Of a stretch of DNA of 39,576 bases, positions 1-39,576 are shown piece by piece. Source of the stretch: Syntrophomonadaceae bacterium (GTDB lineage: Bacteria; Bacillota; PH28-bin88); NCBI GenBank assembly GCA_018333865.1, contig JAGXSE010000010.1, positions 1 to 39,576 of the forward strand. Direction: 5' to 3'. The first letter of the stretch is position 1; the number at the start of each line of letters is the position of its first letter. Below the pieces are notes generated by a model, which was given only the letters and a program-made list of their open reading frames with translations, was not told the DNA's origin and did no database searches. The position numbers were made by a program, and so were the translations under genes.

Positions 1-118
1 CAATACAACTGCTGAGTCTTCTGAAAATAACCTCATGGCTAACTGGCTGGCACATATCACCGGTTTTTTAGTATATTCCCGATAACTGCTCCAGGGGTAT
101 GCTTGCAACACAAAAGGC

Positions 119-157
119 AACACAAAAGAACCGTCCCCTTGTGTTTCTTGTGTTTAG
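119..157. repeat. Family A hairpin repeat, copy 1
   Basis: Arms AACACAA (119-125) and TTGTGTT (139-145) enclose the core AAGAACCGTCCCC. The arm sequence is repeated on both outer sides (aacacaaaaggc before, cttgtgttt after). The same core with different arms recurs at 12336, 13707-13870, 25572-25649, 26010 and 35531. No T-tract follows that would make it an obvious terminator. The rest of 1-280 holds no supported gene: a T-run sits near 65 and the ribosome binding site of the next gene lies just before 281. Confidence 0.75.
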
Positions 158-280
158 TATTTTTCCAGCTCGACTGTGTGCAAACTAGGGAACAGGGGGA
201 GGGATTCATTATCCCATGTCGAAATAGATTTCAATGAAAGTACACAGCCAGAGGCTGGTAAATAAAAGGGGAATCAGAAA

Positions 281-1735
281 ATGACCAGAATAGCGCCCAA
301 AGCCCCTTGTCTTTGTGGCAGCGGGAAGAAATATAAAGCTTGCTGTGGGGCCAGAGTTGATAATTTGGTGGATTTGGAGGCAAAACGCTGGCAGGTGCTG
401 GCGGGGGAGCTGCAGCGGCGGCTGATTGACTATGCTGAAAGTCCGGTCTGGGAATCAGTCCGGCAGCAAGCCATGGTAGATTTCTTTGACGAGGAAAATC
501 CAGAAACTGATGATTACCTCTGGGACAGCTTTATCGACTGGTTTCTCTTCGATTACCGTCCAATGGAGAAAGGCAGCCAGGGCTTAATCAGCAGTTTTCT
601 CGCTGAAAACAAAAGCACCCTTGATCCCCGTTCGGCCAGCCTGTTAGAGGGATGGGCTGAGGCCGTTATCTCGCTTTTTGAGGTTGTTGAGCTGGATGGC
701 GGGCGGGGGTTAACTGTCAAAGACCTGCTCAGGAGCGGGAAATACGAGGTGACCGAGCCGGGCATTTTATCCAGAGTAGAAAAGAAGTCGCTGCTGGTTA
801 CCCGCCTTCTGCCGGTAGGAAATTGTCATCGCTTTTTTATGGGAGCAACCATCCTGCCGCCTTTTTTTAAGAATCCCCTGCTGCGGATGGTGCGGAACGA
901 TTACCATGAGTTTCTTGAGCTATTGGGGCCAGGGACCAAAGGCGGTTATAACCGTTATCTGCGCGAATGGGGTTTTGAATTGGAGGCCATGGTCGATTTT
1001 CTGGCGGAGCAGTTATCAGAAACCGCTAAAGGCAAAGAAAATGTTCCTGCCTTTAATCTGCAGGGTGATGCTCAAATTCCTGAGCTGCAAGTTTTTGTGA
1101 ATGAGATGATGGCCAACGAAGCCCACCGCCAGTGGATCGATCTGCCTTTGGCGGAACTGGGCGGCTTATCTCCGCGGGAGGCTATGCGCAATTCCGAAGG
1201 CAGTCAGAAAGTCGAGCGGGTCCTGCGCCGGATGACTATCCACGGTACGGGGAAAGAGGTCGAGGCCAGGTACGATGTTAAGCGCCTGAAGAAAATGTTA
1301 GGCCTGACCAGGCCGGAAGGGCTGCCTTCCTTTGCGCAATTTTCCTGGCTGGAGCCCTCTCACCGGAGAGTGGCGGAATTATTGGATGCTGAAATGGCAA
1401 GGCACCGGTTTACTCCCGAACAGATTTATTCCGGCCTTCAGATGTGGCATGACTTTGCAGAGCGGGAAAAGCCCAGGATTAACAAGCCTGGTGTGTGGGC
1501 GGCCAGTATGATCTATGCTATGGCCAGGCTGGAGTTGTTTGACTACCAGCTTACCCAGCAGTATTTAGCAGGGTATTTTCAAGTCTCTGCCGGGAGCGTT
1601 TCTCATAACTACAACCGGATTTGTGCTGCCTTAGAATTAAAGCCTTTTGACAGCAGGTATAGTTCTTTGGAAATCCCGCTCGACGGGATGAAGGATTTGC
1701 TGAGCCTCCTTTTGCAAGCCAAAAGCCCCCAATAA
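281..1735 (+). CDS. SEC-C motif protein with C-terminal HTH-like segment
   Basis: A 484-residue protein of unknown cellular role. The first 23 residues are a SEC-C zinc motif: PCLCGSGKKYKACCG with Cys10, Cys12, Cys21 and Cys22, the same metal-binding module found at the C terminus of SecA. The rest is mostly helical with no membrane segment or signal peptide. Near residues 425-450 a stretch (LAGYFQVSAGSVSHNYNRI) looks like a helix-turn-helix, as in other SEC-C proteins that carry a 'Tq..iA..f.vS.gtvs.ry..i' segment. The ATG at 281 is preceded by AGGGGAA at a normal distance and starts directly at the zinc motif, which supports it. It lies about 96 bp before argS and probably ends before the argS promoter. 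The SEC-C call is firm; any nucleic-acid-binding role is inference. Confidence 0.85.
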   Translation: MTRIAPKAPCLCGSGKKYKACCGARVDNLVDLEAKRWQVLAGELQRRLIDYAESPVWESVRQQAMVDFFDEENPETDDYLWDSFIDWFLFDYRPMEKGSQGLISSFLAENKSTLDPRSASLLEGWAEAVISLFEVVELDGGRGLTVKDLLRSGKYEVTEPGILSRVEKKSLLVTRLLPVGNCHRFFMGATILPPFFKNPLLRMVRNDYHEFLELLGPGTKGGYNRYLREWGFELEAMVDFLAEQLSETAKGKENVPAFNLQGDAQIPELQVFVNEMMANEAHRQWIDLPLAELGGLSPREAMRNSEGSQKVERVLRRMTIHGTGKEVEARYDVKRLKKMLGLTRPEGLPSFAQFSWLEPSHRRVAELLDAEMARHRFTPEQIYSGLQMWHDFAEREKPRINKPGVWAASMIYAMARLELFDYQLTQQYLAGYFQVSAGSVSHNYNRICAALELKPFDSRYSSLEIPLDGMKDLLSLLLQAKSPQ

Positions 1736-1750
1736 GAAGTTTGCGCGTTC

Positions 1751-1779
1751 TTGACATAATTGGAATGGAATAATAAGCT
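1751..1779 (+). promoter_or_regulatory. Possible argS promoter
   Basis: A consensus -35 TTGACA at 1751-1756 is followed after 17 bp by a weak -10, TAAGCT (1774-1779). A better-looking TAATAA at 1771 would give only a 14-bp spacer. It lies between the SEC-C gene and the argS ribosome binding site. No T-box leader features were recognised. Confidence 0.45.
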
Positions 1780-1831
1780 AATACAGGACATGCCCCGGGC
1801 CAAAAAGACTTTGTTTCAAGGAGGTTTTTTT

Positions 1832-3514
1832 TTGCATATCTTAGCCGGGATCAAAGAACAAATATCTGCTGCCTTGACCCAAGCAGCCGAAAGGGCCCGG
1901 AATGCAGGGGACCTTTATTATAAAGAGCTGCCTGATTTTGTGGTAGAAGTGCCGCGAGAAAAAACCCATGGCGATTTTGCCTCCAACCTGGCCATGCTTT
2001 TAGCTAAAGAGGCCAAACGCCCGCCACGGCAGGTTGCAGACCTGCTGGTGAATTATATTAATAAAAATAATACCTGGATTGACCGGGTTATGGTGGCTGG
2101 CCCCGGTTTTATTAATTTTACCCTTGACTACCGCTGGCTGTACCGGGTGCCGGCCCATGTGGTTACTGAAAATGCTTTTTATGGCAGATCTAATTTAGGT
2201 TTCGGCGCCAGGGTGCAGGTGGAATTTGTCAGCGCAAATCCTACCGGACTGCTGCATATGGGCAATGCCCGGGGCGCCGCTTTGGGGGACAGTATTGCCG
2301 CGTTGCTGCAGGCGGTAGGCTTTGAAGTCACCAGAGAGTTTTATATAAATGATGCCGGAAATCAGATTGTCAATTTCGGCCGGTCCTTGGAGGCAAGATA
2401 CCTGCAGCTATTGGGCTGTCAGGTACCTTTTCCGGAGGAAGGTTATCACGGTGAAGATGTCGTCGATACCATGCGCCGTCTGGTGGCAGAGGCAGGAGAC
2501 GCCTATGCGGCAATGGACCCGGCGGCCCGGCAGGAGGCCTTGATCAAGTATGCCTTGCGGGAAAAAATGTCGGCCATCCGGGAGACTCTAAACAGGTTTG
2601 GCGTCCGGTATGATGTGTGGTTCAGCGAACAGGAGCTGCATGAGGTGGGGGCAGTGAACGAGGTTATTGCAAAACTGCGCGGGCAGGAATATGTTTACGA
2701 GCAGGACGGAGCCCTGTGGTTTAAAGCGACTGCTTTCGGGGATGAAAAAGACGAAGTAGTTGTCCGTACCAACGGAGTGCCAACCTACTTTGCGGCAGAT
2801 ATAGCCTATCACCGCAATAAATTTCAGCGGGGCTTCCAGTGGATCATCGATATCTGGGGGGCAGACCATCACGGCCATGTTTCCCGGATGAAGGGTGCCA
2901 TGGCTGCCTTGGGTTACAACCCGGACCAGCTGGATGTGGTCCTGATGCAGCTGGTGCGCCTGGTGCAGGGAGGCGAAGTATTGCGGATGTCTAAACGGAC
3001 AGGTCAATACATTACCCTGCAGGAGCTAATCGATGAGGTGGGGGTTGATGCAGCTCGCTACTTCTTTGTGATGCGAAGCCCTGACAGCCACCTGGAATTC
3101 GATCTGGATCTGGCTAAATCCCAGACCGCAGAAAACCCTGTCTATTATGTTCAGTATGCCCATGCCCGGATTTCCAGCATTCTTCGCCAGGCAGGAGAAC
3201 AAGGTTATACCATGCCAAAAGCCGGCCTGGTGGAAATGAATGTATTAACCCACCCGTCAGAGTTGGAGCTAATCAGGAAGATTGCCGACTACCCCGATGT
3301 GGTGGCGGGTGCGGCCCAAAACCTGGAGCCGCACCGGCTGACCAAGTACGCCCAGGATCTGGCTGCGCTGTTCCATGTTTTTTACACCAACTGCCGGGTC
3401 CTGGTGGATGAAGAGCCACTGCGCCAGGCCAGGCTCGTATTGATTGAAGCGACCAGGATTACCCTGCGTAACCTCCTGGGTCTGATCGGAGTATCCGCTC
3501 CCGAAAGGATGTAG
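1832..3514 (+). CDS. argS: Arginyl-tRNA synthetase
   Basis: Class I aminoacyl-tRNA synthetase that charges tRNA-Arg with arginine in the cytoplasm. The start chosen is TTG at 1832 (MHILAGIKEQ...): AAGGAGG at 1818-1824 lies 7 nt upstream and the protein is then 560 aa, the usual length. The reading frame continues upstream to 1760 but that extension has no ribosome binding site or homology. Visible features are the N-terminal Arg-tRNA-synthetase additional domain, SANPTGLLHMGNARG containing the HIGH-type motif (HMGN), the catalytic domain with WGADHHGH, LRMSKRTGQ as the KMSKS loop, and the C-terminal DALR anticodon-binding domain (YVQYAHARISSI onward). It is followed by a strong promoter for pyrG, so the two genes are probably separately initiated. 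Confidence 0.97.
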   Translation: MHILAGIKEQISAALTQAAERARNAGDLYYKELPDFVVEVPREKTHGDFASNLAMLLAKEAKRPPRQVADLLVNYINKNNTWIDRVMVAGPGFINFTLDYRWLYRVPAHVVTENAFYGRSNLGFGARVQVEFVSANPTGLLHMGNARGAALGDSIAALLQAVGFEVTREFYINDAGNQIVNFGRSLEARYLQLLGCQVPFPEEGYHGEDVVDTMRRLVAEAGDAYAAMDPAARQEALIKYALREKMSAIRETLNRFGVRYDVWFSEQELHEVGAVNEVIAKLRGQEYVYEQDGALWFKATAFGDEKDEVVVRTNGVPTYFAADIAYHRNKFQRGFQWIIDIWGADHHGHVSRMKGAMAALGYNPDQLDVVLMQLVRLVQGGEVLRMSKRTGQYITLQELIDEVGVDAARYFFVMRSPDSHLEFDLDLAKSQTAENPVYYVQYAHARISSILRQAGEQGYTMPKAGLVEMNVLTHPSELELIRKIADYPDVVAGAAQNLEPHRLTKYAQDLAALFHVFYTNCRVLVDEEPLRQARLVLIEATRITLRNLLGLIGVSAPERM

Positions 3515-3522
3515 CCGGGTGC

Positions 3523-3552
3523 TTGACAGCAATTCCCGGGGATAGATAAAAT
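3523..3552 (+). promoter_or_regulatory. pyrG promoter
   Basis: TTGACA (3523-3528), an 18-bp spacer and TAAAAT (3547-3552) lie just after the argS stop, giving a predicted transcription start near 3559 and a leader of about 30 nt. The leader is too short for a terminator and lacks the G-run at +1 used in Bacillus pyrG reiterative-transcription control. Confidence 0.7.
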
Positions 3553-3554
3553 AA

Positions 3555-5230
<1,676 letters not shown>

Positions 5231-5318
5231 GTAATGTATACCTGAAAAGATATTTAGTAAGAATAGGGAAAGAGTTTGCAAGCTGCCCTGGCCTTGGGTT
5301 GGCGTTAGGAGGCGACTG

Positions 5319-6404
5319 ATGCGTTGGACAGCCAGGCTTCTTTCAGAAGCTGACAGAGAGCTTTTTAATACCTTTGTCAAGAAGTGCAAAAAGGGCCATA
5401 TCCTGCAGTCCTGGGAGTGGGGAGAGGTAAAGGCGAAAACAGGCTGGGAACCACTGCGGCTGGTAGTGGAGGAAAAAGGTGCGGTTATCGCCGCCATTTC
5501 CATCTTAAAGCGGCGTTTGCCTGTTGTGAAAAAATCCATCTTTTACGCTCCCAGGGGTCCCGTGTTGGATATCCATCACCAGGAGTTGTTTGACTTTCTG
5601 TTGGCGGAAGTTAAAAAACTGGCCCGAGTCCATCAAGCAGTCTTTTTAAAGATCGACCCGGATGTGCCCCGAACAGACCAGAGCTTTGCCGCCTACCTGA
5701 AAAAGGCCGGATTCCGGGCAGCCGATAAAGAAGTGGGTTTTGAGGGTGTGCAGCCTCGTTTTGTCTTTCGCCTCGACATTACCCCGCCGGAAGAACAGCT
5801 GCTAGAAAACCTGCATCAGAAAACCAGGTATAATTTGCGTTTGGCAAAGCGCAAAGGAGTAACCGTTGCAGCGACTGAAAACAAGAAAGATTTAGATGTC
5901 TTTTACCGGATACTGGTAGAGACAGCAGAGAGGGATCGTTTCTTAATCCGGTCCTCCGATTATTTTTCCGTTCTTTGGGATCAACTGGTTGCCCGGGGGT
6001 ATGCCAGGCTGTTTCTGGCCAAATATCAGGGGGAGATCATCGCCGGGACCCTGGCCTTTATTTTCGGCGAAAAAACCTGGTACATTTATGGCGCTTCAGC
6101 AAACCGGCATCGCAATGTGATGCCGAATTACCTGCTCCAATGGCACATGATCCGGTGGGCCAAACAGGAAGGGTGTACCCTGTACGACTTCCGCGGGGTG
6201 CCGGGAAACTTGACGGAGGATAATCCCCTGTACGGCCTTTACCGGTTTAAGAAGGGGTTTAACGGGGAATATACTGAGTTTGTCGGCGAATATGATCTGG
6301 TTTATCTCCCACTGTTTTACTGGGCCTGGCACCGCCTGGAACCCTTGTACTCCAAAGGAATTCGGCGGCTCTTGAGCTTGCGGAAGAAGCTTCGGGGCCA
6401 CTAG
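5319..6404 (+). CDS. FemABX-family peptidoglycan aminoacyltransferase
   Basis: A 361-aa protein of the FemX/FemA/FemB family, which transfer amino acids from aminoacyl-tRNA to lipid II or its precursors to build peptidoglycan cross-bridges; they act at the cytoplasmic face of the membrane. Family signs are two GNAT-like halves: QSWEWGEVKAKTGWEPLRL near the N terminus, the LHQKTRYNLRLAKRKGV segment in the middle, and YDFRGVPGNLTEDNPLYGLYRFKKGF near residue 290, typical of the second domain. TAGGAGG at 5306-5312 supports the ATG at 5319. It sits just before an alanine racemase-like gene, which fits a cell-wall role. Which amino acid is added cannot be read from the sequence. Confidence 0.88.
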   Translation: MRWTARLLSEADRELFNTFVKKCKKGHILQSWEWGEVKAKTGWEPLRLVVEEKGAVIAAISILKRRLPVVKKSIFYAPRGPVLDIHHQELFDFLLAEVKKLARVHQAVFLKIDPDVPRTDQSFAAYLKKAGFRAADKEVGFEGVQPRFVFRLDITPPEEQLLENLHQKTRYNLRLAKRKGVTVAATENKKDLDVFYRILVETAERDRFLIRSSDYFSVLWDQLVARGYARLFLAKYQGEIIAGTLAFIFGEKTWYIYGASANRHRNVMPNYLLQWHMIRWAKQEGCTLYDFRGVPGNLTEDNPLYGLYRFKKGFNGEYTEFVGEYDLVYLPLFYWAWHRLEPLYSKGIRRLLSLRKKLRGH

Positions 6405-6411
6405 CCAGTAG

Positions 6412-6430
6412 AGCCGGCTTCCAGCCGGCT
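6412..6430. repeat. Short GC hairpin AGCCGGC/GCCGGCT
   Basis: A perfect 7-bp stem (AGCCGGC, GCCGGCT) with loop TTCCA lies between the FemX-like gene and alr. No T-tract follows, so it is not a standard terminator. A related sequence, ACCGGCTTCCAGCCG, is found at about 18621 between the RND pump and the TolC-like gene, so this may be a small dispersed hairpin repeat. Confidence 0.55.
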
Positions 6431-6463
6431 AATGGGTTAGGTAGTAACCGATAGGAGGTTTTT

Positions 6464-7753
6464 ATGGAAGACTGGTGGACAACCTTGGAAGGCGCCCGGC
6501 TGGCGGGACCCCGCTGGGTCGAAATCGATGCAGACGCTATTTATCATAATGTCGAGGCAGTGAAAAAAAGAATAGCCCCTGAAGTAAAACTGATGGCAGT
6601 TGTAAAAGCCGATGCCTACGGCTGCGGAGCGGTCGAGACTGCCCGGGTGGCAGCGGCTGCGGGGGCGGATTTTTTTGGCGTGACTACACTGGAAGAGGGA
6701 ATCGAGCTGCGCAATGGCGGCATCGCTAAACCAATTTTGGTTTTTGCCCCACTGGTGGGAGGGGCCGCCCTGGCGGCCGGCAGCCGCCTGGCGGTAACCC
6801 TGGCCGGGGTGGATAAAATAGCGGAACTGGCAAACGGGGCAAAAACAGCGGGAAAAACCCTGGACGTGCATCTTGAGGTGGAAACCGGCCTTGGCCGAAC
6901 TGGAATACAACCTGGGGAGGTGGTGCAGGCTGCCAGAGCTCTCAGGGAGGTGCCCTGGCTGAACCTGGAGGGCATCTTTACCCATTTTGCCACTGCCGGC
7001 AGGGACGGCAGGTTTGTTGAACAGCAATTTCAGGTTTTTTCAAAGGTGTTGAGAGATCTGCAGGCGGCCGGCATCATGGTTCCCTTGCGCCATGTCTGTA
7101 ACAGCGCAGCCACCTTTTTGCACCAAGACATGCATTTGGACATGGTCCGGGTAGGTACCCTGCTTTACGGCCAGTACCCGGGAGGCAAAGTGCGGGATTG
7201 GGGCCTTGACCTGCGGGATCCTTTCCGGGTCCGGGCCAGGGTTCTTCAGATCTGGAATGCTCCTGCCGGGTCAGCCATTGGCTATGGCCGGGACTATCTC
7301 TGTCCGCGGGATACCAGAGTAGGAGTGATCCCCCTTGGTATTGCCGATGGTTTCGGCATCCAGCCGGTAAGCCGGCCCAAAAGCCTGCCGGATCTGGTCA
7401 GGATCATTGGCAAGGCTGTTCTGGCCTATTTAGGCCGGGAGCAGGACCTGCCCCTTCTTGTGTGGTACCAGGAGTCGCCCTTGCCGGTGATTGGCCGGGT
7501 GGGCATGCAGCTTACCATGGTAGACCTCAGTGACAATCCGGAGGTCCAGCCAGGCGATGTTGTGGACATCAGACTGCGCCGCCTGACCACCAGCTCCAGG
7601 CTGCCGCGAGTGTATATCAGAGATAATAAACCGTACCAGGTGCGGGGACTGCAGGGTGAGGTTCCCTGGCACCGCCTCTTTATCCTGCGTAGGCTGACCA
7701 ATACCCGTAAAATAACCGAGACCAGGAGGTTTCAAATAAAAAACAAATACTAA
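6464..7753 (+). CDS. alr: Alanine racemase family protein (fold type III PLP enzyme)
   Basis: Probably interconverts L- and D-alanine for peptidoglycan synthesis. The PLP lysine is visible in AVVKADAYG (Lys48), the catalytic tyrosine in IGYGRDY (Tyr274) and the pyridine-nitrogen arginine in MVRVGTLLYG (Arg229). It is 429 aa, longer than the usual 370-390, with an extra tail ending in RRFQIKNKY. Several positions normally conserved in Alr differ: HLEVETGLGR where HLK.DTG.GR is usual (the site of the carbamylated lysine is Glu138), LGIADGF in place of .GYADG., and GRVGMQ in place of GRVCMD (Gln349). It could therefore be a racemase with changed specificity or rate. AGGAGG precedes the ATG at 6464. 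Confidence 0.85.
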   Translation: MEDWWTTLEGARLAGPRWVEIDADAIYHNVEAVKKRIAPEVKLMAVVKADAYGCGAVETARVAAAAGADFFGVTTLEEGIELRNGGIAKPILVFAPLVGGAALAAGSRLAVTLAGVDKIAELANGAKTAGKTLDVHLEVETGLGRTGIQPGEVVQAARALREVPWLNLEGIFTHFATAGRDGRFVEQQFQVFSKVLRDLQAAGIMVPLRHVCNSAATFLHQDMHLDMVRVGTLLYGQYPGGKVRDWGLDLRDPFRVRARVLQIWNAPAGSAIGYGRDYLCPRDTRVGVIPLGIADGFGIQPVSRPKSLPDLVRIIGKAVLAYLGREQDLPLLVWYQESPLPVIGRVGMQLTMVDLSDNPEVQPGDVVDIRLRRLTTSSRLPRVYIRDNKPYQVRGLQGEVPWHRLFILRRLTNTRKITETRRFQIKNKY

Positions 7754-7780
7754 CCAAGTTAAAAAGCAGGATTTTCCAGT

Positions 7781-7816
7781 ACAGGCGAGAATACAAAAAT
7801 TAGCCTGTTTTTTTAT
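7781..7816 (+). terminator. Terminator after alr
   Basis: ACAGGC (7781-7786) pairs with GCCTGT (7803-7808) and is followed by a run of T. The loop is long (16 nt), so strength is uncertain, but the position 28 bp after the alr stop fits. Confidence 0.55.
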
Positions 7817-7870
7817 TTTACCTGCAAAACTGTGACAAACAAAGGGAGAAAAGGATGGTGAGAAAACCAG

Positions 7871-8278
7871 GTGGAAAACTCCGGGGCGAATATGCTTTCC
7901 GTGCTGGTCGTGGACGACCAGCCGGGTGTGCGCCGTCTTTTGCAAGAAGTACTGGAAGAGGAAGGATTTGAAGTCCGGCTGGCGGAATGCGGCGAGGCTG
8001 CGTTGCGTCAGGTGCGGGAAAAAAAACCAGACTTTATTTTAATGGATATGAAAATGCCCGGCATGAGCGGCTTGGAAGTTTTAAGAGAATTGAAAAAAAG
8101 CTCTTTTCAACCCCCGGTAGTGATGATGACCGCCTACGGCGAATTAGAGTTTGTCAATCAAGCCTGCAGACTGGGAGCAATCCACCACCTGACCAAACCC
8201 TTTGATATTTTTGAAGTGAAAGCCCTGCTGCAGCAGCTCGCCCGAAAGGAAACAAAGATCAGCCAGGTTGTTCTTTAA
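7871..8278 (+). CDS. spo0F: Sporulation response regulator Spo0F
   Basis: A single-domain receiver protein (135 aa from GTG 7871, or 128 aa from ATG 7892) that passes phosphate from sporulation histidine kinases to Spo0B/Spo0A. It has the acidic pair in VVDDQPGVR (Asp15, Asp16), the phosphorylation site in LMDMKMPGM (Asp59), the switch threonine in MMTAYGEL (Thr87) and the lysine in TKPFDIFEV (Lys109). MTAYGEL and KPFDI are close to Bacillus Spo0F, and no output domain follows. Neither start has a strong ribosome binding site. Its place before fba matches the spo0F-fba order common in Firmicutes. Confidence 0.9.
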   Translation: MENSGANMLSVLVVDDQPGVRRLLQEVLEEEGFEVRLAECGEAALRQVREKKPDFILMDMKMPGMSGLEVLRELKKSSFQPPVVMMTAYGELEFVNQACRLGAIHHLTKPFDIFEVKALLQQLARKETKISQVVL

Positions 8279-8351
8279 TTAAGCTCTCGAAAACAGTCCT
8301 GAAAGGTCAACAGCAGGAGTTTTGCATTGCCTGCCGAATAATTTCCTTATT

Positions 8352-8466
8352 GGGGACATCCGCGTACCGTTCAAGAAGCAAGAAGCAAGAGGCTGGATGG
8401 ATAAGCGGCTTTTGGTCCCAAGTATCTGGCTCCTGTCTCCTGCTTCCTGCCTCCTGCATCCTGTAA
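8352..8466. repeat. Family B repeat, complete copy
   Basis: About 100 bp between spo0F and the next gene. The left arm (ccgttcaagaagcaagaagc), the conserved centre (ggatggataagcggctttt, then ggtcccaagtatctgg) and the right arm (cctgcttcctgcctcctgca) match the copies at 36482, 36590 and 38793. The arms form a long imperfect inverted repeat. It creates a false N-terminal extension of the downstream gene. Confidence 0.85.
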
Positions 8467-8480
8467 AAGAGGTGAGTCCG

Positions 8481-9170
8481 ATGTTAATTCCTGCTGCAAC
8501 CGTATTGGCTTTCAGGTGCCCGGCTTGTAACGGCATGGATTTTCATTGCCTTTCCCTGTTTTCTTTTTCCGGCAGTAAAAAACAATCCCTGATCTGCTCC
8601 TGCGGGGCCGAGATCCTCCAGATTTCCACCAAGGATTATGCCTCGTTCCACCTGCAGGTGCAATGTATGATGTGTGAAACCAGGCATTTATGGTACTATC
8701 AGCGTAAAGAGCTCTGGTCGAACAACTTGACCTGTTTTTCCTGCCCGGAAACCCAGTTGGAAATCGGATGCGCCGGCCCCAAGGAAAAGGTGAAACAGTT
8801 TGTCCTTTATCAGGAAAGATCCCTGGGTGAGGTAGCGGAGGAGCTGCGCCGGAAGGGCTACTTTAAAAACCCTGATCTTATATATAAAGCATTAGAAAAT
8901 CTTAATATCCTGGCGGAAACAGGGCGCTTGCAGTGCCAGTGCGGCAACCAGAGCCTGGAAATGGGTATTTTCCCGGATAATATCCATTTGCGGTGCAGCC
9001 ACTGCGGTACTCACAGTTATTTAAGGGCTGAACATGAACAGGACCTTAACTGGTTATCTGCCTGCAGTGACCTCTGCTTAACCCATCAGGGCCTGGTGAT
9101 CAAGGATAAGATTAAATGCCGCCTGCAAGAGCGTCTAAATACAAGAAAGAAGAGGAAGAATAAACTCTAA
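8481..9170 (+). CDS. Cysteine-rich zinc-ribbon protein of unknown function
   Basis: A 229-aa soluble protein with 17 cysteines, most in CxxC or CxC pairs: Cys13/16, 39/41, 62/65, 85/88, 152/154 and 172/175. This suggests three or more zinc ribbons: an N-terminal pair (residues 11-90) and a C-terminal one (150-180), separated by a helical stretch (FVLYQERSLGEVAEELRRKGYF, 107-128). The tail is very basic (RLNTRKKRKNKL), which might bind nucleic acid. The start is ATG 8481 with AGAGGTGAG upstream; the open frame further upstream is family B repeat. I do not recognise a named family. Its position between spo0F and fba suggests a lineage-specific gene, but gives no function. Confidence 0.8.
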   Translation: MLIPAATVLAFRCPACNGMDFHCLSLFSFSGSKKQSLICSCGAEILQISTKDYASFHLQVQCMMCETRHLWYYQRKELWSNNLTCFSCPETQLEIGCAGPKEKVKQFVLYQERSLGEVAEELRRKGYFKNPDLIYKALENLNILAETGRLQCQCGNQSLEMGIFPDNIHLRCSHCGTHSYLRAEHEQDLNWLSACSDLCLTHQGLVIKDKIKCRLQERLNTRKKRKNKL

Positions 9171-9200
9171 CCCTTAAAATATTAAGGAGGTAACATTATT

Positions 9201-10046
9201 ATGTCACTGGTAGACTTGAAAACCCTGATGACAGGAGCGGAGGAAGGAAAATACGCAATTGGAGCCTTCAACTGCAACAATATGGAAATAGTCCAGGCAA
9301 TTATAGAGGCAGCGGAAGCCGAAAAGACGCCGGTAATTATTCAGGCCAGCCAAGGAGCCATCAAGTATGCCGGATTGGCTTACATCACCGGCCTGGTCAA
9401 GGTAGCTGCCGCCCAGGCCAGTGTGCCCGTATGCCTGCACCTGGACCACGGCACCAGTTTTGAACAGGTGATCAGGTGTATCCGGGATGGGTTCACTTCT
9501 GTGATGATTGACGGTTCTAAACTTCCGCTGGAAGAGAATATAGCCCTCACCAAAAAGGTTCTGGATGTGGCCAGGGCAGCAGGGGTTTCAGTGGAGGCGG
9601 AACTGGGAAAAATCGGCGGGACGGAAGACGACATTTCCGTCAGCGAGCGGGAAGCCTTGATGACAGACCCCGAAGAAGCCAGATACTTTGTTGAAAAAAC
9701 GGGGGTCGATGCCCTGGCCATTGCCATTGGAACAGCCCATGGCAGGTATAAAGGCGAGCCCAAACTCGATTTTGCACGGCTAAAAAGAGTGAGAGAACTT
9801 GTAGAGATACCTATCGTGCTCCATGGGTCTTCCGGCGTGCCGGATGAAGCCATCAGAACGGCTATCGGATTGGGAGTGCGGAAGGTAAACATAGACACTA
9901 ATATCCGGGAAGCTTTTGTAAAAGGAGTGCGGGAGGCCATCGCAGCCGATCCGGACGAAATCGACCCCCGCAAGGTTTTAGGCCCGGCCCGGGAGGAAAT
10001 GACCAGGGTAGTGCGGGAAAAAATTCGCTTGTTTCGCGGAAAATAA
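9201..10046 (+). CDS. fba: Class II fructose-1,6-bisphosphate aldolase
   Basis: Cleaves fructose-1,6-bisphosphate to glyceraldehyde-3-phosphate and dihydroxyacetone phosphate, or does the reverse in gluconeogenesis; zinc dependent. The 281-aa length and motifs are typical: LHLDHG (catalytic Asp and a zinc His, near residue 80), EAELGKIGG, AIGTAHGRY (zinc His) and IVLHGSSGVP (zinc His and phosphate loop), followed by KVNIDTNIR. AAGGAGG lies before the ATG at 9201; the upstream CCTTAA/TTAAGG inverted repeat partly covers it. With fsa and glpX downstream it forms a sugar-phosphate cluster. Confidence 0.97.
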   Translation: MSLVDLKTLMTGAEEGKYAIGAFNCNNMEIVQAIIEAAEAEKTPVIIQASQGAIKYAGLAYITGLVKVAAAQASVPVCLHLDHGTSFEQVIRCIRDGFTSVMIDGSKLPLEENIALTKKVLDVARAAGVSVEAELGKIGGTEDDISVSEREALMTDPEEARYFVEKTGVDALAIAIGTAHGRYKGEPKLDFARLKRVRELVEIPIVLHGSSGVPDEAIRTAIGLGVRKVNIDTNIREAFVKGVREAIAADPDEIDPRKVLGPAREEMTRVVREKIRLFRGK

Positions 10047-10063
10047 CAGGCAGTAAGGTTCAT

Positions 10064-10093
10064 CGGCAAGCCAGGGGGCTTGCCGGTTTTTTT
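10064..10093 (+). terminator. Terminator after fba
   Basis: A perfect 9-bp stem, CGGCAAGCC (10064-10072) and GGCTTGCCG (10077-10085), with loop AGGG and a run of seven T. This is a strong Rho-independent terminator. Confidence 0.88.
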
Positions 10094-10194
10094 CCTCCTT
10101 CATAACGCAAATAAAACCCGGCAGAGGTGGATACGCTAGTGCAGCGACACAAAAGTCCGTGCACTAAAAAATCATATTGAGAGGAGGTGAATCC

Positions 10195-10350
10195 ATGAAA
10201 AGTAAAATCAAGTGCAGGGTAGAAGAGTGTGCCTACCAGGAAAGAGAGCACTGCACCGCTGGCGCCATTGAAGTGCGCTCAAGCGGTCAAGACCGGGTAG
10301 TGCATAATTCAGACGGCACCGCCTGTGAGACTTTCCGCCCCAAAGGATAA
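10195..10350 (+). CDS. Small DUF1540-type cysteine protein
   Basis: A 51-aa protein reading MKSKIKCRVEECAYQE... to ...CETFRPKG, with four cysteines (7, 12, 20, 44) spaced as in DUF1540 domains (C-x4-C-x7-C ... C-x-x-F). A near-perfect ribosome binding site, GAGGAGGTGA (10181-10190), sits 4 nt before the ATG. It lies between two terminator hairpins, so it is probably its own small transcript. DUF1540 proteins are frequent in spore-forming Firmicutes and probably bind metal; function is unknown. Confidence 0.85.
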   Translation: MKSKIKCRVEECAYQEREHCTAGAIEVRSSGQDRVVHNSDGTACETFRPKG

Positions 10351-10371
10351 CATCTATTGGGAACATTCCTT

Positions 10372-10400
10372 AGCCTCATTCAGAATGAGGCTATAATTTT
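10372..10400 (+). terminator. Terminator after the DUF1540 gene
   Basis: AGCCTCATTC (10372-10381) and GAATGAGGCT (10383-10392) form a long perfect stem, followed by ATAATTTTT. Confidence 0.75.
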
Positions 10401-10505
10401 TGGTGGGCGAGAGGGAATTAGCCATCTTTGGCGAATAAAACAAAAGTAAAAGGTAAAAAATGTATTGGTACCGGGTGTGGCCCGAAGCAAAAAGAGGTGT
10501 TTGGG

Positions 10506-11153
10506 ATGCGTTTATTCATTGACAGCGCTAATGTGGAAGAAATCAGAGCGGCAAACGACCTGGGTATTATTTCCGGAGTAACCACCAACCCCACCCTGGT
10601 TGCCGCCGAGGGCCGGGATTTTCACCAGGTGATCAGAGAAATCTGCAGCCTGGTTAACGGCCCTGTTAATGCGGAAGTCTTAAGTCTCCGGGCCGATGAG
10701 ATGTTGCCGGAAGCGGAAACCTTGGCGGCCTTGCACCCGAATGTAGTAATTAAACTCCCGCTGACAGCCGACGGGCTGAAAGCAGCCAACCTGTTAAAGC
10801 AAAAGAATATTAAGACCAACCTGACCCTGGTATTTTCCTCGGCCCAGGCCTTGCTGGCAGCCAGGGCCGGAGCCGCCTACGTGAGCCCCTTTGTTGGCCG
10901 CCTGGATGACGCCGGGCACCAGGGAATGGATTTAATTGGTGAAATGGTCCACATTTTTGCCCAGCACGGATTGGAGACAGAAATTATTGCGGCCAGTATC
11001 AGACATCCCCTGCATGTAATTGAAGCTGCCCGTCTGGGAGCGGACATTGCCACGGTTCCCTATAAGGTATTAATGCAGATGCTGAAACACCCCCTTACCG
11101 ACCAGGGCGTTCAGCGGTTTCTGGCCGACTGGGAAAAGGCAAAAACCAGGTAA
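10506..11153 (+). CDS. fsa: Transaldolase / fructose-6-phosphate aldolase (TalC-FSA family)
   Basis: A 215-aa class I aldolase-fold enzyme that transfers or releases a dihydroxyacetone unit from fructose-6-phosphate. It has [13 protein letters not shown] at the N terminus, GVTTNPTLV, the Schiff-base lysine in [12 protein letters not shown], and [14 protein letters not shown] 10506 is chosen because AAGAGGTG lies 6-7 nt upstream and the family normally begins MRLFIDSA; the frame is open upstream to 10428 but the added residues ([12 protein letters not shown]...) do not belong to the family. Sequence alone cannot separate transaldolase from fructose-6-phosphate aldolase activity. Confidence 0.92.
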
Positions 11154-11242
11154 GCCTGTGGCAAAGTTTTTTTCATTTTCCGGCAGGAACCAGCCCAAAA
11201 GAAGGCAAATTATTAATGAGCGAGGCCACAAACAGTCTTCAG

Positions 11243-11260
11243 CTTTATCTATAGATAAAG
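11243..11260. promoter_or_regulatory. 18-bp perfect palindrome before glpX
   Basis: CTTTATCTATAGATAAAG is a perfect dyad ending exactly at the glpX Shine-Dalgarno (AAAGGTGGTG). It could be an operator; as RNA it has almost no loop. No clear promoter was seen next to it. Confidence 0.4.
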
Positions 11261-11272
11261 GTGGTGTAGCAC

Positions 11273-12250
11273 ATGGAACGGGAATTAGCCTTGGAATTTG
11301 CCCGGGTGACCGAAGCAGCCGCCCTCGCTGCAGCCCGCTGGATGGGACGGGGCGATAAAAATGCCGCCGATGGTGCAGCCGTAGCTGCCATGCGGGCCAT
11401 GTTCGACACAGTTCAGGTGGACGGCGAAGTGGTAATTGGCGAAGGGGAGATGGACGAGGCCCCCATGCTTTATATCGGCGAGCGGGTCGGAACCGGCCAG
11501 GCTCCCAGGGTTGACATCGCGGTGGATCCCCTGGAAGGCACCAGCATCGTTGCCAAAGGCCTGACCGGAGCCATCGCGGTACTGGCAGTGGCCGAAAAAG
11601 GAAATCTCCTGCACGCCCCTGATATGTACATGGATAAAATTGCTGTCGGACCCAAGGCAGCAGGCAGAATTAACCTCGATTGGCCGGTCGAGAAAAACCT
11701 CCAGGCCGTTGCCCAGGCTCTATGCAAATCAATTTCCGACCTGACTGTGGTAGTTTTGGACCGGCCCCGCCACAGCAGCCTGGTGGCAGCCATCCGCCAA
11801 TCTGGTGCCCGAATCCAGCTGATTTCAGACGGCGATGTTTCCCCGGCAGTGGCAACTGCTTTGGAGGAATCAGGGGTTGACATCATGATGGGCATTGGCG
11901 GGGCTCCGGAAGGCGTTTTGGCGGCAGCTGCCTTGAAGTGCCTGGGAGGCGAGTTGCAGGGCCGCCTGTGGCCGGAGAGCGAACAGGAAAAACAGCGCGC
12001 CGAAGCCATGGGAATTTGCCCGGTCGACCGCCTTTTAACCATGGACGAGCTGGTTAAAGGTGATGACGTGATCTTTGCTGCCACGGGCATTACCGATGGT
12101 TCCTTGTTAAAGGGTGTGCGGTTCTTTGGTTCTTCCAGAGCAGTGAGTCATACGGTGGTGATGCGGGGTAAGACCGGAACCGTCCGCTTTATCGAAGCCC
12201 GGCACCTCCTGGACAAGAAACCCTGGTGGCACTTGATCCGTCCCTGCTAG
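11273..12250 (+). CDS. glpX: Class II fructose-1,6-bisphosphatase GlpX
   Basis: Hydrolyses fructose-1,6-bisphosphate to fructose-6-phosphate in gluconeogenesis. The 325-aa protein has the family motifs [19 protein letters not shown], the metal-binding DPLEGTS (inositol-phosphatase-like), [10 protein letters not shown], and [22 protein letters not shown] lies before the ATG at 11273. It follows fsa by 119 bp; with fba it gives both directions of the fructose-bisphosphate step. Confidence 0.96.
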
Positions 12251-12335
12251 CGAAGTAATAAACCGGGCCAAGCTTTTGCGTCACCCGGCCTAACCCATTC
12301 CTTACTGCCCTGAAAATAAAGCACTCAGTACTGGA

Positions 12336-12362
12336 CAGACAAGAGAACCGTCCCCTTGTCTG
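12336..12362. repeat. Family A hairpin repeat, copy 2
   Basis: A perfect 8-bp stem, CAGACAAG (12336-12343) and CTTGTCTG (12355-12362), closes the 11-nt loop AGAACCGTCCC. It lies between glpX and rho, followed by a short degenerate tandem run of gactacc/aactacc units (about 12388-12423). Confidence 0.8.
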
Positions 12363-12437
12363 CCCCCTTTTCTGCCCACAAAATCTAACCTCCGACTACC
12401 GACTACCAACTACCAACTACCGATTGGGGGAACACCC

Positions 12438-13688
12438 TTGAATGCTAACGAATTAGAAAGCAAAACCCTGGCAGAACTTTATGTGACTGCCAAAGAACTT
12501 AACATGACCGGTTATTCCCGTCTGCGCAAAAAAGAACTCATTTTCGAAATCTTAAAGAAGAAAACCGAAAAGGACGGCGCACTGGTGACCCAGGGTGTGC
12601 TGGAGATCCTGCCAGAGGGCTATGGTTTCTTGCGTCCCTTCGGTTATCTGCCAAGCGGCGATGACATCTATGTATCTCCATCCCAGATCCGCCGCTTCGA
12701 TTTGCGGACCGGGGACCGGGTCGGAGGATTAGTCAGGCCCCCCAAAGACATGGAGCGCTATTTCGCCCTCCTCAGGGTGGAAACAGTTAATAATGAAAAC
12801 CCGGAAACCTCGCCCTACCGGCTCCATTTTGACGGCCTCACCCCGATCTATCCCAATGAACGCCTCACCCTGGAAACCCAGCAAAAAGACCTGGCCTGCC
12901 GGATCATTGACCTGATTGCTCCTGTGGGCAAGGGCCAGCGCGGCATGATCGTTTCTCCGCCAAAAGCGGGCAAAACAGTTTTAATGGTTAGAATTGCCAA
13001 TGCAATTGCGGCTAACTATCCGGAGATCGAGTTGATGATCCTTCTAATCGACGAGCGGCCGGAAGAAGTGACTGACATTGAGCGTTCAGTGAAGGCCGAG
13101 GTGATCAGCTCCACCTTTGACGAGCCGCCGGAAAGCCATATCAAAGTCGCGGACATGGTTTTGGAGCGGGCCAAGCGGCTGGTTGAGCATAAACGGGACG
13201 TGGTGATCCTGATGGACAGCCTGACCAGGCTGGCCAGGGCCCATAATCTGGTTGTGCCACCCAGCGGCAAGACCTTGTCAGGGGGTGTTGACCCCACCTC
13301 TTTGTATAAGCCAAAGCGTTTCTTCGGCGCCGCCCGACGGGTTGAAGAAGGCGGCAGCCTGACCATCCTGGCCACCGCCCTGGTAGAGACGGGAAGCAGA
13401 ATGGATGATGTTATTTTTGAGGAGTTCAAAGGCACCGGGAATATGGAGCTGATCCTGGACCGGAAACTGGCCGAGCGGCGGATTTTTCCGGCTTTGGACG
13501 TCAAACGTTCCGGCACCCGCCGGGAGGAACTGCTCTTATCAAAGGAAGAACTGGAGCTGATGTGGCACTTTCGCCGGATTACCCATGCCTCCGGCCCGGC
13601 GGAGGTGTCGGAAATGCTGTTGGATGCTATGCGCAAAACCAAGACCAACAAAGACCTCTTGCGGGCTTTACCCCAGCTTTTTAGCTAA
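12438..13688 (+). CDS. rho: Transcription termination factor Rho
   Basis: RNA-dependent ATPase/helicase that ends transcription. The 416-aa protein has the Rho N-terminal helical domain ([25 protein letters not shown]), the cold-shock RNA-binding domain ([11 protein letters not shown]...[10 protein letters not shown]), Walker A (VSPPKAGKT), [12 protein letters not shown], the Walker B area ([16 protein letters not shown]) and the Q/R-loop region ([16 protein letters not shown]). The start is TTG 12438 with a GGGGG run 7-11 nt upstream. The 3' side is filled with family A hairpins. Confidence 0.97.
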
Positions 13689-13706
13689 AGGCAAGTCGCG
13701 CAAGTC

Positions 13707-13870
13707 GGGGACGGTTCTCCTGTCTTTCGATCCAGACGAGGGGACGGTTCTCCTGTCTTTCGATCAAGCGATCGATGTAGACAAGGGAAAGACAGGAGAA
13801 CCGTCCCCTCGTCTTCCCCTCGTCTTCAAGCGATCGATGCAGACAAGGGAAAGACAGGAGAACCGTCCCC
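13707..13870. repeat. Cluster of four family A hairpins after rho
   Basis: Two direct copies of GGGGACGGTTCTCCTGTCTT begin at 13707 and 13740 (period 33). They face two inverted copies at 13787-13808 and 13849-13870 (AAGACAGGAGAACCGTCCCC). Between them gatcgat-containing spacers recur. The cluster makes a nested palindrome and fills part of the 490-bp gap between rho and the efflux operon. The reading frames across it (e.g. GTVLLSFD...) are repeat artefacts. Confidence 0.85.
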
Positions 13871-14029
13871 TCGTCTGGCAGAACGTGACCTCGTTGCCCA
13901 ACGCGCTGATTTTGCGTGTGGGTGCCGGGGATTTTTTTTGCCGGCAGGAAAACATCCCAAAGCCTAGAATAAATATATTATCATCTGATCTCAATCTCTG
14001 CTGCTCGAAAAGGGGATAGCGGGCCAATT

Positions 14030-14051
14030 ATCGACTGACCGGTCAGTCGAT
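14030..14051. promoter_or_regulatory. 22-bp perfect palindrome, candidate TetR operator
   Basis: ATCGACTGACC and GGTCAGTCGAT form a perfect dyad 127 bp before the adaptor start. The shape (GACTGACCGGTCAGTC) is that of operators bound by TetR-family efflux repressors, and the operon it precedes ends with a tetR gene. I could not identify a convincing -35/-10 pair around it. The rest of 13871-14177 holds nothing else I can support. Confidence 0.65.
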
Positions 14052-14177
14052 TGAAGGCGAACTTCATGCCCGGCTGCATTGATCGGGGGACATTCCCGGG
14101 CGTCTATTAGCTGGCTTGGTTTCAGCCTTTGTCTGAAGCTAAGAACCAGTTCAAGTTATAGAAACGGAGGACTTAGG

Positions 14178-15470
14178 GTGAAAAAAAAGGTATTGGTGAG
14201 CTGGTGTTTAATCGGGCTGGGCCTGCTTCTGGTGACAGGTTGCGGCCCAGGGAAGGAGATCCGTGCCGAGGCGGAAATTTCCAAGCCGGTGACGGTAAAA
14301 GCCGTGACCAGGGGAGAGGTAAAACTGGTCCATACGGTCAGCGGGCGCGTAGGCCCGGCATCGGAAGTGCAAGTGGTGCCGAAGATAGGGGGCAAAGTGG
14401 CCGCAGCGGCTGTAAACGTAGGGGATGCAGTCAGCCCGGGCCAAGTCTTGATCAGGCTCGACACTGCGGATCTTGCGGTTCAGGTCAGGCAGGCAGAAGC
14501 GGCAGTGGCGGTTGCAGCGGCGAATTTAAATAACCTTTTGGCGGGAACCAGGCCGGAACAGCTGGCACAGGCTCAAGCCGGCCTGCAGGCAGCCAAGGCA
14601 GGTCTGGAAAATGCCAGGGCTAACCATGACAACATCCTGGCTAACCTGGAACGCATGCGCTACTTGTACGATCAGGGAGCGATCGCCAGGCAGCAGTTAG
14701 AGGCAAGCGAGACCCAGGGGCGGGTAGCCGCCGGGGGCCTGATTCAGGCTGAAGCCCAGTTAATACAGGCTAAAGAGGCTTTGCGCATGGCTGAGGCCGG
14801 TCCAACCACAGAAATTCTCGACGTTGCCAGGGCCCAGCTGAAGCAAGCGGAAGCAGGCCTTCTATTAGCCAGGAATCATCTGGCAAACAGCGTCATCACG
14901 GCTCCGGTTGCCGGCCGGGTCAATGCCAGGCACGTGGAGGAGGGGGAAATGGCGGGTCCGGCTATGCCCGTAGTTACTTTGCTGCGCCAGGGACCGGAGG
15001 TTGTGGAATTCGAGGTCACCGAAGCCCATGTTAATTATTTATCACCCGGGCAGGAACTGCCGGTGAGAATCAGGGCCGCGACAGAAAATACCTTGCAAGG
15101 GCGGGTAAAGACTGTCAGTCTGGCCGCAGACCCCCGTACCAGATCCTATCAGGCCAGGGTGGAAATAATTTCAGGCCAGGCTGCCGTAAGACCGGGAATG
15201 ACTGCGGCAATAGATATCCCCATCGAGAGAAAAACAGGCGTACTTGCCGTTCCTCTTTCAGCAGTGCTGGAGCGAGGCGGGCGAAATATCGCCTTTGTAG
15301 TCAAGGATAACAGGGCTGAAATCCGTGAACTGTCCTTAGGCGTGGCGGATCATCAAACAGTAGAAGTGGTTACAGGCTTAAACGAGGGTGAGCTATTGGT
15401 GGTAGCCGGCCAGCAGCTCTTGTCAGGCAATGACCTGGTGGCGATTCAAGAGGGAGGCCGGCAGCCATGA
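14178..15470 (+). CDS. RND efflux adaptor, HlyD/AcrA-type lipoprotein
   Basis: Periplasmic-adaptor-like protein (430 aa) that links an RND pump to an outer component. The start is GTG 14178, with CGGAGG 7 nt upstream. It gives a lipoprotein signal peptide (VKKKVLVSWCLIGLGLLLVTGC, lipobox VTGC), so the mature protein should be anchored to the membrane by its cysteine. Then come a barrel-sandwich half (VVPKIGGKVAAAAVNVGDAVSPGQVLIRLD), a long Ala/Gln-rich coiled coil (about residues 95-235), the second lipoyl half (ITAPVAGRVNARHVEEGE) and a beta-barrel with the typical VKTVSLAADPRTRSYQARVEI segment. The stop overlaps the pump start (ATGA), so the two are translationally coupled. Confidence 0.93.
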   Translation: MKKKVLVSWCLIGLGLLLVTGCGPGKEIRAEAEISKPVTVKAVTRGEVKLVHTVSGRVGPASEVQVVPKIGGKVAAAAVNVGDAVSPGQVLIRLDTADLAVQVRQAEAAVAVAAANLNNLLAGTRPEQLAQAQAGLQAAKAGLENARANHDNILANLERMRYLYDQGAIARQQLEASETQGRVAAGGLIQAEAQLIQAKEALRMAEAGPTTEILDVARAQLKQAEAGLLLARNHLANSVITAPVAGRVNARHVEEGEMAGPAMPVVTLLRQGPEVVEFEVTEAHVNYLSPGQELPVRIRAATENTLQGRVKTVSLAADPRTRSYQARVEIISGQAAVRPGMTAAIDIPIERKTGVLAVPLSAVLERGGRNIAFVVKDNRAEIRELSLGVADHQTVEVVTGLNEGELLVVAGQQLLSGNDLVAIQEGGRQP

Positions 15471-18400
15471 ATTTTGCTAATTTCTCGGTTAACCGCCCGA
15501 TTGCCGTCATCATGCTCATCCTGATCGTGTTGTTGCTGGGGATGGTCTCTTTGCAGAGCCTGACCATCGATCTCTTTCCTGAACTAAACCTGCCCTGGGC
15601 GGTAGTGATCACCGACTATGCCGGGGCCGGCCCGCAAGAAATAGAAACCATGGTTACCCGGCCCCTGGAGTCGGTTTTGGGGACTGTGAGCAACATCAGC
15701 GAGATCAATTCTTTTTCCATGGTGGGCACTTCAGTGGTGGCTTTAGAATTTAACTGGGGCACAGACATGAATTTTGCCACCTTGGAGATGCGGGAAAAGA
15801 TTGATCTGGTGGAAAGGGCTTTGCCGGAGGACACCAGGGCGCCGATCGTATTTAAAATGGACCCCCAGTTAATGCCGGTGATCCAGCTCGCCGTTACCGG
15901 CGACATGCAGATGGCGGAATTGAGAAGCATTGTGGAGGAAGTGATCAAGCCCCGCCTGGAACGGGCGGCAGGAGTGGCCTCGGTCACACTTAGGGGGGGC
16001 TTCCGTCCGGAGCTGCAGGTAAACCTGGCGCCGGAAAAACTGGCAGCCTACCGCCTGTCCATCAGCCAGGTAGTCCAGGCCCTGCAGATGGGCAACCTGG
16101 ACGCTTCGGGCGGGCAGGTAGCAAAGGGTGACCAGGAGCTGTTGGTCCGGGTGATGGGCCGCCTGCAGAACCCGGCAGAGGCTAAAGAGATAGTGGTCTT
16201 TACTCCTGACGGCGCGGCTGTCAAGTTAAAAGATCTGGCAGAAGTAGTGAAAGGCTACCGGGATCAGGACACCTTTACCTACCTGGACAAAAGCCCCAGC
16301 ATCGGTCTTGATATCAATAAAAAAAGTGATGCCAATACGGTGCAGGCGGTGCAGGAGGTAAGGCAGGTGGTCAGGGACCTGGAGCGGGTCTTGCCTGCGA
16401 ACATTAAAATCACCAGCATTTATGACCAGGCCTTCTTTATCGAGCGGACAATCGCCAATATCACCTCCTTCATCCTCACGGGCGGAATCTTGGCGATGCT
16501 GGTGCTTTTCTTCTTCCTCCGCAGTTTCCGGACGACCATGGTGATAGCTTTATCTATGCCCATTTCAATTATCGCCACCTTTATTCTAATCTATTTCAGC
16601 GGGCTCAGCCTCAACATGATGACCCTGGGGGGGCTGGCTCTGGGGGTGGGGATGATGGTGGACAGCTCCATCGTTGTGTTAGAAAACATCTATCGCCGCC
16701 GCCAGCTGGGGTTGGATGCCAAAAATGCAGCGATAACAGGGACGGCAGATGTAGTCAATCCGCTTATTGCCGCTACCCTGACTACCGTGGCGGTATTTTT
16801 GCCGATTGTCTTTGTGCAGGGCATGGCTTCCCAGCTTTTCAAGTCGATGGCCTTAACAGTTTCCTTTTCCCTCTTAGCTTCAATTTTAGTTTCCCTGACC
16901 CTGGTCCCCATGTTTGCCTCCCGGATGCTAAACGGGAGAGTAGGGCAAACACAGCCTGGCAACGGCATCAGACAAAAGATTTTACAGATTAGCAGCAAAT
17001 GGCAGGAAAATTTAAACAGCCTTTACGGGCGGGTATTGGTTTGGGCTTTGGCCAAAAGGCGGCTGGTTGTCGGCGGGGTAACGGCGGCCTTTATCGCCAG
17101 CCTGGGACTGGTTCCCTTTGTGGGGACCGAGTTTCTGCCCCGGATGGATATCGGCATGATATCTGTTGAAATCAAGCTTCCCCGCGGCACCGCCATCGAA
17201 CATACCGGCAAGATTGCCGGCAAAGTAGAAGAGTTTTTAATAGCGCAGCCGGAAATCGCCAGTGTTTACACTGTCCTGGGCAGCGCCGGCGGCGGGATGG
17301 GCGAATTAGGCGGCGGCAGCAGCGAAAACGCGAACATCCTGGCTACCCTGGCGCCCCTTGCCGAGCGAGACCGGCCAACCCGGGCGGTGGCAGCCGCTGT
17401 AAACGCGGAAACAATGAAAATTCCCGGCGCTGCGATTACCGTTACCGAAATGGATGCCTATGGGGGCATGGGGGCGGCCATGTACCCGATCGAGCTGGTG
17501 ATCAAGGGGGATGACCTGGACATCCTGGCCCAGTTGGCGGGGCTGGTGAAAGATATTGTTGCCAGGGTCCCCGGAACCAAAGATGTGAAAACAAGCCTGG
17601 AGGAAGGGCGCCCGGAGCTGCAAGTGCTGATCGACCGGGAGCTGGCAGCGGCCTACGGGATTTCCGCGGCCCAGGTGACCGGTACGGTGCGGGCTGCCGT
17701 CCAGGGCCAGGTGGCTACCCAGCTGCGCCAGGGTGGCAAAGAAATTGACGTGCGGGTGCGCCTACCGGAGGGGGCCCGTTCTAATCCCAGCCACCTGGAG
17801 CAGTTAATGGTGGCATCCCCGCTGGGTTTTCAAGTGCCGCTAAAAGAGCTGGCCAGACTGGAAGTGCATGAGGGACCGCAGCAAATTGAACGCCGGGACC
17901 AGACCGCTACCGTGACCGTGACCTCTAACCTGGCGGGACGATCTCTAGGCGAGGTAATGCTAGAAATTGAAGAGAGCCTGGCCGGCTTCAGCCTGCCACC
18001 AGGGTATCTGCTGGATATGGGCGGGCAGGCCCAGGAGATGCAGGAATCCTTCGGCGATCTGACCTTAGCCTTATTGATGGCCATCGCCCTGGTTTATATG
18101 ATCATGGCGGCCCAGTTCGAATCCCTTTTCCATCCACTGGTGATCATGTTCACCATGCCAACGGCTGTTATTGGCGTGATCCTGGCCTTGGCGGTAACCG
18201 GCCGGACCTTTGGCATTACAGCCTTTATCGGGGTAATCCTCCTGGCCGGTATAGTGGTAAACAATGCCATTATTTTGATTGACTACATCAATACCCTGCG
18301 CAGGCAGGGCATGAGCCGGGAAGAAGCTATTAAAACCGCCGGCCCCATCCGCCTGCGCCCCATCTTGATGACTGCCCTGACTACCATCCTGGGGTTATTC

Positions 18401-18613
18401 CCCCTGGCCCTGGGCTTTGGCGAGGGAGCGGAAGCCCAGGCTCCCCTGGCCACGGTGGTGATCGGCGGCATGGTCTTCTCTACCTTCCTGACCCTGGTCT
18501 TGATCCCGGTGGTCTATACCCTCCTGGAAGATTTAGGGCAGCGGCTCGGCGTTTTTATCAGAAGAAAAACCGGCGCCGACGGCCATTTCTCGGTATCCGG
18601 TCGTAGGTCGTAA
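15467..18613 (+). CDS. RND (AcrB/HAE1-like) efflux pump
   Basis: A 1048-aa proton-driven inner-membrane exporter of the AcrB/CzcA superfamily. It begins with FSVNRPIAVIMLILI (TM1) and has the porter motif DLFPELNLPW. The first large extracytoplasmic loop spans about residues 35-330, TM2-TM6 about 333-500, the second loop about 560-860, and TM8-TM12 follow. The TM4 proton-relay region reads GGLALGVGMMVDSSIVVLENI; Asp399 is the AcrB Asp407 equivalent and the next position is Ser. TM10 has GIVVNNAIILIDYI. The pattern fits a drug/lipophile exporter rather than a heavy-metal pump, but the substrate is unknown. RND pumps with all three parts are uncommon in single-membrane Firmicutes. Confidence 0.95.
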   Translation: MNFANFSVNRPIAVIMLILIVLLLGMVSLQSLTIDLFPELNLPWAVVITDYAGAGPQEIETMVTRPLESVLGTVSNISEINSFSMVGTSVVALEFNWGTDMNFATLEMREKIDLVERALPEDTRAPIVFKMDPQLMPVIQLAVTGDMQMAELRSIVEEVIKPRLERAAGVASVTLRGGFRPELQVNLAPEKLAAYRLSISQVVQALQMGNLDASGGQVAKGDQELLVRVMGRLQNPAEAKEIVVFTPDGAAVKLKDLAEVVKGYRDQDTFTYLDKSPSIGLDINKKSDANTVQAVQEVRQVVRDLERVLPANIKITSIYDQAFFIERTIANITSFILTGGILAMLVLFFFLRSFRTTMVIALSMPISIIATFILIYFSGLSLNMMTLGGLALGVGMMVDSSIVVLENIYRRRQLGLDAKNAAITGTADVVNPLIAATLTTVAVFLPIVFVQGMASQLFKSMALTVSFSLLASILVSLTLVPMFASRMLNGRVGQTQPGNGIRQKILQISSKWQENLNSLYGRVLVWALAKRRLVVGGVTAAFIASLGLVPFVGTEFLPRMDIGMISVEIKLPRGTAIEHTGKIAGKVEEFLIAQPEIASVYTVLGSAGGGMGELGGGSSENANILATLAPLAERDRPTRAVAAAVNAETMKIPGAAITVTEMDAYGGMGAAMYPIELVIKGDDLDILAQLAGLVKDIVARVPGTKDVKTSLEEGRPELQVLIDRELAAAYGISAAQVTGTVRAAVQGQVATQLRQGGKEIDVRVRLPEGARSNPSHLEQLMVASPLGFQVPLKELARLEVHEGPQQIERRDQTATVTVTSNLAGRSLGEVMLEIEESLAGFSLPPGYLLDMGGQAQEMQESFGDLTLALLMAIALVYMIMAAQFESLFHPLVIMFTMPTAVIGVILALAVTGRTFGITAFIGVILLAGIVVNNAIILIDYINTLRRQGMSREEAIKTAGPIRLRPILMTALTTILGLFPLALGFGEGAEAQAPLATVVIGGMVFSTFLTLVLIPVVYTLLEDLGQRLGVFIRRKTGADGHFSVSGRRS

Positions 18614-18667
18614 ATCGTAGCACCGGCTTCCAGCCGATAAATATTAAAGAAGGACGGAGGAAAAACC

Positions 18668-19801
18668 ATGGGAAAAGCTATCATGATCTTTTTATTACTG
18701 GCAGTGCTGGCTGTTGGCTCTGCCAGCCCGGCCCTCCTGGCCGGCAGCAAACCCCCGGCACTTACCCTGTCTTTGGCGGCCGCCAAAGACCTGGCTCTAA
18801 GCCAAAACCCTCAGGCGGAATTGAGCCGGCTGGGGGTTAATAAGGCACAGGTAAAGCTGGAAGAGGCCAACTCCAGGGCAGACCAGCTGGAAAAACAGGA
18901 AGACCTGATCGGAGCCAATTACGACACGGCCAGGGGCCGTTATGTCGCTCCCCGGGCCGCTGAAATGGAGCTTAACCTGGCCCGGCAGAATGAGGTCTTT
19001 CAGGCCAATCTGCTAAAATTTACGGTCGAGAGCCACTATTACGGCCTTTTAAAAGCTAAGGCGGCACAGGAACTGGCTCAGGCTGCCCTGGAGCGGGCCA
19101 AAGAACAGCTGCGACTGGCTGAAGCCGGATCAAGAGCCGGCACTGTTGCCAAAGGAGAAATCCTGGGGGCGAAGGTTTTGGTTGCAGCGGCCGAAACCGA
19201 AACTCTGGCCGCCAACAACGGTTACCGGATCGCCATGATGCGGCTGAACAAAACCCTGGGCTTTCCTTTGGAACAGGAGCTGGCCTTAAGCGATAAGTTT
19301 CAGTTTCAGGCGATCAAGGCCGAACTCACAGACGTTCTGCCAAAGGCCCGGGATTTCGACCCCCAGCTGATGCTGGCCAAAGAGATGGTTGCCGTGCAGG
19401 AAGTGAATTTACAGCAAGCCAGGCGCTTTTTTACACCCAATGTCTATGCTTATCGCCAGGCGGAGTACGACTTGGCGGAAGCCAGGGCCAAATTAACCCG
19501 GCAGGAGCAGGAGCTGGAGTTTGCGGTGCGTCAATCCCTCCTGAACCTGGAAGCTGCCGCCGGCGCCTACCGGGTCCTGGAGCAGAACCTGGAAGCTGCC
19601 CGGGAACACCTGCGGGTAGCCAACTTGAAACTTACAGCCGGGGTGGGCACCAGGATCGAGGCCCAAAGGGCGGCCGAGGAACTGCAAAGGGTAGAGAACA
19701 GGATGCTGGAAGCCTTGACCAATTACAACCTGGCGGCCACAGCTATTGAGCACTTAATCTTTGAAGCCGGTTCCCCGGCTGACGGCGGTGGATCTCGATG
19801 A
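18668..19801 (+). CDS. TolC-like outer-component protein, short and without visible beta-barrel
   Basis: A 377-aa exported protein with signal peptide MGKAIMIFLLLAVLAVGSAS and a helical TolC/OEP body: LSLAAAKDLALSQNPQAELSR at the N terminus, then long Ala/Glu/Gln coiled coils. Family TolC proteins are usually 420-480 aa and carry two pairs of barrel strands. Here the first strand position (residues about 70-100) stays helical and polar, and the second is cut to FFTPNVYAYRQAEYDLAEA. It may serve as a helical tunnel contact for the adaptor across the cell wall of a single-membrane cell. ACGGAGG precedes the ATG. A short GC hairpin repeat lies in the 54-bp gap after the pump. Confidence 0.85.
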   Translation: MGKAIMIFLLLAVLAVGSASPALLAGSKPPALTLSLAAAKDLALSQNPQAELSRLGVNKAQVKLEEANSRADQLEKQEDLIGANYDTARGRYVAPRAAEMELNLARQNEVFQANLLKFTVESHYYGLLKAKAAQELAQAALERAKEQLRLAEAGSRAGTVAKGEILGAKVLVAAAETETLAANNGYRIAMMRLNKTLGFPLEQELALSDKFQFQAIKAELTDVLPKARDFDPQLMLAKEMVAVQEVNLQQARRFFTPNVYAYRQAEYDLAEARAKLTRQEQELEFAVRQSLLNLEAAAGAYRVLEQNLEAAREHLRVANLKLTAGVGTRIEAQRAAEELQRVENRMLEALTNYNLAATAIEHLIFEAGSPADGGGSR

Positions 19802-20412
19802 GAGAAGGCCAGCCAGGCAGGGGAGAAGGCGAAAAACGGCAGCAGATCTTGGAAGCAGCTCTAACGGTGTTTGCCCGGGATGGTTTCCACAAGGCTAAAG
19901 TTGAGGATATCGCTCTGGTTGCCGGAGTGGGAAAAGGCACGGTTTATCATTACTTTTCCGGCAAACACGAGCTGTTTCAGGCCATGCTGGAAATGTCCCT
20001 GGGCAAGTACCGGACCCTGATGCGGGCAGAACCAGGAGGTGCCGGCAGTTTCCGCCAGCGGCTAGAATCCTTATTGGCAGCCCATTTGGAATTTGTCTGG
20101 CAGCATCGGAAGATGGCCCAGCTTTTGCTGACAGATAACAGGCCGTTGCCGGAAAAAATTTACCGCTTTATGTGGCAAGAGCGCCGCAGGATGAGGGTTA
20201 ATATGATCAGGATGTTAAAACAGGGGATGCTCACCGGAGAAATCCGTCCGTTTGATCCCAGGCTGGCCAGTCTGGTTGTCCTCGGACTGTTCGTGTCCTT
20301 AGGGAGCCAACTGGCATTCGGGTCTGAAACCAAAGACCGGGATCAGCTTGCCGCAGGCGCTGTGCAAGTGCTGATGGCCGGTCTGGCCAACAAATCAGTA
20401 AGTATAAACTGA
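19798..20412 (+). CDS. TetR-family repressor
   Basis: A 204-aa regulator with an N-terminal TetR helix-turn-helix (LTVFARDGFHKAKVEDIALVAGVGKGTVYHYFSGKHELF, residues about 22-60) and a helical ligand domain. The ATG overlaps the TolC-like stop (ATGA), so it is the last gene of the efflux operon and is probably autoregulated with it. The 22-bp palindrome at 14030 is the most likely binding site, by inference. A stem TTGAGCG/CGCTCAA follows at 20436-20459 but has no T-tract. Confidence 0.92.
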   Translation: MREGQPGRGEGEKRQQILEAALTVFARDGFHKAKVEDIALVAGVGKGTVYHYFSGKHELFQAMLEMSLGKYRTLMRAEPGGAGSFRQRLESLLAAHLEFVWQHRKMAQLLLTDNRPLPEKIYRFMWQERRRMRVNMIRMLKQGMLTGEIRPFDPRLASLVVLGLFVSLGSQLAFGSETKDRDQLAAGAVQVLMAGLANKSVSIN

Positions 20413-20495
20413 ACCTCGATCGGCAACAATAGCAGTTGAGCGTCCCACCCAGCGCTCAATCTCCCCTTTGCCTAAAACTTATTACGAGGTGAGGT

Positions 20496-21398
20496 ATGGA
20501 TACAGACTATTGGATACGCAGGGTCAGGGCGGCATTGCTGGCAGCAGTCGCGGCAGGTTTGGTGCTGCTGGCAGTGGGAGTGCCTCCGGCCCATGGCAGG
20601 TGGGTGACAGATGTCTACGATTCGTGGCGGAAACCACCCACACCCATGCCGCTGAGGGCACCTGAGGCTCAAAACCAGGCAGCTTCTGTCTATTACCGGG
20701 TCCAACCAGGCGATACCCTTTGGAGCATCGCCAGGATCAAGGGCCTGACGGCAGAAGAACTGGCGGCCGCTAACCGCCTGACCCTGCAGAATAACATCTT
20801 TGCTGGTCAATACCTGCAAATTCCAGGTTCCTTGCAAACAAAACACCGGGTTCGCCAGGGAGATACCCTCTGGCACATTGCCAACACCTACGGGGTGGAA
20901 ATGGAACAGATTGTCCAGTCAAACAGCCTCAGGCGGCCGGACCGCCTGGCTCTGGGCCAGAAACTTACGATTCCTGTAGTTGGCAGTCAAAGGCGCGAAA
21001 CAGTCCTGGCGGTTTCCCGGAGTGTCGGCAGGATGATCTGGCCGGTGGCGGGGGTGATTACCTCCCGCTTTGGTCCCCGTTCCGGCGGTTTCCATCATGG
21101 ATTGGATATCGCGGCTGATATCGGGCAACCAGTAAGGGCTGCCTCAGCCGGTGAGGTCATTTTCTCCGGCTGGAAAAACAGCATCTACGGCCGGATCGTC
21201 ATGGTGGACCACGGCGGAGGTTATCGGACCCTTTATGCTCATAACTCAATCAATCTGGTGCAAGTAGGAGACTCTGTGCAGGCTGGGCAGGTCATTGCCC
21301 AGGTGGGTGCCACCGGCAGAGCAACCGGGCCCCACGTGCACTTTGAGGTCTATCAGGCTGGAAAAATAAGGGACCCCTTGCGCTTTCTCCAGCGTTAG
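20496..21398 (+). CDS. LysM domain M23-family metallopeptidase
   Basis: A secreted or membrane-anchored cell-wall hydrolase (300 aa). It has an N-terminal hydrophobic segment (residues 11-34, ending AHG, possible cleavage), two LysM peptidoglycan-binding domains (about 66-111 YYRVQPGDTLWSIAR... and 117-161 HRVRQGDTLWHIAN...), and a C-terminal LytM/M23 endopeptidase domain (about 180-298). Zinc ligands are visible: His200 and Asp204 in FHHGLDIA and His282 in HVHFEV, with His280 the catalytic partner, so the enzyme should be active. GAGGTGAGG precedes the ATG. Proteins of this type are common in sporulation and cell separation; no specific role can be read here. Confidence 0.93.
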   Translation: MDTDYWIRRVRAALLAAVAAGLVLLAVGVPPAHGRWVTDVYDSWRKPPTPMPLRAPEAQNQAASVYYRVQPGDTLWSIARIKGLTAEELAAANRLTLQNNIFAGQYLQIPGSLQTKHRVRQGDTLWHIANTYGVEMEQIVQSNSLRRPDRLALGQKLTIPVVGSQRRETVLAVSRSVGRMIWPVAGVITSRFGPRSGGFHHGLDIAADIGQPVRAASAGEVIFSGWKNSIYGRIVMVDHGGGYRTLYAHNSINLVQVGDSVQAGQVIAQVGATGRATGPHVHFEVYQAGKIRDPLRFLQR

Positions 21399-21420
21399 CG
21401 GTCGCAGGGGCGCTCAGGGG

Positions 21421-21448
21421 TGGGGGAGGAGATCCTCCGCCCTTTTTT
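21421..21448 (+). terminator. Terminator after the M23 peptidase gene
   Basis: GGGGGAGGA pairs with TCCTCCGCCC (one bulge), followed by six T. It separates the peptidase from the ger operon. Confidence 0.85.
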
Positions 21449-21556
21449 GCTTTCTCAGTCGCTGTCATTTTTATAGAGGCACTACCCGAGAAAAGTTACA
21501 TAAAAAAAATAAAAACCAGAAAAAATATACAAAAATAGGAGAAGGGAGGGTTCCCC

Positions 21557-23152
21557 ATCTTCGGTAAAATTACCCGCAAACTGCGGGCCTGGCGCCAAAA
21601 ACAAAAACAGCCGGCTGGCGGGTTGCCTCTGGGGAACCGTTCCTCCTCAGGGCAACAGATATCACTAGACCTGACCGTCAACCTGCAACGGGTGAAGACC
21701 GTGTTCAGCCAGTCCTCCGATATCGTTTTCCGGGAGTTTAACATCGGCGTCGGCCAGCAGTCCCGGGCCTTTATCGTGTATATGGACGGCCTGGTGGATA
21801 AGACCCTCCTGTATAACTGCCTGCTCAAACCATTAATGTACGATGCCCGCCTGGCTACGACCAATCCGGGTGCCGCCGGGAAAAATACGCCGGAATTGAT
21901 CAGGGAAACGATCCTGGCTGTTGGCGTACTGGAGGAAACAGCCGATCTTGACCAGGCCGTCGCGGCGGTCCTGTCCGGCAGCACGGCCCTTTTTGTCGAC
22001 CGCCATGGGGCGGTCTTCCTGGTGGGAACCCGGGGCTGGGAAGCCCGGGGGATAGAGAAACCAGATGTTGAGACAGTAGTGCGGGGGCCCAGGGAGGCCT
22101 TTACCGAGACCCTGCGGATTAACACCTCCATGGTGCGCCGCAAGATCAAAAACCCCGATTTAAAGATCGAGGCCATGAAGATCGGGCGGCAGACCAGGAC
22201 CGATGTGGCCGTAGTTTACTTAAAAGGCATCGTCAATGACAGGATCGTGGCCGAGGTCAGGGAGCGGCTCAAACGGATCGACATCGACGGGGTATTGGAA
22301 AGCGGCTACCTGGAGGCTTATATCGAGGACGCTCCCCTTTCCCCTTTTGCCACAGTTGGCAACACCGAAAAGCCGGATGTGGTGGCGGCCAAGCTGTTAG
22401 AGGGCCGGGTGGCTATTTTGGTGGACGGCACCCCCTTTGCGTTAACCGTCCCTTACCTGTTTGTGGAGTCCCTGCAGGCGGCCGAAGATTACTACTCCCG
22501 GTCAATTTACGTCACCATGATCCGGTGGCTGAGGTGGGTGGCTTTTTTTTTAGCCGTCATCTCCCCGGCAATTTATGTCATCCTGGTTGCCTTTCACCAG
22601 GAGCTATTGCCGACCAGCCTCTACCTGACCATTGCCGCGGACCGGGAAGGGCTGCCTTTTCCGGCTGTTCTGGAAGCCCTGTCCATGGGGATCATGTTTG
22701 AAATCCTGCGGGAGGCGGGGGTGCGGCTGCCCCGGGCGGTGGGCCAGGCCATCAGCATTGTCGGGGCGATGATCATCGGGGAAATGGCCATCAGAGCCGG
22801 GCTGATCGGGAGTATGATGGTGATTATAGTGGCGGTAACCGCCATCAGCGGCTTTGTGGTGCCGGCTTTAAGCGATGCGATGGCCATCATGAGGCTGGTC
22901 TTGCTCCTTCTGGGGGGAACCATGGGCCAGTTCGGACTGATCGTGGGTCTGCTGGGCTTTCTCTTGCACCTGGCTTCCCTCCGGTCTTTTGGCGTGCCCT
23001 ATCTTTCTCCCCTGGCGCCATTAACCTTCCAGGACCTGAAGGACGTGGCCATCCGGGCTCCCTGGTGGGCCATGCGCCAGCGGCCCCGGCTGATTGGCCG
23101 GCAAAACCCGGTGCGGCAACAGCCGGGACAAAAGCCCGGACCCCCTGATTGA
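21557..23152 (+). CDS. gerA: Spore germination protein GerA family, possible AUC start
   Basis: A-subunit of a nutrient germinant receptor in the spore inner membrane. The body has family features: ISLDLTVNLQRVKTVFSQSSDIVFREF, FIVYMDGLVDKTLL, VVYLKGIVND, DGTPFALTVPYLFVESLQAAEDYY, then 4-5 membrane helices (about 22530-22960) and a basic tail. The first usual start codon in frame is TTG 21623 (509 aa), which has no ribosome binding site. A strong GGGAGGG (21544-21550) instead points to ATC at 21557, giving a basic N terminus (IFGKITRKLRAWRQKQK) typical of GerA proteins and 531 aa. An in-frame TAG at 21536 and no ATG/GTG/TTG in between limit the choices. The start is therefore uncertain; the family is not. 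Confidence 0.9.
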   Translation: MFGKITRKLRAWRQKQKQPAGGLPLGNRSSSGQQISLDLTVNLQRVKTVFSQSSDIVFREFNIGVGQQSRAFIVYMDGLVDKTLLYNCLLKPLMYDARLATTNPGAAGKNTPELIRETILAVGVLEETADLDQAVAAVLSGSTALFVDRHGAVFLVGTRGWEARGIEKPDVETVVRGPREAFTETLRINTSMVRRKIKNPDLKIEAMKIGRQTRTDVAVVYLKGIVNDRIVAEVRERLKRIDIDGVLESGYLEAYIEDAPLSPFATVGNTEKPDVVAAKLLEGRVAILVDGTPFALTVPYLFVESLQAAEDYYSRSIYVTMIRWLRWVAFFLAVISPAIYVILVAFHQELLPTSLYLTIAADREGLPFPAVLEALSMGIMFEILREAGVRLPRAVGQAISIVGAMIIGEMAIRAGLIGSMMVIIVAVTAISGFVVPALSDAMAIMRLVLLLLGGTMGQFGLIVGLLGFLLHLASLRSFGVPYLSPLAPLTFQDLKDVAIRAPWWAMRQRPRLIGRQNPVRQQPGQKPGPPD

Positions 23153-23225
23153 AGCGGAAAGATAAGCAGTACTCAATACTTGTTATTTTCAGAGCAGATA
23201 GCCAGATCCGAAGGAGGGAATGCAG

Positions 23226-24335
23226 GTGTTGGAAAAAGGCAAGATCACGGCCAGGCAGCTCATTTTTATCATGCTCATCAGCAGGTTAGTTATTCCAACC
23301 ACCGACTTGCCTGTCTTAACATCGCCTCCGGCCAATCAGGACGTCTGGCTGGCCGCCCTGTTGTCACCATTTACGACCATGGTGCTGGCGGCTCCGTTAG
23401 TTCTTCTGGCCATCCGGTTTCCCGGGCTTACCATCATCCAGTGGGGGCCTCTTTTGCTGGGGAAGGCCGGTGTGGCGATCGGCTGTCTTTATGTCTGGTT
23501 TTTCCTGCATAATGCCGCCATTACCTTGAGGACGGCGGCAGAGTTTATGACTGCGGTGCCAATGCCGGAAACCCCCCTGGTGGTGTTTATCCTGCTCCTG
23601 GCCTTAATCTCTGCTGCGGCTGCGGCTAACGGGTTAGAGGTAATCGGCCGCATGGCGGAACTCCTCTGCCTTTTGTTGCTGGCAGCCGTCCTGGCGCAAT
23701 TTGTGCTGGTTTTGCCGGAGATGGAGGTCAAGGCCCTGCAGCCGGTCCTGGAGGAAGGCATAGGGCCGGTGCTCCTTGGCGCCTTTTACGTCTCGGCCCG
23801 GCTGGTCGAAGTCCTGATTCTGGCCATGGCGGTGCCTTATTTAAACAAAAAGAGCCCCAAGCAGATCATCGGCGTTTTGGCCGCCAACCTGGCGGTCTTC
23901 ACCGTCTTCTTTGTCCTCATCATCCTTGCGGTGACCATGGTTTTTGGCGCGGCAAAAGCCCAGGCCTATTCCTTCCCCTATCTGTCTTTAAGCCGGATCG
24001 TCAGCCTCGGCGACGTGATCGAGCGGGTAGAGATCATCCACCTGAGTGTTTTTATCATGGGCGTCTTCATTAAGGTGGCTGCTTTCTTTTACCTGGCAGT
24101 GCTGGGATTAAGCCAGTTAATGAACCTGCAAACCTACCGGCCCCTGGTTCTCCCGCTGGGAGCCCTATTGGTGGCCCTGTCGGTCTGGCTTTTTGACAGC
24201 CTGCCGGAACTGACCCGGTTTACCCAGTACCAGGTCTGGACGCCCTACGGGCTGTTGTTTATTACCGGGTTCCCATTGCTGCTTTTGGCAGTGGCCCTGG
24301 TGCGCAAAAAAAGGGAGGGATCCAGCAGTGCATAA
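23226..24335 (+). CDS. gerB: Spore germination permease GerB (GerAB family)
   Basis: B-subunit of the germinant receptor, an amino-acid-permease-like membrane protein of about 370 aa with ten predicted helices. It starts with GKITARQLIFIMLISRLVIPTT, has the TM2-3 region LLSPFTTMVLAAPLVLL, and ends with a basic RKKREG tail. AAGGAGG (23211-23217) lies 8 nt before GTG 23226 but only 2 nt before ATG 23220, so GTG 23226 is preferred; the two differ by two codons. The 3' end overlaps gerC by 8 nt, as in other gerABC operons. Confidence 0.92.
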   Translation: MLEKGKITARQLIFIMLISRLVIPTTDLPVLTSPPANQDVWLAALLSPFTTMVLAAPLVLLAIRFPGLTIIQWGPLLLGKAGVAIGCLYVWFFLHNAAITLRTAAEFMTAVPMPETPLVVFILLLALISAAAAANGLEVIGRMAELLCLLLLAAVLAQFVLVLPEMEVKALQPVLEEGIGPVLLGAFYVSARLVEVLILAMAVPYLNKKSPKQIIGVLAANLAVFTVFFVLIILAVTMVFGAAKAQAYSFPYLSLSRIVSLGDVIERVEIIHLSVFIMGVFIKVAAFFYLAVLGLSQLMNLQTYRPLVLPLGALLVALSVWLFDSLPELTRFTQYQVWTPYGLLFITGFPLLLLAVALVRKKREGSSSA

Positions 24336-25566
24336 GCGGCAGGTGTTTTATGGGCTTTTCCAGTGGCTAAAGCGGCAGCGTCCAACGACTGAACGGGACG
24401 CAGTGCCTAAAGAGCGGGTGTGTTATGGACTGTTCCTGCTGTTTTTGCTCCTGACCGTAGCCATTACAGCCGGTTGCTGGAACTGGCGGGAAATAGGCAC
24501 CCTGGCCACTGTCTCCGCCGCCGCGATCGATCTGGAGGAAGACGGGACGGTAGTCTTGACTGTGCAGGTGATCAAGCCGGGAGAGGTTAAAGCCAAGGCG
24601 GCGGAAGGAGGCGGGGGGTCCGGCGCCAAGGCTGTCACCCTGTTCACTGCCAGCGGCCGCACAGTGTTTGAGGCTGTCCGGGCTATGGCCCGCCAGTCGG
24701 AGCGAAAGCTGTACTGGCCACATTGCAAGCTGGTGGTCTTCGGCGAGGAAGCGGCCCGGGCCGGACTCGCCCCCTTAATGGATTTTTTCTACCGGGATCC
24801 TGAGCCGCGGGAGAACCTCTGGGTACTGGTGGCCAAGGGTAAAGCCGGGGACATCCTGGCGGTTGAGGGGCAGCTGGAGAAAATACCGGGCATCTCCCTG
24901 ACTAATCTGATTAGGGCCAGGACAGCCACTTCCCAGGTGGTGGGGGTCCGTTTGTTTGAATGGCTAAAAAAGTTTATCGCGGAAGGACAGGACCCTTTTG
25001 CGACCGGGATTATGCATGTGCCCGGGCCTGACGGGGAAAAGCGCCTGTTCCTGGCCGATACGGCAGTATTTCAAAAAGACAGGCTGGCCGGTTGGTTAGG
25101 CCCTACCGAGACCAGAGGCCTGTTGTGGGTCCTGGGCGAAGTCAAAAGCGGCATCATCGTAGTTTCTATCCCCGGGGAAGAAACCGCTCAGGCCAGTTTG
25201 GAGATTCTCCGGGCTCGCAGCAAACTGGAGCCCGAAATTAAAGACGGGGTCCTGACTATGACCGTGGAAGTGGAGGCGGAAGGCAACTTGGGCGAACAGA
25301 TGGATTTTGCTGACCTTACAAAAAAAGATGCCTGGGCCGCCCTGGAAAAACGCATGGCAGAGGTGATTGAAAAAGAAATCAGGGCAGCCCTGCGGCAGGC
25401 CCAGGAGGAATGGGGAGCGGATATCTTCGGGTTCGGCGCGGCAGTGCGGCGGAAATACCCCCAGGAATGGCGGGAAATGAAAGATAAGTGGGAAGAAATC
25501 TATCCCACCGTAGCAGTGGAAATAAAAGCAAAGGCCAAACTCCACCGCTACGGCCTCATCCAATAA
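24328..25566 (+). CDS. gerC: Spore germination lipoprotein GerC (Ger(x)C family)
   Basis: C-subunit of the receptor, a lipoprotein on the outer face of the spore inner membrane (412 aa from GTG 24328). A hydrophobic signal (CYGLFLLFLLLTVAITAGC, lipobox TAGC) begins about residue 32, after an unusual 31-residue hydrophilic lead. Ger(x)C signs include NWREIGTLATVSAAAIDLE, FEAVRAMARQSERKLYWPHCKLVVFGEEAAR, and a C-terminal domain with WGADIFGFGAAVRRKYP. An internal GTG at 24418 would put the signal at the very N terminus and may be the true start; the segments around the two candidates (RQVFYGLF, ERVCYGLF) resemble each other, as if duplicated. Confidence 0.9.
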   Translation: MHKRQVFYGLFQWLKRQRPTTERDAVPKERVCYGLFLLFLLLTVAITAGCWNWREIGTLATVSAAAIDLEEDGTVVLTVQVIKPGEVKAKAAEGGGGSGAKAVTLFTASGRTVFEAVRAMARQSERKLYWPHCKLVVFGEEAARAGLAPLMDFFYRDPEPRENLWVLVAKGKAGDILAVEGQLEKIPGISLTNLIRARTATSQVVGVRLFEWLKKFIAEGQDPFATGIMHVPGPDGEKRLFLADTAVFQKDRLAGWLGPTETRGLLWVLGEVKSGIIVVSIPGEETAQASLEILRARSKLEPEIKDGVLTMTVEVEAEGNLGEQMDFADLTKKDAWAALEKRMAEVIEKEIRAALRQAQEEWGADIFGFGAAVRRKYPQEWREMKDKWEEIYPTVAVEIKAKAKLHRYGLIQ

Positions 25567-25571
25567 GACAA

Positions 25572-25649
25572 GGGGACGGTTCTCCTGTCTGCTCCCCTTA
25601 GACAGACAAGGTAGACAAGAGCAGACAGGAGAACCGTCCCCCTGTCTGC
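25572..25649. repeat. Family A double hairpin / large palindrome
   Basis: Outer arms of 23 bp match perfectly: GGGGACGGTTCTCCTGTCTG (from 25572) and its complement ending at 25641. The right half also forms its own hairpin, GCAGACAGG (25621-25629), loop AGAACCGTCCC, CCTGTCTGC (25641-25649), a perfect 9-bp stem. It sits right after the gerC stop. Confidence 0.88.
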
Positions 25650-25667
25650 CTAAGGAGGCTCTTAATA

Positions 25668-25889
25668 ATGGTTTTGTTATTGATCGGTGTTTTTGCGGCG
25701 ATGGCTCTCTATCAGGTGCCTGTGCTGATCAGGGAAAAACTGTGGCGGGAGTTAGCCGCCTTTTCCTTCCTGTGGATTTTGGCCTTTGGCCTTAGCCTGC
25801 TATTAACCCTGGGGGTTGAACCTCCCAGCCCTACCGACGGGATCAAATACATCATAAGAAATCTGGGAAAATATGGGGACGCTTCTTGA
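25668..25889 (+). CDS. Small two-helix membrane protein linked to the ger operon
   Basis: A 73-aa protein with two hydrophobic helices (VLLLIGVFAAMALYQVPVLI and LAAFSFLWILAFGLSLLLTLG) and a short tail with PPSPTDGIKYIIRNLGK. AAGGAGG lies 11 nt upstream of the ATG. Small membrane proteins of this size occur next to gerABC operons in clostridia and have been proposed as extra receptor subunits; that role is inference here. The last residues (YGDAS) and the stop codon are supplied by a family A palindrome that starts at 25875. Confidence 0.75.
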   Translation: MVLLLIGVFAAMALYQVPVLIREKLWRELAAFSFLWILAFGLSLLLTLGVEPPSPTDGIKYIIRNLGKYGDAS

Positions 25890-25911
25890 ATTGAATTCAA
25901 GAAGCGTCCCC
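25875..25911. repeat. Perfect 37-bp family A palindrome
   Basis: GGGGACGCTTCTTGAATT is mirrored exactly around one central base. It is a variant of the core (AAGCGTCCCC for AACCGTCCCC). It overlaps the end of the small membrane protein gene. A solo half (gtccccaaattttcc) follows at about 25922. Confidence 0.9.
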
Positions 25912-26008
25912 AAATTTCCCGTCCCCAAATTTTCCGGGCAGGTATTTAAAGCCAAACGGCGAAAAATTCAACTGGAACTTAGCTTCAGCGGGGAAAATGA
26001 ATTTCCCC

Positions 26009-26044
26009 CTCGTCCATTCAATTCAAGAACCGTCCCCAAATTTC
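26009..26044. repeat. Family A half element before the radical SAM gene
   Basis: cattcaattcaagaaccgtccccaaattt matches the right half of the 56-bp palindrome at 35531. The 25912-26050 interval holds only these fragments and a short open frame without a ribosome binding site. Confidence 0.7.
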
Positions 26045-26068
26045 CTTTTAAGTAGAGGAGCATCTTAA

Positions 26069-27334
26069 GTGTATAATCTCTTGTTTGCGACCAGAGAAGG
26101 AAAAATATACGATTATCCGGCCATGGCCATGGCTGGCCGCCTGGGCAATACCTGGGCCGAACCGGTTGCAGCCGAGATGATTCCCCTGCCGCCGGGGGCC
26201 ACCCTGGTCATGATTCCCGGCCGGCATCCGGTGGGGATTGACAACCCTTCGGGTAAATTCCGGCCCTTGCGCGAAAACCCCGGCCAGGCGAAAGGCCCGG
26301 TTTGGGCGGTGGGAGCCCTCTTGCCCCAGGGCTATACCCGCACCCTGCTGCCGGGGTTTACCGTTGCTGGCAAAGGTGAGCCGGGCTTGCCTCTCCTGGG
26401 CTACGCCGCTGTGGGGATGAAAAAGGGCCGGTACTATGTCGCCGCACTGAAAACAGACCGGGATCACCAGTGGAACCCGTCCCGCTACAACACCCCGGAG
26501 CTGCCCCGGCTGGTGCGGGAGCGGCTGGCCGTAAGCCCCAAGAACCGGATCTTAAAAGAACTGGCAAAGTGTTCCCTGGATTACGGCTGCTTTACCGCCC
26601 AAAACATTTTTTACCGGCGCTTTGAAGGAGGGCTGCCTGTTTCTCCCGCATGCAATGCGCGCTGTATCGGCTGTATCTCCCTGCAGCCGGCCGAGTGCTG
26701 CCCTTCCCCCCAAAAAAGGATTTCATTTACCCCAACCATTGCGGAGATCACAGAGGTGGCAATCCATCACTTAACAGCGTCTCCGGATGCCATCGTCAGC
26801 TGCGGGCAAGGCTGTGAGGGAGAACCGGCCCTCAGGGCTTTAGAGATCGGGGCCGCGGTAAAGGCGGTGCGGGCAGAAACCAAAAGCGGCACTTTTAATA
26901 TCAACACCAACGGAGGTTATCCGGAGGGGATCAGCCTGCTCTGCCGCCAGGGGGTGGATTCTTTCCGGGTCAGCTTAAACAGCGCCCTCCCCCAGGTCTA
27001 CCATGCCTACTACCGGCCGCAGGGGTACGCTTTTAAAGATGTAATCGCTTCCATCAAGATTGCCGCCGGGTCAGGCAGCGATGTTTCCCTTAACCTGCTG
27101 GCTTTTCCAGGCGTCAGTGACCGGGAAGAAGAAACAAATGCCCTGATTAACCTGGTGCGGGAAACCGGGGTGAAGATGATTCAGGTGCGCAACTTAAACA
27201 TCGATCCGGATGTCTATATGGGTATTCTCTCTCCGGCTAAAACCCAGCCGTTAGGGGTGCCGGGCTGGTTGGCCCGCTTAAAAAGAGAACTTCCGGGAGT
27301 GGAGATCGGCAACTACAGCCGCCCGGTCCGCTAG
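26069..27334 (+). CDS. Radical SAM protein with unknown N-terminal domain
   Basis: A 421-aa protein. Residues 1-165 form an unrecognised domain beginning MYNLLFATREGKIYDYP with a Gly/Pro-rich beta-type composition. The radical SAM core starts near residue 185, with the 4Fe-4S cluster motif C195-NAR-C199-IG-C202 (CxxxCxxC), followed by a GEP motif (CGQGCEGEPAL, 245-255) and SAM-fold strands (GTFNINTNGGYP, FRVSLNSAL). Extra cysteines (168, 174, 210, 211, 245, 249) might hold a further cluster. GTG 26069 follows GAGGAG at 8 nt. The substrate is unknown; the core resembles the MoaA/PqqE-like group. Confidence 0.88.
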   Translation: MYNLLFATREGKIYDYPAMAMAGRLGNTWAEPVAAEMIPLPPGATLVMIPGRHPVGIDNPSGKFRPLRENPGQAKGPVWAVGALLPQGYTRTLLPGFTVAGKGEPGLPLLGYAAVGMKKGRYYVAALKTDRDHQWNPSRYNTPELPRLVRERLAVSPKNRILKELAKCSLDYGCFTAQNIFYRRFEGGLPVSPACNARCIGCISLQPAECCPSPQKRISFTPTIAEITEVAIHHLTASPDAIVSCGQGCEGEPALRALEIGAAVKAVRAETKSGTFNINTNGGYPEGISLLCRQGVDSFRVSLNSALPQVYHAYYRPQGYAFKDVIASIKIAAGSGSDVSLNLLAFPGVSDREEETNALINLVRETGVKMIQVRNLNIDPDVYMGILSPAKTQPLGVPGWLARLKRELPGVEIGNYSRPVR

Positions 27335-27398
27335 CAAGTCGGGGACCCACCTCATCCACCTGTCGGCTGCACAAGCTATCTTGGAAAACAAATAAGCG

Positions 27399-27427
27399 TT
27401 GACAAGCTTTTGACAAAAAACTATACT
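27399..27427 (+). promoter_or_regulatory. Consensus promoter upstream of the antiporter operon
   Basis: TTGACA (27399-27404), a 17-bp spacer and TATACT (27422-27427) form a near-perfect sigma-A promoter. Predicted start is near 27434, exactly at the start of the next hairpin. Confidence 0.8.
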
Positions 27428-27434
27428 AAATAAA

Positions 27435-27476
27435 AAAAGAGGTAACTGGCCGTCTGGAAAGCTACCTTTTTTAGTT
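27435..27476 (+). terminator. Terminator-like hairpin in the mnh leader
   Basis: AAAAGAGGTA.C pairs with G.TACCTTTTTT around a loop of about 14 nt, followed by AGTTTTTA. It begins at the predicted transcript start, so it would end most transcripts after about 45 nt, act as an attenuator, or form a short RNA. It could instead end read-through from the radical SAM gene. Confidence 0.65.
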
Positions 27477-27497
27477 TTTATGGGAAAGCATAAAAAT

Positions 27498-27528
27498 TTG
27501 TGATATTTCAAAACATAATAATTATAAT
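27498..27528 (+). promoter_or_regulatory. Possible second mnh promoter
   Basis: A perfect -10 TATAAT (27523-27528) lies in AT-rich DNA 58 bp before mnhE. The best -35 is TTGTGA (27498) with a long 19-bp spacer. It would bypass the hairpin at 27435. Confidence 0.45.
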
Positions 27529-27586
27529 CAATTTTAAAAGCTAATATTATGATAAAATTCTACAATGAAGGCAGGAAAGAAAAGCT

Positions 27587-28072
27587 GTGAGTTTCCTCTT
27601 GACTTTTGCAATTATGTTTATTTTTTGGCTCTTATTATCCGGCAAATTCACGCCCTTATTCCTGTTTATGGGCGTGATCTCCAGCCTGCTGACGGCTTAC
27701 GCCTACCATCGTTTTTTCCTGGGGAATGCCTGTCAAATTGGCATCAAGATGACCTGGCGGAGTTTTAGGCGCTTCCTGTTATATTTGCCTTGGCTCCTAT
27801 ACCAAATCCTTATGGCCAACATCCATATCGCCTATCTAATTCTGCATCCCCGCATGCCCATTGACCCTGTTTTAATCAAATTCAAATCAAAGCTGGATCA
27901 GGACCTGGCCTGTGTGGTATTTGCCAACTCCATCACCCTGACCCCCGGCACCATCACGGTGGAGTGCCAGGACGGGGAGTATTTGATCCATGCCCTGGAC
28001 AGGTTTTCGGCCGAGGGACTTTTAGCAGGGGAAATGGAAAACAAAGTGGCACAGATTTTCCGCGTTGAATAG
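27587..28072 (+). CDS. mnhE: Multisubunit cation/H+ antiporter subunit MnhE (MrpE/MbhA)
   Basis: First gene of the antiporter operon; a 161-aa membrane subunit of Mrp/Mbh complexes. Three helices lie in the first 70 residues (FLLTFAIMFIFWLLLSG, FTPLFLFMGVISSLLTAYA, FLLYLPWLLYQILMANIHIAYLIL). They precede the conserved soluble tail with ANSITLTPGTITVECQDGEYLIHAL, the MnhE hallmark. GTG start at 27587 follows AGGAAAG. Downstream genes follow closely or overlap. Confidence 0.95.
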   Translation: MSFLLTFAIMFIFWLLLSGKFTPLFLFMGVISSLLTAYAYHRFFLGNACQIGIKMTWRSFRRFLLYLPWLLYQILMANIHIAYLILHPRMPIDPVLIKFKSKLDQDLACVVFANSITLTPGTITVECQDGEYLIHALDRFSAEGLLAGEMENKVAQIFRVE

Positions 28073-28087
28073 GGGGACTAAAGGACA

Positions 28088-28357
28088 ATGGGGGACTTCT
28101 TTCTGGCAATTGCCGTTATTATTGGTATTCTGGTAATACTTTCGCTTTACCGGGTTGTTTATGGGCCAGGTGTCTGGAACCGGCTGGCCGGTGTCAATAT
28201 CATCGGCACCAAGACGATAGTTATTTTGGCCCTGGTCGGCTTTATTTTTGACCGCGTCGACATGTTTGTAGACATTGCTCTGATTTATGCCATGCTGAAT
28301 TTTGTGGTGGTCTTGATTATTGCCAGGTACTATACAAAGGAGGAAGGAGAAGGTTAA
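28088..28357 (+). CDS. mnhF: Antiporter subunit MnhF (MrpF/MbhB)
   Basis: 89 aa with three helices. The hallmark RVVYGPGVWNRLAGVNIIGTKT links TM1 and TM2, as in MrpF (R...GP...DR..A...). The final KEEGEG tail is cytoplasmic. It lies 15 bp after mnhE and abuts mnhG with no gap. Confidence 0.95.
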   Translation: MGDFFLAIAVIIGILVILSLYRVVYGPGVWNRLAGVNIIGTKTIVILALVGFIFDRVDMFVDIALIYAMLNFVVVLIIARYYTKEEGEG

Positions 28358-28666
28358 GTGGCCTTTTTTTTGGCGATTATCCTGATTTCTCTGGGAACGG
28401 CCTTATTTTTTGTGGGGACGGTCGGCCTTTTGCGCTTGCCTGACTTTTACACCAGGCTGCATGCCATTGGCAAGTGTGATACCCTGGGCTTAATCCTGCT
28501 CATGCTCGGCCTGATGGTTTACGAAGGCTTTTCCCTCAATGCGGTGAAGCTCTTGATGATTGTTGTCTTGATCATGATCGCCAATCCCACGGCAACCCAC
28601 GCCTTGGCCAGGGCCGCTATAAAGGCCAAGCTGCAGCCGTGGCAAAAAGAGGGTAGTGTCCAATGA
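28358..28666 (+). CDS. mnhG: Antiporter subunit MnhG (MrpG/MbhC)
   Basis: 102 aa, three helices, with the MrpG signature GTVGLLRLPDFYTRLHAIGKCDTLG after TM1 and ANPTATHALARAA near the end. GTG start directly follows the mnhF stop, with AAGGAGGAAGG upstream inside mnhF. It overlaps the next gene by 4 nt. Confidence 0.95.
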   Translation: MAFFLAIILISLGTALFFVGTVGLLRLPDFYTRLHAIGKCDTLGLILLMLGLMVYEGFSLNAVKLLMIVVLIMIANPTATHALARAAIKAKLQPWQKEGSVQ

Positions 28667-28908
28667 TTGTACAGTTGGATTTAATCTTTTTGACCCTGCT
28701 GGTAATCACTGCTTTAGGGGCGATTTTGGTTAAGGACCTATTAAGCGCAATCATTATTTTTGCGGCTTACAGTTTCTTTATGGCAATTGCTTTTGCCGTG
28801 CTAAACGCTGTTGACGTGGCTCTTACCGAAGCGGCGGTGGGAGCCGGGATTACCACCTTGCTTTTTATTGTGGCTATGCACCAAATTGCGAGGAGGGCTA
28901 AGAATTGA
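28663..28908 (+). CDS. DUF4040 subunit (MbhD-like, part of MrpA C-terminal region)
   Basis: 81 aa with three helices. KDLLSAIIIFAAYSFFMAIAF and DVALTEAAVGAGITTLLFI match DUF4040, which in Bacillus MrpA is fused at the C terminus and in archaeal Mbh is the separate MbhD subunit. The conserved Glu of LTEAAVGAG is kept. It starts inside the mnhG end (ATGA overlap). Confidence 0.9.
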   Translation: MIVQLDLIFLTLLVITALGAILVKDLLSAIIIFAAYSFFMAIAFAVLNAVDVALTEAAVGAGITTLLFIVAMHQIARRAKN

Positions 28909-29180
28909 AGGTTTTGCCTTTGCTGGCCTGTCTCCTGACAGGGGCGCTCCTGGTCTACGGCACCTTGGACATGCCTGCGGTGGGGGACCCAAAAGCGCCG
29001 GCCCACCTGCATGTTGCTCCTTTCTATATTGAAAGTTCTTACCAGGATACAAGGACACCTAATATCGTCACTGCAGTCCTGGCAGATTACCGCAGTTTCG
29101 ATACCCTGGGGGAAGTTTCTGTGATTTTTGTGGCGGGAATGGCGGTAATCATGTTATTAACACCCAGGAGGCAGCCATGA
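28905..29180 (+). CDS. MbhE-like subunit
   Basis: 91 aa. Two helices (VLPLLACLLTGALLVYGTL and VSVIFVAGMAVIMLL) flank an external loop of about 45 residues that contains PNIVTAVLADYRSFDTLGE, the conserved motif of MbhE and of the MrpA/MrpB junction. TTG start overlaps the previous stop (TTGA), with GAGGAGG 8 nt upstream. Confidence 0.88.
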   Translation: MKVLPLLACLLTGALLVYGTLDMPAVGDPKAPAHLHVAPFYIESSYQDTRTPNIVTAVLADYRSFDTLGEVSVIFVAGMAVIMLLTPRRQP

Positions 29181-29617
29181 TCGAAAAACGCGACACTGTG
29201 ATCGTCTGCCTGGCCTGCAGGTTTTTGGCTCCCTTTATCATGCTGTGCGGGCTGTATATTGTTGCTCACGGCCATTACTTTCCTGGAGGGGGGTTTCAGG
29301 GAGGAGTTATTATTGCTGTCAGTTTTATCCTGCTGATCCTGGGCGAGGGAAGTGCAAGAGTTAAAAATTTGCTGCCGGAGCATCGGCAAGTGGTTCTGAT
29401 CAGCTTAGGGGCCTTGATTTTTGTGGGTATCGGGTTTCTGCCGATGATCTTTGGCGGAAAATTTCTGGACTATGGCCAGATTCCCTTGCTATCCCTTGCA
29501 GCCCCTTATGTGCGGTATTTCATGATCCTGTTTGTCGAGATCGCCATTGCCATCACTGTGATGGGAGTCTTGTATGCTATCTTTGTCCATACTATAGCAG
29601 AAAGGGAATATGACTGA
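29177..29617 (+). CDS. mnhB: Antiporter subunit MnhB (MrpB/MbhF)
   Basis: 146 aa, four helices. The MnhB signature LYIVAHGHYFPGGGFQGGVIIA is clear at residues 26-47. The end reads VMGVLYAIFVHTIAERE. AGGAGG lies before the ATG, which overlaps the previous stop. Confidence 0.95.
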   Translation: MIEKRDTVIVCLACRFLAPFIMLCGLYIVAHGHYFPGGGFQGGVIIAVSFILLILGEGSARVKNLLPEHRQVVLISLGALIFVGIGFLPMIFGGKFLDYGQIPLLSLAAPYVRYFMILFVEIAIAITVMGVLYAIFVHTIAEREYD

Positions 29618-29979
29618 TGGAGTTTGTCCTGGACAGATACAACTACTGGATCTGCATTGTGTTGATGATGATCGGTTTTTACGGGATGATTGCCGACCCT
29701 AACCTGATTAAAAAAGTAATCGGGCTGAATATTTTCCAGACGGCGGTCTTGTTGTTTTTTATCACCATCTCGGCTAGAAAGGACGGCACCTTGCCAATTC
29801 TCCTGACCGGCGGCGGCGAAGCTTTTTATGCAAATCCCCTGCCCCATGTGCTAATCCTGACGGCAATTGTGGTTGGGGTGAGCGTTACAGCGGTGGCCCT
29901 CGCGCTCGTTATCAGGATCCATCGGGCCTACGGCACCATCGATGAAAACAAAATTGCCGCTTTGGAGCAAGAATCATGA
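29617..29979 (+). CDS. mnhC: Antiporter subunit MnhC (MrpC/MbhG, NuoK-like)
   Basis: 120 aa, three helices, homologous to complex I subunit NuoK. Family signs are GMIADPNLIKKVIGLNIFQTAVLLFF and DPLPxALxLTAIVVG-type residues (NPLPHVLILTAIVVGVSVTAVALAL). The start overlaps the mnhB stop by one base (TGATG). Confidence 0.95.
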   Translation: MEFVLDRYNYWICIVLMMIGFYGMIADPNLIKKVIGLNIFQTAVLLFFITISARKDGTLPILLTGGGEAFYANPLPHVLILTAIVVGVSVTAVALALVIRIHRAYGTIDENKIAALEQES

Positions 29980-31469
29980 TCGCATTAGTAGTAATTATTC
30001 CGCTTTTTGCCGCCTTCTTGATTACCCTGTCAGGAGTAACCAAATACAGGATTCACTGGCATATTGCCGGTGTTGCCACCTTCTTTTCCTTTGCGGCTTC
30101 ATTATATTTGCTGCAAGAGGTCTTTTCGGCCGGCCGCATAAGCTACTGGTTCGGCGGCTGGGAGCCTCCCTGGGGTATTGAGTTTGTTCTGGACTATTTT
30201 TCCAGTTTTATATTGGTAATTATCGCCTTTGTGGCTTTTGTCATCACAATGTACGCTGGCCCTAGCGTTAAAAAAGAGGTGGGAGAGGAGCGCTCCCTGA
30301 CCTTTGCAGCCCTGTACATGACCCTGGTGGCCGGCCTCTTCGGCATCGTCGTTACCGGTGACATGTTCAACCTCTATGTTTTCCTGGAAATTGCTTCTTT
30401 GGCCGGCTATGCCCTGATTGGTGCAGGCACAAAACGGGGCGCCTTGGTCGCCTCCTTTAACTACCTGATTTTAGGGACTATCGGCGCCGTCTTCTTCTTG
30501 CTGGGTGTAGGTTATCTGTATATGGTGACGGGAACCCTTAATATGGCAGACCTGGCTGTCAGGTTGCCTGCCCTGTACGATTCCAGGGTTATTTTGACTG
30601 CCTTTGCCCTGTTTACGGTCGGATTAAGTCTTAAATTCGCCTTGTTCCCTCTCCATACCTGGTTGTTAAGCGCCCACTCCCAGGCTCCCACCATTATTTC
30701 CGCCATCCTGGCGGCGGCCGTCTTAAAGGTAAATGTCTATGCACTGCTGCGGGTGATGTTTACCGTTTTTGGCTGGGAGTTCAGCCTGCAAGCAGTTCCG
30801 GTCAGCACACTCATGTATCTCCTGGCAGCGGCGGCCATTATCGGCGGCTCGCTTTTAACCGTTGCCCAGACCAATATCAAGCGGATGTTGGCCTTTTCCA
30901 GTGTAGGCCAGATTGGTTACATCGTCCTGGGGATAGCCCTGGCCAACCACACCGGGATGACCGGCAGCCTGATGCATATCTTAAACCATGCCCTGATGAA
31001 GGGCGGCCTCTTCTTGGCGGCCGGTGCTGTTATCTACAAGACGGGTCTCTACGAGCTTTCCGCCCTGAAAGGTATGGGCCGGAAAATGCCATACAGCATG
31101 GCGGCCTTCTCTGTCGCCGGCCTGTCCATGGTGGGAGTGCCCCTGACGGCAGGCTTTGTCAGTAAATGGTACCTGGCGGTGGGGGCTCTGGAGGCTGGCA
31201 TGGGGGTCTTTGTGCCGGTAATCCTGCTCAGTTCCCTTTTATCGGCAACCTATTTCTGGCGGGTAATCGAGAGCATCTACTTTGGCGTGAAAACGGCGGA
31301 CACCGGCCCGGAAACAAAAGAGCAACAGGGAAATACAGGCGAGGTCCCTGTCAGCATGCTGCTCCCGGTATTGGCCCTGGCCGGCCTTTGCATCTTGTTT
31401 GGCACCGCCGCCTTTATCCCGTTGTCTTTTGCGGAAAGGGCGGCAAGCCTCTTGCTGGGGGGAATGTAA
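29976..31469 (+). CDS. mnhD: Antiporter-like subunit MnhD (MrpD/MbhH, NuoN-like)
   Basis: 497 aa with about 14 helices, a member of the proton-translocating NuoL/M/N family. Key charged residues are kept: Glu138 in VFLEIASLAGYALIG (TM5), Lys220 in SLKFALFPLHTWLLSAHSQAP (TM7) and Lys251 in AAAVLKVNVYALLR (TM8). LLAFSSVGQIGYIVLG follows. It overlaps mnhC by 4 nt. Confidence 0.95.
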   Translation: MIALVVIIPLFAAFLITLSGVTKYRIHWHIAGVATFFSFAASLYLLQEVFSAGRISYWFGGWEPPWGIEFVLDYFSSFILVIIAFVAFVITMYAGPSVKKEVGEERSLTFAALYMTLVAGLFGIVVTGDMFNLYVFLEIASLAGYALIGAGTKRGALVASFNYLILGTIGAVFFLLGVGYLYMVTGTLNMADLAVRLPALYDSRVILTAFALFTVGLSLKFALFPLHTWLLSAHSQAPTIISAILAAAVLKVNVYALLRVMFTVFGWEFSLQAVPVSTLMYLLAAAAIIGGSLLTVAQTNIKRMLAFSSVGQIGYIVLGIALANHTGMTGSLMHILNHALMKGGLFLAAGAVIYKTGLYELSALKGMGRKMPYSMAAFSVAGLSMVGVPLTAGFVSKWYLAVGALEAGMGVFVPVILLSSLLSATYFWRVIESIYFGVKTADTGPETKEQQGNTGEVPVSMLLPVLALAGLCILFGTAAFIPLSFAERAASLLLGGM

Positions 31470-31470
31470 T

Positions 31471-32979
31471 ATGGAAACACTGACATCTCCACTACCTTTA
31501 TATGCTGTACTGGTTTCCCTGCTGGCAGCCGTCCTGATCGGGTTCTCTGGCCAGAAACCCAATCTGCGGGAATTTTGGACCATCGCCGCGGCCGTTATCA
31601 AGTTTGGCTTAGTGGCGGCGATGCTGCCAGCTGTCTTGCAGGGCCGCATCATTGAGTTTACAGTATTGCCGGTACTGCCGGGACTGGAGTTGAAGTTCAA
31701 GGTGGATGCCCTGGGCCTGGTTTTTGGCCTGGTCGCCTCCTTCCTTTGGATCATCACTTCTTTTTATTCCATCGGCTATGTCCGTTCCTTACAGGAAAAA
31801 GCCCAGACCAGGTATTTCGCCTGTTTTGCCATTGCCCTGGCGGCGACCATGGGGGTGGCCTTTTCCGCCAATTTGTTTACCACCTTTGTGTTTTACGAGA
31901 TAATTACCCTCTGCACCTTCCCCTTAGTGGCGCACAAGGGAACGGCCGAGGCCTTAAGCGGTGCCCGGCGGTATATCGTGTACCTCTTGGGAACCTCCCT
32001 TGCCTTCCAGTTGCCGGCCATTTTTTTAACCTATCATCTTGCCGGAACCCTGGACTTTGCGCATCAAGGCATTTTCCAAGGGGCAGGGGTTAGCGCCGGC
32101 CTGCTTGGCCTGATCTTTTTCCTGTTTATGGCCGGGATTACCAAAGCCGCAATCATGCCCTTCCATTCCTGGCTGCCGGCAGCCATGGTGGCCCCGACTC
32201 CGGTCAGCGCCCTCTTGCATGCGGTGGCCGTGGTCAAAACCGGGGTGTTTGTGGTGATCAAAGTGGTCCTCCATGTCTTTGGAGTGGACCTCCTGGCGGA
32301 TCTGGGATTTGCCGTGATCCTGGCCTATGTCGCTGCCTTTACGATTGTTGCCGCTTCTGTCATCGCCCTGACCCAGGACAACCTGAAAGCCCGGCTGGCC
32401 TATTCCACCATTTCCCAGCTGTCCTATGTGATCCTGGGGGTGGCCTTATTGACGCCAATGGCTATTGCTGGCAGCATTTTGCAGATTGTAGTCCATGCCT
32501 TTGGCAAGATCACCCTGTTTTTTACCGCCGGGGCTATCTACGTGGCTGCCCATAAGACCAATATCAGCGAGCTCAATGGCATTGGGCGGCAGATGCCCTT
32601 CACCATGGCGGCCTTTACCGTCGGGGCCTTATCCATGATTGGCATCCCCCCCTTGGGCGGGTTCTTAAGCAAGTGGTATCTTGGCTTGGGGGCTGTGGAA
32701 GCAGGCCAGCTCCCTGTCCTCCTGGTGCTGATGACCAGCACCGTCCTAAATGCCTGTTATTTTTTGCCCATCGTCTACGCGGCCTTCTTCAAGGAGCCGA
32801 CCCCTGATCCCCAGGACAGTCATCACCAGGAAGAGGCCGGGCAAATTCGCGAGGCACCGGTAATGATGCTCTGGCCATTGCTTTTGACGGCATTTGGAGC
32901 AATAGGATTGTTTTTCGTCCCCGCAGTTTTTCTTGATCTGACCAGGATGATTGTCCAAGCTGCAACAGGAGGGAGTTAG
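31471..32979 (+). CDS. Second antiporter-like NuoL/M-type subunit
   Basis: 502 aa from ATG 31471, chosen because GGGGGGAA lies 7 nt upstream and MnhD ends 2 nt earlier; the open frame upstream inside mnhD is not used. It has a proton-channel family core with Glu143 (FYEIITLCTFPLVA), Lys225 (GITKAAIMPFHSWLPAAMVAPTPVSALLHA) and Lys256 (VVKTGVF). The PFHSWLPAAMVAPTPVSALLH block is closer to the MrpA/NuoL type than to mnhD, but the protein lacks the extra C-terminal MrpA domains, which here are separate genes. Confidence 0.92.
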   Translation: METLTSPLPLYAVLVSLLAAVLIGFSGQKPNLREFWTIAAAVIKFGLVAAMLPAVLQGRIIEFTVLPVLPGLELKFKVDALGLVFGLVASFLWIITSFYSIGYVRSLQEKAQTRYFACFAIALAATMGVAFSANLFTTFVFYEIITLCTFPLVAHKGTAEALSGARRYIVYLLGTSLAFQLPAIFLTYHLAGTLDFAHQGIFQGAGVSAGLLGLIFFLFMAGITKAAIMPFHSWLPAAMVAPTPVSALLHAVAVVKTGVFVVIKVVLHVFGVDLLADLGFAVILAYVAAFTIVAASVIALTQDNLKARLAYSTISQLSYVILGVALLTPMAIAGSILQIVVHAFGKITLFFTAGAIYVAAHKTNISELNGIGRQMPFTMAAFTVGALSMIGIPPLGGFLSKWYLGLGAVEAGQLPVLLVLMTSTVLNACYFLPIVYAAFFKEPTPDPQDSHHQEEAGQIREAPVMMLWPLLLTAFGAIGLFFVPAVFLDLTRMIVQAATGGS

Positions 32980-33228
32980 ATGCAAAAAGCAGGGGAATTT
33001 TCTGCCAGCCCCAATTATTTCAAGTATCTCAAGTATTTATTCTATCTTGGCCTGATTGTGACCTTAGGCGCCGACTTTTTTGTGGAGCGTAAGAAGGTCT
33101 ATTTCCCCTGGGAGTTGATTCCCGGCCTGTATGCAGCTTTTGGATTTTTTGGCTGCTATTTGATCATAAAATTTGCCAAAACCCTGGGCTACCACTGGCT
33201 AATGAAAGAGGAAGACTATTATGACTAA
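32980..33228 (+). CDS. Small two-helix membrane protein in the antiporter operon
   Basis: 82 aa. Two hydrophobic helices (KYLFYLGLIVTLGADFFV and LIPGLYAAFGFFGCYLIIKFA) end in the acidic tail LMKEEDYYD. The ATG directly follows the previous stop, with GGAGGGAG upstream, and its end overlaps the last antiporter gene by 8 nt, so it is co-translated. Not one of the seven classical Mrp subunits; possibly a stabilising or linker subunit. Confidence 0.85.
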   Translation: MQKAGEFSASPNYFKYLKYLFYLGLIVTLGADFFVERKKVYFPWELIPGLYAAFGFFGCYLIIKFAKTLGYHWLMKEEDYYD

Positions 33229-35017
33229 TTTTACAGCTTATTTAACACCAGGGCTGATTTTCATCCTGGGGGCTTTGCTGATCCCGCTTTTGCGGGGAAG
33301 AGTGCGGCAGTTTTACCTCTTAGGCTTGCCGGTATTGGCTTACATCAGTCTTTTGCATCTGCCGGAAGGGGCCGGCCTCACCCTGAGTTATCTGGGATAT
33401 GAGCTGGTTTTGGCCCGGGTAGACCGGCTGAGCCTGGCCTTTGCCCAGATCCTGATCATTGCGGCCATGATTGGCTTTATCTACAGCAGCCACTTAAAAG
33501 AGGCGGCACAGCCGGTGGCAGCGGCCCTGTACGCCGGCAGCGCCTTAGGCGTAGTTTTTGCCGGGGATTTGCTCACCTTGTTTATCTTCTGGGAGGTTAT
33601 GGCCCTGGCCTCCACCTGGCTGATCTGGGCCCGGGCCACCAAGGCCTCCTATGAGGCGGGGCTGAGGTATATCCTGGTGCATATCTTTGGCGGGCTGTGC
33701 CTTCTGACGGGCATCTTTTTGCATGTTGGCCAAACCGGTTCCATCGCCTTTTCCATGATGGAGTTAAACGGGCCGGCATCTTACCTGATCTTATTGGGAT
33801 TTATTGTAAACGCGGCGGTACCGCCTTTTTCCGCCTGGCTTTCCGATGCCTATCCGGAGGCCACAACAACAGGCATTATTTTCCTGGCCGCCTTTACCAC
33901 CAAGACGGCAGTCTATGTTTTGCTCCGGGGTTTTCCCGGCACCGAGCTTTTGATGTGGCTTGGGGCCGTCATGGCCATTTACGGTGTGGTTTTAACCATG
34001 CTGGCCGATGACATCCGGCGGCTTTTGTCTTATCACATTATCAGCCAGGTTGGCTACATGGTGGCAGGGGTTGGCATCGGCACCGCCCTGGCCTTAAACG
34101 GGGCGGCAGCCCATGCCATTGCCAATATCCTGTATAAAGGCTTGCTGATGATGGGAGTCGGGGCCATTTTGCAGATGACCGGGCGGTGCAAGCTGTCGGA
34201 ACTGGGCGGCCTTTACCGCACCATGCCGGTGACCCTTATCCTATACCTGATTGCCGGGTTTTCTATCTCCGGCGTTCCGTTATTTGCCGGCTTTATCAGC
34301 AAGACCATGATCCTGGATGCCGCTGCCAAGGAGCACCTGGCTGTTGTCTGGCTGCTGCTGAAGCTTGCCTCGGTGGGGACCTTCCTCAGCACTACCTTAA
34401 AGGTACCCTATTATGCCTTTTTTGGCAGGGATTCGGGGCTAAGACCAAAGGAGGCCCCTCTGAACATGCTGGTAGCCATGGGCCTGGCGGCCGGCTTGTG
34501 TATCCTGATCGGGGTCTATCCCCAAGCGCTGTACCAGATCCTTCCTTACCAGGCCAGCCATTTCCCCTATACCGCCAAGCACGTGGTCGGGGCCTTGCAA
34601 CTCTTATTCTTTACAGCCCTGGCCTATTTCGTCTTCCCCAGAAGGGATCCTGCCTCCAGCAAGGGCTACATCATCCTCGACACCGATTGGATTTACCGGA
34701 AGGGAGCGCAAGCCTTTATGGCCTTTTTGCGGCAACCTCTGGCATCTTTTCGGGTCGCCTTGGCCCGGATCTTCTTTGAAAAAGTGCCCAACTCCCTGGT
34801 TTGGGCCGGCAGGGATCCGGTAACAGCTCTGCGGATCGCCTTCGACACCCTGCGCCAGCAGTGGGTTCCTGCAGAGGCCAGGGCGGGGTTGGCGGAAAGT
34901 ATAAAACAACAAAAACAGGTTTACCCCTATAACTTGCAGCGGCACTGGACCATCGCCCCTACCGTCCTCTGGGTGGTTCTGTTGTTGCTGGCCTTTACCT
35001 TTGCTTATTATTTCTAA
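33221..35017 (+). CDS. Third antiporter-like (NuoN/M/L) subunit lacking the TM7 lysine
   Basis: 598 aa, about 14 helices plus a long cytoplasmic insert between the last two (residues about 480-575), then a final TM helix (VLWVVLLLLAFTFAYYF). Glu125 of TM5 (LFIFWEVMALASTWLIW) and Lys228 of TM8 (TTKTAVYVLLR) are present. The TM7 position that is Lys in the other two subunits is Asn197 (FIVNAAVPPFSAWL), and the usual P.H.WL histidine is Ser. Proton transfer through this subunit may be altered. It is the last gene before the repeat-filled convergent junction. Confidence 0.92.
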   Translation: MTNFTAYLTPGLIFILGALLIPLLRGRVRQFYLLGLPVLAYISLLHLPEGAGLTLSYLGYELVLARVDRLSLAFAQILIIAAMIGFIYSSHLKEAAQPVAAALYAGSALGVVFAGDLLTLFIFWEVMALASTWLIWARATKASYEAGLRYILVHIFGGLCLLTGIFLHVGQTGSIAFSMMELNGPASYLILLGFIVNAAVPPFSAWLSDAYPEATTTGIIFLAAFTTKTAVYVLLRGFPGTELLMWLGAVMAIYGVVLTMLADDIRRLLSYHIISQVGYMVAGVGIGTALALNGAAAHAIANILYKGLLMMGVGAILQMTGRCKLSELGGLYRTMPVTLILYLIAGFSISGVPLFAGFISKTMILDAAAKEHLAVVWLLLKLASVGTFLSTTLKVPYYAFFGRDSGLRPKEAPLNMLVAMGLAAGLCILIGVYPQALYQILPYQASHFPYTAKHVVGALQLLFFTALAYFVFPRRDPASSKGYIILDTDWIYRKGAQAFMAFLRQPLASFRVALARIFFEKVPNSLVWAGRDPVTALRIAFDTLRQQWVPAEARAGLAESIKQQKQVYPYNLQRHWTIAPTVLWVVLLLLAFTFAYYF

Positions 35018-35099
35018 AGTGGACTTCGCCCGCAACCCCAAAAATTCCCATCCATAGGAATCGTTAGCAAATGACGAGGCTGACGAAGGACTCCTAAAT

Positions 35100-35309
35100 A
35101 ATTCCCCTTCTTTGGAGGGGTGTCCGTCAGGACGGGGTGGTAATTCCCCTCCCGTGGAGGGGTGCCCGAAAGGGCGGGGCGGTAATTCCCCTCCCGTGGA
35201 GGGGTGTCCGTCAGGACGGGGTGGTAATTCCCCTCCCGTGGAGGGGTGCCCGTCAGGGCGGGGTGGTAATTCCCCTCCTTTGGAGGGGTGCCCGAAAGGG
35301 CGGGGTGGT
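35100..35309. repeat. Family C tandem array, five 42-bp units
   Basis: Units start at 35100, 35142, 35184, 35226 and 35268 and read aattcccctcc.gtggaggg gtgcccg...cggggtggt. Each has an internal CCCCTCC/GGAGGGG dyad and a CCCG/CGGG dyad. There are no unique spacers. The 42-bp length is a multiple of three, so long false frames cross it. The 35018-35099 stretch before it shows nothing else. Confidence 0.92.
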
Positions 35310-35394
35310 CGAAATACATTCAAGCAAAGGATGTTTTATACAAATTAGCTAGTGTAATAGAGTTGCCATGGAACTGTCCCGCATTGCAGCAAGA

Positions 35395-35523
35395 ACCACC
35401 CCGGTGCTTCGCACCACCCCTCCAAGGGAGGGGAATGACCACCCCGGTGCTTCGCACCACCCCTCCAAGGGAGGGGAATGACCACCCCGGTGCTTCGCAC
35501 CACCCCTCCACGGGAGGGGAATT
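35395..35523. repeat. Family C tandem array, three 43-bp units, inverted
   Basis: Units start at 35395, 35438 and 35481 (accaccccggtgcttcgcac, then cacccctccaagggagggg). Read on the minus strand they match the first array's general form, with GGTGCGAAGCACC in place of the CCCG...CGGG dyad. The 85 bp between the two arrays are unique. Confidence 0.9.
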
Positions 35524-35530
35524 TAAATTC

Positions 35531-35586
35531 GGGGACGGTTCTTGAATTGAATGGGCAATTGCCCATTCAATTCAAGAACCGTCCCC
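35531..35586. repeat. Perfect 56-bp family A palindrome
   Basis: GGGGACGGTTCTTGAATTGA and the next eight bases are mirrored exactly by 35559-35586; no mismatch and no spacer. It lies 4 bp from the prmC stop. On the plus strand GTTTTT and a second T-run follow, so it may also end antiporter-operon transcripts. Confidence 0.95.
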
Positions 35587-35590
35587 GTTT

Positions 35591-36715
35591 TTACCCGTTT
35601 TTAATGGCGGTAAGGACTCGGTCTTTTCCGGCCAGATCCTGCAGCACAAGGACCTGGCTGAAAGCTCCTCCCGCCCGGATCAGTTGGGCAACGCCTTCGG
35701 CTTGATCCCAACCGGTTTCCAATGCCAGCATTCCGCCGGGGGCCAGCACTTGGGCCGCTTGCGGAATCAGGCGGCGGTAAACCTCTAAGCCGTCGGGTCC
35801 GCCATCCAGGGCCAGGGCTGGTTCATAAGCCAGCTCCCGCTGTAAACCAGCCAGCTGGCCGGTGGGGATATAGGGCGGGTTAGATACCACTGCCTCCAGC
35901 CGGGGTGGCAGGGAGAGCTCTTCCCCACGGGTCAGCCAGGGAGACAAGAGGTCCCCCTCAATAAAGACAACCTCAGCCTTCAGGGCGGAGGCGTTTTTTT
36001 TTGCCCTGTCAAGGGCTGCCGGGGACAGGTCAGATGCGTAAACATTAATGCCTGGCAAATAGTGGGCCAGGCTGATGGCAATGGCACCGCTGCCTGTACC
36101 CACATCCACCAGGGACAGGGGCCGGCTCTGCTGACGACAGAAATTTAATACAGCCTCGACCAGCATTTCCGTTTCCGGCCTGGGAATCAAAACTCCCGGC
36201 GCGACAGCAAAAGGAAGGGACATAAATTCCTTGTACCCGGTAATGTACTGCAAGGGGTAACCATTAATTCTCAGATCGATATCTGCAAAATACTTCATTC
36301 TTGCTTCGGGGTTCAGAGGTTCCGGCAGCCTGGCTAAGAGGGCGGAGCGGGTCCACCCCAGGCTGTGGGCCAGGAGCACCTCCGCCTCCAACCTGGCCCC
36401 GGGGATTCCCGCATGGCCGATGCGGTGTTTTCCCCACAACAGCGTCCCTTTAACCGTATCCTGATCAAGGGATTTGCATGCGGTGTGTCCCGTACATGAA
36501 GCAGGAGACAAGAGGCAGGAAGCTGGATGGATAAGTGGCTTTTGGTCCCAAGTATCTGGTTTCTGTCTCCTGCTTCCTGCGTCCTGAATGGTGTATCCCG
36601 TACATGAAGTAAGAGACAAGAGGCAGGAAGCTGGATGGATAAGTGGCTTTTGGTCCCAAGTATCTGGTTCCTGTCTCCTGCTTCCTGCGTCCTGAATGGT
36701 GTGTTCCCTTTCCAT
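35591..36715 (-). CDS. prmC: Release-factor glutamine methyltransferase PrmC with in-frame N-terminal repeat insertion
   Basis: Methylates the Gln of the GGQ motif of RF1 and RF2 using S-adenosylmethionine. The core has the HemK N-terminal helical part (ARLEAEVLLAHSLGW), the SAM motif VDVGTGSGAIAISLA, and the catalytic NPPY (VVSNPPYIP). The ATG at 36715 overlaps the prfA stop (TAATG), as expected for coupled prfA-prmC. Between codon 5-6 and the conserved core lie two copies of a 36-residue segment (TIQDAGSRRQ.PDTWDQKPL...) encoded by 108-bp family B repeats. Removing them leaves about 302 aa (MEREHTACKSLDQD...), near the usual size. No better start codon exists between repeat and core, so the repeats are probably translated. 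Confidence 0.9.
   Translation of the reverse strand: MEREHTIQDAGSRRQEPDTWDQKPLIHPASCLLSLTSCTGYTIQDAGSRRQKPDTWDQKPLIHPASCLLSPASCTGHTACKSLDQDTVKGTLLWGKHRIGHAGIPGARLEAEVLLAHSLGWTRSALLARLPEPLNPEARMKYFADIDLRINGYPLQYITGYKEFMSLPFAVAPGVLIPRPETEMLVEAVLNFCRQQSRPLSLVDVGTGSGAIAISLAHYLPGINVYASDLSPAALDRAKKNASALKAEVVFIEGDLLSPWLTRGEELSLPPRLEAVVSNPPYIPTGQLAGLQRELAYEPALALDGGPDGLEVYRRLIPQAAQVLAPGGMLALETGWDQAEGVAQLIRAGGAFSQVLVLQDLAGKDRVLTAIKNG
36482..36697. repeat. Two tandem 108-bp family B repeats inside prmC
   Basis: Copies 36482-36589 and 36590-36697 differ at only a few bases; a third partial start (ggtgtgttccc) follows at 36698. Each holds inverted arms (gaagcaggagacaagaggca / tgtctcctgcttcctgcgtc) and the conserved centre ggatggataagtggctttt. 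108 is a multiple of three, keeping prmC open. Confidence 0.95.
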
Positions 36716-37782
36716 TAATCCACCTTCTTCAGCTTTTCCGCCTGTTCGGTGGTAATCAAAGCCTGCATCATTTCCTCCAGATCGCCTTCCAGGAACATTT
36801 CCAGCCGGTGGAGGGTAAGACCGATGCGATGGTCAGTGACCCGCCCTTGGGGATAATTATAAGTGCGGATCCGTTCACTGCGGTCGCCGCTGCCTACCTG
36901 CAGGCGGCGGGCATTGGCCATTTCTCCCTGTTGCTCAGACTGTGCCTTTTCCAACAGCCTGGCCCGCAAGACCTTCATCGCCCGCTCCTTGTTTTTGTGT
37001 TGAGATTTTTCATCCTGACAGGAAACAACTATGCCCGAAGGCAGGTGAGTGATCCGTACTGCCGACTGGGTGGTGTTGACAGACTGGCCCCCATGGCCGC
37101 TGGCACAGAAGACGTCAATGCGAATGTCATCGGGACTGACCTGGACCTCCACTTCTTCTGCCTCAGGCAGAACCGCCACCGTTGCCGCAGAAGTATGAAT
37201 CCGGCCGCTGGATTCCGTAGCCGGCACCCGCTGCACCCTGTGGACGCCGCTTTCAAACTTCAGCTTGCTGTACGCCCCCCGGCCGGCCAATTCGAAAACA
37301 ACTTCTTTGAACCCTCCCAGGTCAGTGGGGTTGGAGTTCAGGACCTCAGTTTTCCAGCCCTGCTTCTCCGCAAAGCGGGCATACATTCTGAACAAAACCC
37401 CCGCAAATAAGGCTGCCTCCTCGCCGCCGGTACCAGCGCGGATCTCCATGATCACATTCTTTTCATCATTGGGGTCTTTCGGCAAGAGCAAAACCCGGAG
37501 CTGTTGAAAGAGAGCCGTTTCCTTCTCTTCCAGCCCGGCCAGTTCCGCCACCACCATTTCCCGGAAGTCTGGTTCAAGTTTATCTTGGAGGAGCAGCAAG
37601 GCCTCTTCTTTTGCTGCCAGCACTTTTTTATACTGCCGGAAGGCTTCAGTTACCGGTGCCAAGCCCGCATGGATTTTGGCATGTTTCTGATATTGAACAT
37701 GGTCTGCAATAACTTCCGGGTCTGCCAGCAGGTTGGTAAGCTGTTCATACCTGTCTTCAATTTGTTGGAGTTTGCCTAACAT
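36715..37782 (-). CDS. prfA: Peptide chain release factor 1
   Basis: Recognises UAA and UAG stop codons and triggers peptide release. The 355-aa protein starts at ATG 37782, with AGGAGGTGA upstream; the open frame further upstream ([10 protein letters not shown]) covers the ribosome binding site and is not used. GGQ is at residues 231-233 ([23 protein letters not shown]). The PAT stop-recognition tripeptide ([13 protein letters not shown], 187-189) marks it as RF1, not RF2. Its stop overlaps the prmC start. Confidence 0.97.
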
Positions 37783-37844
37783 GATTTCACCTCCTAGGAT
37801 CTGCAAAACCAATAGCTATTTTGCCTGGATTCATACCCCCTAAA

Positions 37845-38747
37845 TCAGGCTGGCTGGTGGAGGGTTGCCTTTTCCGCCCTTTTCTCCTGATTTAAGACTT
37901 CTTCCATCGCTTTTATCGCAACCTCAACCTGAGAGTCGTCCGGCGGACGAGTAGTTAGCCGCTGCAGCCACAGGCCGGGGGTGATCAGCAGTTTTACCAG
38001 CGGAGATCTGGTATGCCTGCTGGACCATTTTAAGATCTCATAGCCCATACCCGCAATCAAAGGCAGCAGGGCCAGCCGGGATACCACCCTGAACATGAGG
38101 TTAGGGGTCTGCAGGGTGGAGTAGACAAAAATAGTCAGGACCATTACCAGCAAAAGGAAGGCGGTCCCGCAGCGCGGGTGCAGGGAGCTGTGCCGCTTAG
38201 CGTTTTCCACCGTCAGTTCTTCCCCGGCTTCATAGGCATGAATTACTTTATGCTCTGCTCCATGGTATTGAAATACCCGCTGGATATCCTTAATACGCGA
38301 AATAACAATTACATAAAGCACAAACATTGTGATGCGGATGATCCCCTCGGTCAGGTTCTGCCAAACACCCCCGCCGACGAACCCTTTTAAATAAAAGGCC
38401 GCGGTGGTGGGGATAATAATAAACAAGACCACTGCCAGGCCAATGGCCAAAAGGATGGTCAGCGCAAGTTCACCTTTGGATAGTTCCTCTTCTTCTTCGC
38501 CGACCGCCATATTTGCCGAAAAGGTCAGGGCCCGTACCCCAATAACCAGGGATTCCACCAAGGCCAAGACACCTCTCAAGAGGGGAAGCTTCAACAATGG
38601 CAGCTTTTCAGCCAGGGAACTAATCTGGCTTGATTCCACCAGGATATCGCCGGATGGGCGCCTGACTGCAATAGCCATTTGTTTAGCCCCGCGCATCATC
38701 ACACCTTCAATTAATGCCTGTCCGCCGTATTGAAACTTCTTGGTCAT
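37845..38747 (-). CDS. DUF1385 membrane protein
   Basis: A 300-aa integral membrane protein of the DUF1385 family (metal-dependent enzyme-like, function unknown). It starts MTKKFQYGGQALIEGVMMRG, the family signature. GTLALVESL-type loops and helices follow, including LALTILLAIGLAVVLFIIIPTTAAFYL. The conserved FQYHGAEHKVIHAYEAGEELTVENAKRHSSLHPRCGTAFLL block is rich in His, Glu and Cys that could bind a metal. The start is ATG 38747 with AAAGGAGATGAC upstream. It lies between rpmE and prfA, the usual place in related Firmicutes. Confidence 0.93.
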   Translation of the reverse strand: MTKKFQYGGQALIEGVMMRGAKQMAIAVRRPSGDILVESSQISSLAEKLPLLKLPLLRGVLALVESLVIGVRALTFSANMAVGEEEEELSKGELALTILLAIGLAVVLFIIIPTTAAFYLKGFVGGGVWQNLTEGIIRITMFVLYVIVISRIKDIQRVFQYHGAEHKVIHAYEAGEELTVENAKRHSSLHPRCGTAFLLLVMVLTIFVYSTLQTPNLMFRVVSRLALLPLIAGMGYEILKWSSRHTRSPLVKLLITPGLWLQRLTTRPPDDSQVEVAIKAMEEVLNQEKRAEKATLHQPA

Positions 38748-38792
38748 TTTGTCATCTCCTTTGGGAACATTCCGCATTTGGGGACATTCCTG

Positions 38793-38892
38793 TCCCGTTC
38801 AAGAAGCAAGAAGCAGGAAACAGGATGGATAGTCGGCTTTTAGTCCCTAAGCATCTGGCTCTTGCCTCCTGCTTCCTGCATCCTGAACGGGA
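38793..38892. repeat. Family B repeat, complete copy upstream of DUF1385 gene
   Basis: Terminal arms TCCCGTTCA (38793-38801) and TGAACGGGA (38884-38892) are perfect inverted repeats. Inside are aagaagcaagaagcaggaaa and tgcctcctgcttcctgcatc around the conserved centre (ggatggatagtcggctttta). GGGGACATTCC precedes it, as before the copy at 8352. It fills most of the 196-bp gap between rpmE and DUF1385. Confidence 0.9.
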
Positions 38893-38943
38893 TATTCCGG
38901 AAATAGAAAAAGAGCAGAGCCTGGGCTCCGCTTCCTTTCATTA

Positions 38944-39144
38944 CTACATCCCATACTTTTTCTTAAACCTGTCGATCCTGCCGCCTACCTCTACCAGCCG
39001 GACTTTGGCGCCGGTGTAGAAAGGATGGCAGCTTGAGCAGACCTCTACTTTGATTTGCTTTTTTGTAGAACGGGTCTCGATGACATTACCGCAGGAGCAG
39101 GTAATGGCAGTAGCTTCATACCTGGGGTGGATTTTGGGCTTCAT
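38944..39144 (-). CDS. rpmE: Ribosomal protein L31 (zinc-binding form)
   Basis: 66-aa large-subunit protein. The start is ATG 39144 ([20 protein letters not shown]), with GAAGGTGA upstream; the longer frame to 39258 has no support. The Cys pairs CSCG and [10 protein letters not shown] show the zinc-binding (C+) type, which is often replaced by a zinc-free paralogue when zinc is scarce. First gene of the rpmE-DUF1385-prfA-prmC group. Confidence 0.96.
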
Positions 39145-39195
39145 AAAATCACCTTCTTTCCAGCCAAAGACCCTTAGATAAGAAAAACCGAAGAA

Positions 39196-39224
39196 ATTAT
39201 AGCATATCCCTGATGCTATTGCAA
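39196..39224 (-). promoter_or_regulatory. rpmE promoter
   Basis: On the minus strand, TTGCAA (39224-39219), a 17-bp spacer and a perfect TATAAT (39201-39196) lie 52 bp before the rpmE start. The leader is about 45 nt. Confidence 0.8.
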
Positions 39225-39311
39225 TAAAATCCCGCCAGCTCAAGGTAACGGGACACACCGCTTGTAACTATTCAGGGGTACCAGAATGAAGTAAAGTAAA
39301 CAAAGAGTATT

Positions 39312-39343
39312 TAAGGAATCGAATATCGGTTCCTTATTTATTT
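39312..39343 (+). terminator. Hairpin with T-tract, possible terminator
   Basis: An 11-bp stem (TAAGGAATCGA / TCGGTTCCTTA, one G-U pair) with loop ATA is followed by TTTATTT. No plus-strand gene ends just before it, so it may stop antisense read-through or belong to an unseen short RNA. The rest of 39225-39527 holds no supported gene. Confidence 0.5.
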
Positions 39344-39531
39344 GCTCGTCCTTATGCTCTACAGCCCAGCAGCCTGATAATGCACCAAGATCCCGGGGAG
39401 TAGCTATATCATAACATTCAAACTCCAAAAAATTTGTCTTTATTCACAAAAAACTTAATCCAGCAGCAGGACTCTAACCGATCAATGTCGAATAGATTAT
39501 CAGGTAAAAAATACTGATAAGAGGAAAATGA

Positions 39532-39576
39532 ATGGAGATTCGCACAAGGCCGGAAATAACGGAAAATATGGTTGAA
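39532..39576 (+). CDS. Possible 5' end of a gene running off the window
   Basis: ATG 39532 follows AGAGGAA at about 5 nt and stays open to the window edge (MEIRTRPEITENMVE...). An alternative ATG at 39528 in another frame reaches a stop after 15 codons. Too short to identify. Confidence 0.4.
   Translation, partial: MEIRTRPEITENMVE

Follow-up and report, generated by a model that had tools for sequence, protein, structure and literature searches.

A TolC-like duct without barrel segments in the RND pump operon of a Syntrophomonadaceae bacterium lacking detectable Omp85 and LpxC genes

TolC-like proteins have been described in operons of monoderm Firmicutes that have no BamA and carry S-layer genes (Stubenrauch et al. 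2022, PMC8809574). That study presented 12 proteins and a single homology model, in which an 'intriguing omission' in the barrel left a hydrophilic barrel. A PF02321 protein was also found in the surfaceome of the single-membraned Desulfotomaculum reducens (PMC4137172), and PMC8809574 cites work that found TolC-like proteins in secretomes of C. difficile. The protein analyzed here is encoded in a stretch of 39,576 nucleotides of Syntrophomonadaceae DNA (hereafter the window). It resembles those of PMC8809574, by description rather than by sequence, in belonging to the TolC family, in having a single-membraned host without BamA and in being encoded in an operon with an adaptor and a pump. The presence of TolC-like proteins in monoderm Firmicutes, including one with a modelled barrel omission, is therefore already known. 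What is new is that the barrel is missing entirely, that this is uniform as measured over 71 proteins, and that barrel-less and barrel-bearing genes are paired in diderm relatives.

Among characterized systems, E. coli TolC and OprM share with the window protein the Pfam OEP family, the two repeats, the coiled-coil alpha-barrel, the docking tips and the use with RND pumps and membrane-fusion proteins; they differ from it in their beta-barrel strands and in the outer membrane that its host lacks. Two further systems are comparable in architecture. MmpS5L5 of Mycobacterium tuberculosis (PMC12501195) combines an RND-superfamily pump with a coiled-coil tube of alpha-helices that extends past the membrane, but it belongs to another RND family and its tube is not described as TolC-derived in the abstract of that source. 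The MlaD transenvelope bridge of Veillonella (PMC10665443) is a helical tube bridging a diderm-Firmicute envelope, with some barrel-less members, but it belongs to the unrelated MCE family and transports lipids.

The operon and the gene following it comprised, in the order adaptor, pump, duct and regulator:

14079–15470, + strand: lipoprotein membrane-fusion (adaptor) protein, HlyD_D23/RND_mfp by Pfam, with a lipobox-like LVTGC recognized from sequence
15467–18613, + strand: RND pump of 1048 aa, with a full-length ACR_tran match (1–1020 of 1021)
18668–19801, + strand: barrel-less TolC-like duct of 377 aa, with a signal peptide and without a lipobox, based on Pfam, segment lengths, AlphaFold2 and Foldseek
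19798–20412, + strand: TetR-family regulator (Pfam), whose gene shares 4 bases with that of the duct, a position kept in relatives
20496–21398, + strand: LysM-M23 wall peptidase (Pfam), just past the operon

The true start of the adaptor is probably near codon 34 (14178), ahead of the lipobox. With a full-length ACR_tran pump, an adaptor and a duct in one operon, the locus has the composition of an RND tripartite pump. In both the window and genome G001, the operon was followed by the LysM-M23 peptidase gene; no homologue was found in the other named loci. The peptidase may owe its place to chance or may make an opening in the wall for the duct, and any tie to the pump is no more than possible. 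Elsewhere in the window were a spore germination operon of the gerA-gerB-gerC type (21623–25566), an Mrp-type Na+/H+ antiporter cluster with MNHE and three Proton_antipo_M proteins (27587–35017), a protein of 484 aa that has a SEC-C motif and weakly matches an Xre/MbcA/ParS C-terminal domain (281–1735), and a 282-aa ORF without a Pfam match (8322–9170).

PF02321 (OEP) was the sole Pfam family on the duct, scoring 71.5 bits against a cut-off of 22, which places the protein in the TolC family. It matched in two stretches, the better of which spanned profile positions 81–186 of 187; in the genome search the two stretches covered positions 79–186 and 85–187. Since the matches start at about 79–85, the strand-carrying part of the profile is absent from both halves of the duct. 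An AlphaFold2 model of the single chain, built on a 36-sequence alignment, was entirely helical (pLDDT 90.3, pTM 0.83), with two long helical pairs per repeat. The only strands were two 3-residue pieces at 32–34 and 205–207, so the predicted protomer lacked the four strands typical of the TolC family. At the two positions where TolC inserts its barrel hairpins, the model had turns instead:

18911–18919, + strand: turn at codons 82–84, first barrel hairpin position, from AlphaFold2 secondary structure and segment lengths
19430–19444, + strand: turn at codons 255–259 (FTPNV), second barrel hairpin position, from AlphaFold2 and the alignment of closest relatives

A barrel-bearing outer-membrane factor (OMF) from an Omp85-positive relative, modelled as a control, gave four strands of 10–17 residues (69–81, 89–105, 277–287 and 297–306), placed exactly where the window duct has its turns. 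The complete absence of both barrel segments from the window duct was thus confirmed. An earlier note, made from the sequence alone, had described a TolC-like protein of 377 aa that kept its coiled coils and signal peptide without the barrel regions, encoded beside a full RND pump and a lipoprotein adaptor. The profile gaps, the model and the segment lengths given below bore out the former, and the ACR_tran match, the HlyD-type adaptor and its LVTGC motif the latter; structure prediction of the single chain, proposed there as a check, returned helices only.

The remainder of the fold was that of TolC: the alignment, the model and Foldseek agreed that the two repeated coiled-coil halves and the equatorial elements follow each other as in TolC. 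In a Foldseek search against the PDB, the only significant matches were TolC, OprM, VceC, CmeC, CusC and their kin, with TM-scores (query length) up to 0.73 (e.g., 7ng8, rmsd 3.5 Å). A PDB search by sequence returned a sole match, to COMMD4 (E 0.022), which was judged a chance hit. The helix formed by residues 85–157 has 73 residues, corresponding to about 110 Å. Conservation was found at both ends of the fold. The TPNV of the distal turn was invariant in an alignment of the six closest relatives, suggesting that this end meets a partner or acts in closure. Glycines 158 and 325, which from knowledge of TolC we take to be the adaptor-docking tips, were present in 32/32 and 31/32 single-membrane relatives, respectively; in a separate alignment glycine 158 was invariant and glycine 325 nearly so. 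With the docking-end glycines conserved and the membrane end gone, selection on ducts of this type appears to act on the pump-facing end.

No Omp85 and no LpxC were found in the host genome, which is rated 100% complete, while the same searches were positive in control genomes. From the absence of these genes it follows, indirectly, that the duct does not have the outer-membrane location of the TolC family. The host genome had 17 SLH-domain matches, in line with the S-layer genes accompanying the proteins of PMC8809574, and GerA, Spore_permease and Spore_GerAC genes were present in the window, in agreement with a spore-forming host. The earlier supposition of a sporeformer without an outer membrane was therefore supported, and neither of the two findings that the note had named as contrary to its reading, a fold with four barrel strands or BamA/LPS genes in the genome, was obtained. 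The PF02321 search identified the window duct as the only TolC-like protein in this genome.

The occurrence of such proteins was examined in a phylum-level sample, as the samples at genus, family, order and class level held 3 genomes and were too small. Among its 399 genomes, PF02321 was found in 287 and Omp85 in 102, indicating that TolC-like proteins occur in well over half of the Omp85-negative genomes. Segment lengths were compared between 71 complete proteins from 69 Omp85-negative genomes (window duct included) and 30 barrel OMFs; the latter were the top-scoring ones and thus biased toward complete proteins, a bias that the diderm short ducts described below reveal. The helical segments were equal in both sets (73, 34–35 and 74 residues), whereas the median of the first barrel segment fell from 104 in barrel OMFs to 78 in the Omp85-negative set and that of the second from 94 to 56, with exactly 56 residues in many proteins. 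Equal helical lengths together with shorter barrel segments over 71 proteins indicate that the absence of the barrel is not due to chance, and nearly every TolC-like protein examined from the 69 genomes was barrel-less. The exception was a complete OMF with real barrel segments in a genome without detected Omp85 (L044, G083:C160); its contig measures 8.8 kb and comes from a bin of 450 contigs with 3% contamination, and it likely reflects contamination or an overlooked Omp85. A second candidate exception, L051, was rejected because its long second segment was proline/acid-rich and not strand-like. Five further proteins (L084, L087, L088, L094 and L101) had inserts of about 80–125 residues at the distal tip, in the place of the first barrel hairpin, which looked helical and, by eye, not barrel-like, and two single-membrane short ducts (L061 and L072) carried extra C-terminal repeats that by eye were of the wall-associated copper-amine-oxidase-N type.

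Scanning the named genomes with the window duct sequence alone gave no match, but a six-row alignment did find relatives. An orthologue in G001 was 57% identical and encoded in the same operon, and the order adaptor, RND pump, short duct and TetR was common to the window, G001 and the named relatives L171–L176. G001 also contained a second barrel-less TolC-like gene, followed by an HlyD adaptor, a double ABC ATPase and two ABC-2 permeases (L043:8213-14797), a gene order indicating that short ducts serve ABC exporters too.

The barrel-less alignment was also searched against 53 Omp85-positive genomes, and these likewise gave full-length barrel-less matches, of about 350–450 aa. This control search contradicted the idea that barrel loss is confined to monoderms. 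Across 40 loci, the segments of these diderm short ducts were about 62 and 55 residues, leaving no room for a barrel. In 36 of the 40, a longer OMF homologue (440–570 aa, with segments of barrel length) was present in the same cluster, mostly directly adjacent; of the other four, L164 and L197 had ambiguous long ORFs, none was found at L186, and L193 lay at a contig edge. Eleven loci had been selected on the strength of a hit list that showed both genes; among the remaining 29, chosen otherwise, 25 were clear short/barrel pairs. The pair clusters were of both RND and MacB/ABC type. Two RND clusters (L166 and L180) had the order adaptor, RND pump, short duct, barrel OMF and TetR, and two others (L163 and L165) the same order up to the contig ends. 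At the end of its contig, locus L164 (G034) had a 716-aa ORF (L164:7370-9517) with scores for RND pump and barrel OMF alike, either a fusion or a frame artefact. Genomes with standard barrel OMFs only (e.g., family f30) gave split, partial matches to the barrel-less alignment. Nothing on a barrel-less/barrel TolC pair was found in the open-access literature. As Omp85-positive relatives encode equally barrel-less ducts near barrel-bearing OMFs, barrel-lessness is not simply a wall adaptation, and the proposal of the earlier note that the barrel was lost to span the wall found no support in that form.

A reduced tree of 79 rows, unrooted and based on the helical columns alone, placed the barrel-less proteins on one side of a branch (support 93). 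A rival tree that kept the diderm proteins together, and the single-membrane ones together, was not rejected (p-AU 0.38), and the full tree was poorly resolved and needed about five barrel/no-barrel changes. One origin of the barrel-less class is compatible with these sequence data, though not established.

In our proposal, the window protein serves an RND efflux pump as its exit duct, in a cell that has no outer membrane. If it behaves like TolC, it would trimerise into an alpha-barrel of 12 helices, about 100 Å in length, docking tip-to-tip on the lipoprotein adaptor seated on the RND trimer, and substrates leaving the pump would travel across the wall zone and reach the S-layer or the exterior. 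With no membrane to cross, no beta-barrel would be needed. The window operon would correspond to a diderm two-duct operon minus the barrel gene, and the single-membraned pump looks, from gene order, like a two-duct pump without its outer-membrane piece. Taken as a whole (a barrel-less RND exit duct, a wall-zone path, and a class paired with barrel OMFs in diderms), we regard this account as reasonably probable; trimer, docking, wall path, efflux function and direction of evolution are parts that we infer by analogy. A Gram-positive wall of the thick kind would be too deep for a tube of about 100 Å, which counts against the proposed path. Thin walls and S-layers are frequent in deep-branching Bacillota that have no outer-membrane genes (PMC11448272), and such a tube would suit them. 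More tentatively, many diderm Bacillota pumps may use two TolC-type ducts encoded as a gene pair, and monoderms may have shed the barrel gene when the outer membrane was lost while retaining the barrel-less duct, their pumps being pre-adapted to that transition. In the diderm pair, a barrel-less ring could be stacked between adaptor and OMF, or the two proteins could form a mixed ring. The tip glycines were present in 25/32 and 29/32 paired barrel OMFs, compared with 32/32 and 31/32 in the single-membrane short ducts, a difference too small to decide on stacking.

The main alternative is that OMF barrels degenerated independently in each single-membraned lineage after outer-membrane loss, with the diderm short ducts arising separately. 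The unrejected grouping by envelope type would fit this, as would the first tip segment, which is about 15 residues longer in single-membrane proteins than in diderm short ducts (medians 77 vs. 62). However, segment lengths are uniform rather than ragged as expected in decay, the second being exactly 56 in most, diderm short ducts and the window duct occupy the same operon slot, and the supported branch of the reduced tree gathers the barrel-less rows on one side. We therefore consider independent degeneration unlikely. As the same short form is common in relatives without an outer membrane and stands beside a barrel-bearing gene in diderms, it seems unlike an isolated case of decay. Still less credit is due to a functionless or pseudogene-like remnant, which we find hardly credible: short length and the lost barrel are all that speaks for it, whereas the ORF is intact with its 4-base overlap with TetR, the G001 orthologue retains the operon, the TPNV tip and docking glycines are conserved, and the class is present in most Omp85-negative genomes sampled.

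A reduced, hydrophilic beta-barrel tip sitting in the S-layer, as proposed for C. difficile in PMC8809574, would accord with the SLH-domain matches of the host, with the truncated-barrel model and its hydrophilic surface, and with the S-layer genes in every case examined there. It is nevertheless quite improbable for the window duct, whose model has no barrel strands and a pLDDT >90 around both tips; moreover, the 2022 model was built by homology on barrel-protein templates, a method through which strands of the template can persist in the model. Contact between the S-layer and a helical tip is possible.

An open question is how Firmicutes kept their envelope-spanning machines when the outer membrane was lost. 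If the reading of the window duct as a barrel-less RND exit duct is correct, a class that is paired in diderms and alone in monoderms would offer a testable route, in which one gene is lost and the pump retained. A tripartite pump would then not be, by definition, an outer-membrane machine, and annotations as 'outer membrane efflux protein' would mislead in single-membraned bacteria.
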